A program made the position numbers and the translations under genes. The notes beneath the pieces were generated by a model. The model ran no database searches. It was not told the DNA's origin and saw only the letters and a program-made list of their open reading frames with translations. DNA of 64,000 bases from positions 137,952,033-138,016,032 of the forward strand of contig OZ024931.1 in the NCBI GenBank assembly GCA_964017235.1, written 5' to 3'. This DNA is from Sabellastarte sp. h YS-2021. Its lineage: Eukaryota; Annelida; Polychaeta; Sabellida; Sabellidae. Positions 1-64,000 of the stretch are shown here, piece after piece; the first letter of the stretch is position 1; each line of letters opens with the position of its first letter.

Positions 1-344
1 CTGCTACAGTGATTGCCAAAGTACAGCAACCATCAAGGCCTTCTTCATTAGCATCAACACAGCCTGCTACTTCTTATGTAGTTGTGGATTACCAACAGCC
101 TGGGGCTTCCAGAAAGATGATTTTCAACCCCCTTCAGTTGCAGTTCATACAACACTTCTGGATTATTCAGTCTCTTTGGAGCTATTCCAATTGTACTACA
201 GTACACACCATTGACACACCACAGCCATTTTCACCCTCTCAATTTCAACCAGCAATGTCACCAGTGCCATCTTCCACTCATGAAGAACAGTCAAGACCTC
301 CCAGTCAGTCCAGCCAGCAGAGTCAGCCCAAATCAGCAGATTAG
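1..344 (+). CDS. C-terminal part of a Ser/Pro/Gln-rich protein, open at the left edge
   Basis: The frame is open from the window edge to a stop at 344. The residues are low-complexity, rich in Ser, Pro, Gln and Thr (for example the run PPSQSSQQSQPKSAD at the very end), with no domain I recognise. A canonical AATAAA lies 173 bases past the stop, so this looks like the end of a real transcript. It runs towards the minus-strand Harbinger transposase at 1.2-2.3 kb. PIF/Harbinger elements normally carry a second, Myb/SANT-like gene beside the transposase, often with a disordered tail, so the best guess is the end of that gene. That is inference from position only; it could also be the last exon of a host gene. 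The true start lies outside the window. Confidence 0.35.
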   Translation, partial: ATVIAKVQQPSRPSSLASTQPATSYVVVDYQQPGASRKMIFNPLQLQFIQHFWIIQSLWSYSNCTTVHTIDTPQPFSPSQFQPAMSPVPSSTHEEQSRPPSQSSQQSQPKSAD

Positions 345-516
345 CCCACACAAGACACACCAAAACCAGTCCTTCTTATGGCCACCCGAGTCGTCCAAAA
401 ACAATTAATCAACTGTTGTTGCCCCAAAACAAAAAAGTACACCGTCAAGCACCTACACTTCCCCACAGTACACAAAAAAATTGTGTAAATGAATGAGTGA
501 ATGTTGAAGAAGTATT

Positions 517-522
517 AATAAA
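517..522 (+). promoter_or_regulatory. polyadenylation signal AATAAA
   Basis: Perfect AATAAA hexamer 173 bases past the stop of the open frame at the left edge. The following 100 bases are A-rich and C-rich with no long frame, as expected after a transcript end. Confidence 0.4.
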
Positions 523-544
523 GTTCCCCCACAAAACAAAGAAA

Positions 545-1227
545 ATAAAAAAATTAATAAGAAAAAATCTTTAAAAAATAAATTTAAAGGCAGGCCACCC
601 CCACCCCACCCCCACCCACAAAAAATGAGAACAGTACACGCCCAAAATTACAAAAATCTAGACACCAATCCATGTCCTTCCCACCCCAAACCAAGATTTA
701 AATGAAACAAACCCACTCTACAAGTCAGTTCATTTCAATGTGTGGAGGGACTGACAGACAAACAAATGGTAAGACCTAACAAAACATTGAAACATTATAT
801 TTTGGCAATTTCATATGTAATTTTTCTTTTCTAGTTTCTGCACACAATTTCCCAGAAAAGTTATTTCAGTTTGTGATAATTAGGTGCCAGAATTCATTTA
901 AAAAAGGGATCATATTTGTTTTACTATTTGGCAGATTATTCCTTTTTAAAATAAAAACAGATCATTTCAGTGGTGGATGTGAACTTTGTAAATTAAGGTC
1001 CTGGGTTTAAACTTGCCTGAGATGATACTTAATTTGGTGAACTGAGTTTGGGCGGGGCTTGCGTTAGTGATGGGCATTCTTTTTGATAAAATTTGATTTG
1101 CAATAAATTGTTATAAAACTGAGTTTATTTTTGGTGCAACACTTTGCTAAATAAAAGTTCTTGGATTATTTGGGTAGTCCTAAAATGGACTGATAGATGA
1201 CAGCATGTTCTCCCCCTCAGTCTTCTT
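545..1227. other. Noncoding spacer, probably interior of the Harbinger element
   Basis: No credible frame. It holds a C/A-rich run near 595-622 (repeated CCACCCC blocks) and otherwise AT-rich sequence. By position it lies between the two convergent genes proposed for a Harbinger element. I saw no terminal inverted repeat here. Confidence 0.4.
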
Positions 1228-2349
1228 ATACTCTGTCCTCCTGCCCAGTCATTGTCCCCACATGATTGAAGTAGACTTTCAGTAGGTCTCATTGATATTT
1301 GGCCTCCCTTGATGCATTTCTCAAGTTCTCATGGTGTCCCTGTTCCCCCAGTCTGGACGTGGTGCTAGTATGTTGTCGGCTGGAGTGGGTGGTCTGGCTC
1401 CTCCCCCCTGATAGCTGCTCAGCATGTTATACCACACATGTTAACACAATGTCTCTGACTACTTTTGGCCTCTGCTCCATGGTGGTGAACAGTGCCCTGA
1501 ATCTCTTGACAAGTATACCAAATGAGTTCTCGACCACCGTCCTCCCCCTGGATATCCTGTAGTTGACTCTTCTCTCCTTCTTAGTCAGTTGTTGTCTACT
1601 GTAAGGATTGATCAGCCAATGCATCAGGGTAAATTGATCGTCCTCCAGCAGGAAGTAGTGTAGATCTGGCCCCTCAGGTACAAGTGGCTCAGATGACGAT
1701 AGTCCCCATGTTCCAATCTCAATTCTTCTTCTCAGTTTGCTGTGGTTGAATATCTGAGCATCAGATGATGACCACTGGCCCTCATGTTGGCCCACAGGAA
1801 CTTGTAATCTGCATCAACTAAAATACCAGGGAGAAGTAGCCCTTGGAGTTAAAATATTCACTGCCTGACTTCTTAGGCTTCTTTGTAGCAATGTGTTTTC
1901 TATCAAGTGCACCAACTGCATGGGGAACATTCCATCTGTTTCTAAATCTTTTTTCGATTTTCTTCCAGTCTTTAGGATCAGTAGGACACGTATGTTGTGT
2001 CATGTACTCATGTTGAAATTCTTTTAAAATGGCTTTGCAGACCTGGGGGGCAAATTTGCAGATGGTGGTTCTTCCAACCATCCAGTGGTATTGCAATGAA
2101 GTGTAGCTTTCCCCTGTGGACAAGTGTCTTAAAGTAGCTGCCAGTTTTAATCTGACTTCCAGTGGCTTCCTGAAGTTGGTAATTGACTTCCTGAAATTGG
2201 GGGTCATTCTTTCATCAATCAAATAAAAAAATGCTGATTGCATCCTGGAAAAGTTTCCGTAGCCCAGTATGTCAGTAGTGATCAACTCGTCTAAGAATGT
2301 TCTGTAGCACCCTTTCTCTTCCCTGTAAAATAGCTAGGGCATGACTCAT
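1228..2349 (-). pseudogene. PIF/Harbinger transposase (DDE_Tnp_4), frameshifted
   Basis: A nuclease that would cut and paste its own element. An ATG at 2349 opens the frame (MSHALAILQG); reading frame changes follow near 2,280 and again near 1,800, and there are stops near the C-terminal end (for example at 1427), so it is dead as written. The middle reads MTPNFRKSITNFRKPLEVRL, then TGESYTSLQYHWMVGRTT, the helix-turn-helix-like region usual in HARBI1-like proteins. All three catalytic acidic positions are still visible: D in VGALDRKHI, D in SSDAQIFNHS, and E in VVENSFGILVKRF. The tail (NLRNASREAKYQ...DLLKVYFNHVG...) is also typical. About 370 codons in total, the normal size for the family. 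A second, differently damaged copy lies at 16.4-17.0 kb plus 36.8 kb. Confidence 0.88.
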
Positions 2350-2945
2350 GGCTTCTGTTGATTTCTTCTCCTTCTGGGTGGTAGTGGTGATGCTGGCTGG
2401 GAAGGTGCTGGGTTCTGCTGTCTTCTGTGTCTTGAAATTATCATGTACAATAAAAAATTAACTCAATAAAAACAAAAGACCCTCAAGTGATCTATCAGTT
2501 GCTCTTGATGTGTTCCTGTCATCTTTGAAGTGTGAAATGAATGGCACATCACAGGGGAGGGGTTTATATAGTGTCATATGGATCCCGATTCTGGATCCCA
2601 GTTTTTAGATACTGATCACAAAAACAATCAGTTCTGTATGAAGGGTCGTGAGCATGCTCCCAGCTTGTCTGTTTGTCTTTATGGCTTGTCTGTTTGTGAT
2701 CTGGCTTGTCTGTTAGGGGTTTAAGGTTTGTCGTGCAACCTCTACAACTGGCCATTTAAAAACATCCCCGACCCTACAACTTGTTGGGATGCTCATAATG
2801 TCAGTAACTATACAGACCTTTTTGGGATTTGATAACTGACTCAGAATTTTCTAGCACACTTTCCCATGACCCAATAACTTTTTGAACTGACCCTAGTGTC
2901 GTAAGGGTCAGTTGTAGGGTCAGCTCCATGGACCACATGTAAAAT
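2350..2945 (-). mobile_element. 5' noncoding part of the first Harbinger element
   Basis: Upstream of the transposase start. It shares scattered similarity with the region to the right of the second Harbinger piece (36.85-37.39 kb): both have a GGATCC-containing block, a TTGTTGGGAT block and a stretch with 'ttttagcaca/ttctagcaca' followed by 'gacccta/accctag'. A short word ggcttgtctgttt recurs three times near 2,665-2,715. The outer end, around 2,880-2,930, is rich in gggtcag/ctgaccc inverted words and may be near the terminal repeat, but I could not pair it with a left end. Confidence 0.45.
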
Positions 2946-2949
2946 GGAT

Positions 2950-3430
2950 GTCATCCATACATCTTTAAAACATTAAAGAGCCATGATGGAAACCAAGCTT
3001 AACCAATCCATCCATGAAGTACTGATAATCAAACTTAAAGCCAAGTTTATCTATATCGCCAGGATCTATTTTAATGTTGTCTGAAGGCTCTGGTAATGTT
3101 GTACATAGAAGCAGAAAAACAGTTCATGCAATAAACTTGTTACAATTTCAATAGATGGATAGAGCAGCGGATAGGGTGTACAAAATATGTATCTTTGAGT
3201 ATGCCATTATTAAGTAAGGCTCCTTTGGGCCAACTTAGGTCCACGATAGTCCTTTTACTAGTGGAATTCTTTTTGTCTCTGACCATGAGTGGTAATAAAA
3301 GGAAGTCAATATGTTCTTGGGAAAAAGGACACAGAATAGCCTGAAAGTTTCCATTTGGAGATATACCTTTATATGTGATTGTTGCCAGGGGTTTCAGGAA
3401 GACAATTACAATCACAATCAAGTAGAAGCT
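2950..3430 (-). mobile_element. Fossil DIRS-like retroelement, reverse-transcriptase part
   Basis: Read on the minus strand, this holds RT-type peptide stretches with the DIRS signature: a basic/asparagine-rich lead-in, then RTIVDLSWPKGA with an N-G-I-K-D-Y continuation, and further on KIDPGDIDKLGFKFD, YFMDG and LGFHHGSLM. In DIRS/Ngaro elements RT carries exactly this 'DLS-P-G-SVN-GI' block followed by a 'RAFRQ...DP.D...LGF' block. Only part of RT is present; no tyrosine recombinase or terminal repeats are visible. It is broken with a few breaks and looks old. It abuts the Harbinger element on its left and a LINE about 500 bases to its right. Confidence 0.6.
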
Positions 3431-3934
3431 CACACTGGATGAGACTGGTCTAAATAATGTGCTTACAAAACCTCTCGGTTAAGTTCATACTATGCAGGCA
3501 TTCAACATTTAAGAAAATTTGGAAGATCACTTTTTCTAATGATATTGTTGCCACACTAATATCAGGAATTGTATGCCACTGCACTCTTTTTTGCCAGAAA
3601 AAATCTTTAAAGGGGATTTAGGGACAAAAGCAAATTTAGGTTCAGTTTCCTGTAAGCAAGTAATTCTAGGGTTATTAATGTGCAATTCATTAACAGGATT
3701 TGTATCTAGAAAATTGATTACTTTTAGATGGCGAGGTTTTGTTTGGGTTATCTTAACTAGTAGAGGTGTGTTTACATTAATTTGTGTTATGTGATGACTG
3801 GCAGTTGGCTGCAAGCTCTGCATTATTAGGTTTGTCGTTGGAATGATTAGGATGGCCTTACAAGAACCCAGTTTTATTTTCATTCCCATTGAAATTATAT
3901 TTGGCCCAAAGAGCCAACAAGGGCTTGGCAACAC
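3431..3934 (-). other. Unassigned stretch with a 138-codon minus-strand frame
   Basis: A minus-strand frame at 3536-3952 is open for 138 codons, beginning at a TTG-like position in the LINE tail. It contains a stretch resembling endonuclease wording (NNPRITCLQETEPKF), but the other endonuclease blocks are missing, and the part next to the LINE is just LINE-tail sequence. It could be an extension of the neighbouring DIRS-like fossil or chance. I see no other signal. Confidence 0.25.
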
Positions 3935-5150
3935 CATAACATAACATAACACATGATTTTTATATAGCGCTTATCACATAGTATGTCTCTAAGCGCTGTA
4001 GGATCTAGACATTGTATTCAAGTCTGAAAAGTATGTTTTGAGCTGCCTTCTGAAATCTAAAAGTGAATTTGAAGATCTAATGCTAACAGGTAGATTGTTC
4101 CACAGAGCTGGAGCAGCATGAACAAAAGCCCGTTTTCCATAACTGTTTCTAGGAACCTTGACTGGAAATGCTATATTGAAATTTTTGGATGATCTTGTTA
4201 ATCTTGCTGGTTATGCCAACGAAATGAGGTCAGTGATGTATGTTGGTGCTAAGCCATGTAACGCTTTGTACACATCAGTGAGAATACTGAAAGCAATCCG
4301 CTGTTGTATTGGAAGCCAGTGAAGTTCTTGTCTTGCTCTACTAATGTGGTCATACTTTCTCATTTTGAGGATGACTCGGGCTGCTGAATTTTGTACAATT
4401 TGTAGTCTGTGCAAAAAGACTTTATTTACTCCATAAAGCAGGCAGTTGGCATAGTCTAGTTTTGATATTACCAGGCCTTGAATTATGCAGGAACATGTAT
4501 CATTTGACAAATATTTACGAATTCTGGCAATTTTATGAAGTTGTGATTGACAGGCTCTGCACTTTTTGATGATAAACTCTTCCATGTTCATCCATGAATC
4601 AAAATAGGCACCTAGGTTGCGAACAGACCTTGTCGGAGTGATTGTACAGTCTCCCACCCTAATAGAAATAGAAGGCATTCCTTCCAAATATTTTCTAGAT
4701 CCAAAAACAATAACTTCAGTTTTGTCTTCATTCAGTTTCAAAATGTTTTGTGACATCCAAGATTTTATACCATCAATGCAAAGTTCCAGATGTTGTAAGG
4801 ATGCAGCCATTGAGCTTTTATCGAATTCAACATATAGCTGAGTATCATCTGCATATAGCATGTGACTCACTCCATGTTTATTTGCAATGTCCGCTACAGG
4901 AGCAACATATAAAGTGAAGAGTATTGGTCCAAGGACAGACCCCTGAGGAACACCAAAATTAAGATACATCTTTTCAGATGAGCTGTTATTTATTCTCACT
5001 GCCTGGCTTCTGTTGGAGAGGTAGGATCTAAACCAGTCTAGTGCTATTCCATTAATGCCAAATCTAGTTTCTAGATGATAAAGAAGTTTTTCATGGTCAA
5101 TAGTATCAAAGGCAGCACTTAAATCAAGAAGGACTAAGGCGACCATTATT
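3935..5150 (-). mobile_element. CR1/L2-like LINE, 5'-truncated
   Basis: The RT C-terminal half, a short 3' UTR and a pentanucleotide tail are present. On the minus strand the 3' end reads aagcgctatataaaaatc followed by a (ttatg)n tail at 3935-3950; the 'aagcgctatataaa' 3' end is typical of CR1/L2-group LINEs in marine animals. The 5' end is cut at about 5,150, as expected from incomplete reverse transcription. No clear target-site duplication was seen. Two other copies of the same broad group lie at 40.7-42.2 kb and 60.4-61.1 kb. Confidence 0.85.
3989..5146 (-). pseudogene. LINE reverse transcriptase, C-terminal half
   Basis: From an ATG at 5146 the frame is open for 311 codons; a TAA at 4211-4213 interrupts it, after which the same frame continues to a TAG at 3989. 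Recognisable blocks in order: AAFDTIDHEKLLYHLE (residues 11-26), FGVPQGSVLGP (about 64-74), the catalytic YADDTQLYVEF (about 98-108), LKLNEDKTEVIVFGS, VRNLGAYFDSWM, and the thumb/C-terminal block LDYANCLLYG...RLQIVQNSAARVI...HWLPI. After the stop come the usual WNNLPVSIRSS and DFRRQLKTYF words. The upstream fingers region and endonuclease are absent because the copy is truncated. The single internal stop in an otherwise clean frame suggests a fairly young insertion. Confidence 0.88.
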
Positions 5151-5694
5151 TATTGTTCAAGGAAGACAAGATGTCATTTTGGACACAAAGAAGTGCAGAC
5201 TTTGTGGAATGGAAAGGTCTATATGCAGACTGCATTTTGCACCATAATTTATTCACCTCTAAATGTGTTCTGAGACGAGCTGCAACAATTTTTTTGCAAC
5301 CATCATTTTTTTCCGGAAGTGCCCTCCTTCAAAACTATTAATTTGTTTTTCCTTGTTAACCACGCTGGCTGATTCAGTTGACATAGACAACAGGCCCTCT
5401 CAACCTTTCAGTGGTAGGTATCTATTTTGTAATGACAAATACCCCTTTGAATCGATGTTATGAGAGGTAGCTTGGGTCTCAATGCCACCAATTCCTTGAA
5501 ATTAATTATAACATATGACCTCAGCTATATGTTTTGCAATTTTTCTTCTGGTACTTGGCTTGGTACTTGGTGAAATATATAGTTCGTTTTTATTCCACTT
5601 TCCAGAACTGGACAAAATTGTTTAACTGTTAGTTTGATTGATAAAACATATCAGATTGGTGGTATTGTTGTTTTAATGTGTGACTTATTAACAG
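5151..5694. other. Noncoding, nothing recognised
   Basis: Mixed-composition sequence between the LINE and the inverted-repeat element. Only short chance frames (60-66 codons) occur on the plus strand; no repeat or motif stood out. Confidence 0.4.
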
Positions 5695-5769
5695 TATATC
5701 AGTAGTATAGAGTGGGCACTAGACCCCCCCCCCCCCCATGCCACAGTCATTGGAGTTAACTTCCAGTTC

Positions 5770-6320
5770 CGGATGAGCATGCGCAGTGGGGCACTTCAGG
5801 TTGAGCATGCGCAGTGAAACAAGCAATCTGATTGATGGAGAGATAAAGACGTCACATCACGTGACCAAATGCTGTAATTTGATTGGTTGATGACGTCCCA
5901 TGACTACATTTAACCTCCCATACCGCAGTGGTTAACTGGTTGCACATGCTCATAGGAGCACTTCTGGTTCCGGTTGCGCATGTGCAGTTTTGTGGAGCAA
6001 TCTAATTGGTTGATGAAGTAACCAAATGCTGCAATTTGATGATGTTGATGACGTCACATGGCTACATTTAACCCCATAAATGCTTTGGTAGGTTTGGTTC
6101 TGTTTGTGCATGTGCAGTAAACACTGCAATCTGATTGGTCGATGATGTCACAAGGTTGATAATGTCATGTGACTAAATGCTATAATCTGATTGGTTAATG
6201 ATGTCATACAGTCCTGTAATTGGATTGGTTGATGTCATTTGAAATGTGATTGGATCTCACAAGCAGTCATTTGATTGGTTGATGATTAAATGGTGGCATT
6301 TGATTGATTGTTTGATTAGT
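5770..6320. repeat. Promoter-like motif cluster inside the 1,244-bp element
   Basis: A loose tandem motif, roughly 'ctgattggttgatgacgtca', recurs about nine times. It combines inverted CCAAT boxes (attgg) with CRE half or full sites: gacgtcac at 5848-5855, tgacgtcc at 5891-5898 and a perfect TGACGTCA at 6049-6056. An E-box CACGTG lies at 5858-5863. NRF1-like words (gagcatgcgcagt and relatives) occur near 5,773, 5,802, 5,974 and 6,107. Binding is inference; the motifs themselves are plain in the sequence. Confidence 0.7.
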
Positions 6321-6324
6321 GATG

Positions 6325-6535
6325 ATATTTCTTTTGAATAATGCCACATTTGCTAGGGGATATTTTTTGAATAATGACACTATTGATAGGGTTTAGTTGA
6401 ATGATGTCATGGTTACTAGGGATATTTTTGAAAAATGCCATGGTGGATGGGGGATGAAAAGTACCATGGTTGCTGCTTTTGAATAATGTCATGGTTGCTA
6501 GGTGCTATTTTTGAATAAGGTCATGGGGTATTTAA
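6325..6535. repeat. Second degenerate tandem motif in the same element
   Basis: Around five copies of a roughly 35-45-base word of the form 'tttttgaataatgtcatggttgctagggata' follow each other. They are unlike the CCAAT/CRE motif to the left, so the element interior contains two unrelated repeat blocks. Confidence 0.6.
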
Positions 6536-6950
6536 TGTTTTTCAATTTAATAGGCTATGGAATCTTCTGTGTGTATATTTATAATGCATAGTTTACATAG
6601 ACCAGTTACAGCCTCCACCAGTTCCCAAGGGGGGCATCTCCCAGAGACAGATTTAAAGTTCAGAAATGTGTTGTTACAAAGTGTGTTAAATAAAAAGACA
6701 TTGAAATGAACAGACTGCTGCAAGCCTAATAAAAATGGAATTGGCTGTAATATTTGCATGCATCATTACAAAACCTAATTGTGGCAAATACTCCCCGTTT
6801 ACAAAGCTTAAGTAATAAACATAAGTTTTAAATAATGGTGTTAACAGATACAACGGGCAATGACATCAAACAGTGATAAAAGAATTAATTCCTCCTCCGA
6901 CGATGATTACGGTATGGGGGGTCTAGTGCCCACTCTATACTACTTATATC

Positions 6951-7399
6951 AGTTGACTGCAATTATCATTTTTATTTTTACATAAATTTGTTTTGTAAAA
7001 CTTTGTGTTTTTCTGTTAAAACTTGAAGGGAATCAGCAATTGTTACTTTTCTATCCCTGTTAACTATAACTGAAAAATTAGGGGCTCCTCTGCGATTGAA
7101 CTATTTGATGAAACTGTTATTTAGCCATTCATAAAACCATTTATTTTATTTCAAAATTTATTAACGTCAACAATTCTCAAAAGGGCAGTGCTAGAGAGTT
7201 TATACTTACACCATCCCTTGAGTTTCTAGAAACGTTTAAAAAGGCATGCTAAGGCAGGAAGCACATGAACTACAGTTATAGCTTATGGGTGAAAAGGTCA
7301 ACACATAAGCACAGACTTATTGTTGAACAGCTATTTACCAGATATTTGTTCACAAGGGTATAAGCCTGTTCCAATGGAACCTCCGGGGTGATTTGAGGT
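6951..7399. other. Noncoding, nothing recognised
   Basis: AT-rich sequence without frames, repeats or element ends that I can identify. Confidence 0.4.
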
Positions 7400-8695
7400 C
7401 AGGCAATTAGAAATAATTAAAACTAAAAACATTTGAAGCTGGAGAAAAAGAGCTTGAAGTTCGAGCTCAACAGCCTAAAAGAGGAGCTTTAAAATTGAAA
7501 GAAACAGCTTGAGATTGAAAGGCAAAAGTGAAAGGCTTGAGGCTCAACAATTTGAAAAAATGCTTGAGCTTGAACATGAAAGAGAAATGAAAGCTTAAGA
7601 AATCAATGCTAACTGAATTGCCCATGAAGAGTCTATTGCTAATAAATTTGATTTTGGTAAAATGTTTGACTGGTACCACCTTTAAATGATTCTTTAATTG
7701 ATATATATACTGTTAATACTTTACATGGGTTACTCCTAATTTGAAACGTTAAACAAACAGGCCTTTATTGCTGCAAATTCTTTTGAAAAAAAATCAATAA
7801 GTTGCCTATATTTATTTATTTGGGATTTTACTTTGCTTTCAACACTGTACAGGTCATATCACGACGGGTAGCTGGAAAGGCAGAGGAAACCAGTACATAC
7901 AGTTTGTCAGGGTTCTGTACTGTAAACTGCCGACCAACAGCGAGCAACTACTAGCTTTCCCACTTGAGGTTGTTTCAGGAACTGAACCTCAGCTTCACAG
8001 GTGAGAGGCGAGAGTATTACCACTCTGCCACCGTGGCCCCCATAAGTTGCCCATACAGCTTTGCCTATTTCTAAAAAGGTTTGACTATGGCTGTGTGAAA
8101 ATACTATTTTAAAAGTGTATGAGTTGGTGCCAGAAGCATATCATTAAAAATTCATACTTTGCAGTAAGCAAAAAGGTTAACTCATGTTGAATTTGCATGT
8201 AAGAAAGAAGTGTACTTTGACAGGTGGTGTAATTCTAGACAAGTTTGTACAGGCTTTAAGAAACCTAGACATGTAATTTTGATTGGAGAGTTCAAAAGGT
8301 GTGTTTGTGATGACAAAAAACCTAGATTTATCGAGATTAACATAAATATCAAGATATCAAAACCAGTAGCTTATGCTGATCATTATGCGCCAACTTAAAA
8401 GTCCAAGAGTGGCAAGCGTAGATTCTCTGGTTCCATGAAGAAGTTTTGTTCTGAAGTAAGAAAGAAATTTGAAAACGTAAAATAAAATGTAAAACACTAG
8501 GCATATTATTTCTGACTTTTGGGATCTGAAGAAAAAAAGAAGCAAAACCAATGCCTTTGCTTCTAGCTAATCCAAGGAGGTTGTGTGAACATTCCTGTAC
8601 ATAAGGTCAATTTAGTATCAGACTTAGTTACTGGTTTCTGTTGTGGTAGGTAACTGAGCCCTTGACCCTTTAAGACGGTATCTTTGGACTCATTA
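7400..8695 (+). mobile_element. Old fossil of the SCAN-gag gypsy family (gag to protease)
   Basis: Plus-strand relative of the element at 17-37 kb. It holds a coiled-coil-like part at 7,430-7,640 (Glu/Lys/Leu-rich, ending with the 'hee s.a.kfd.gk' wording seen before the SCAN-like part), the SCAN-like block across 8,100-8,400 (YFDRWCNSRQV, GEFKRCV, AYADHYAPT), and a protease-end block near 8,570-8,690 (matching GCVN-P-HKVNLVSDLVTG of the other copies). It is broken with many breaks, and older than the 17-37 kb copies judging by its divergence. A SINE sits inside it at 7,811-8,041. The tandem duplication that follows starts within it, so its right part is present twice (again at 12,044-12,566). 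Confidence 0.75.
7811..8041 (-). mobile_element. tRNA-derived SINE with 14-bp target duplication
   Basis: On the minus strand the head reads tggcagagtgg (A box, 8020-8030) and ggttcagttcc (B box, 7978-7988) at normal RNA polymerase III promoter spacing, followed by a ~150-base body and an (aaata)n tail at the 7,811 end. The flanks carry ataagttgcctata (7797-7810) and ataagttgcccata (8042-8055), a 14-bp duplication with one mismatch, as made by LINE-driven insertion. It interrupts the gag fossil, so it is younger than that element. The SINE family is not identified. Confidence 0.88.
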
Positions 8696-8699
8696 TTTC

Positions 8700-11600
8700 A
8701 AAGCCAGTCACTTTGCTTGGCACTAAAGAATTATGAGAGATTATTCCTGGTACTTTTAACTCCTATACTGGGCAAACATGTTTAACTTTTACTTACGTGG
8801 ATACGACTGTGGGTTCATTGTTGTATTATTGTGTGAACTATTAAGAGCATTTCAGTTTACTGTAATTATTATTTTGACTGTTAAATAAATTTGTTAGGTA
8901 AAAGTTTGCTTAGGGGAACTCTAGCGGGACTCGAACTTCTAGAAATCACATTTTTGTTTTTATTTGGTCTCCAGATTTTCATAAATTATTGCATACGTAG
9001 CATGATGAGTAACTGTCTCATAACTGATGTTAAGCAGCAATGGGTTACATTAGTAGTTGGGTGAGTGATAGCCTCTGTGAACTACGTGTTTGATGGCTTT
9101 GCGGCTTGTGCTAGTGGATCAAATGCACTTTCAACATTGTTGATTCCTATTTGTATGTGAAAACAACTGGTAATTGCTACAGTGCGTGCCCTGTTGACTG
9201 TAATAATTATCCACCTGACATAGATAGAAGGCATTACCCACATGCCAAAAGGAAACAAGAACTCAGAGAGCATATGTTTCTGTTATTGTTGAAATTACCT
9301 GAAAAATCCATCCATAACTTTTCAACATAATTTGCAAACAGAGAGAATGCACATCTCCAATTATATAACCTTCCTAACAGTTGTAATAAGGGTAAAAATT
9401 ATAGAAATATGGTGACCAATGTATCTGTTATGTGTGGTATATAAACTGGCAACAACTATATGAACAAATATGCTAAAACTACTTCTTGAATTTATTATTT
9501 CAAAAAGTTAACCTGAATTTATAAACGGTTGAAATTAATGAAGAGCCGACGAAATTTGAATATGATATAACGGACTACACTGAAATAATAAATATCCATG
9601 ACCTTCTGATGCTAATTAACTTAAAAATAGCCTTTGATGAACAAATTCACTAATTGCATTAAGCTTTTTAAAGTCAATAATCTAAACTAACATAAATTTA
9701 ATGTGGGGAATAGGTAACCAAGTGGGATCATGTACATTTTTGGTGCTGAAATATTAACTTTATTGATAGAATACAACCGAGATGCCACAGGCATTAATAT
9801 AGGAAACAACAACAATAAAATTGTCTGAATTTGCAAATGACCCCACTGTTTCAGTAAGATGGAAGTGAAAATTCCTTGCAGGTTACCCAAAAACTGATTT
9901 ATTTAGAATGGAAAAATCCTCCAATAAATGTAAATAAAAATATGTTGAGGTGAAAGTAAGTTACATCTTCTATGCTTACAATTTACAGATATGAACTTTG
10001 ATATTGATGAATAGGCTAAACTAAAATCATAGAATTATACATAACTTTCCAAATTTCCCCCATATTATTTTCTCCATATTTATTCGGTTGTTTTCTTCAA
10101 TACCTCTAAATGGGAGCTGGACAAATCGGCCCTTTGCCAATTCGGCCTTGGGCAAATCGGCCCCCTAAATAAAATTAGCTGGTCATTATATGCTTCATTT
10201 TATTCCTTTTTAAAATTGATGAAACAAAGATACTAAACTAGAAAAGGTTAGATTTGAACATTATAAACTTTTTTTTGCCTAAAATCACTGATGTGTTTAA
10301 TTTTGACTAAAATTTTGAATTAAAATTGTCTCAATATAGCATTTTTTATTTTTGATGAAATGCTGCATTCCAGAAAGTAAAAAAACTATAAAATGTACCC
10401 CAAATTGTCCCATTCCTTTTTAAAATTATTGAGATAGTGATTAATGTTGTTTAATTTGTCATTTTTTGTAAAATGTTATTTTCAGGAAAGTAAATAATAT
10501 AATTATTTTAGGGGAGGATGACGTTTAAAACTTCTGTCAAATATGAAATACTTTTTGAAAACATATTGGTCAAAATTTTCTACATCACAGCAATTTACAT
10601 CACACAATTATATTTGCATCAGTTCTATTGAATAAAGCATCAGAACCTGTAGGGATTTGGTTTTTCACACTCGTTAAAGGAATGAGTTTAATTTAAGAAT
10701 CGATCTCTAAAACTATAATTAAGAAAATTTTGGAGGCATTATACTGTAATATACAGAAAGCCTCTACATGTATCATTTCTAACCATTCCTTTGCAAAAGT
10801 TGTAGCCATTAAAAGTCTTGTTGGCTTTATTTGGTGGGGTAATGCCCTTCAATTTTCCACTATCCATACAATCATAAACTACTTGTTTCAGTTGTTTTCT
10901 TATGTTTCAATTGGAGAAGTGGCTGGGTGTAGCTTTGATGGAAAATATAGCTGTGTCCCAACTTTAAAAGTAGACATATATGCCATACTTGGGTCTTGCA
11001 GGTAGCCTTCAACAAGGTGCAAAAACTATTATCTGTTGCTTTGTGATGCTATCTCCAAGAAATTGCAGAAATCCCAACTTTTGAAAGCCTTGAAACTTGC
11101 TTACTATGAGGTCATTAAAACTTGCCAAAGAGCAGTTAATCATAGTTATGATCAAATTAAAATATGTCATTGTTTATAAAAATGTTTAAAGACTGAAAAA
11201 AACTAAAGCAAAGTCATTTAAATTTGTTTATAGGAACAATTTGTTAATTTCTGTGCAATTGTTTGAATTAATCTGATTAATTGCCAGTTCAATATTCAAG
11301 GAAAAAAGTGTTTAAAACTGTCAAATTCCAAAAATCAAAAAGAATCCATATTAGTGAAAATAGCACAGATGGAACAATGCCATGCAAAATTGCTCAGGAT
11401 TTATCTGTCACCTTACTTCTATCATTTTTATATCATTTCAGTTTTGATGAGAAAAGATTCAGGCAGTTTATTCTACAGAAGACGGAAAGTTGTTGCCGCA
11501 GCCATCTTTGAGAAAAAACCAGCCAGTCAAAGCAATGCCGGTAAAAAATATTTCAAAACTTTAAATGTCTTTAACTTTAGTTGTTTTTAATTGTTTTTGA

Positions 11601-12000
11601 TAAAGTAATAATTGTTTCAAACACAATTACATGGTTCAATAATGTCATTTGATACCACTTTCTTTGAATTATGAAGAAGCACATTAAGAAAAAAATATAA
11701 AATTGTGTATCCATACATTATTCAATAGTAAAATATATGAGTTGGTGGAACCACTTTTTTTTGGATTGCATTATGTTTCAAACGCAAAAGAAACTTAATG
11801 TATATTGTTTATAAGCTTTCGATTATAAACTGCATTTTCAGAATTCCTTCATGACTTTCCACATATGATCGTGAAATTTCAAAGGAAAAGCTAAAACTCA
11901 GTTACAATCTTGTACAAATAGAATGGGTTATGTACTTGTGCCATCTTTTGAGACAGTAAAACCAGACTACCTAAAATACATATAACATGTGTGAGAAATA
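8700..12000. other. Noncoding body of the duplicated unit
   Basis: AT-rich, with A/T homopolymer runs and no frame longer than 91 codons. The only unusual composition is a G+C-rich triplet of words at 10,121-10,166 (listed separately). I see no terminal repeats, no RNA gene and no recognisable protein. Confidence 0.45.
10121..10166 (+). repeat. Triple 'aatcggcc' word (repeated at 13,992-14,037)
   Basis: Three close copies of a(a/t)tcggcc(c/t), spaced 17-18 bases apart, stand out in otherwise very AT-rich sequence: acaaatcggccc, caattcggcctt, gcaaatcggccccc. The word is duplicated with the 3,871-bp unit. Function unknown. Confidence 0.6.
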
Positions 12001-12043
12001 TAAATACACCACATTCATCTTTCAATTTGAAATGTGCTGATGT

Positions 12044-15000
12044 AAGGTTAACTCATGTTGAATTTGCATGTAAGAAAGAAGTGTACTTTGACAAGTGGTG
12101 TAATTCTAGACAAGTTTGTACAGGCTTTAAGAAACCTAGACATGTAATTTTGATTGGAGAGTTCAAAAGGTGTGTTTGTGATGACAAAAAACCTAGATTT
12201 ATCGAGATTAACATAAATATCAAGATATCAAAACCAGTAGCTTATGCTGATCATTATGCGCCAACTTAAAAGTCCAAGAGTGGCAAGCGTAGATTCTCTG
12301 GTTCCATGAAGAAGTTTTGTTCTGAAGTAAGAAAGAAATTTGAAAACGTAAAATAAAATGTAAAACACTAGGCATATTATTTCTGACTTTTGGGATCTGA
12401 AGAAAAAAAGAAGCAAAACCAATGCCTTTGCTTCTAGCTAATCCAAGGAGGTTGTGTGAACATTCCTGTACATAAGGTCAATTTAGTATCAGACTTAGTT
12501 ACTGGTTTCTGTTGTGGTAGGTAACTGAGCCCTTGACCCTTTAAGACGGTATCTTTGGACTCATTATTTCAAAGCCAGTCACTTTGCTTGGCACTAAAGA
12601 ATTATGAGAGATTATTCCTGGTACTTTTAACTCCTATACTGGGCAAACATGTTTAACTTTTACTTACGTGGATACGACTGTGGGTTCATTGTTGTATTAT
12701 TGTGTGAACTATTAAGAGCATTTCAGTTTACTGTAATTATTATTTTGACTGTTAAATAAATTTGTTAGGTAAAAGTTTGCTTAGGGGAACTCTAGCGGGA
12801 CTCGAACTTCTAGAAATCACATTTTTGTTTTTATTTGGTCTCCAGATTTTCATAAATTATTGCATACGTAGCATGATGAGTAACTGTCTCATAACTGATG
12901 TTAAGCAGCAATGGGTTACATTAGTAGTTGGGTGAGTGATAGCCTCTGTGAACTATGTGTTTGATGGCTTTGCGGCTTGTGCTAGTGGATCAAATGCACT
13001 TTCAACATTGTTGATTCCTATTTGTATGTGAAAACAACTGGTAATTGCTACAGTGCGTGCCCTGTTGACTGTAATAATTATCCACCTGACATAGATAGAA
13101 GGCATTACCCGCATGCCAAAAGGAAACAAGAACTCAGAGAGCATATGTTTCTGTTATTGTTGAAATTACCTGAAAAATCCATCCATAACTTTTCAACATA
13201 ATTTGCAAACAGAGAGAATGCACATCTCCAATTATATAACCTTCCTAACAGTTGTAATAAGGGTAAAAAATTATAGAAATATGGTGACCAATGTATCTGT
13301 TATGTGTGGTATATAAACTGGCAACAACTATATGAACAAATATGCTAAAACTACTTCTTGAATTTATTATTTCAAAAAGTTAACCTGAATTTATAAACGG
13401 TTGAAATTAATGAAGAGCCGACGAAATTTGAATATGATATAATGGACTACACTGAAATAATAAATATCCATGACCTTCTGATGCTAATTAACTTAAAAAT
13501 AGCCTTTGATGAACAAATTCACTAATTGCATTAAGCTTTTTAAAGTCAATAATCTAAACTAACATAAATTTAATGTGGGGAAAGGTAACCAAGTGGGATC
13601 ATGTACATTTTTGGTGCTGAAATATTAACTTTATTGATAGAATACAACCGAGATGCCACAGGCATTAATATAGGAAACAACAACAATAAAATTGTCTGAA
13701 TTTGCAAATGACCCCACTGTTTCAGTAAGATGGAAGTGAAAATTCCTTGCAGGTTACCCAAAAACTGATTTATTTAGACTGGAAAAATCCTCCAATAAAT
13801 GTAAATAAAAATATGTTGAGGTGAAAGTAAGTTACATCTTCTATGCTTACAATTTACAGATATGAACTTTGATATTGATGAATAGGCTAAACTAAAATCA
13901 TAGAATTATACATAACTTTCCAAATTTCCCCCATATTATTTTCTCCATATTTATTCGGTTGTTTTCTTCAATACCTCTAAATGGGAGCTGGACAAATCGG
14001 CCCTTTGCCAATTCGGCCTTGGGCAAATCGGCCCCCTAAATAAAATTAGCTGGTCATTATATGCTTCATTTTATTCCTTTTTAAAATTGATGAAACAAAG
14101 ATACTAAACTAGAAAAGGTTAGATTTGAACATTATAAACTTTTTTTTGCCTAAAATCACTGATGTGTTTAATTTTGACTAAAATTTTGAATTAAAATTGT
14201 CTCAATATAGCATTTTTTATTTTTGATGAAATGCTGCATTCCAGAAAGTAAAAAAACTATAAAATGTACCCCAAATTGTCCCATTCCTTTTTAAAATTAT
14301 TGAGATAGTGATTAATGTTGTTTAATTTGTCATTTTTTGTAAAATGTTATTTTCAGGAAAGTAAATAATATAATTATTTTAGGGGAGGATGACGTTTAAA
14401 ACTTCTGTCAAATATGAAATACTTTTTGAAAACATATTGGTCAAAATTTTCTACATCACAGCAATTTACATCACACAATTATATTTGCATCAGTTCTATT
14501 GAATAAAGCATCAGAACCTGTAGGGATTTTGTTTTTCACACTCGTTAAAGGAATGAGTTTAATTTAAGAATCGATCTCTAAAACTATAATTAAGAAAATT
14601 TTGGAGGCATTATACTGTAATATACATAAAGCCTCTACATGTATCATTTCTAACCATTCCTTTGCAAAAGTTGTAGCCATTAAAAGTCTTGTTGGCTTTA
14701 TTTGGTGGGGTAATGCCCTTCAATTTTCCACTATCCATACAATCATAAACTACTTGTTTCAGTTGTTTTCTTATGTTTCAATTGGAGAAGTGGCTGGGTG
14801 TAGCTTTGATGGAAAATATAGCTGTGTCCCAACTTTAAAAGTAGACATATATGCCATACTTGGGTCTTGCAGGTAGCCTTCAACAAGGTGCAAAAACTAT
14901 TATCTGTTGCTTTGTGATGCTATCTCCAAGAAATTGCAGAAATCCCAACTTTTGAAAGCCTTGAAACTTGCTTACTATGAGGTCATTAAAACTTGCCAAA

Positions 15001-15914
15001 CAGCAGTTAATTATAGTTATGATCAAATTAAAATATGTCATTGTTTATAAAAATGTTTAAAGACTGAAAAAAACTAAAGCAAAGTCATTTAAATTTGTTT
15101 ATAGGAACAATTTGTTAATTTCTGTGCAATTGTTTGAATTAATCTGATTAATTGCCAGTTCAATATTCAAGGAAAAAAGTGTTTAAAACTGTCAAATTCC
15201 AAAAATCAAAAAGAATCCATATTAGTGAAAATAGCACAGATGGAACAATGCCATGCAAAACTGCTCAGGATTTATCTGTCACCTTACTTCTATCATTTTT
15301 ATATCATTTCAGTTTTGATGAGAAAAGATTCAGGCAGTTTATTCTACAGAAGACGGAAAGTTGTTGCCGCAGCCATCTTTGAGAAAAAACCAGCCAGTCA
15401 AAGCAATGCCGGTAAAAAATATTTCAAAACTTTAAATGTCTTTAACTTTAGTTGTTTTTAATTGTTTTTGATAAAGTAATAATTGTTTCAAACACAATTA
15501 CATGGTTCAATAATGTCATTTGATACCACTTTCTTTGAATTATGAAGAAGCACATTAAGAAAAAAATATAAAATTGTGTGTCCATACATTATTCAATAGT
15601 AAAATATATGAGTTGGTGGAACCACTTTTTTTTGGATTGCATTATGTTTCAAACGCAAAAGAAACTTAATGTATATTGTTTATAAGCTTTCGATTATAAA
15701 CTGCATTTTCAGAATTCCTTCGTGACTTTCCACATATGATCGTGAAATTTCAAAGGAAAAGCTAAAACTCAGTTACAATCTTGTACAAATAGAATGGGTT
15801 ATGTATTTGTGCCATCTTTTGAGACAGTAAAACCAGACTACCTAAAATACATATAACATGTGTGAGAAATATAAATACACCACATTCATCTTTCAATTTG
15901 AAATGTGCTGATGT
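12044..15914. repeat. Tandem duplication, copy 2 (3,871 bp)
   Basis: Second copy, offset 3,871 at every landmark compared. The first ~520 bases repeat the gag remnant; the rest is the same noncoding sequence. Unique sequence resumes at 15,915 with 'atgaaatacagac'. Confidence 0.95.
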
Positions 15915-16424
15915 ATGAAATACAGACAATGAAAAAAAAACAGATTTCATCAGATCACTGAATTCAGGGGTATCAAGACTGGGTACTTTGAAACATAGTC
16001 TATATAAAGGCTGTACATGTTGAACCTCCTAGAACCCATTTGCACAAGTTGTATCTTGCAGAGGATAGATTTTGTTGGCAATATTTGGTGAAATTTTGTA
16101 GAAAGTAGACACTTGTTCCAGCTACAAATTGAAACAGGTTTATGGTAATAATTTAAATCAGTTATTTGTGGAAATATTGATTGAAAGTTAAATTTTATAA
16201 TATAAAGGCTTGAACATATTTTATTATTGAGTCCCACAGAGTACATTCTCTTTCAATGTCAAATGCAACCAACATGCAATGCTAACTTATATTGATCTTG
16301 TATTAGTAAGTAGGCAGGGTGGGGGTGGGGGTTACTAGATCATTTTGGAATTTTACACAATGACAAAATTGTAATTTGCTGGTGCAGACTTGTTGGCCCA
16401 AGTTTTCTAACATTGTCTCCCCCC
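15915..16424. other. Unique spacer between the two tandem arrays
   Basis: No genes. The part at about 15,985-16,110 is a diverged relative (roughly two-thirds identical by eye over ~80 bases) of about 10,745-10,870 and 14,616-14,741, sharing 'tacatgt', 'gca(a/c)aagttgta' and 'ttgttggc..tatttggtg'. A G-rich run lies at 16,316-16,330. Confidence 0.45.
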
Positions 16425-17037
16425 TCCAGGTTCAGGTGTTGTAAGGACCAAGCTGCCATCCTTGATCATCTCTCTCAAATCGCTTCTGTTTAAAATCTGT
16501 GCATCTGTACAGGAACCACTTCACCCACAGTCTATCCACTGGAATCTGTATTTTGCACTGAATAGGGCCTGTCGAACCAAGGAAAAGAAGCTCTTGTAGT
16601 TGAAATAGTCACTGTCTGATTTATTTAGCTTTTTCATGGTGATATGTTTCCTGTCTATGACCCCTATAGTGTGGGGACATTCCATTTGGTCCTGAATTTC
16701 TCCTGTATTATTTTCCAGTCATTAGGGCTATCAGGGCAATGCATATATTTGTCTTGGAATTCAGCAAGGATGGCTTGGCAGACCTGGGAGACTACTTTGC
16801 AGATGGTGGTGTGGGACCAACCAGACAGTGATACTGCAAGGATTTGGAAGTGTGTCCAGTGACCAGGTGTCTCATGGTTATTGCCAGTTTAAGTACAACC
16901 TCTAATGGCGTCTTGAAAGTGGTGACTGACTTCTTGATGCGAGAGTATATGCATTCTTTGATGAGGTCAATAAAAGCAGGGACATCCTGACGAAATTCTG
17001 GTATCCTGGGATATTGGTGTATATGAGGTCGGGCAGT
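16425..17037 (-). pseudogene. Second Harbinger transposase, left piece
   Basis: Minus-strand peptides match the family: PHIHQYPRIPEF..., MRHLVTGHTSKSLQYHCLVG (helix-turn-helix-like region), then a WNVP block, and further left a stretch matching the 'CTDAQIFNRSDLREMIKDGS' part of Harbinger transposases in mixed frames. The C-terminal third, including the catalytic E block, is absent beyond ~16,425. An LTR begins at 17,038 and the N-terminal side of the same transposase resumes at 36,783, so the retroelement complex was inserted into this transposon. Confidence 0.82.
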
Positions 17038-18042
17038 TGTTACGGTCACGGGCAAGCACGGTAGCAATTACCGGTTGTCTTAAAGTTGTAACAGAAAAAG
17101 CAAAAAGTTAAACTTAACAAATTTATTTAACAATTAACAATAATGATTACAGTCAACTGGTATGCTCTTAACCAAACACACTAATACAATAATAAGATCT
17201 AGCTGACCTAACCACTGAGATTAAGAGTTAAGTTTATCCGCCGTATCCAGCAATCTGTTCTGTAATCCATCCTGTGGTGTATTCCATGATCTGTCCAATG
17301 TCCTGTGATCTGTCCAATGTTCACTCACACACAGATGTCTATATCCTGTGACCTGTCCCACACTCAACAACACAAAAGGTCCTTGTCCTGCTATCCTTTA
17401 CATATCCAGTCACACAGAATGTCTGTTTGGAGATATTTAGAGAGTTAACACAACTGTACAGTCTGCTCCAAGATATGGACAATGTCCAAAATGCAGTAAA
17501 TCCACTCTCTGTCATATGAATGTACAATATCCAAAGTATAATAGATCTGTCCAGACAATGTATCCAGTTCACTCCAGTAAAAAATTCACAGTAATATAAG
17601 CATACATTATATTCCAAAACACAATAGCTCTCCTTATTGTCAGCGAATACAAAGTTCACTTGTGGTCAGATGTACATTCCTTATATACATTCACAGAATC
17701 CTCTGGAATTGTACAGAACCAACTCAAAACAAACTTAAGCAACCTAGATTGAATGAGGAAGTTCTAGAACCTATGGTCTTCCCTCAAATCTATAAATAGT
17801 ATCACTGAGGTTAACCTAGAGGAATTCCCCCCAGTCCATAAATGGATATATAAATACTATAAAACATAACACAAAAATCAATAACTCCCTTACTTCAGAT
17901 GTTAACACATAAAAAGAATCAATAACACAGTTATCCTTTATGACAACATACAAACATAAAGCCTTGATTAAACAATGCATTAATATAGTGCCCAGTGAAT
18001 GTAACACACAATGTACTGATATAGTGTCCAATATATGTAACA
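17038..18042 (-). repeat. LTR, array unit 1 (3' LTR side)
   Basis: 1,005 bp, TG...CA on both strands in the usual way (tgttacggtc...atatgtaaca). Adjoins a polypurine tract at 18043-18057 (minus strand ctttaaggggggagg), the expected neighbour of a 3' LTR. Minus-strand frames of 75-106 codons inside it are accidental. Confidence 0.9.
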
Positions 18043-18057
18043 CCTCCCCCCTTAAAG
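18043..18057 (-). other. Polypurine tract of the fossil element (unit 1)
   Basis: On the minus strand ctttaaggggggagg directly abuts the start of the LTR (tgttacatat). Copies stand at the same place in units 2-4 (from 21,978, 25,913 and 29,848). Confidence 0.8.
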
Positions 18058-18334
18058 AAAAATTTTGGAGGCCAAGGGGTTACAAAATTTTACAAAAATA
18101 TACATATGTACAGGTAATAACCTTTCTCAAAACATCTTTATCTAAATACAAAAGTAAAATTGGTACCATGTGTAACCTTCATAAACTTACTAATTACAGA
18201 TATACAAATTACACTTCAAATACAGCTTCTGGACAGAGCATATCCGTGCAGATGCCACATTTTACTTTTTCAAAGTCCTATTTACACACTGAATTCCTAT
18301 CATTAACAGTGTTTTAAATAATAGCCATGAAAAG

Positions 18335-19420
18335 CTATGTTATACCTCTCTCAAAATATGGTTTTACCATAGTTATTTCACACAAGTGGTTTGAATGTCT
18401 GTTATCACAGTTTCTAATAGCCCAATGGAGGGTTTCTACTGTCTGGGTCGCTAGGTATGACCCTAGATTTCTGGCCTGCAGTTTATTCAATTGGCCAGGT
18501 GATGACACTGAAACCTTGTCTCCAGGATTGAAGACAGGATTCTGCAATTCTTTATCAAAAAGCATCTTCATTTTTTTGACTGAGAATTTTTTCAAATTTT
18601 GTTGCGCCAGCTCACAAGAGTTCTTCAACTTATCTCTGAACTTTGAGACATAATCTAACAGATTTAGACTCTCGGTGTTCTCAGATAACCAATTTTCATT
18701 CAACAGCTTGAGAGGACCACGGACTGAATGGCTAAAAACCAACTCAAAGGGACTAAAGCCTAAAGACTCTTGAACAGACTCTCTAACTGCAAACAATAAT
18801 AAGCTGATGCCTTCATCCCAATCTTTTTCATTGTCTAAACAATATGTCCTAATCATATTCTTCAAAGTGGAATGGAACCTTTCAAGTGCACCTTGGGATT
18901 CTGGGTGATAAGTACTAGATTTGATCTGTTTGGCACCTAGTTGAAATACAACCTGTTGAAATAGTCCTGACATAAAATTGGACCCTTGATCTGACTGGAT
19001 CTCTTTTGGTAAGCCAACTAAAGTAAAGAAATTAACCAGAGCTTTTGAGATTTTGGGAGCTGTTATGTTGGTCAAAGGTATGGCTTCGGGAAATCTGGTC
19101 AAAGCGCACATAATGGTCAAGAGATATTGGTTTCTGGATTTAGTTTTTGGTAAGGGGCCTACACAGACAATTATCACTTTGCTAAATGGTTCCTAAAATG
19201 CTGGAATAGGTTTGAGAGGAGCTACCAGAATTTTTTGGTTTGGCTTCCCTACCATTTGACAAGTGTGACAAGTCTTGCAAAATTCTGCCACACAGTGCCG
19301 AATTTGAGGCCAATAGAAATGTTTGGTTATCTTGTTGTAAGTTTTGTTGATGCCTAAATGGCCACCCATTGGAGATTCATGAGCCAATTTCAATATCTCA
19401 CTTTGGTACACTTTTGGCAC
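18335..19420 (-). mobile_element. Integrase part, array unit 1 (fossil)
   Basis: Zinc-binding start (LAHESPMGGHLGINK, then CKTCHTCQ: the HHCC set), a DDE core with FPEAIPLTNITAP, QSDQGSNFMSG (second acid) and YHPESQGALERFH (third acid), and a C-terminal part with FNPGDKVSV. Family wording is that of KRBA2/Gmr1-like gypsy integrases. This part is broken; the element is a fossil. Confidence 0.85.
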
Positions 19421-19480
19421 AACAACCTGGTGTACTACTGACCGTTCTTCAGATGCAGGGACATTTGGTGGCCTCCACTT

Positions 19481-20432
19481 TCACATAAGCACACCATTTC
19501 CGACGTAATAGCCTACAGAGACCTTGTCTAGTTCTATTGGCGGTAAGACCAACTTGAATAGAGAAGCTAATTCAGGGTCATTTTCCTGCTCTGAAATCAA
19601 TTTTGATTTTGAAAGTGATACATCCTGACAGTCAATTGAGTCTTGTTTTTCAGAATCTATCCTAGCCTTGGGATGAGTGTCACTGGTATTCTGCACATCA
19701 TGGTCATAGTTGTTTAAGAATGTATCTGATAAATCAGCTAAGACATCTGTAGATTGTTTACAATCTTTTGGTCCTTCTTGGGCCTTTTTGGCCATAGCTC
19801 GAGTCACAGCACAGGAGGGAAAAATACCAGGAAAAACCTCTTCTAGTTTCTCAGTGCTAACAAAAGTGATCAGCTTAGAAGTAACCTTAGGATCAGCAAC
19901 TACCTTTCCACCTGCAAGATCATTTCCCAACAACAAAGATACCCCATTTAATGGGTAAAGTGGGCCTGGTACCCACAACAACAGAACCAGTAACTAAGTC
20001 TGATACTAAGTTGACCTTATGCAAGGGAACGTTCACACAGCCTCCTTCAATACCTTGCCCAATGACACTCTCACCAGTAGATGTGCTTACACTCAATAGT
20101 AATACACCTTCTAAAAGTAAGGACTGAGTAGCTCCAGTGTCTCTTAATATCTTAATGGGGACCTGACTGGAACTACTTTCCAAGGATACAAAACCCTCAG
20201 ACACAAAAGGTTTGAACTCTTCCCTAATAATCTCAGACTTGTCTAAACCAGTACTATACTCTGCTCTATTGGAATTGGAACGCCAGTTAGACTTGCTAGA
20301 CACAAAGGCGTGGGGTGTTGCCTCCTTTTCTCTTCTCTTCTTTAAGAGCCAACAGTCAGACATAACATGCCCAGGTTTCTTACAATAGTGGCAAACAGGA
20401 GCAAAGGATCTGGGTTTCCTATCCTTACTCAT
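19481..20432 (-). mobile_element. Protease and gag CCHC part, array unit 1 (fossil)
   Basis: A CCHC knuckle (CHYCKKPGHVMSDC), an aspartic protease active site in ILRDTGATQSLLLEG, a protease end (GVSLLLGNDLAGGKVV), then an acidic linker leading to the integrase. The unit boundary falls just upstream of the knuckle, so the rest of gag is missing from this unit. Equivalent parts are at 23416-24367, 27351-28302 and 31284-32235. Confidence 0.82.
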
Positions 20433-20965
20433 CTGTACAGGAACCACTTCACCCACAGTCTATCCACTGGAATCTGTATTTTGCACTGAATAGGGCCTGT
20501 CGAACCAAGGAAAAGAAGCTCTTGTAGTTGAAATAGTCACTGTCTGATTTATTTAGCTTTTTCATGGTGATATGTTTCCTGTCTATGACCCCTATAGTGT
20601 GGGGACATTCCATTTGGTCCTGAATTTCTCCTGTATTATTTTCCAGTCATTAGGGCTATCAGGGCAATGCATATATTTGTCTTGGAATTCAGCAAGGATG
20701 GCTTGGCAGACCTGGGAGACTACTTTGCAGATGGTGGTGTGGGACCAACCAGACAGTGATACTGCAAGGATTTGGAAGTGTGTCCAGTGACCAGGTGTCT
20801 CATGGTTATTGCCAGTTTAAGTACAACCTCTAATGGCGTCCTGAAAGTGGTGACTGACTTCTTGATGCGAGAATATATGCATTCTTTGATGAGGTCAATA
20901 AAAGCAGGGACATCCTGATGAAATTCTGGTATCCTGGGATATTGGTGTATATGAGGTCGGGCAGT
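20433..20965 (-). mobile_element. Harbinger transposase fragment, array copy 2
   Basis: 533-bp copy of 16505-17037, nearly identical, carried along as part of the array unit and not an independent insertion. The same fragment recurs at 24368-24900 and 28303-28835. Confidence 0.9.
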
Positions 20966-21977
20966 TGTTACGGTCACGGGCAAGCACGGTAGCAATTACC
21001 GGTTGTCTTAAAGTTGTAACAGAAAAAGCAAAAAGTTAAACTTAACAAAGTTATTCAACAATTAACAATAATGATTACAGTCAACTGGTATGCTCTTAAC
21101 CAAACACACTAATACAATAATAAGATCTAGCTGACCTAACCACTGAGATTAAGAGTTAAGTTTATCCGCCGTATCCAGCAATCTGTTCTGTAATCCGTCC
21201 TGTGGTGTATTCCATGATCTGTCCAATGTCCTGTGATCTGTCCAATGTTCACTCACACACAGATGTCTATATCCTGTGACCTGTCCCATGCTCAACAACA
21301 CAAAAGGTCCTTGTCCTGCTATCCTTTACATATCCAGTCACACAGAATGTCTGTTTGGAGATATTTAGAGAGTTAACACAACTGTACAGTCTGCTCCAAG
21401 ATATGGACAATGTCCAAAATGCAGTAAATCCACTCTCTGTCATATGAATGTACAATATCCAAAATATCCAAAGTATAATAGATCTGTCCAGACAATGTAT
21501 CCAGTTCACTCCAGTAAAAAATTCACAGTAATATAAGCATATATTATATTCCAAAACACAATAGCTCTCCTTATTGTCAGCGACTATAAAGTTCACTTGT
21601 GGTCAGATGTACATTCCTTTTTCATTCACAGAATCCTCTGGAATTGTACAGAACCAACTCAAAACAAACTTAAGCAACCTAGATTGAATGAGGAAGTTCT
21701 AGAACCTATGGTCTTCCCTCAAATCTATAAATAGTATCACTGTGGTTAACCTAGAGGAATTCCCCCCAGTCCATAAATGGATATATAAATACTATAAAAC
21801 ATAACACAAAAATCAATAACTCCCTTACTTCAGATGTTAACACATAAAAAGAATCAATAACACAGTTATCCTTTATGACAACATACAAACATAAAGCCTT
21901 GATTAAACAATGCATTAATATAGTGCCCAGTGAATGTAACACACAATGTACTGATATAGTGTCCAATATATGTAACA
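20966..21977 (-). repeat. LTR, array unit 2
   Basis: 1,012 bp copy. Same ends and same adjoining polypurine tract as the unit 1 LTR. Confidence 0.9.
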
Positions 21978-22269
21978 CCTCCCCCCTTAAAGAAAAATTT
22001 TGGAGGCCAAGGGGTTACAAAATTTTACAAAAATATACATATGTACAGGTAATAACCTTTCTCAAAACATCTTTATCTAAATACAAAAGTAAAATTGGTA
22101 CCATGTGTAACCTTCATAAACTTACTAATTACAGATATACAAATTACACTTCAAATACAGCTTCTGGACAGAGCATATCCGTGCAGATGCCACATTTTAC
22201 TTTTTCAAAGTCCTATTTACACACTGAATTCCTATCATTAACAGTGTTTTAAATAATAGCCATGAAAAG

Positions 22270-23355
22270 CTATGTTATACCTCTCTCAAAATATGGTTTT
22301 ACCATAGTTATTTCACACAAGTGGTTTGAATGTCTGTTATCACAGTTTCTAATAGCCCAATGGAGGGTTTCTACTGTCTGGGTCGCTAGGTATGACCCTA
22401 GATTTCTGGCCTGCAGTTTATTCAATTGGCCAGGTGATGACACTGAAACCTTGTCTCCAGGATTGAAGACAGGATTCTGCAATTCTTTATCAAAAAGCAT
22501 CTTCATTTTTTTGACTGAGAAATTTTTCAAATTTTGTTGCGCCAGCTCACAAGAGTTCTTCAACTTATCTCTGAACTTTGAGACATAATCTAACAGATTT
22601 AGACTCTCGGTGTTCTCAGATAACCAATTTTCATTCAACAGCTTGAGAGGACCACGGACTGAATGGCTAAAAACCAACTCAAAGGGACTAAAGCCTAAAG
22701 ACTCTTGAACAGACTCTCTAACTGCAAACAATAATAAGCTGATGCCTTCATCCCAATCTTTTTCATTATCTAAACAATATGTCCTAATCATATTCTTCAA
22801 AGTGGAATGGAACCTTTCAAGTGCACCTTGGGATTCTGGGTGATAAGTACTAGATTTGATCTGTTTGGCACCTAGTTGAAATACAACCTGTTGAAATAGT
22901 CCTGACATAAAATTGGACCCTTGATCTGACTGGATCTCTTTTGGTAAGCCAACTAAAGTAAAGAAATTAACCAGAGCTTTTGAGATTTTGGGAGCTGTTA
23001 TGTTGGTCAAAGGTATGGCTTCGGGAAATCTGGTCAAAGCGCACATAATGGTCAAGAGATATTGGTTTCTGGATTTAGTTTTTGGTAAGGGGCCTACACA
23101 GACAATTATCACTTTGCTAAATGGTTCCTAAAATGCTGGAATAGGTTTGAGAGGAGCTACCAGAATTTTTTGGTTTGGCTTCCCTACCATTTGACAAGTG
23201 TGACAAGTCTTGCAAAATTCTGCCACACAGTGCCGAATTTGAGGCCAATAGAAATGTTTGGTTATCTTGTTGTAAGTTTTGTTGATGCCTAAATGGCCAC
23301 CCATTGGAGATTCATGAGCCAATTTCAATATCTCACTTTGGTACACTTTTGGCAC
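22270..23355 (-). mobile_element. Integrase part, array unit 2 (fossil)
   Basis: Almost identical copy of the unit 1 integrase part, with the same zinc-binding and DDE blocks. Confidence 0.85.
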
Positions 23356-23415
23356 AACAACCTGGTGTACTACTGACCGTTCTTCAGATGCAGGGACATT
23401 TGGTGGCCTCCACTT

Positions 23416-24367
23416 TCACATAAGCACACCATTTCTGACGTAATAGCCTACAGAGACCTTGTCTAGTTCTATTGGCGGTAAGACCAACTTGAATAGAGAA
23501 GCTAATTCAGGGTCATTTTCCTGCTCTGAAATCAATTTTGATTTTGAAAGTGATACATCTTGACAGTCAATTGAGTCTTGTTTTTCAGAATCTATCCTAG
23601 CCTTGGGATGAGTGTCACTGGTATTCTGCACATCATGGTCATAGTTGTTTAAGAATGTATCTGATAAATCAGCTAAGACATCTGTAGATTGTTTACAATC
23701 TTTTGGTCCTTCTTGGGCCTTTTTGGCCATAGCTCGAGTCACAGCACAGGAGGGAAAAATACCAGGAAAAACCTCTTCTAGTTTCTCAGTGCTAACAAAA
23801 GTGATCAGCTTAGAAGTAACCTTAGGATCAGCAACTACCTTTCCACCTGCAAGATCATTTCCCAACAACAAAGATACCCCATTTAATGGGTAAAGTGGGC
23901 CTGGTACCCACAACAACAGAACCAGTAACTAAGTCTGATACTAAGTTGACCTTATGCAAGGGAACGTTCACACAGCCTCCTTCAATACCTTGCCCAATGA
24001 CACTCTCACCAGTAGATGTGCTTACACTCAATAGTAATACACCTTCTAAAAGTAAGGACTGAGTAGCTCCAGTGTCTCTTAATATCTTAATGGGGACCTG
24101 ACTGGAACTACTTTCCAAGGATACAAAACCCTCAGACACAAAAGGTTTGAACTCTTCCTTAATAATCTCAGACTTGTCTAAACCAGTACTACACTCTGCT
24201 CTATTGGGATTTGAGCGCCAGTTAGACTTGCTAGACACAAAGGCGTGGGGTGTTGCCTCCTTTTCTCTTCTCTTCTTTAAGAGCCAACAGTCAGACATAA
24301 CATGCCCAGGTTTCTTACAATAGTGGCAAACAGGAGCAAAGGATCTGGGTTTCCTATCCTTACTCAT
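23416..24367 (-). mobile_element. Protease and gag CCHC part, array unit 2 (fossil)
   Basis: Same parts as in unit 1; shares several base variants with unit 4 near 24,160-24,230. Confidence 0.82.
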
Positions 24368-24900
24368 CTGTACAGGAACCACTTCACCCACAGTCTATCC
24401 ACTGGAATCTGTATTTTGCACTGAATAGGGCCTGTCGAACCAAGGAAAAGAAGCTCTTGTAGTTGAAATAGTCACTGTCTGATTTATTTAGCTTTTTCAT
24501 GGTGATATGTTTCCTGTCTATGACCCCTATAGTGTGGGGACATTCCATTTGGTCCTGAATTTCTCCTGTATTATTTTCCAGTCATTAGGGCTATCAGGGC
24601 AATGCATATATTTGTCTTGGAATTCAGCAAGGATGGCTTGGCAGACCTGGGAGACTACTTTGCAGATGGTGGTGTGGGACCAACCAGACAGTGATACTGC
24701 AAGGATTTGGAAGTGTGTCCAGTGACCAGGTGTCTCATGGTTATTGCCAGTTTAAGTACAACCTCTAATGGCGTCCTGAAAGTGGTGACTGACTTCTTGA
24801 TGCGAGAATATATGCATTCTTTGATGAGGTCAATAAAAGCAGGGACATCCTGATGAAATTCTGGTATCCTGGGATATTGGTGTATATGAGGTCGGGCAGT
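24368..24900 (-). mobile_element. Harbinger transposase fragment, array copy 3
   Basis: Third copy of the 533-bp Harbinger fragment, differing by only a few bases from copy 2. Confidence 0.9.
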
Positions 24901-25912
24901 TGTTACGGTCACGGGCAAGCACGGTAGCAATTACCGGTTGTCTTAAAGTTGTAACAGAAAAAGCAAAAAGTTAAACTTAACAAAGTTATTCAACAATTAA
25001 CAATAATGATTACAGTCAACTGGTATGCTCTTAACCAAACACACTAATACAATAATAAGATCTAGCTGACCTAACCACTGAGATTAAGAGTTAAGTTTAT
25101 CCGCCGTATCCAGCAATCTGTTCTGTAATCCGTCCTGTGGTGTATTCCATGATCTGTCCAATGTCCTGTGATCTGTCCAATGTTCACTCACACACAGATG
25201 TCTATATCCTGTGACCTGTCCCATGCTCAACAACACAAAAGGTCCTTGTCCTGCTATCCTTTACATATCCAGTCACACAGAATGTCTGTTTGGAGATATT
25301 TAGAGAGTTAACACAACTGTACAGTCTGCTCCAAGATATGGACAATGTCCAAAATGCAGTAAATCCACTCTCTGTCATATGAATGTACAATATCCAAAAT
25401 ATCCAAAGTATAATAGATCTGTCCAGACAATGTATCCAGTTCACTCCAGTAAAAAATTCACAGTAATATAAGCATATATTATATTCCAAAACACAATAGC
25501 TCTCCTTATTGTCAGCGACTATAAAGTTCACTTGTGGTCAGATGTACATTCCTTTTTCATTCACAGAATCCTCTGGAATTGTACAGAACCAACTCAAAAC
25601 AAACTTAAGCAACCTAGATTGAATGAGGAAGTTCTAGAACCTATGGTCTTCCCTCAAATCTATAAATAGTATCACTGAGGTTAACCTAGAGGAATTCCCC
25701 CCAGTCCATAAATGGATATATAAATACTATAAAACATAACACAAAAATCAATAACTCCCTTACTTCAGATGTTAACACATAAAAAGAATCAATAACACAG
25801 TTATCCTTTATGACAACATACTAACATAAAGCCTTGATTAAACAATGCATTAATATAGTGCCCAGTGAATGTAACACACAATGTACTGATATAGTGTCCA
25901 ATATATGTAACA
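24901..25912 (-). repeat. LTR, array unit 3
   Basis: 1,012 bp copy, nearly identical to the LTRs in units 2 and 4. Confidence 0.9.
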
Positions 25913-26204
25913 CCTCCCCCCTTAAAGAAAAATTTTGGAGGCCAAGGGGTTACAAAATTTTACAAAAATATACATATGTACAGGTAATAACCTTTCTCAA
26001 AACATCTTTATCTAAATACAAAAGTAAAATTGGTACCATGTGTAACCTTCATAAACTTACTAATTACAGATATACAAATTACACTTCAAATACAGCTTCT
26101 GGACAGAGCATATCCGTGCAGATGCCACATTTTACTTTTTCAAAGTCCTATTTACACACTGAATTCCTATCATTAACAGTGTTTTAAATAATAGCCATGA
26201 AAAG

Positions 26205-27290
26205 CTATGTTATACCTCTCTCAAAATATGGTTTTACCATAGTTATTTCACACAAGTGGTTTGAATGTCTGTTATCACAGTTTCTAATAGCCCAATGGAG
26301 GGTTTCTACTGTCTGGGTCGCTAGGTATGACCCTAGATTTCTGGCCTGCAGTTTATTCAATTGGCCAGGTGATGACACTGAAACCTTGTCTCCAGGATTG
26401 AAGACAGGATTCTGCAATTCTTTATCAAAAAGCATCTTCATTTTTTTGACTGAGAATTTTTTCAAATTTTGTTGCGCCAGCTCACAAGAGTTCTTCAACT
26501 TATCTCTGAACTTTGAGACATAATCTAACAGATTTAGACTCTCGGTGTTCTCAGATAACCAATTTTCATTCAACAGCTTGAGAGGACCACGGACTGAATG
26601 GCTAAAAACCAACTCAAAGGGACTAAAGCCTAAAGACTCTTGAACAGACTCTCTAACTGCAAACAATAATAAGCTGATGCCTTCATCCCAATCTTTTTCA
26701 TTGTCTAAACAATATGTCCTAATCATATTCTTCAAAGTGGAATGGAACCTTTCAAGTGCACCTTGGGATTCTGGGTGATAAGTACTAGATTTGATCTGTT
26801 TGGCACCTAGTTGAAATACAACCTGTTGAAATAGTCCTGACATAAAATTGGACCCTTGATCTGACTGGATCTCTTTTGGTAAGCCAACTAAAGTAAAGAA
26901 ATTAACCAGAGCTTTTGAGATTTTGGGAGCTGTTATGTTGGTCAAAGGTATGGCTTCGGGAAATCTGGTCAAAGCGCACATAATGGTCAAGAGATATTGG
27001 TTTCTGGATTTAGTTTTTGGTAAGGGGCCTACACAGACAATTATCACTTTGCTAAATGGTTCCTAAAATGCTGGAATAGGTTTGAGAGGAGCTACCAGAA
27101 TTTTTTGGTTTGGCTTCCCTACCATTTGACAAGTGTGACAAGTCTTGCAAAATTCTGCCACACAGTGCCGAATTTGAGGCCAATAGAAATGTTTGGTTAT
27201 CTTGTTGTAAGTTTTGTTGATGCCTAAATGGCCACCCATTGGAGATTCATGAGCCAATTTCAATATCTCACTTTGGTACACTTTTGGCAC
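26205..27290 (-). mobile_element. Integrase part, array unit 3 (fossil)
   Basis: Almost identical copy of the unit 1 integrase part. Confidence 0.85.
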
Positions 27291-27350
27291 AACAACCTGG
27301 TGTACTACTGACCGTTCTTCAGATGCAGGGACATTTGGTGGCCTCCACTT

Positions 27351-28302
27351 TCACATAAGCACACCATTTCTGACGTAATAGCCTACAGAGACCTTGTCTA
27401 GTTCTATTGGCGGTAAGACCAACTTGAATAGAGAAGCTAATTCAGGGTCATTTTCCTGCTCTGAAATCAATTTTGATTTTGAAAGTGATACATCTTGACA
27501 GTCAATTGAGTCTTGTTTTTCAGAATCTATCCTAGCCTTGGGATGAGTGTCACTGGTATTCTGCACATCATGGTCATAGTTGTTTAAGAATGTATCTGAT
27601 AAATCAGCTAAGACATCTGTAGATTGTTTACAATCTTTTGGTCCTTCTTGGGCCTTTTTGGCCATAGCTCGAGTCACAGCACAGGAGGGAAAAATACCAG
27701 GAAAAACCTCTTCTAGTTTCTCAGTGCTAACAAAAGTGATCAGCTTAGAAGTAACCTTAGGATCAGCAACTACCTTTCCACCTCCAAGATCATTTCCCAA
27801 CAACAAAGATACCCCATTTAATGGGTAAAGTGGGCCTGGTACCCACAACAACAGAACCAGTAACTAAGTCTGATACTAAGTTGACCTTATGCAAGGGAAC
27901 GTTCACACAGCCTCCTTCAATACCTTGCCCAATGACACTCTCACCAGTAGATGTGCTTACACTCAATAGTAATACACCTTCTAAAAGTAAGGACTGAGTA
28001 GCTCCAGTGTCTCTTAATATCTTAATGGGGACCTGACTGGAACTACTTTCCAAGGATACAAAACCCTCAGACACAAAAGGTTTGAACTCTTCCCTAATAA
28101 TCTCAGACTTGTCTAAACCAGTACTATACTCTGCTCTATTGGGATTTGAACGCCAGTTAGACTTGCTAGACACAAAGGCGTGGGGTGTTGCCTCCTTTTC
28201 TCTTCTCTTCTTTAAGAGCCAACAGTCAGACATAACATGCCCAGGTTTCTTACAATAGTGGCAAACAGGAGCAAAGGATCTGGGTTTCCTATCCTTACTC
28301 AT
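27351..28302 (-). mobile_element. Protease and gag CCHC part, array unit 3 (fossil)
   Basis: Same parts; shares variants with unit 1 near 28,090-28,150. Confidence 0.82.
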
Positions 28303-28835
28303 CTGTACAGGAACCACTTCACCCACAGTCTATCCACTGGAATCTGTATTTTGCACTGAATAGGGCCTGTCGAACCAAGGAAAAGAAGCTCTTGTAGTTG
28401 AAATAGTCACTGTCTGATTTATTTAGCTTTTTCATGGTGATATGTTTCCTGTCTATGACCCCTATAGTGTGGGGACATTCCATTTGGTCCTGAATTTCTC
28501 CTGTATTATTTTCCAGTCATTAGGGCTATCAGGGCAATGCATATATTTGTCTTGGAATTCAGCAAGGATGGCTTGGCAGACCTGGGAGACTACTTTGCAG
28601 ATGGTGGTGTGGGACCAACCAGACAGTGATACTGCAAGGATTTGGAAGTGTGTCCAGTGACCAGGTGTCTCATGGTTATTGCCAGTTTAAGTACAACCTC
28701 TAATGGCGTCCTGAAAGTGGTGACTGACTTCTTGATGCGAGAATATATGCATTCTTTGATGAGGTCAATAAAAGCAGGGACATCCTGATGAAATTCTGGT
28801 ATCCTGGGATATTGGTGTATATGAGGTCGGGCAGT
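28303..28835 (-). mobile_element. Harbinger transposase fragment, array copy 4
   Basis: Fourth copy of the 533-bp Harbinger fragment, bounded by the gag junction on the left and an LTR on the right. Confidence 0.9.
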
Positions 28836-29847
28836 TGTTACGGTCACGGGCAAGCACGGTAGCAATTACCGGTTGTCTTAAAGTTGTAACAGAAAAAGCA
28901 AAAAGTTAAACTTAACAAAGTTATTCAACAATTAACAATAATGATTACAGTCAACTGGTATGCTCTTAACCAAACACACTAATACAATAATAAGATCTAG
29001 CTGACCTAACCACTGAGATTAAGAGTTAAGTTTATCCGCCGTATCCAGCAATCTGTTCTGTAATCCGTCCTGTGGTGTATTCCATGATCTGTCCAATGTC
29101 CTGTGATCTGTCCAATGTTCACTCACACACAGATGTCTATATCCTGTGACCTGTCCCATGCTCAACAACACAAAAGGTCCTTGTCCTGCTATCCTTTACA
29201 TATCCAGTCACACAGAATGTCTGTTTGGAGATATTTAGAGAGTTAACACAACTGTACAGTCTGCTCCAAGATATGGACAATGTCCAAAATGCAGTAAATC
29301 CACTCTCTGTCATATGAATGTACAATATCCAAAATATCCAAAGTATAATAGATCTGTCCAGACAATGTATCCAGTTCACTCCAGTAAAAAATTCACAGTA
29401 ATATAAGCATATATTATATTCCAAAACACAATAGCTCTCCTTATTGTCAGCGACTATAAAGTTCACTTGTGGTCAGATGTACATTCCTTTTTCATTCACA
29501 GAATCCTCTGGAATTGTACAGAACCAACTCAAAACAAACTTAAGCAACCTAGATTGAATGAGGAAGTTCTAGAACCTATGGTCTTCCCTCAAATCTATAA
29601 ATAGTATCACTGAGGTTAACCTAGAGGAATTCCCCCCAGTCCATAAATGGATATATAAATACTATAAAACATAACACAAAAATCAATAACTCCCTTACTT
29701 CAGATGTTAACACATAAAAAGAATCAATAACACAGTTATCCTTTATGACAACATACAAACATAAAGCCTTGATTAAACAATGCATTAATATAGTGCCCAG
29801 TGAATGTAACACACAATGTACTGATATAGTGTCCAATATATGTAACA
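28836..29847 (-). repeat. LTR, array unit 4
   Basis: 1,012 bp copy, nearly identical to the LTRs in units 2 and 3; beside the polypurine tract at 29,848. Confidence 0.9.
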
Positions 29848-30139
29848 CCTCCCCCCTTAAAGAAAAATTTTGGAGGCCAAGGGGTTACAAAATTTTACAA
29901 AAATATACATATGTACAGGTAATAACCTTTCTCAAAACATCTTTATCTAAATACAAAAGTAAAATTGGTACCATGTGTAACCTTCATAAACTTACTAATT
30001 ACAGATATACAAATTACACTTCAAATACAGCTTCTGGACAGAGCATATCCGTGCAGATGCCACATTTTACTTTTTCAAAGTCCTATTTACACACTGAATT
30101 CCTATCATTAACAGTGTTTTAAATAATAGCCATGAAAAG

Positions 30140-31223
30140 CTATGTTATACCTCTCTCAAAATATGGTTTTACCATAGTTATTTCACACAAGTGGTTTGAA
30201 TGTCTGTTATCACAGTTTCTAATAGCCCAATGGAGGGTTTCTACTGTCTGGGTCACTAGGTATGACCCTAGATTTCTGGCCTGCAGTTTATTCAATTGGC
30301 CAGGTGATGACACTGAAACCTTGTCTCCAGGATTGAAGACAGGATTCTGCAATTCTTTATCAAAAAGCATCTTCATTTTTGACTGAGAATTTTTTCAAAT
30401 TTTGTTGCGCCAGCTCACAAGAGTTCTTCAACTTATCTCTGAACTTTGAGACATAATCTAACAGATTTAGACTCTCGGTGTTCTCAGATAACCAATTTTC
30501 ATTCAACAGCTTGAGAGGACCACGGACTGAATGGCCAAAAACCAACTCAAAGGGACTAAAGCCTAAAGACTCTTGAACAGACTCTCTAACTGCAAACAAT
30601 AATAAGCTGATGCCTTCATCCCAATCTTTTTCATTGTCTAAACAATATGTCCTAATCATATTCTTCAAAGTGGAATGGAACCTTTCAAGTGCACCTTGGG
30701 ATTCTGGGTGATAAGCACTAGATTTGATCTGTTTGGCACCTAGTTGAAATACAACCTGCTGAAATAGTCCTGACATAAAATTGGACCCTTGATCTGACTG
30801 GATCTCTTTTGGTAAGCCAACTAAAGTAAAGAAATTAACCAGAGCTTTTGAGATTTTGGGAGCTGTTATGTTGGTCAAAGGTATGGCTTCGGGAAATCTG
30901 GTCAAAGCGCACATAATGGTCAAGAGATATTGGTTTCTGGATTTAGTTTTTGGTAAGGGGCCTACACAGACAATTATCACTTTGCTAAATGGTTCCTAAA
31001 ATGCTGGAATAGGTTTGAGAGGAGCTACCAGAATTTTTTGGTTTGGCTTCCCTACCATTTGACAAGTGTGACAAGTCTTGCAAAATTCTGCCACACAGTG
31101 CCGAATTTGAGGCCAATAGAAATGTTTGGTTATCTTGTTGTAAGTTTTGTTGATGCCTAAATGGCCACCCATTGGAGATTCATGAGCCAATTTCAATATC
31201 TCACTTTGGTACACTTTTGGCAC
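30140..31223 (-). mobile_element. Integrase part, array unit 4 (fossil)
   Basis: Copy belonging to the right-most unit, with a few private differences from units 1-3. It is the one contiguous with the parent protease and gag. Confidence 0.85.
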
Positions 31224-32201
31224 AACAATCTGGTGTACTACTGACCGTTCTTCAGATGCAGGGACGTTTGGTGGCCTCCACTTTCACATAAGCACACCAT
31301 TTCTGACGTAATAGCCTACAGGGACCTTGTCTAGCTCTATTGGCGGTAAGACCAACTTGAATAGATAAGCTAATTCGGGGTCATTTTCCTGCTCTGAAAT
31401 CAATTTTGATTTTGAAAGTGATACATCTTGACAGTCAATTGAGTCTTGTTTTTCAGAATCTATCCTAGCCTTGGGATGAGTGTCACTGGTATTCTGCACA
31501 TCATGGTCATAGTTGTTTAAGAATGTATCTGATAAATCAGCTAAGACATCTGTAGATTGTTTACAATCTTTTGGTCCTTCTTGGGCCTTTTTGGCCATAG
31601 CTCGAGTCACAGCACAGGAGGGAAAAATACCAGGAAAAACCTCTTCTAGTTTCTCAGTGCTAACAAAAGTGATCAGCTTAGAAGTAACCTTAGGATCAGC
31701 AACTACCTTTCCACCTGCAAGATCATTTCCCAACAACAAAGATACCCCATTTAATGGGTAAAGTGGGCCTGGTACCCACAACAACAGAACCAGTAACTAA
31801 GTCTGATACTAAGTTGACCTTATGCAAGGGAATGTTCACACAGCCTCCTTCAATACCTTGCCCAATGACACTCTCACCAGTAGATGTGCTTACACTCAAT
31901 AGTAATACACCTTCTAAAAGTAAGGACTGAGTAGCTCCAGTGTCTCTTAATATCTTAATGGGGACCTGACTGGAACTACTTTCCAAGGATACAAAACCCT
32001 CAGACACAAAAGGTTTGAACTCTTCCTTAATAATCTCAGACTTGTCTAAACCAGTACTACACTCTGCTCTATTGGGATTTGAGCGCCAGTTAGACTTGCT
32101 AGACACAAAGGCGTGGGGTGTTGCCTCCTTTTCTCTTCTCTTCTTTAAGAGCCAACAGTCAGACATAACATGCCCAGGTTTCTTACAATAGTGGCAAACA
32201 G

Positions 32202-33497
32202 GAGCAAAGGATCTGGGTTTCCTATCCTTACTCATTGTCTGATTTGAAGTTTGACCCTTATCTGAACTCTTTTCTGGAGCTACATTTTCAGATTTCTTTC
32301 CTATTTCTGGATAAGACTTTTTAGCAGGACTGAAAGACTTATTCTTGTTGAAAGTGGACTTGTGAGTTAGCGCATAGTCATCAGCATAAGCTGCTGCTTT
32401 TGCCAAATTTTCAACTTTTTGTTCATCTAGATAGGTTTTAATGTCATCACGAACACACCTTTTGAACTCTTCAATCAAAATAACTTGCCTAAGTTTTTCA
32501 AAGTCTGTACCTACTTCCCTAGAATTACACCATCTGTCAAAGTACACTTCTTTCTCATGGGCAAATTCAGCATGACTTTGACTTTCTTGTTTACAATAAT
32601 TTCTGAATTTTTGACGATATGCTTCTGGTACCAACTCATATGCTTTCAAAATAGCATTTTTGACTGAGTTATAGTCCACACATTCAGAAATTGGCAAAGC
32701 CATGTATGCCTCTTGGGCCTTTCCCCTCAAAACACTTTGCAGCAATAAAGGCCACTGGTCTGGAGGCCATTTCAAAATTTTGAGCTACTCTTTCAAAGTG
32801 TTGAAAGTACTTATCGACCTCTGACTCATTAAAAGGTGGTACCAGTCAAGCATGAGCAAAGGATCTGGGTTTCCTATCCTTACTCATAGTCTGATTTGAG
32901 GTTTGACCCTTATCTGAACTCTTTTCCGGAGCTATATTTTCAGATTTTTTTCCTATTTCTGGATAAGACTTTTTAGCAGGACCAAAGGACTTATTCTTGT
33001 TGAAAGTGGACGTGTGAGTTAGCGCATAGTCATCAGCATAAGCTGCTGCTTTTGCAAAATTTTCAACTTTTTGTTCATCTAGATAGGTTTTAATGTTATC
33101 ACGAACACACCTTTTGAACTCTTCAATCAAAATAACTTGCCTAAGTTTTTCAAAGTCTGTACCTACTTCCCTAGAATTACACCATCTGTCAAAGTACACT
33201 TCTTTCTCATGGGCAAATTCAACATGAGTTTGACTTTCTTGTTTACGATAATTTCTGAATCTTTGACAATATGCTTCTGGTACCAACTCATATGCTTTCA
33301 AAATAGCATTTTTGACAGAATTATAGTCCACACATTCAGAAATTGGCAAAGCCATGTATGCCTCCTGGCCTTTCCCCTCAAAGCACTTTGTAGCAATAAA
33401 GGGCATTGGTCTGTGGGCCATCTCAAATTTTGAGCTACTCTTTCAAAGTGTTGAAAGTATTTATCGACCTCCAACTCATTAAAAGGTGGTACCAGTC
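32202..33497 (-). repeat. ~650-bp direct duplication within gag
   Basis: 32,202-32,847 and 32,854-33,497 match along their length (from 'gagcaaaggatctgggtttc' to 'ggtggtaccagtc') with a few percent difference, so this duplication is older than the four-unit array. Confidence 0.88.
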
Positions 33498-33620
33498 GCA
33501 CATTTTTACCCAAATCAAATTTGGTAGCAATGGACTCTTCATGGGCAATTCTGCGGGCATTGAGTTCTAAAGCTCTTATTTCTCTTTCATGTTTAAGTGC
33601 ACGCTCTTCCTTTTGAGCTT

Positions 33621-33714
33621 CAAGCTCTTCTTTTCGCTGTTGAGCTTGTGCCTCAAGCTCTTCTTTTCGCTGTTGAGCTTGTGCCTCAAGCTCTTCTTTT
33701 CGCTGTTGAGCTTC
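33621..33714 (-). repeat. 33-bp tandem repeat, about 2.8 copies, in the gag coiled coil
   Basis: Three head-to-tail copies start at 33621, 33654 and 33687. On the minus strand they encode an 11-residue Glu/Gln/Ala/Leu word, so copy number changes keep the frame of a coiled coil. Confidence 0.9.
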
Positions 33715-34099
33715 AAGCTCTCTTTCTCTGGCTTCAAATTCTTCAAAAGTTTTAGCTCTCTTTCAATTTCTAATCGCCTGATCTCATATTGCCCAGAAGG
33801 TTCCATTGGTAGAGGTTTATATACTTCTAAACAACTATCAGGTAAAACATCTTCATCAACTAACTGTTCAACAATGAGCCTTTTAAGTTCATGTTTACAC
33901 GTTGACCTTTTCACCTCTAACTGTAACTCTTGCGCTATCTGCATCAATATATCTTTTTTAAAAGTTTCTAGAACTTCCATAGATGGTGACTGTACAAACT
34001 CTTTAGCACTGGCCATTTTTGAGCACTGTTGACTGTAACAAATTGTCGAATTAAATGAATTTTTAAAATGTTATTTGAACGGTGGAATCAAATGGTTGA

Positions 34100-34117
34100 A
34101 TCCCGGACGAGCCCCCA
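34100..34117 (-). other. Primer-binding site matching tRNA-Pro
   Basis: On the minus strand these 18 bases read TGGGGGCTCGTCCGGGAT, the proline-tRNA primer site well known from murine leukaemia viruses. It lies 7 bases inside the LTR at 34,125, the expected place. Confidence 0.85.
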
Positions 34118-34124
34118 ATTTTCC

Positions 34125-35154
34125 TGTTACGGTCACGGGCAAGCGCGGTAGCAATTACCGGTTGTCTTCAAGTTGTAACAGAAAAAGCAAAATGTTAAAC
34201 TTAACAAATTTATTTAATAGTCACCAATAACGATTACAGTCAACTGGTATGCTCCTAACCAAACACACATTAATACAATTAATAAGATCTAGCTGACCTG
34301 ACCACTGAGACTAAGAGTTAAGTTTATCCGCCGTATCCAGCAATCTGTTCTGTAATCCATCCTGTGGTATGTTCTGTGATCTGTCAAATGTCCTGTGGTC
34401 TGTCCTGTGATCTGTCCAATGTTCACTCACACACGGATATCTATATCCTGTGACCTGTCTCACACTCAACAACACAAAAGGTTCTTGTCCTGCTATCCTT
34501 TATATATCCAGTCACACAGAATGTCTGTCTGGAGATATTTAGAGAGTTAACACAACTGTAGTGTCTGCTCCAAGATGTGGACAATGTCCAAAATGCAGTA
34601 AATCCACTCTCTGTTATATGAATGTACAATATCCAAAATATCCAAAGTATAATAAATCTGTCCAGATGATGTATCCAGTTCACTCCAGTAGAAGTTCACA
34701 GTAATATAAGCATATATTATATTCCAAAACACAATAGCTCTCCTTATAGCAAGCGAATACAAAGTTCACTTGTGGTCAGATGTACATTCCTTATATACAT
34801 TCACAGAAACCTCTGGAATTGTACAGAACCAACTCAAAAGAAACTTAAGTAATCTAGACCAAATGAAGAAGTTCTAGAACCTATGGGCTTCCCCCAAATC
34901 TATAAATAATACCACTGAGGTTAACCTAGAGGAATTCCCCCCAGTCCATAAATGGGTCAATAAATAAATACTATAACATATAACACAAAATCAATAACTC
35001 CCTTACTTTAAATGTTAACACATAAAAGAATCAATAACACAACTATCTTTTATGATAATATACAAACATAAAACTTAGATTAGACAATGCACTAATACAG
35101 TGTCCAATATATGTAGCATACAATGTACTGATATAGTGTCCAATATATGTAACA
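34125..35154 (-). repeat. LTR at the gag side (5' LTR)
   Basis: 1,030 bp, tgttacggtc...atatgtaaca. By eye about 6% different from the unit 1 LTR over the first ~330 bases, more than the outermost LTR is. It directly adjoins the primer site and gag. Confidence 0.88.
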
Positions 35155-35750
35155 CACACTAATACAATAATAAGATCTGGCTGACCTGACCACTGAGATT
35201 AAGAGTTAAGTTTATCCGCTGTATCCAGCTATCTGTTCTGTAATCTGTCCTGTGGTGTGTTCCGTGATCTGTCCAATGTCCTGTGGTCTGTCCTGTGATC
35301 TGTCCAATGTTCACTCACACACAGATGTCTATATCCTGTGACCTGTCCCACGCTAAACAACACAAAAGGTCCTTGTCCTGCTATCCTTTACATATCCAGT
35401 CACACAGAATGTCTGTCTGGAGATATTTAGAGAGTTAACACAACTGTACAGTCTGCTCCAAGATATGGACAATGTCCAAAATGCAGTAAATCCACTCTCT
35501 GTCATATGTATGTACAAAATCCAAAATATCCAAAGTATAATAGATCTGTCCAGACAATGTATCCAGTTCACTCCAGTAAAAAGTTCACAGTAATATAAGC
35601 ATATATTATATTCCAAAACACAATAGCTCTCCTTATAGCAAGCGAATACAAAGTTCACTTGTGGTCAGATGTACATTCCTTATATACATTCACAGAAACC
35701 TCTGGAATTGTACAGAACCAACTCAAAATAAACTTAAGATCTAGCTGACC
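35155..35750 (-). repeat. Partial LTR
   Basis: Internal LTR sequence without either LTR end, running from the 'cacactaatacaataataag' part to 'caaaataaacttaag'. It joins the end of one LTR to a scrap of leader ('aattttcc') beside the next. Confidence 0.85.
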
Positions 35751-35759
35751 TAATTTTCC

Positions 35760-36782
35760 TGTTACGGTCACGGGAAAGCACGGTAGCAATTACCGGTTGT
35801 CTTCAAGTTGTAACAGAAAAAGCAAAAAGTTAAACTTAGCAAATTTATTCAACAATTAACAATAATGATTACAGTCAACTGGTATGCTCTTAACCAAACA
35901 CACTAATACAATAATAAGATCTGGCTGACCTGACCACTGAGATTAAGAGTTAAGTTTATCTGCCGAATCCAGCCATCTGTTCTGTAATCCGTCCTGTGGT
36001 GTATTCCGTGATCTGTCCAATGTCCTGTGGCCTGTCCTGTGATCTGTCCAATGTTCACTCACACACAGATGTCTATATCCTGTGACCTATCCCACGCTAA
36101 ACAACACAAAAGGTCCTTGTCCTGCTATCCTTTACATATCCAGTCACACAAAATGTCTGTCTGGACATATTTAGAGAGTTAACACAACTGTACAGTCTGC
36201 TCCAAGATATGGACAATGTCCAAAATGCAGTAAATCCACTCTCTGTCATATGAATGTACAATATCCAAAATATCCAAAGTATAATAGATCTGTCCAGACA
36301 ATGTATCCAGTTCACTCCAGTAAAAAGTTTACAGTAATATAAGCATATATTATATTCCAAAACACAATAGCTCTCCTTATAGCCAGCGAATACAAAGTTC
36401 ACTTGTGGTCAGATGTACATTCCTTGTATACATTCACAGAATCCTCTGGAATTGTACAGAACCAACTCAAAACAAACTTAAGCAACCTAGATTGAATGAG
36501 GAAGTTCTAGAACCTATGGGCTTCCCTCAAATCTATAAATAGTATCACTGAGGTTAACCTAGAGGAATTCCCCCAGTCCATAAATGGATATATAAATACT
36601 ATAAAACATAACACAAAAATCAATAACTCCCTTACTTCAGATGTTAACACATAAAAAGAATCAATAACACAGTTATCCTTTATGACAGCATACAAACATA
36701 AAGCCTTGATTAAACAATGCATTAATATAGTGCCCAGTGAATGTAACACACAATGTATTGATATAGTGTCCAATATATGTAA
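35760..36782 (-). repeat. Outermost right LTR
   Basis: About 1,023 bp. Preceded by 'aattttcc', the same leader word that lies next to the LTR at 34,125, so it was once the 5' LTR of an element. It resembles the unit 1 LTR more closely than the 34,125 LTR does, especially in its right half. Harbinger sequence resumes at 36,783. Confidence 0.87.
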
Positions 36783-37390
36783 GACAATATGCTGCTGTAG
36801 CATTCTTTTTCTTGTCTTTAAAGGATCCAGGGCATGGCCCAGGATTTGGGTACCTTAATTCTCCTCCTGGGGGCTGGCTGGGGCTAAGGTTGTGGTGATA
36901 GCTGTAGGGCAGGTGATGGTGGTGGGTTCAAATGTGTTTTCCCATCAAGATGGAAATTAAAATATTAAAGTTAATGAAGGCCAAAAGTACCCTAAGCTGA
37001 TGTTGTAAGTCTCTGTGATGAATAGCTGGCATCTTTGCAGTGACAAATGATGTTTTTTTACAGTCAGAGGTGGTATATACAGTTTTGAACCAATTCCAAC
37101 TCTGGATCCAAGCTCCAGGATTTAATCAGTCTAGTCAGGGTGAGTCTTGAAAATAATCCAGTCCTCTTTGTTTGATATTACTGCTTGTTAGGTGTTACAG
37201 CTTGTCGCAGTAGTTTTGTGTCATTGTTGGGATCTTGATCCAGACAAGCCAGTATGTTCTACGTCCTGTCGGGAAGATGTAACTGACCCAGCATTTTAGC
37301 ACACTTTTTTGTGGTTTTTGTCCCCGATTCCATGACTTTTGCAACCAACCCTAGAGTTGTAGAGTCAGTTATACTGTTGGTTATAGTGGA
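36783..37390 (-). mobile_element. Second Harbinger element, right piece
   Basis: Begins with the N-terminal side of the transposase (minus-strand words matching HALDPLKTRKRMLQQHI against HALAILQGRERVLQNI of the first copy), then 5' noncoding sequence that parallels 2,400-2,930: a ggatcc block, 'ttgttgggat', 'ttttagcacactttttt', and 'accctagagttgtagagtcag'. It is the other half of the element at 16,425-17,037. Confidence 0.7.
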
Positions 37391-39000
37391 AAACCCCCAT
37401 TTAAAGCAAAAAAAGTCTATTTTATTGACATGTAGTTCTTTTGTGCCTTTAATAAACTTCTGCTTGCAAAGCCAAAATTGTTGTTTTGCACCCTGTTCAA
37501 CATCTAGGTTCATATTAGGATAGATAATCAGGATTGCCATTTGTGGGAGTCAAACCCACAGAGAGGTAACTGCCAGCTTTGACTTGCAAAGACAATGACA
37601 GTTCATTCTGTCTTCTTCTCCGCGAAGAATCATGCCTAATTTTTACCAACTGGCACCTGTATGATGCACAAATGGTCCGTTGTGTGGGTAAATCTCACAA
37701 CCCACTTCAAAGCAGAGTAACAAACTCTTTTCCTGAAATTGGTCTCAACATGTGTGCCATCTTGATATTCTTGGTGTAATGGTTTGGCTATCCTAGCAGA
37801 CGCCATCTATAAATTTGTGATTGAACTCATTAAGTCTAGGTAACGTGGTCTAGGTTTTGGTTGAGTCCAGTCCTTTACACTTGAAATCTGCTCTGGGTCA
37901 ACAGCAATCTATTTTTTGTAATGACCAAATACACAATTTGTCCATCGGTTAACATAATAAATAAGGCTTTTTCACAATGTGAAACTATGTCTGTAATACC
38001 TTCATCAATATTAGTACCTAACTGAAGTGTATGACCTAGTTCCTCTAGATTATTTTTTGGCTCAAATTTACTGAAGTTTTGTTCTTGTATTTCAACTAAA
38101 ATAGCTATTGCTACTCTCAAAGAAGAATATATATCATACCAAGTGGATGACATACCATACCGAGATTATCTGAAACAAAAAGCAGTATACTATTATATTA
38201 AGATCAAAGAGATATTATTCTATTTAGTACTTTTTGCTAAACTGGCACTAAACTATAGATTAAAATACTTATTGCAATTATTGAATGATGTATAACCTCA
38301 ATTAGTCAATAATCCAACACAGTTTTTTTCATTTGCATTACTTCTGTACAGACAATCTTATGAGTTATTACAATCAACACTAAATTCATACAATCAAGCA
38401 AAGTATACAACTGATCAACAAAAAATAGTTATTTCTGTCAGCCAATATATCAAAACATATGTTTGTGACCCCAATAACAATAGTTACTCCACCACTCCCT
38501 AAAAACCACTTAAATCAATTCATGTTTTTTTGTAGTTCTATATTTTAGTTATCCTTGTTTACAACTAGGAAAACAACATTCTTGGGAGAGCGAGGGTAGC
38601 AAATCCCTGATTAAGTTATCAGAATACCTCTGATAGCACATGATGAGGGTATGTGTACTACAAATAATACATAGTATGCATCGCATCATATTGTGGGCAC
38701 TCTCTGTTGAGACTACATTTTAGCATTGAAAATGAAATACAAAAGTAAATAGATACAATAGTAAACTAAATAAACAATTACAGGTATAAATCAAAGGGGA
38801 AGAAATAGTATCATTGTAACAAGTACATATAGTAATGTTGAGAATGATGTTGCTACAAAATTATTGTTCAACTAGTGCCATAAGAAAGTTTTACTTATTT
38901 GCAGAAAGGTTTTTATTTTTTATATTGGAAAACAATACAGTTTTAAATTATGAAATTGTCCTTTAGCTTTTCAATCATCCTCCTTACAAACAACATCCGC
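37391..39000. other. Mostly noncoding; one 92-codon minus-strand frame
   Basis: No repeat or element recognised. A minus-strand frame at 37875-38153 opens with ATG (MSSTWYDIYSSLRVAIAILV...) and has a protein-like mix. A pyrimidine tract ending in cag lies about 20 bases upstream, like a 3' splice site, but a stop follows in frame before the ATG. I cannot assign it. A gtttgactccc word near 37,545 resembles a pol III B box without an A box. Confidence 0.3.
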
Positions 39001-39694
39001 CAGGGCCAGGATTCACAGAAGGTCTTAAGCAAAAAATTGTCATAACTTTAAGAGAAAAGTCTTAACTCTGCAAGAATTTTGTCATAAAGTTAAGACTTTT
39101 TTGCTTAGACAAAATGGAATTCACAAAAGGTCTTAGACAAAAATTTTCTCATAACTTTAAGACAAAAGGTCTTAGACAAAAATTTTCTCATAACTTTAAG
39201 ACCACTGCATGTATTTACATTTTACCCTTTCTTATGCCCACAAAATATATACTATGGGGATCTATACTTCCTATGAAAGTAATTTCTGTGGATTGTAATA
39301 AAAATTTACATAATTTATTTACCTATAAATTTCTACATTTATCTTCTTGTGGTAAAAATAATTTCATAAAAATGGCTGACTCACAATAAAACATAAACAC
39401 TACTATTTTTATATAATTTTACAAAAAAAGTAACAAATCTGATTTATAATTTTGAAAAGCATGTTTGATGTATTTCTCGATTAAAAATGTTTTTGTTTTA
39501 CTAAAATTTGTTAATTTGAATTCAAAGTATTTAAGACTTTTTGCACAAATTTTGTCTCAGCTAAGATTTTGCTAAGCGCTTTTTGTGAATCCCAATTAAA
39601 GAGAAATCTTAGCTAAGACAAAAGTCATAACTTTAAGACTGGTCTGAGCAAAACAATTGCATAAACTTAAGACCTTTTGTGAATGCCGGCCCTG
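39001..39694. mobile_element. 694-bp nonautonomous element with ~29-bp imperfect TIRs
   Basis: The left end cagggccaggattcacagaa and the reverse complement of the right end cagggccggcattcacaaaa match with few differences, then both continue ggtcttaag. The interior repeats 'aaggtcttagacaaaaattt' and 'cataactttaagac' several times in both orientations, so much of the element could fold on itself. The CAGGG start is common in hAT-type ends. A clear 8-bp target duplication is not visible (flanks acatccgc and aacatttt), so the assignment stays open. Confidence 0.78.
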
Positions 39695-40700
39695 AACATT
39701 TTATTGAATAAATATATTGTTTTATATGGTTGACAATGTGATTCGAAATTTTGGCATTCTTTTCCACTTTAAAGCTATTAATACAGTAGTTAAATTAAGG
39801 CTATGGAAATCAATGAAGGGCTTTGGTAATAGTAATTGTAGTAATAGCTTACCAAAATGTATTTGCTACTGGACACTGTAAGAATAGATGCTTATGTTGC
39901 CATCGCCTTCCCGTGAGGATCACAAGACCATGAGTTCAACATCATGAGATGCAATGAAAGGCAAAATGTCCGTTTTTCCCACTCTTTCTGTTAGAAGCTA
40001 GCCGGAATATTTTACAGTTGTTTATTTTATAGCGGTTTATTTAAAACAAAGACAAACCTCACGGCGACATTTGCGTGTCTTGCAATCATATCCACTAATA
40101 TTACAAGAATCTTCCTTAATTTTACGAATACTAACAAATTTGTTCCTTATCAAAATCCTGTGCAAAATTTAATACTGAAAGCATCTAATTTTATTTTCTA
40201 CTGTACACTGGAAGTATAATAAATAATATTAGCACATTATTCCTTGGTTATCAGTCTCAAGATTTTCTGACCATATCAAAATGTGGTTCTTTTGAACATA
40301 TATAGAGTTTATAATTTTCCAATATATACCCCTATCAGCTTTAATCATTTGTGGCAGCTCTGTTAGTACTGGCTGCAAGATCTCAATACTTCTTAGTTTA
40401 AATAGGTTTTGATTCCCATAGCCTTGTGATTGACTGTATTGATTAGCAGAAATCAACAAAACACATTGTGACTCCTCATGTTACTCTGAAGTCTTCAAAC
40501 TCATTAACTGAGCATCTTCATCCAAAAATTCCTTCATAAAAATGACAATTACTTCCTGAAATTTTGTTTTCTTTTTTCAAGAAGGTCTTTAAACAAAGTT
40601 ATAGAAAGACACTCAAACATTAATTCCCAACAGCAAGTTGTTTGTTGTATATAAGTCCCGCAAAAATGCAGGTTTGTTTTTTAATAAATTGAGTTCACCT
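39695..40700. other. Noncoding, nothing firm
   Basis: AT-rich. A weak tRNA-like patch near 39,895-39,960 (with gagttcaacatc) may be a very old SINE head. The longest frame (76 codons, minus) is unconvincing. Confidence 0.35.
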
Positions 40701-41309
40701 CTTCAGGAAATTCATGAATGGCTGTCATCATGTATGCTAAATTAAACCCTTATAAAACAGAGTTTGTTATCTTTGGGTCTCATCTTCAGCACACAAAAAG
40801 ATGCTCACCTCCCTGTCAAGTTCTTTGGTAGTTTTCTGCATCCTTTGTATCAGGTTTGATGCTATTTTTTGCTTTGTTGATCATGTCCAACAAAACTTTG
40901 AAGGATTTGCTTCATTCAAATGCGTGATTACGAGCGGTTTAGACAGTATCTGACAGATAAAATTGCTATCCTGCTAAAATTGTCAAAGCCTGCAATAGAT
41001 ACAAACATCTATTTATATACTACTATATTGGCATAAGATACAACCACCTGGATAAAATGTTCCTGAATTCTTCCTATCTGTACATAAAGACAAAAAACAT
41101 CTGGCTACATCTTTGCTATTGAGACTCCTACAGTGTGGAATGGTGATGTTTATTCTGCCTAAATTCTGGTTTATAAAATATGTGTCCAATATTTAGTACG
41201 TTCTGATGTCAATGCTTTCAACTTTTGAACACATATTGCAGAAAGAAAAAGATACTTAAATTCTTTGATTGAACCTAGCCAATGATTTGGTGTCTTGGAG
41301 TCATATTTG

Positions 41310-41490
41310 TTTGTTTATTGCACTTTATTATATTCTTAAAAAAGATGTGAAAAAGTTCAAAGTTCAAAAGCCAAGGTCATACTGGGACAGGTAGAAAGTT
41401 TTGCGGCTGATGGGAGTCAAACCACCAAAAAGGTTATAGCCTAAAATGACATACCAAACGTGCTAACCACTAGACCAGTGAAGAAACCTC
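41310..41490 (-). mobile_element. tRNA-derived SINE, second copy type
   Basis: On the minus strand: tggtctagtggttagcacg (A box) then ggtttgactccc (B box, 41412-41423), a short body and an A-rich tail with aataaacaaacaaa. The head differs from the SINE at 7.8 kb, so it is another family or subfamily. No clean target duplication seen. Confidence 0.72.
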
Positions 41491-41729
41491 CAGCCTCTAC
41501 TTGATATGTCGTGTTAGAGCTCAGATATGACAATACCTTAATTATTTCCATTCCCCAAAAACCTCTGTACAATTTTGAACTTTGATGTCAAAATCTTTTG
41601 CTGGCACTGAGAGAACGTTCATGGCATAAACACATTTTGGTATTGAGAATGAGCGCGTGCCTTGAAAGCGTCTATAGAAAACTTTTTTTTTTGTCTCCGG
41701 ACTTAGATGAAATGTGCATTCTGAATTGC

Positions 41730-41960
41730 TCTCTCTTGCTTTCCTATAGCTAAAAGAACAAATGTCCTTTTAGTTTTTGCCCATCCATAAGCCCTTTTGT
41801 CTCTGTACTTTTGATGACAGTGACAACACTCCAATAGTTAAAAGGACACATGTCCTTTCAGCTTTCAGCTTTTTATACATATGTTCTTTTGTCTCCATAC
41901 TTTGATGACAGTCACAACACTCTCTTGCTGTCCAATACCTAAAAGGACACATGTCCTTTT
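41730..41960. repeat. Three degenerate ~90-102-bp units, each with a hairpin word
   Basis: Each unit ends in a near-palindrome (41751-41772, 41839-41858, 41941-41960). The last is arm aaaaggaca, spacer ca, arm tgtcctttt. Between them 'ttttgtctc(t/c)(g/a)tacttt.gatgacagt.acaacact' recurs. Confidence 0.75.
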
Positions 41961-42232
41961 GCTGTGGGATGCATCTAACCTCAATTTTCTTTCTGTCATA
42001 AGACTTTCATAATTCTAGTGCACTACTCGTGTCTCTGATGTCTTTGCCTTCTTTCATTATAATTTTGCTATGTCATAGTGTTAATTTCTGTGTGAAAAGA
42101 GAGCTAAAGAAGTGTTAACCAGGCAACCCTTTGTAAAGCCTTTCCATAATTTGCACTAGTGATTGCTCTTGCTTATGTTTCTGCATGAAGGCGTTATACA
42201 AACCATCAAATCAATGAATGAATATTTTGCCA

Positions 42233-44200
42233 AAGCTATTTATTCTAAGTACATTTCAAATGTATGCCCATTCCAAGGAGTCAGTTGATCTTTTTAAAGT
42301 CCAGCAAAATAATTAAGCCTGGTTGTTTTTATCCAAAATGGATGTTAACATGAATATATCCATTTTGCAGAAATGCCTTTTTGTGTTTCTGCACTTGCAC
42401 GAAATTTAGAAGTGAAATGGGCCATTGTGGTTAAAAAATTCTCGAGGTTTATTTGTCCTTGGTAGTCTGTGAGATAGGACTACAACTTTGAGCCATCGGT
42501 ACAATTTCAGGGAATAATTGTCATAGTAAATTTTTGGTAAAGTATACCCCCCTAGTTTCAGGATACATGTTATAGCATTGCACTGGTGGTAGCTTTTTGT
42601 GTGCTGTTGCATTACATATAAACTTACAAATCATATTTTCAAAAATTCGATATAGCACCAAATAATGTGTTCGACTTCAAAATGATGATTCTCACTTCTT
42701 ATTGACCATAAGTTTTGAAATTAATAAAAATTTTACTTATAATATGTTACTAGATATAAAAATGGGGGTGAAATGAGCAAAGGTGATATCTAACATCATT
42801 GTTAATAGGCATTGTACAAATGTATTGTGTCTAAATATCAGTTTTTATGAAAGAATAAAAGTCCAATTTCTGTGATGGCTTTCTAAAAATAACACATATT
42901 ACAACTAATTTTAAAACTTTGAAAGACAAATGTCAATATTTGTGCAAACAACAGTGACAAATGTGGCAAAAATCAAATCTTATCCCTGGTTATGTTTGGC
43001 TTGTCATTTTTAAAATGTCACGTTTTAATATTTTGCTTGGCCAGTATGACAGTAAGATACTTTTGCTGTAGTTTTCAGTCCGGCAGGGTTTTTTCAGTTC
43101 ATTGCAACTGGCCTTAGCTATTGAATGCAATGTTCATATTTAAATAGGAATACCAACATAGTTTCTCCTGTTTTATGTTTTAGTACAGGCGTGCATACCA
43201 GGACAGGGTGAACAGTAGAATAGATATTGTTATTACTTATATGTTTGTAGATTGTTTCAGAATGGAGACTAATCAGCAATTAGAAAATATTTAGAAACGG
43301 TGTATCAAAAGATGAAAACTTAGCTACCCTTATGAATCATGGAAAACAATGCTTGAAGCAGCCAAACTAAGACATTTTAAGATCATTTGAGATATTGCTG
43401 AGAAACTTTCAGAAACAGAAACCCAACAATCTACTATCATCACAACTGCCAAAGCCTCTTTACATATGTTTGAACAAAATACTGAAAATAAAAATAGTTT
43501 TCAAGTTACAACTGACTTCCTCAACAGTGATAACCGCAAAGTCAACTGATATACAGATTGATAACATTGATGAAACACAATTAATCATGCAAAAATCATT
43601 TTTACTAATAAAGGGTAAGGATAACATAGAATACTGGGGTGATGTGAGTATAGACTTCATGGAATAAATAATTAAGCATCCCTTAAAGAGCCACTGCTGC
43701 ATTATAGTATCCCTTGCATATCTCCCGTATTACTGGAAGCTTTCTAACCACATTTGGCAGTTATATACTGTAATGGTCAAGAATTTAAGTAAAACAGCTA
43801 AAGAAACCTCAAAATTCCTTAATAACAGGCAAACAATTTCAGAGACCTAGCTTTCGCTGGCTGCAGCACAGACACAAATCAATACTCATGGCAGTCCACT
43901 CCTAATTAAAGCCTTAGCCAATCCCTGCTCCTTTAGGTGCTGCAGCCCTTGTAAAGTAACCAATATAATCCAGCTTGCTGCTGGAGAGAGATAGAGAGAC
44001 AGTTAGTGAGAGAGATGTACAGTCTTGCGTTTTAACAACTAACATTCTGGGGACTAAGTTGAGTTCACACTTCCCCAGAATGACTGAGTTTCAGTTATCC
44101 AAACATAACATGAATTGTACTTGTGAATTGTTACAAGATGTGTGAATAAAATATGAAGGAGTAAACACGTGTTTCGATTCTGTCGTTGTGGCGACCTGGA
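42233..44200. other. Noncoding, nothing firm
   Basis: AT-rich with long A/T runs. A plus-strand frame of 90 codons at 43395-43667 has no recognisable domain. The right part, 43,850-44,200, holds gaga-rich sequence and an aataaaat word at 44,145-44,152 and could be the end of an LTR for the element to its right, but no matching partner was found. Confidence 0.3.
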
Positions 44201-44559
44201 CCTCTCATAAAAAGCAGCCAAGCGAGTCAAGCAGGAGTGGACATAGTGGAGATCTGGGAATCCACAGCTGCCGTCAGGCACTGCTGGAATCCACTAAAAT
44301 CACCTCCCTCTATCCCCGAAAACCTATAATTTGGACATGGTGAGATTCCAAAGTTACAAACAATACCTATGGATTATAATCATACATGAACAATGTCAAT
44401 ATGAATCCAGCAGTTTGAACAACACCGTCATATGGACCCGTCTATGGACCCACAATTCAGCTGACTGATGATTGCTACATTAAACACATTGTATTACCTC
44501 CTAATTGTTCAGCCACAAGTGCAGATCAATGGGACATTGCATCTAAAGAATGGCAGAAC

Positions 44560-46300
44560 AGTTTCCACATGATAGAGCCCATGCTGAGGGTTGACACTAT
44601 ATACACGGTACCGAGAATGATGGACTGGAACACAATGCCAGTGATGACCACAACAACCCAGCCAATTTGTCTCCAGATCACTACGAAGACCACGCAGACA
44701 ACAACATCCCCCGACAGACACCACCCACAACCAACAGATGAACAACATGGACCCCAAGCAGGGAATCAACTCCCTGCCCCGGATGACAACCAGGAAGAGG
44801 ACCTTGCTACCACAGCCTCCGGAAATGCAGGATAAGAGACTGGTGACCATTTAGACAATCCAGATAATTCAGCAGACATTCACAATGACAATCAAGCAAT
44901 AGACAATAATTTTGTTATGGATAATCCGGCAGCTCATGCACCACACGACCAGCCAGATCACCCAACTCCAGAGAGACAGGCATAGTACAGACAACCAGAG
45001 GTAATTATACAACATAACCCCATACAAACCCTCCATAGAGCCCACCTTTTCAATCAAGATAGTCCTCACTTACAGGTAGATCCAGAGATATCATTTAGGA
45101 TACCACATTTACAACAGGCAGAGAGATCTGAATATCAACCCTACAATGCCATATATTTCCCACCATTACCTACTAGGTTCCCCCCTACCACACACGTAAG
45201 TGTAAAGATGGACAACTTACCATTTAAACTGCAATCTGTTAGTGGTAATCCAGATGAAGATAATTTTAAACTCTCAGCAGAAGTGTTATGATGGTTTTAT
45301 AATAAACAGGCAGGGATCTTTCACATGTGCCTCCATGGTGCAGCAAAAGTCTGGTTTCAAAATCTTGAACACCACACTAGGACAAATATTAACAAAATAT
45401 TTTGTGCATTCCTCTTAAGGTTCAAATCTTTAGGTTTAGATTGGACAAGAGGGGCATCTTTCCAATCACTTAGACAAATGCCACAAGAAAGTGTCCAACA
45501 ATTTGCAAATCCTGTCTTAGAGAAAGAGACAAACATAGGCAAATCAGATAAAGATCTGATGAACCAATCTGTCAGAGGACTGTCTAATAAATGTAGAACC
45601 CACACCATTGCCCTAGGTCCAAATTTCTTTGCCCAACCAGCCCGGACAGCTTCATTGTTTGAGAGTGCGAAAACTTTCGGCCAAGATGACAGTGCCGCTG
45701 TTCTACAAAAACAAGAGACAAATACACCAAACCAGGACACTAGAACTTTAAAACAAGTGAACTCTAAATTAAAGTGTGCATATTGCAAGAGAGAAGGTCA
45801 TCATATCTCAGAGTTCAACAACCGATGGAGTCAACTGTCCAACAACACCCAGTGGGCTGAGCAACCACAACAAAGACAACAGTCAGAAGGACACAACAGG
45901 CAACAGAATATCCTCAGGTCTGTAAATTGAGATATTGTGTTTTATAGTTGTAATGGCAGAGGTCACATTGCACGGGATTGACGTGGATTGCAAAATCAAA
46001 GGCCAAATTATCAGAGTAACAATAATTACAAACCAAACTTTCAAAAACAGGACTATCGGAGACAACAATATATTTTTCAAAACCCATCACAAAATAGGCC
46101 ACCCACAAGAAACAACTATCAAGGTTATCAACAAACCAATTGTCAACCATTTCCACAGAATGACAGATACAGGCAAAAGTACACCAACTCAGACAAAACT
46201 AAAAAGGACCAGGGGACATTTATCAACATCTTCATTTGGTAAGAAACCACTTTCCCAGTACTCTAGGCGATTTTCTCAAACATTTAACCCCAGAAAATGA
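44560..46300 (+). mobile_element. gag part of the env-bearing fossil
   Basis: A low-complexity Thr/Pro/Gln-rich leader (about 44,570-44,840), then a gag core from about 45,208 (VKMDNLPFKLQSVSGNPDED, GAAKVWFQNL, FQSLRQMPQESVQQFA) and a Cys/His knuckle remnant (CAYCKREGHH). Asn/Gln-rich sequence follows. The part is broken. Confidence 0.72.
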
Positions 46301-46814
46301 CAAAATTTACTTGCAATGAGCCTTAGTCAATTCATTCTTGTCAGAATTTACAGTATAGAGATAAATATTTTCAAGAGATTTCTGATTGTATTCAGAAAAG
46401 ATGAGGTATTGTTTTTGTTCCTGCCAAGTCATGTGCTGTTTACAAAAGCCCAAATGAAAGTAATAAAAATGAGTTACAAGGCACAGAATACCATACCACA
46501 TGTCACAATAGGTTTTGCCCCTTAATTGATCTACAAGAGTCATTATATCAATCTTTTGTGACTCTAGATTATAATGATCATGAAACAGAATTCCCACTTG
46601 ACCACGCCACTGTAGAGTCTAGAGGGAATTGTACATTGCAGGAAAATGCCAGCAAACAAAAACAGATTTCTAGACCAAGTCAAAATATATACAAAGGAGG
46701 ATTTATTTCCAAGCAATATGTGTCAAAAGGTCTGATAAAAATACTTAAATTGGAGAGAAAGCAATTCACCCAAAAGCAACCATTTCAAATGCACTAAAAG
46801 AATACCTGTAAATT

Positions 46815-47205
46815 GGCTGACAGTGATTACATTGCACTAATAGATACTGGCTCAGATATTTCCACCATTCCTGAAAAGATTTTATTACAACATGAGAACT
46901 TGAGGAGATTACCAAGATTTAGAAGTGATATCTCAGCAGCCACAACAGCCTCAGAAAACCATTCAGTATTTTTGAAAAATACAGTCTTTCCAAAGGTAAC
47001 CATAGGAAACTATACAGTCACTAATAGTTTTTATATAGCCCAAAATTCAGATAATGACATTATCTTGGGAGTCCCATTCCTCAGACAAACAAGAACTCAT
47101 TTAGATTTTGGTTCTCAGCTCTGTACATTGACATTGAATAATGCAGTCACCACTGAAAGATCCACTGAAATACCACCTAATTCCACAATCTTGTTTATGG
47201 AATAA
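46815..47205 (+). mobile_element. Aspartic protease part of the env-bearing fossil
   Basis: DYIALIDTGSDISTIPEKIL holds the DTG active site; the C-terminal ILGVPFLRQ is the second conserved protease block (normally ILG-D/N-FL). This part is comparatively well preserved. Confidence 0.82.
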
Positions 47206-47399
47206 ATTCCAGCATAAATTGTTTATAATAGATGTTTATACAGAAATAGACTCCCTGAATACATCAGTTTTCAAAATCCCCATTACAAATAAGCTGGAAA
47301 AACGTATTATTCTACCAGCAAACTTACAGCTAGGATTTTATTATTTTCCTTGACTATCAACAAGCAAATTCAATATCAGCTAATGACAGAGAAAACATC

Positions 47400-48900
47400 C
47401 CACAAAGGCCTAGTAATAAAACCCCTTCCAAAGACTTAATTAAGGCTGTCCGTTTATTGAGCTCCACAAGTCATAAATCTCACCAGGGATCTTTTCCAAT
47501 ACTTGAACACAGCCTTTCTTCTGCCTCAACTTTAACTCCCCAAGAAAAACAAAAATTATTAGAACTTTTAAAAGAATTTGATGATGTTTTCTTACACCCT
47601 GGTCAGAAGCTTTCTTGCACAAATATAGTTGAGCAGCACTTGAGGATTCCAAAAGATACCCCAGTTTGACCTTGTCATTCTCTCAGATTAAACAACACAA
47701 GAATGGCAATTCTGGAAGAATGTGTTAAAGACCTCTTATATCAAGGTATAATACAACACTGTGATAGTCCTTAATCAAATCCTATTGTGTTAGTCACCAT
47801 GTTTAGATTGTAGAACTCTTAATGAAAAAAAATTCCTCCAGTAGCAGTAAACTGTAGACCAGTTAATGACATACTACTAGCATCTATACCACCTGGATCA
47901 AAGTATTTTTCAACCTTTAACCTTACCTCTGCCTACTTCCAACTGCCTTTAGCAGAGGAAGATAGAAAATATACTGCTTTTGATTCACGGCAAGGAAAGA
48001 TGGAATATTGTTGAGCAGTAATGGGATGCAAGTCAGCTCAAGTTCATTAGTTACTGCTATTTCATGGCACTAAGTTATTTCATGACATGATACACACTCA
48101 CGTTTACTGTTATTTGGATGATGAGCTTGTAGTGTGTCCTACTTTTGAGCAACATCTAGTAACATTGAGAAAAATGTTTGAAAGTTTAAGAAAGGCTAAG
48201 CTTATGCTTGGACACAAAAAGTGTTTCTTTGCTACTCCAACAACAGAGTTTCTAGGACACATTGTCCAATTCAGGCATTTCTCAATCAGTTGATCAATTA
48301 AGGGCTGTAAAAAAAATCCACAACCAAAGAGCCCTAAACAGGTTAAAAGCTTTATTGGCTAGCCTCTTATTACAGACATTTTATTCCAGGTTTCTCACAA
48401 ATAGCTCATAGCCTCTATGAATTGATAAAACAGAGTCTACCATTTCACTGGAGAGATGATTTTGAGATGGCCTTCCAAACAATGAAAGACAAACTTTACA
48501 CTGCACCTGTTTTAATTTCTCCAAACTTGAATCTTCCATTCCACATTTTTTCAGATACTTCCAAGAAATCAGAATTTGTTTTAATGCAAAAGAAAAATGG
48601 TAGATTACACCCAATAGCATATGGCAGTAAAATCCTGGACAAACACCAACAGAATTGGAGTATAACTTGCTTAGAAGCATTTGCCCTTGTCACAAGTGTG
48701 CACCATTTCCAATTCTATATAGAAGGCAAAAAAAGTAATTCTACACATTGATCACAGTGCATTAACATATATTGCCAAACAACATCTCACAGACACCAAA
48801 GTGGCAAGATGGTTACAGACCCTCATAAACTTTGATATTCAGATAATTTATGAAAAAGCCAGCAATAATACAGTAGCAGATGTTTTGAGTAGAAATGTGG
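47400..48900 (+). mobile_element. RT and RNase H part of the env-bearing fossil
   Basis: RT words: LTPQEKQKLLELLKEFDDVF, CRPVNDI, FNLTSAYFQLPLAEEDRKYTAF, then CYLDDELVV, the YxDD catalytic box, and TEFLGHIV. RNase H words: FHIFSDTSKKSEFVLMQK, PIAYGSKILD, LEAFALV, HIDHSAL and the ADVLSRN end. Broken in several places. Confidence 0.85.
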
Positions 48901-48949
48901 ATGAAAATAATGCCATTCTATTCTCCACAATCACAGAAAATTGGTTAGA

Positions 48950-50965
48950 AAACAAATTTTTCAAAAAACAAAAGTTTTGTTCACCCCTTACAAAAACTGT
49001 TACAACTAGTAGGACAAAAAGCAGTAGTACTCAGACAGACCAATTACCGATATATTTAACCCAAAACAAATTGCATAGCAAAACGGCTATCTCAAAGTTG
49101 TCCTTCTTCACAGATACTATCTCGGACAGAAATGGTCAGAGATCAGATCCATATTTTGCTCCAATCATAAATTTCCTAGAACGTGGGGAACTCACCAATC
49201 AAGACCAACTTGACAGAAGAATTATTATTGAATCAGAATGGTTTCACTTAGATGACTTTCTTTTATACCGTACCAGCCTAACTCACTTTTCTAAAACCCA
49301 GACTCGACATAAAGTTGTCTTATGTATACCAGAAAACCAATTGCTCCAGGCAATAATTCAAATGCATAATGTTGGCCATATGGGCATTACTAAGCTGTAT
49401 TTACAGCTCCGACAACAGTATTATTCACCCAAATTAAGGCAGATGGTGAAAGACATAGTTCAGACTTGCCTGAAATGTCAAACTGTGAAACCCTTACACC
49501 AAAGTCATCAAAAACCAATCAAAATGGCCAGACTACTGGAACCGTATAGCACTTATAGCATGGATTTGTATGGACCTTTAACAGATAAAACAGATAACTC
49601 CGGATCCCCTTATTTGTATATCTTAGTTCTCAAAGAGTTATGGTCCGGATTTGTGACTCTTGTTGGATTGTGTAAAATGATCACCGAGGCAATCGTTGAA
49701 GCATATTATTCTGACATAATATTTCCATTTGGAAATTTCCAAAATTTATGCTGGGACAAGGCTGTCAATTTGAGTACCTTAGCTGTCAAAGAAACTTGCC
49801 ACCTTGTGTCCATTAAGACCTGGAAATCGCTGGCTTACCACCCCACTAGTAACGGCAAGATTGAGAGTACAATGGCTATAATCAGGGCCGCCTTTAGAAA
49901 ATTTGGACAAGATTCAAAAGACTGGGTCTATGTGTTGAAGGTTAGAGCCTCAAGTATAAATTCAAGTGCACAGGCCCATACACAGTTCAATCCATTCTTC
50001 CTTCAGCATTTCTGCGATTACCCTTCTATCTTTGCTTTCGCCAATTCAACTTAAGCAGTTAACGCCCATTATTATTCGAATGTGGTAAAACGTGTTTCGG
50101 AGGACAAGTGATTATGCATTGACATTTACCAACAAATCCATGATGACTATTGTAAGACACAAGAAGATTAAAAAACAATGGTAGAAAGGTCATACCACTC
50201 GCAATCAACCAGCCAGTACATTTAAAAATATTCCATCCAAGTACAGACAGATTTGCAAAACTACAACCACGTTGGAAAGGCCCTCTGTATATAGAAAGTT
50301 TCAAAGGCAATAGTGGTGTTTATCTCTCCAAAGAAATAGGTCGGCCACCTTTAGCCACAGTTTTTCACAGAGATTTTATGAAACTATTCATTGCGCGCCT
50401 GGTCCAATCTCAAACAACCCCTTTTCTTCAGCACACAAATATCAATCCCAAAGACTGGTTAGCACTAGACTTAGACCATATAGATTTTTATTCGAAAAAT
50501 GAAAATACCACTAACAGAAATGCTCAAACCCAAAACCCATCACTTGTGAAACCCCCTGGTTACCAACTAAAAACCCCTACACATAAAACAACTGAAATTT
50601 CAAATGACCAGTTAACTGAAGGACAGATAAATACACCCACACACAATGCCAAATCTGCCGGGTCTGTGACCACAGTAGATCCTCCAGACCCCACAATAAC
50701 AGCCTCCCCAAATCAAGGATCAAACACCAATGCAGAAAATCCTGTACCTCAGGAGACAAAAACTGGTGTAGATTACACTCCAGATCTGCCCACCCGTTTA
50801 GGTAAGAAATATTTTGGTAAAGACCTATATTTTCAATATAAGACTGACCCACAAAGTGACAGAATTAAATGGGTGAGAGTATCAGACCTTCCCAAAGATC
50901 ATATCCATGTAGTCAATTTAGAAGCTATACCATTTATTACAAGATCAGGCTGCACCACTAAGTAA
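48950..50965 (+). mobile_element. Integrase part of the env-bearing fossil
   Basis: Zinc-binding part (MHNVGHMGITKLYLQLRQQY, then CLKCQ), core with the first acid in YSMDLYGPLTD and the YHPTSNGKIEST block, and a GPY/F-like C-terminal module (WKGPLYIESFKGN, then HRDFMKLF). A Thr/Pro/Asn-rich tail runs to 50,965. Broken. Confidence 0.82.
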
Positions 50966-53357
50966 TGCCCCCTATGAAATGGGAAAGTGAACCATGCACT
51001 TCCAGGTATCACAAGCCCAGTATATCAATTTCCCTCCCAAATCCATGGTTTTCAATATTATCACCATGCAGTTATTATATTGGCAGATAATATATAACAT
51101 AGTTCATTTTATAAACAAGACAAACTCTCTGCCAACCCAATTTTCTAGCATATGACCCATTATAAGTCAAAAGGACTTTTAGTGAAACTTGTTTACAGTA
51201 ATGTCTCTAGTTAAGGTTTTACTCATTAATAATAATAATAATACTGGCTGATTTTCCGTCTGTAATTCCTAGTGGTTTGCCATGACTCATATTTGTCACA
51301 GTAGAACTTTAATCCATTTGACTGCAAAAATGAACAAAACTTAGATTTTTATAAATAATTATGTTCTTGCTGACTACCAATATATATCTCCAATCCAAAT
51401 TGCAGTCTTTCCACAGTGAGTAAATTTAAATTGCATTTCATATTGAAAATTCATTTTTAAGACAACTAGTATATTTTCTCTTATCCACTGTCAAATTGCC
51501 CAAATTTGAGGTTACGTTTTTATTTTTGACTGACCACATTTTCTAAATGTATCGCCAAAATTTTGTTTAAGAGTCATTTCACTCAAGTAAGTCCAATTCT
51601 AGTAATAAGCTTCATACAAAGTACTAGAACACTAAGTATACTTACTGGCATTACAGAATTCATATAGATAGAGTTTTGACTGAAACTCCACTGGAGTTAA
51701 CTGTCTATGGCCAACTACAGGCATAAATGTTGTAAACAGGCAATTAAGTGAACAAACAAAGATACTTTAAAGCAAATTACCAACAGAAATGTGACTCATT
51801 ATTTATTAACTTTTCTTGAATTTTTTCTATTTTTCAAGTTAATCACAGCTCACCAAATTATTTCTTAGAGAAACAAAAAAGAAAAGATTTCTGTCCATGG
51901 TAGAATTTAGAATTTTCCACAAACTTTTGCCAAAAAATGTCTCAAAAACCCACTCTTGTAACTCCCAGTTAGTAATAAGAAAGCTTAGTCTTCTTACATT
52001 TAAAGGTCCATCTCTTAATGGAGCTTTTGATGAAACACATTAGTCGTGACTCACCATTTCCCCCCACCATGATAGCCTTAAGATAGAGAACATAATCAAA
52101 GAGTTTTATGGAGATTACTTTCCAAAATAGAATCCAACCTTGTAAAAATGTCTTTAAGAAATGATTAAAGTAGTCTTTTATGACTGGCAATTTCTGTTTA
52201 AAGCCCATTAAGACCCCATAAGGACCCTCATAAGTCCCCTATGAAACTATTAGGGACAATCATTAGATCCCTTTCCACATTAAATTCACATAAACATGGC
52301 ACCAGCTTGACAGCTGTGAAGACATAAACTGTCTGGAATGGGCAGAAACAAAGACCTGCCCTGGAGTATGAATTATACAGCCTGCCTCAAATAACAAATG
52401 GCCCAGACAGATATCAGTCCCCTTTAAATCTGTGCAGTCAGGGCCATATTTATAACCCAGCCCAAGCTTACCATATAGACTGTTGCACATACAGGAATTA
52501 ACATACAGAGATGTGTGGGGACAATTTGGCTTGGACTTTAGTGTTGAAATTTGTGAACAATAATTTGTCCTCTTCTTACTTCTAGATCAGTGCTCCACTA
52601 TTTTAACTGAGGAAACTTATACTTGGAAATCAACAACTATACTATAATTAACGGACTAACATAAACTTAAACCTTTTCACATATTTTGATTGAATAATAA
52701 TGTGATTGATCACAATGTGTATTTACTTGTTGCTGCTCAATTGATAAATAAAGCAGTCTGGGCAAGGAGACTATTAACATTTTCTGAGTCATACAGTCAA
52801 ATGGAAAACATTGGAGCCCGCTTTGGTATCAGCCCCCTCAGACCTGGCACCCTCATATAATAGGGTAGACCATCACGCCCTACACAAGACACATCCATAG
52901 ATGAATAATAATGAGGTCTGGGGTGGGGCGGTGCCAACTGGATTCTTTCAGTGTCAGCTTCCCAGAACAAAGGCCGTCTAGCCAGACTAAGTGCAGAACT
53001 TGTGTTTTATAATTAGCCTCAGTTTCCAGTAGCCAACCACAACTTGTGAACTCTTAAAAGTTGAATGCAAGGACTTGGAAATAAATTCACACTTAACAGA
53101 TAACATTAACTTGACTTTGCATTGGACTTACATAATACTTAAGGGATATGACTTAAGAATAGAAATATCCTTTGTCAAACAAATAGTACTCAGTTAGAAT
53201 TATGAACTAACAAGATTACATGTTCTATGGAAGGACATTATTGAGAAAACTGCATGTGACTTTGATAAAACAGTGAACTTTAGCAGTTGTGTGAGAATCA
53301 TCAAACAAAATTACCACTTCCACAGACATATTAGTTATCAGATCGACAGACAACAAC
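50966..53357. other. 2.4-kb noncoding gap between integrase and env parts
   Basis: No protein recognised. A TATA-like tatttataa lies near 52,447 and a perfect AATAAA at 52,747-52,752, which together look like a promoter and poly(A) site some 300 bases apart, as inside an LTR. 'tggagcccgc' at 52,811 could be a primer-site start. No second copy of this stretch exists in the window, so an LTR cannot be proven. Confidence 0.4.
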
Positions 53358-55217
53358 ATGGGACTTTTGCTGTACTTATACTTGTTTACCACTCCAGTGG
53401 TTATACTTGGGTTACCATCTCCTTTTGTCAACAGAGCAAATTACGGACTTACATTCAGAGCTGTTGGTGACATGCAGTTTGTCACTGACAAGTAGTTACA
53501 CTTCTTCAGAATCCTCTTACCCCAAGTTCCCTCCTTCAAGATTATGGCTTTGAGACCTTCCTCTACTTGGGCCAGAACTACAGCCACCCCAGCCACCCCA
53601 CTACACAAAGAATGTGTACATCTAGCAGACCATGCCCAAACACTACCGAAACAGTATGCGAAAGAAGGCCGGATTGCTTGAACAGAGCCAACTGCAAGGC
53701 CCAAAATGCATATGCCCAGGTTGTCACCAAGATCTTCAATGATTTTGCAGCTGAGTATTAAAGATTCTACCACAGGCTTAACGTAACTTTCAGTGATTTT
53801 TCTTCCGATATGCACAGACGTGCTTGGTTAGATATTTCTGGCATTTTTTCTAAAGTTTTTAGTTTTGATAGACCAAAATATATAGATCAAATGAACTCTG
53901 CAGTTGCACATTTAGAAACTAAATTCAAAACTCAGGCTCTGGCAACACAAAACATGTTCCAATACATGCATTCAACCTTGGATTTGACCAATAAAAGGCT
54001 TGGCCATTTGTCTTCTCGACTCCAAATATTATGAAACTTTACCTCTTAATTTGCCACTCACATGGTTAATAACTTAGCATTTGCTTTACAGTTTTCAAGC
54101 ACACGTTTCAAAGATATTTTTGACCTTCACAGAGAATTTCAAAATGTTTCTGCAGAACTCAGAAATTTAGAAAGTGGTTTGGCTTCTTTAATACAAGGTC
54201 ATTTGTCACCACATTTAATAACTTTTGACTTAACCAAGGATGTCCTTGACTTGGTGGCTTTACGCTATTGAAGATTTTTGCATCAAGAGAAAAGACAATA
54301 CTTTGTATTTGGGAATTCCTATCCCAGTTACATTTGACAGTGGATGTTCCATCTGTATCAAATCAACAGTCACCCACTTCCTGCAGCCATGAATTCCCGC
54401 ATTCCCGCATCTACATCTTTGATGTATATGAGTACTTAGCACAGTCAACAGACAGCGATTCTACTTTCACCCCAGACAACAAGATTTGTTTGCACACTGT
54501 ACTCCTGGCAACAACAAAACATGTTCTTATCCACCACCTTTACATGATGCTAGCCAACAACTTTTGTGTGAGTATGCAATCTTATAAACTCAGAACACAT
54601 CACACAACAGACTTGCCAGTATAATATTCAGACACCTGTTATAACTCCACAGATAACCCCATTGAATGCTACTACATATCTAATTCAGAATGTATCAGAG
54701 TATACCATCACTTGTAAATATATGTCTCAAACTAAGAAAGGTTGTAAAACATGTTTTTTGCTCTTACAACATAGTTGTGGTTGTGGTTATACAGTATGAT
54801 AACACAGTGATCTTTCCCCAGTATTTAGATTGTGAATCATCCATTACTAATACACAAGTTAAGTACCCTAGGAATTTAATGGTAGCCAAAATATTACTAG
54901 CAGAGACAGATATGTCCCAGTTTAGAGGCAACACATTTGATGATAGTGATCCAGATTTGGCCTTACCAAAACTCAAAATTTTTGATGCCAAAATGTCTGA
55001 AAGTGTAGCGACAGAACATCAAGATGCCCTTGACTTATACAAAGTATTACAGAATCTACAGAATAATGAGGTAACATACCAACATGTAGCTGACAGGTTG
55101 TATGACACCTATATTCAGCCATTCTATGCTAAAACTGCCATTGTGAAAGACATTCCTCCCTTTATTTTCAATGTCATTGCATACACCATTTTGGTATATG
55201 TGGCTTGGCACCTTTGA
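53358..55217 (+). mobile_element. Envelope-like part of the fossil
   Basis: Starts with an ATG and a hydrophobic signal peptide (MGLLLYLYLFTTPVVILGL). Next comes a YGLTFRAVGDMQFVTD block, of the type found at the start of retroelement and baculovirus F-like envelopes. Then HRRAWLDISGIFSKVFSFD, with basic residues before a fusion-peptide-like Gly/hydrophobic stretch, followed by a heptad-rich part. The end is a membrane segment (FIFNVIAYTILVYVAW). The family is inferred from this order and spacing; a profile comparison was not possible here. The part is broken, with several breaks. Confidence 0.65.
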
Positions 55218-55238
55218 GCTCTAGCCACAGCTCTTGTT

Positions 55239-56000
55239 TTGAGGGCTCACCCAACCAGAGCCTATGATTTTGACTCAGATGAGCTTTATGAAGCAGATGC
55301 ACCAGCACCAACACCTTGGTATCACCTTTTAGTTATAAACCCAACGCCTCATACTGCAACCCTTCTTACAGCACTAATGTTCCTAATCTTTGCTTGGTGC
55401 TGCAAGGATCTCATTGTTTTAGGACTAAATAAGATCATCATATTTTGGCCAGCTAGCCACAGCTGGGATATAGTTTTTCAGAGGGCCCACAAACACAGTC
55501 TTATCACCATATACGTTGGACCTGTACCTTCCTTAATGACAGACTTTTCAACAATTACTCAAAACCCTATCACCAGAGTGAAAGTGCAAACATTACTGCC
55601 CTTCTTTATATATAGGCTGACTATTAGGCAAGAAGATGGTGCCCTCTTGTGGAAAAATGGTGACATTTGGAGAGTACCCTCATGTGAACACATAGGCCCA
55701 TTAGTAGCCCATAGGATCAGATATGCTTTGACCCACCCACCTTTAAGATACAGATTTCTGATAGGCCAAGATGGTATTTTCAGAAGCCCACCTATATATG
55801 TAGAATCTTTTTCACATCAGTACCAGCTACCACCACGGTATATTATGGAAACACTGAATAATGCAGGGCATGATCAAAATACTCTTATGCCCCACATTCC
55901 TCCACATACAGATCTGGGGGCAGAGTTACACTTTGCTATACAAAAACACGAGAAAACACAGTCAGTGACTCTAGTTGCCCCGATACATGGTCAACATTGA
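55239..56000 (+). mobile_element. Unidentified 253-codon frame directly after env
   Basis: Begins just after the env membrane segment on the same strand, with no ATG at its start. It has an acidic lead-in (DFDSDELYEAD), a strong hydrophobic segment (TATLLTALMFLIFAWCC), then a compact, aromatic-rich soluble part (IGPLVAHRIRYALTHPPLRY, RSPPIYVESFSHQYQLPPRY) ending near 56,000. The length and composition look coding. It could be an envelope tail, a separate accessory protein of the element, or a captured gene. I cannot name it. Confidence 0.5.
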
Positions 56001-57581
56001 GGCAACAACTGAACAAAGTGCAGTTTCAAACACCAACACAATAGGTGTCCATTCAAACTTATGTAAACCAAACAGTAGACAGTTAGTTGAACACTACTGA
56101 GTAATTGAGCCACAGTTAAACCCAGATGGCACAGCACATGACTTAGCAAGTATATAATATGTTCAAGCAAAAAATAAATGCACTACATTATTATTGTAAA
56201 TCAATAACATCCTTTTAAGCACAAAAGAGACTGTGTTCCAAAAGACTTTCAAATGAGTTTCTCAATGCTAAAAGTTGAGCTATGATCATAAGATATATAT
56301 GTCAAGTATATTGTGTGAAAATGCTAAATATTTTACAACTTGATTCTCTGTGTATTTCATTCAAGTTTACAATATTTTGATTCTCATATAAATAATTTTA
56401 CATGTCAAGACCATGACCGCATTGAAGTTACTAACTTATAAATCTCTCATTAGTCAATGGTAAGAGGCATTGGAATTGGCCGGAAACCCATCACAAAGGA
56501 AAATGTTTTCTAATACCTGTTCTTTCTGTTTCTGCAACCTTACCGCTTAAGGGAGTTCATCTGGTTTCATTGACAACATGCAGTCAAAATTCTAATCAGT
56601 ATTACTACCATATACATATTCTTATGACAACCTTCATCATATTTTTCTCACTTTTGGTAACCTTTGCACTATATTCTTTCATATCAACTGGGTATGGTCC
56701 ACAGCATATAGAATGATAACAAGATTTGTATATTTTTGGTCATACAGATTTAATATTTATAACATTTCATGTAATTTGACATTTTCATACATGTGCTGAG
56801 GTGTGATCAAATTATATATTTTATCACAGAACCCCAGTGCTGTTATTCATCTCAAATACATTATTATTCATATAATGCTTACAATTAGTGTTAATTTTGA
56901 TAGATGCTGCATACTGCCATTTCATTCCAAATTCCTATTATATAGAGCCATAACTCTAAAATGGCAACTGATTACTATAACATTCTGACAATCCCCCGTG
57001 TGGAGCCCAGGATATGCCATAGCTACTTTACTGCCTCTATCGGATATTATATTCAAGTGCTAATTACATTAGTGTTACACTGTATCAGATATTAAGAGGC
57101 ATATGCAGAATAGGCCCACACCTTCGTGGTTGTTGTAAAAAGCTCTGACTTGAGTGACAAAGCGCCAGTGCAGCATTCAGCGTTTATAATACTGTGTATT
57201 CACAGTATATACTTAGACTTGAGAGATAGTAAAATATTAGTGTAGCATCTATAGTGCCGAGTGTTGACAGTATACTTATACAATTTCTTTAATTAACATT
57301 GTTCATTGTTGTGAGATTTTGGGTAACTGTAATTTTATTGTGCATTTAACAATTATCAATTGCTTATTATTGTATAATAGTATTACACAACTTTGTGAAC
57401 GGCTACAGTTATGCAACCAACAGCCTTCAGATCTAGCTCCGGTCACTCTGCTTCTTGCACACATAGTACCCCTCCCAGGGCTACCACCATCCAAGATATG
57501 CCTGGAGATTTCCAGACCGCATATGCAACAGCAAGGTCATAGCACCAAAATCACGATGCTCTACAACAACTCCCACATAGG
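56001..57581. other. Noncoding spacer
   Basis: AT-rich with no long frame and no repeat seen. 'gtgtggagcccaggatatg' at 56,998 shares the word tggagccc with 52,811; I could not extend the match. Tracts at 57,180-57,260 share loose wording (gtgcagcat/gtgtagcat, cagtatata/cagtatact). Confidence 0.35.
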
Positions 57582-58267
57582 TTGAAACAATCTCCTACCT
57601 TTCAGGGTTATTACCCTCAATTAATTGACCCAGCTTTCTGGAACTACAACCCACAAGCAACTCCTCAGCCCAGTATTCCCCAAACCAATGCATTTATAGA
57701 CCCTTTACAGTGCCCATTACACAATACAGCCACATGGCCTAACGATACACAGGTATTCCCTATTAATCTACAATGCTTTCACAATGATTTGACATTTTTG
57801 GCACAAGCACATTATACCTTTCCATACACTACTATGGACCCATTACAGTTCGTCAGAACAAAGGCATACCTTCAACCTTATACATTTCCAATAGATATCA
57901 TGGTAGCCATGTTACATAGTATTCCTCTACGAACTTGGGCAAAACTTTATGTTTTGACCTGCACATATTTCCCATGAGAAACAACACTCATTACAACTTA
58001 TGGCATGTCCGCATTCCAATGACATGGCTGCACTCCATTTGGATGAATGCCAACACATTTCAAAATGTTGCCCGCGGTGCACACCGCCTTTATCTTCACG
58101 CCGCGAATAGAATACAACAGGGTTGTTGCATTATTTGTGAATTGCAAATACCGCTTGTGCGCAGTCCGACATGCATCCACAACTTTTATATCACACCATG
58201 CTGCCATTATCACAGAGCGATTATAAGTGCCGCATATGAAACCAGTGCTACAACTTCAGACACATGA
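57582..58267 (+). other. Unidentified protein-like region, possibly part of the env-bearing fossil
   Basis: Two overlapping open stretches give protein-like sequence rich in Pro, Gln, Tyr, Phe and Trp at first (AFWNYNPQATPQPSIPQ) and in His, Arg, Cys and aromatic residues later (LWHVRIPMTWLHSIWMNAN, CCHYHR). No domain recognised. It lies 1.6 kb past the frame at 55.2-56.0 kb, same strand, with similar composition. I treat it as a probable fossil of a virus-like element. It could instead belong to an unknown neighbour. Confidence 0.4.
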
Positions 58268-58457
58268 GCCCTCTCCATGCTCCTCCAGTAGTGACACCTA
58301 TTTCCCTTGGTCTTTATGCTAGAATGCTGGCAGATTTCCATTCTTAAATTACTGTATTTCTTTCTTCTAGCCTCCAGGCTCAAAATCTATCACTCATACC
58401 ACCAATAATAAAATCCACCTGTATTTTTATTAATGAGTTGCATACTGTTAATGTACA

Positions 58458-58459
<2 letters not shown>

Positions 58460-58489
<30 letters not shown>
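58460..58489. repeat. (AT)n microsatellite
   Basis: A 30-base uninterrupted AT run. Confidence 0.97.
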
Positions 58490-58491
<2 letters not shown>

Positions 58492-58499
58492 CACTTTAT

Positions 58500-58790
58500 T
58501 CATCATTAAGTAGACAGTGTGTAAAAACCTAGCTTAAGTCGACACTAACCTATATCTTTCATTTTTGATGATAATAACTTGAGATTTTAAAATTTTCTTA
58601 TATTTTGAATGAGGATTTTTAATATATATCCATGCAATGCTTTTAGTTTGCAATAAAATATATAACTCAAGTGTCTACCTAAAAATGTCTACTTAATGTT
58701 TTACCCGATTAAAATCATCATTAAGTAGACTGTCCCCTTAAGTGGTGTAAAAACAGCCACATTAAGTAGACATTTTAATGTGTAGAAATA
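58500..58790. repeat. Inverted relatives of the 44-bp minisatellite
   Basis: Words such as cattaagtagacagtgtgtaa and gtgtaaaaac...cttaagt are the reverse complement of the 44-bp unit (tgtccacttaagttgggttt). At least three occur here, facing the array 500-800 bases away, which suggests both belong to one element with repeat-built ends. Confidence 0.55.
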
Positions 58791-59271
58791 TGAATTAGAA
58801 ATCAGATAAAAAGATCCAAAAATAATTGCTTTTGTATTTATTCTAAATCTATGGCTCTTTGTATAAAAATACATGGCATTCTGTATGTAGTTTTAGTTTT
58901 ATTTTTTCACAGATTCAATGCACAAGTGATAATTATTAAGTCTGGTTCAACACAACTTAAGCTTCCTTTGAAAACAGCCATCTCATATTCAAGAGGAAAG
59001 TTCTGACTTTTACATAAATATTCCAGTTGAAAATAGAAATCCTTTTGTTTTTTTTTAAAGAATTTAAACATTTTGTTTTCAGACTTAAATACATGTATCT
59101 ATACTTCCTAAAATTGGTTTAATTTGGATTTTTTTAGGATTCTTGAAACAGTTTTCTCTTTTTAGTTTTAGCTAGATAATCAATTGAATAATAAATTACC
59201 CTGAAAGTTACTACTTGCTAAGTTTTGTGCCAAATATTTATGTTATGTATATTTATAATACATCTATGGTG
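58791..59271. other. Noncoding, nothing recognised
   Basis: AT-rich sequence between the inverted repeat relatives and the minisatellite; no frame. Confidence 0.4.
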
Positions 59272-59777
59272 TACACAAAATGTCCACAAAAGTTGGGATT
59301 TTACATCCTAAGATATACACTAAATGTTCATTTAAGTTGGATTTTTACATCCTAAAATATACACAAGATGTCCACTTAAGTTGGGTTTTTACCTCCTAAG
59401 ATATACACTAAATGTCCACTTAAGTTGCATTTTTACGTCCTAAGATATACACTGAATGTCCACTTAAGTTGGGTTTTTACCTCCTAAGATATACACTAAA
59501 TGTCCACTTAAGTTGGGTTTTTACGTCCTAAGATATACACTGAATGTCCACTTAAGTTGGGTTTTTACCTACTAAGATATACACTAAATGTCCACTTAAG
59601 TTGGGATTTTACATCTAAAATATATACAAGATGTCCACTTAAGTTGGGCTTTTACATCCTAAGATATGCACTAAATGTTTACTTAAGCTGGGTTTTTACA
59701 TCCTAAAATATATACAAGATGTCCACTTAAGTTGGATTCTTACATCCTAAGATATACACTAAGTGTCCACTTAAGTT
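59272..59777. repeat. 44-bp minisatellite, about 11.5 copies
   Basis: Unit approximately 'taaatgtccacttaagttgg' + 'gtttttacctcctaagatatacac'. The first three bases of successive units alternate: taa in the even copies, aag or tga in the odd ones, and other sites (acgtcc against acctcc) alternate as well, so the real repeat is partly an 88-bp dimer. 44 is not a multiple of three, so it is not coding. Confidence 0.93.
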
Positions 59778-60419
59778 TGTCAAAATGTTTATGGAGAGAT
59801 GCACAAACACACACATGATAGAAGGAAGCATCTTCAAGTTAGAGCCAAGAAACCAAAAAGTAAAAAAGTAGCTATTACTTACTTAGCTATTGGGATAGAC
59901 TCCCAAGTTACCCACCATGTTGTAGCTATAGAAACAGTAGCTGAATAACATATTTTAACAAAATGCTCTAAATACAATGCTTTTCAAATTATAAGTGATT
60001 TATTGCATGATTTCATGAATTTTAATGCATTAAAAATTATTTTAAAAATTCATGAAAAATAATTTAGAAAGATCCAGGCCTGATACTCAAGCAAATGAAG
60101 TCTATATGTGGCTTATATGCATATATGCAAAAATAGAGAGAAATTTATGGATTATTCAATGAGAAAATTCTGATAAAGTGTTGAAATTTTCACACTTTGG
60201 GTGGGGTACCTTAGTTGTAACGGCTCTAGCAAACAGACGAACAAACAGATCTGAATGCCTTGAACAATTTTTCATCCTCAATAGATAAGGTATCTTTTGA
60301 AAAAAAACAGCATGTCTCTTGGCCTTGTAGTTTTGGAAGAGTAGTCATTCATGAGGTTGTGTACGCCCATGCCGCAAAGTGATGACATAAAAAGCTAGGG
60401 TTATTTCAATGTTCTTAGT
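59778..60419. other. Noncoding, nothing recognised
   Basis: AT-rich spacer between the minisatellite and a LINE tail; no frames or repeats of note. Confidence 0.4.
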
Positions 60420-61085
60420 AAATTCTAATTCTAATTTGACTTTTATAGCGCTTAATCTCCACTGAGTTGCAGACTCTAAGGTGCAACAAGACAATAGCAA
60501 TATGCAAAATTCAAAATCCAGGGACAGAAATAGGTCGGCACCACAGAGAAGCCGTAAGAGAAAATGAGCTAAGGAGAATAAGCCTTTGCGTAGAGATAGG
60601 TTTTGAGTTTCTTTCTAAAAGAGGCAATAGTGGGTGATGCATGAATGTCTTCAGGGAGTGAATTCCAAACAGTGGGAGCATCAAAAGGAAAACTGAAACC
60701 AAACTGTTTAGTGGACTTGTGAATTTAGGTTGAAACTTTGGAACATTAAGGAAATTTGCAACACTGCGTCTAGTATTGTAAGTATTGTGATATGTGGAAA
60801 GATATGGAGCAAAGTATTTAGGGAAGCCAGTGTGAATAAACCTGTACACCAGGGTAGCCAGTTTGAACTCTGAAACAGGGAGCCAATGGAGTTTCATAAG
60901 GACGGGAGTTATCCTAGTAAACTTACTCAAATTTGTAACAATTCTAGCTGCACTATTTTGGATAGACTGTAATCTGTGAAGATTGAATTGGGAGAGACTC
61001 CTGAAAAGTGAGTTACAGTAGTCCAACCGACTACTGACAAAAGCATTGGTAACCGACACAGATAGATATTTAGTAAAATAACTTT
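60420..61085 (-). mobile_element. CR1/L2-like LINE, strongly 5'-truncated
   Basis: Minus-strand RT C-terminal block: VSSRLDYCNSLFRSLSQFNL, RLQSIQNSAARIV, LHWLPVSEFKL, YNTRRSVANFLNV. A frameshift near 60,727 moves the family's end block (DAPTVWNSLPEDI...FRKKLKTYL) into another frame. The 3' end is gcgctataaaagtcaaatt with an (attaga)n-like tail near 60,420-60,435, as in the LINE at 4-5 kb. Only about 190 codons remain. Confidence 0.85.
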
Positions 61086-61500
61086 AGGACTTACTATGCA
61101 TGAGCATCTACTTGTGAAAATAATCATTTAGGTATTTATTTTATCAAAATCGCCCAATTAAGCATTTGACAATCTTTTTAACGTCCTTGATTTCTAGTTA
61201 TTTTCAATTAGGCAACTTGTTTTCATGTAGTTTGGCCCTCAATATCTTACTTTTAAGATATCTTAAGCAAAGTTTTCGGTTAAATTATCTATGAACAAGC
61301 ATTATGCACATAATATTGGTGGTTGTTGGTGTTAAATATTTTACTTTTAAGATATCTTATGTTAGGTTTCTAGTTTAACCGGAATATTCCTTCGCAATAG
61401 AAAAAGAATTTATTGTTGCGTAGCAAAACAAGGCCTCCCAATGAGTATTAATGATTGTGTAGAATTGAGCATTTCCCTGTGTTTAATATGTTTTTACCCC
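61086..61500. other. Noncoding; short repeated word
   Basis: AT-rich. The word ttacttttaagatatctta occurs twice, near 61,249 and 61,341. Nothing else seen. Confidence 0.4.
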
Positions 61501-61518
61501 ACAGCCCTTAAGGGCTGT
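61501..61518. repeat. Perfect 18-bp palindrome at the edge of the 146-bp array
   Basis: acagcccttaagggctgt equals its own reverse complement. It stands about 40 bases before the repeats start. Helitron-type and pearl-like elements carry hairpins at their ends, so it may mark an element border; that is inference. Confidence 0.7.
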
Positions 61519-61559
61519 CAGGGTATTGTTTTCACCCATGGTGTCCGGATGTGCGGGTG

Positions 61560-62405
61560 GGTGGGCGAGTTTGTCCAGGCTGTATCTCAGAAACATTGGT
61601 TAGGGGGTGTAGGTGTGCAACCTCATGGTCTGACCTTGATTTGACCTTGCTGTAGTGACCTTGAGTTTGAAAATCTTGTCCGGGCTATATCTTGGAAACG
61701 GTAAGGTGTAGGAAGTTGATACTTGATAGGGACATTGGTTAGGGGTTGTAGGTGTGCATCGTCATGGTGTGACCTTGATTTAACCTTTGACCTTGCTGTG
61801 GTCACCTTGACCTATAAAATCTTGTCCGGGCTATATCTCGGAAACCGTAAGGTGTAGGAAGTTGATAATTGGTAGGGACATTGGTTAGGAGGTCCAGGTG
61901 TGCAACGTCATGGTCTGACCTTGATTTGACCTTTGACCTTGCCATAGTGACCTTGAGTTTGAAAATCTTGTCCGGGCTATATCTTGGAAACCGTAAGGTG
62001 TAGGAAGTTGATACTTGATAGGGACATTGGTTAGGGGTTGTAGGTGTGCATCGCCATGGTGTGACCTTGATTTAACCTTAGACCTTGCTGTATTCACCAT
62101 GACCTATGAAATCTTGTCCGAGCTATATCTTGGAAACCGTGAGGTGTAGGAAGTTGATAATTGGTAGGGACATTGGTTAGGAGGTCCAAGTGTGCAACGT
62201 TATGATCTGACCTTTGATTTGACCTTTGACCTTGCCATAGTGACCTTGACCTATAAAATCTTGTCCGGGCTATATCTTGGTAACCGTGAGGTGTAGGAAG
62301 TTGATATTTGGTAGTGACATTGGTTAGTGGTTGTAGGTGTGCGGCATCATGGTGTGACCTTGATTTGACCTTTGACCTGGTCGTAGTGACCTTGACCTAT
62401 AAAAT
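61560..62405. repeat. 146-bp tandem array, about 5.8 copies
   Basis: The landmark 'ggtta(g)gg' recurs at about 61,600, 61,739, 61,885, 62,031, 62,177 and 62,324 (first spacing 139, the rest 146-147). Copies 1, 3, 5 share 'gtgcaac...tctgacc' and copies 2, 4, 6 share 'gtgcatcg...gtgtgacc', so the structure is a 292-bp dimer. Most units contain tgacctttgacct (a DR1-type direct repeat of the nuclear-receptor half site) and gaccttgacct. Confidence 0.93.
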
Positions 62406-62924
62406 CTTGCTGCACCTTTGGGTCTGTCTTTTGATACAGATTAAGCACTGTTAAAGTCATATTAGAATTAATTAAGAATTTTACTTTTATAACTTCCCAT
62501 TGTAACAGATGGAATTTCATCAAGCGAGCCACAGATTTTGCTCCAACACCACACATAAGCATTCATTGAATGTATTACCACTTCTGTATGCAAGGTAATA
62601 TTCAAAACATCTAAACGGCCATAATGCGGCCATGCATATATAGATAAAGAGTGTTGTAATGTTTCGTTTACTGATTAATGCTGTCATCTTGTTATTGAAT
62701 TATCTTGTTTTAATACTTCATCTTTACATGCATTGTCTTTGTCTTAGACATTATTTTCGCTATTTAAACATTGTTTGGACCTTTATATAACTGACAATGC
62801 TATGAAAGTATCCTGAACTTTGTACTGATACAGTACTTCTATATCTCATGGTGTTAATAATATTTCCCTAGGCTGTGGGGTACGGCATCTCTGAATGTTT
62901 TTTTCCATTTGTGCAATGGGCAAG
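62406..62924. other. Noncoding spacer between two arrays
   Basis: AT-rich; no frame or repeat recognised. Confidence 0.4.
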
Positions 62925-64000
62925 GTTTCGTAGATGAATGTGTATTTTTTTGGTGTTTTATGCAGAAATTCAAGATGGTCACCAAAGGTAGCGGGAAAAC
63001 GTTGTGGCGAATAGTCTCCAGTAGACTGCATATACCCTTAGTGTAAAAAATTTTGTCGAAATCACTCTCGAAATCACTCTAACTCACTCTGTTTCATAGA
63101 TAAACATGTTTTTGCATTTTATGCAGAAATTCAAGATGGCCACCAAATCTGGGGAAAATGATTTCACTGAAAAGTCACCAGTAGACTGCAAATACCTTGT
63201 GGGTTAAAAATTTCATTGATATCGCTCTAGCTCTCTCTGTTTCCAAGATAAACACATTTTTGTGTTTTACGCAGAAATTCAAAATAGTCGCCAAAAATGG
63301 CAGTAAAACAGTTTTGGCAAAAAGTCGCCTGTAGAATCTGCAGATACCCTCTGGGTCAAAAGTTTCATCGAAATTGCTCTAGCTCTCTCCATTGGTGAGA
63401 TAAACGTGTTTTTGCATTTAATGTAGAAATTCAAGACAGCCACCAAAAGTGGTAGGAGAACGATTTCTGCAAAAACACCAGTAGGGACTGTATATACCCT
63501 GCAGATCAAATATTTTGTCGAAATCTCTCTAGCTGGCTCTGTTTCTGAGATAAACACGTTCAAAAATTTTGTTGAAATCGCTCTAGCTCACACCGTTTCC
63601 GAGATGAGCACATTTTTGCATTTTCAGCATTAAGAAAAATTATAAATGCATATTTGTGTTTTACACAGAAATTCAAGATTGCAGCAAAAGTGGTGGAAAA
63701 TGAAATTTGCGAAAACTCGCTAGTACACTTTATAATACCCTGTGGGTCAAAAATGTTGTCAAAATTGCTCTAGTTCACTCCGTTTCCTAGATAAATGTGT
63801 TTTTGCATTTTATGCAGACATGCAAGATGGTGCCAAAAGTGGCTTGAAATGAGTTTTGCAAAAACTTGCCAGTGGACTCTGCAGATACCCTGTGGGTCAA
63901 AAATTCTGTCAAAATCACTCTAGCTCGCTCCATTACTGAGATAAACATGTTTTGCATTTTATGAAGTAATTCAAGATGGTCGCCAAAAGTGGCGGGAAAG
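62925..64000. repeat. Degenerate ~150-160-bp tandem array running off the window
   Basis: The word 'gcagaaattcaagatggtcgccaaa' or a variant recurs near 62,971, 63,132, 63,290, 63,432, 63,674, 63,823 and 63,972 (spacings 161, 158, 142, 242, 149, 149; the long one holds an extra partial unit). Each unit also has 'accctgtgggtcaaaaa' and 'tcgctctagctc.ctccgtttc.gagataaaca'. Copies differ by perhaps 15-25%, so the array is old. Confidence 0.9.

Follow-up and report, generated by a model that had tools for sequence, protein, structure and literature searches.

A tandem array that very probably grew from a transposon nest duplicated at a 3-bp microhomology

Four units lie head to tail at positions 16502-32232 of the window (the whole stretch of 64,000 nucleotides that was analysed). 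Very probably the array was founded by a microhomology-mediated tandem duplication of a transposon nest and was subsequently enlarged by recombination between its units. It is a product of recombination and we propose no function for it. Units and borders were established by self-alignment and junction mapping and the number of units is the count as assembled:

16502..20429, minus strand: unit 1, 3,928 bp; left edge of the array; the LTR element and Harbinger are both on the minus strand
20430..24364, minus strand: unit 2, 3,935 bp; a mosaic, unit 4-like on the left and unit 1-like on the right
24365..28299, minus strand: unit 3, 3,935 bp; a mosaic as in unit 2
28300..32232, minus strand: unit 4, 3,933 bp; right edge of the array, running on into the remaining gag
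20423..20441, unstranded: first junction between units, gag|CAT|Harbinger; an identical 60-bp stretch is present at 24365 and 28300

Each unit contains a Harbinger piece, an LTR, an integrase, a protease region and the end of gag, and all units share one register with nothing intervening between them. Mismatches amount to 0.2-0.8%, with 8-31 mismatches and 0-13 gap columns per unit pair over 3,937 alignment columns. Shifted by one unit, the window matches itself over 11.8 kb at 99.5% identity, and chance is thereby ruled out. The sequence-only reading had given the same four lengths and a 533-bp Harbinger piece at 16505-17037, both of which we recovered exactly. Its figure for the divergence (1% or less) agrees with ours, and the unit content it described was confirmed by profile matches and homologues. 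Its span of 16505-32235 differs from the mapped one solely by the end to which the shared 3-bp CAT is assigned. An Rfam scan gave no result at gathering scores. A two-unit repeat at 8173-15915 has units of 3,871 and 3,872 bp, which is nearly the unit length of the array. However, the two have nothing in common but an old, oppositely oriented relic of the array's retroelement family, and the likeness in unit length is probably a coincidence.

Over 60 bp there is no difference between the three internal junctions, which show a 3-bp overlap (CAT) with both parents. At the left border of the array the Harbinger homology is continuous and at the right border the gag frame is continuous. The claim that the duplicated segment crossed the border of an insertion is thus upheld by identical junctions, a 3-bp microhomology and two borders that are continuous with the parent sequence. 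Recombination between LTRs was considered as the founding step and rejected because the unit borders lie outside the LTRs.

The nest itself can be read from the following features:

1352..2522, minus strand: Harbinger paralogue, intact at the insertion point, which serves as the empty site
16410..17037, minus strand: middle part of a Harbinger transposase; 16502-17037 lies inside unit 1 and 16410-16501 continues to the left of the array
17034..17037, unstranded: left copy of the target duplication, CAGT, matching CAAT at 3/4 bases
36785..37032, minus strand: N-terminal part of the same Harbinger transposase, beyond the LTR element; 36785-36788 is CAAT, the target duplication

Both outer flanks encode adjoining residues of one Harbinger transposase in a single frame, the paralogue elsewhere in the window is uninterrupted at the insertion point, and a 4-bp target duplication (CAGT/CAAT, 3/4 bases agree) surrounds the LTR insertion. 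Judged by their sequence, these features show one element interrupted by another, i.e. an LTR element within a Harbinger transposase gene. The sequence-only reading had assumed this nesting, which flanks, paralogue and target duplication now demonstrate. PIF/Harbinger transposons are characterised by terminal inverted repeats and a 3-bp target duplication. On its own the Harbinger piece matched PF13359 weakly (E 0.019, one of four pieces matched) and it was identified via 26 homologues, nine of which are labelled PF13359 (DDE_Tnp_4). The C-terminal part of the gene was not found to the left of ~16410.

The inserted element is distributed over the array and its right-hand neighbourhood as follows:

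17038..18042, minus strand: LTR of unit 1, TGTTAC...GTAACA on the plus strand; the LTRs of units 2-4 start at 20966, 24901 and 28836
18335..19192, minus strand: integrase open frame of unit 1, 285 aa, with the rve core PF00665; ends ...RGIT
31723..32784, minus strand: gag open frame, 353 aa, with a SCAN domain and a zinc knuckle; spans the right border of the array
32195..33497, minus strand: tandem duplication within gag, 653-bp, with two SCAN domains; 94.9% identity; older than the array
34100..34117, minus strand: primer-binding-site-like stretch, putatively of the tRNA-Pro type, adjoining the 5' LTR
34125..35154, minus strand: inner 5' LTR, adjoining the primer-binding-site-like stretch; 92-93% identity to the unit LTRs
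35155..35759, minus strand: internal LTR fragment (~585 bp) and short joined pieces
35760..36784, minus strand: outer LTR of the insertion, 97.3% identity to the LTR of unit 1; ends GTAAGA

LTR ends of the TG...CA type, a polypurine tract, a putative primer-binding site and a short target duplication (3/4 bases) mark the insertion, at the level of sequence, as an LTR retroelement of the Ty3/gypsy type. The integrase core scored above the Pfam cut-off in units 1 and 4, the two units examined, and the zinc knuckle slightly under it (20.6 and 19.8 vs 20.8 bits). Downstream of the integrase frame a polypurine tract and the LTR follow after ~290 bp. No space for a reverse transcriptase (RT) or RNase H is left between integrase and LTR, and there was no RT match in the element frames tested.

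Gag, protease and integrase are present and RT is absent in the window element as well as in the related copies that were examined, and the open gag-protease-integrase frame is kept in 14 of 19 copies of this family. The retroelement appears from its copies to belong to a young family that has gag, protease and integrase and no RT. In the relatives P0109 and P0113 the integrase precedes RT or RNase H, with RVT_1 in P0113 slightly under the cut-off (27.3 vs 29.6 bits). Matches to P0113 were found at 93 scored places in the genome, whereas the window copy itself has no RT.

Across the 1.79-Gb genome the full hybrid junction gave three matches (40 of 1,307 candidates scored), all of them in the window, and the hybrid therefore shows no dispersal. 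A separate family search of the genome, whose list omitted the window's own units, concurs. The claim that tandem growth and not transposition multiplied the hybrid holds on this evidence and on that of the middle units, which are mosaics of the edge units. Transposition of the hybrid unit was accordingly rejected within this scored set. The claim can be refined in one respect: the retroelement family itself transposes, with target duplications, at other places in the genome, and only the hybrid is limited to tandem growth.

The variants in the units contain a record of this growth. We polarised them with six outside copies; columns 412, 444 and 490 in the Harbinger part are not polarisable and stand outside the polarised set. 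Derived states common to units 2-4 are confined to 10 columns at 621-1193, and those common to units 1-3 are confined to 8 columns at 1956-3038. A simple branching history is rejected because the sites in the LTR and those in the integrase group the units oppositely. Units 2 and 3 instead consist of the left part of unit 4 joined to the right part of unit 1, and such mosaics are what unequal crossing-over between two founders would predict. An order test of the unit variants gave p ~2e-4, though it was chosen after the pattern had been seen and treats clustered sites as independent. Three columns at 3730-3786 place unit 2 with unit 4, and therefore a further exchange is needed.

We propose the following course of events. 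A Ty3/gypsy-type LTR retroelement inserted into the Harbinger transposase gene, as the sequence shows. Break repair or a template switch may then have used CAT to link two points 3.9 kb apart, one in gag and one in Harbinger, and doubled the segment in place; the joint itself is observed, and the repair route is what we infer from it. As the mosaics suggest, two founder units would then have diverged before an unequal crossover at unit position ~1193-1956, which would yield a middle unit whose left part derives from the right founder and whose right part derives from the left one. The second mosaic unit could stem from a further exchange or from duplication.

Starting from the same nest and founding joint, the mosaics could also be attributed to gene conversion in place of unequal crossing-over, with other units or dispersed copies of the family as donors. 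Outside copies are plentiful, and their states are indeed found in the LTR of unit 1 and in the integrase region of unit 4. However, growth from two to four units would still require duplication or crossing-over and a single crossover accounts for both blocks together, and we consider conversion unlikely. Still less likely in our view is that the segment was excised, circularised at CAT and then recombined into its own site. This route predicts the same joint, borders and register, so that junction and border data do not separate it from direct duplication, but it takes more steps and there is no stray copy of the joint elsewhere (among the 40 of 1,307 candidates scored).

It would be surprising if the array were an artefact, in which the assembler over-expanded an array of fewer units, or two haplotypes that each had fewer. 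The units are nearly identical, their number is the assembly's, and a graph loop through 760 identical bases (1193 to 1956) would give the same units with unit 4 on the left and unit 1 on the right. Against this, two or more substitutions are private to each of units 2 and 3 (1314 and 2339; 1458 and 3420), private derived sites are also present in units 1 and 4, and the window contains no N. At minimum the founding joint must be real. We give almost no credence to a hybrid unit that is mobile as its own element, e.g. as an LTR-flanked stretch copied through RNA. A stretch of this kind is indeed enclosed by adjacent LTRs of the array, and the family is mobile elsewhere. However, the side of the element that bears the primer-binding site is missing from the stretch, the whole joint is unmatched outside the window within the same scored set, and the units stand in one register without anything between them.

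Duplication at a microhomology followed by recombination between units is therefore the reading that we retain for the array. With moderate confidence we extend it to a joint account of the birth of a satellite. Here a two-unit array arises from the nest through a 3-bp microhomology acting across 3.9 kb, unequal crossover enlarges it and leaves reciprocal mosaics, and the element comes from a young RT-less LTR family with an open gag-protease-integrase frame that would be moved in trans by RT-bearing partners ~97% alike, with tandem growth also at several other loci.

Non-autonomous LTR elements that are moved by partners are a known kind. The present family resembles them in being a deletion form that coexists with RT-bearing members, and it differs in that the gag-protease-integrase frame stays open in 14 of 19 copies. 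Such an RT-less, integrase-bearing family beside RT-bearing partners would help to ask which retrotransposon proteins the copied element itself must supply. Our literature search (titles and openings of abstracts) returned no description of this array or of an RT-less gag-protease-integrase family. An integrase upstream of RT is given as a trait of the Gmr1 clade in a passage of PMC8220671. The integrase relatives P0109 and P0113 share this order with Gmr1-type Ty3/gypsy elements, in contrast to the RT-less window element and its related copies.

Tandem duplication of a transposon nest is likewise a known kind. In Drosophila melanogaster, tandem arrays of an invader1->DM88 nest are named in the legend of Figure 2 of Bergman et al. 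2006 (PMC1794594). The two cases are alike in that an element lies within an element and the nest was then multiplied head to tail. Here, however, a partial segment crossing the insertion border was multiplied, the position of the founding joint is known to 3 bp, and the variants in the units allow the growth step to be read. The origin of large-unit tandem repeats is an unsettled question. For satellites derived from transposons, 'first steps' or two-step models as outlined in PMC6947457 propose duplication of part of an element and then expansion by unequal crossing-over, as we propose for our array. The same passage doubts that short flanking repeats found large units, owing to the distance, whereas here 3 bp of homology join points 3.9 kb apart, though four units are far from a satellite. 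The locus preserves in readable form the starting joint with its 3-bp homology, intact borders and the trace of a later exchange, and the two-step model can therefore be tested at one locus and in populations. Among nest duplications the present case is unusually legible, and the way in which tandem DNA arrays can arise and expand can be read from it.

To establish the structure of the array we aligned the window (64,000 bp, no N) against itself with a shift of one unit, which gave 99.5% identity across 11.8 kb, and mapped the junctions. The array resolves into the following units:

Units of the array by junction mapping
16502-20429: unit 1, 3,928 bp
20430-24364: unit 2, 3,935 bp
24365-28299: unit 3, 3,935 bp
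28300-32232: unit 4, 3,933 bp

The four-unit tandem array proposed in the sequence-only reading is thus borne out in the assembled window, and its coordinates match except for an offset of 3 bp common to both parents. The unit number of four is the count in the assembly. Pairwise comparison of the units gave 8 to 31 mismatches and 0 to 13 gap columns per 3,937 columns. The retroelement lies on the minus strand and each unit contains, from right to left, the gag end, protease region, integrase core, polypurine tract, 1.0-kb LTR and Harbinger piece. The integrase core (PF00665) was detected in both units scanned (E 3.8e-09 in unit 1 and 2.7e-09 in unit 4); its frame encodes 285 aa in each of units 1-3 but 211 aa in unit 4. 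At the right border unit 4 passes without interruption into the parental gag, as a single open frame (31723-32784, zinc knuckle to SCAN domain) spans this border. From there to 36784 follow what remains of gag, a stretch resembling a primer-binding site and a complex 5' LTR region.

We then considered the origin of the nest. Searching with the Harbinger piece recovered 26 homologues, of which 9 carry the label PF13359; this domain matched weakly (E 0.019) in one of the four window pieces scanned. In tblastn searches the Harbinger relatives flank the LTR element: their middle part maps on its left side, between 16422 and the element's edge at 17037, and their N-terminal part on the right side (about 36767-37032). 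A paralogue at 1352-2522 is uninterrupted: the left flank (16429-17006) aligns to 1686-2264 with 64% identity and the right flank (36795-37112) to 2302-2601 with 65%. When the flanks were joined so that the 4-bp target duplication was kept only once, they formed a single frame against the related protein P0128 with no gap and one stop. The duplication itself pairs CAGT at the left end with CAAT at the right end (three of four bases equal), and the outer LTR terminus is GTAAGA rather than GTAACA. Among 15 family loci examined, the duplication was a perfect 4 bp at eight and a perfect 5 bp at four, showed 4 of 5 equal bases at two and was absent at one, L022, whose left flank resembles another family element. 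The flanks as one transposase, the intact paralogue and the duplication uphold the suggested insertion of a retroelement into a Harbinger. Identity is 97.3% between the outer LTRs (17038 and 35760) and 99.2-99.8% (by mismatch) between the units, hence the insertion preceded the duplication.

The three internal junctions share the same 60 bp, in which the two parents meet in an overlap of 3 bp (CAT). Harbinger homology continues past the left border and the gag frame past the right border. A shared joint with continuous borders is the mark of in-place tandem duplication, and the proposed duplication across the insertion border agrees with it. The joint could have arisen through end joining, by a template switch or from reintegration of a circle, routes that would leave indistinguishable traces here.

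For the growth of the array we polarised the variable columns with six outside copies as reference, excluding three columns in the Harbinger part. Units 2, 3 and 4 share the derived state at 10 columns (unit positions 621-1193) and units 1, 2 and 3 at 8 columns (1956-3038). The two sets occupy separate stretches of the unit (p about 2e-4 for 9 versus 7 events, assuming independent sites, in a test chosen post hoc), and therefore units 2 and 3 carry a left part of the unit 4 type and a right part of the unit 1 type. A crossover between two founders misaligned by one unit would be expected to yield this mosaic. An assembly-graph loop could produce the same pattern, but it would give no private substitutions and units 2 and 3 have at least two each. 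Gene conversion is another possible source. For a history of misaligned crossover, columns 3730, 3763 and 3786 place unit 2 with unit 4, contrary to the simplest version, and thus further exchange is needed.

The window corresponds to C5:137952033-138016032 in a genome of 1.786 Gb and 647 contigs. A unit-long query gave 39 matches among the 36 best of 6,923 candidates, none entering the Harbinger part by more than 10 bases; this is weak evidence, as the window's own units were missing from the list. A 120-bp junction query, which is more informative, gave 40 matches (best 40 of 1,307 candidates), of which three were whole, all within the window; the other 37 aligned with just the gag half and, within this best-40 set, came from C1 and C2. 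Whole junctions confined to the window among these matches, together with the mosaic middle units, argue for tandem growth rather than transposition, as had been proposed, and the earlier interpretation holds at every step tested. A predicted protein, P0147 (window 19920-20459 and its repeats), has a Harbinger-derived start followed by gag and protease; it represents a cluster of 7 sequences, lies on a 512,705-bp contig, and its frame is present three times in the window.

The retroelement belongs to a family with members lacking reverse transcriptase (RT):

RT-less family with gag, protease and integrase
Genome: L009-L012, L014-L026, L028, L029
Window: 18043-19192

The C-terminal end RGIT of the window frame recurs in 9 of 59 integrase homologues with printed ends, and integrase is joined straight to the LTR in at least 33 near-full rows at at least 29 genomic loci among the matches listed. 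Across 19 copies examined the internal region measures 3.56-3.75 kb and the LTR pairs are 99.0-100% alike; 14 have a single open frame of 1,044-1,098 residues and five do not. The related proteins P0109 and P0113 carry integrase ahead of RT or RNase H. All 93 genomic matches scored against P0113 (best 93 of 18,106 candidates) extend to P0113 residue 451 or 453 with identities of 63-65%, and 87 are stop-free. One match with an internal stop (C2:101378075) overlaps the locus L041, which matches an RT-less copy at 97.4% identity over 2,602 bp of DNA, from gag to the first 108 integrase residues. Because of these RT-bearing relatives and this identity, the RT-less form is best read as a deletion derivative, presumably mobilised in trans, with the RT-bearing side known from partial sequence.

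Growth in tandem seems to have occurred repeatedly within the family. Tandem RT-less copies with LTRs in common (L009+L030, L010+L031, L011+L032, L012+L033) have a period of about 4.7 kb. The outer flanks of three composites have 4/4, 3/4 and 4/4 equal bases, as if one insertion had grown later by LTR-LTR exchange or a concatemer had entered. Gag matches are regularly spaced at about 4.6 kb, although on C1 the intervals include 3.5 and 4.3 kb, and RT-bearing element matches at about 6.1 kb.

Regularly spaced family matches in the genome (G000)
C1:1154286-1171446
C2:123053015 and 123057656
C14:84570526-84584011
C5:23187647-23201257
C3:126557422-126564837

The window contains further rearrangements. 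A 653-bp tandem duplication (32195-33497) doubles the SCAN domain of the gag; by eye, the gag homologues P0210 and P0245 also have internal repeats, with borders that differ from the window's. The 5' LTR region (34125-36784) is scrambled (LTR, 585-bp LTR fragment, short pieces, LTR) and its inner LTR at 34125 shows only 92-93% identity to the outer LTR and those of the units, a pattern that recombination between two elements might have left. A second tandem duplication (8173-15915; two units of 3,871 and 3,872 bp, 99.6% identical) starts within an old relic of the family in opposite orientation. Pieces of another retrotransposon lie at 44419-50965 on the plus strand.

Other features of the window
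4211-5149, minus: reverse transcriptase frame (RVT_1, E 5e-25), outside the studied element
45292-45930, plus: Retrotrans_gag
48723-50054, plus: RNase H end (below cut-off) and H2C2 integrase finger
59272-59777, 61593-62409, 63068-63999: short-period tandem repeats toward the right end (periods 44, 146 and about 150 bp)

A model outlined in PMC6947457 derives satellites from a partial duplication on which unequal crossing-over then acts. Transposon nests in tandem arrays are a known kind, described for Drosophila in PMC1794594, and the window array is of this kind; what is uncommon here is the number of formation steps that stay legible.
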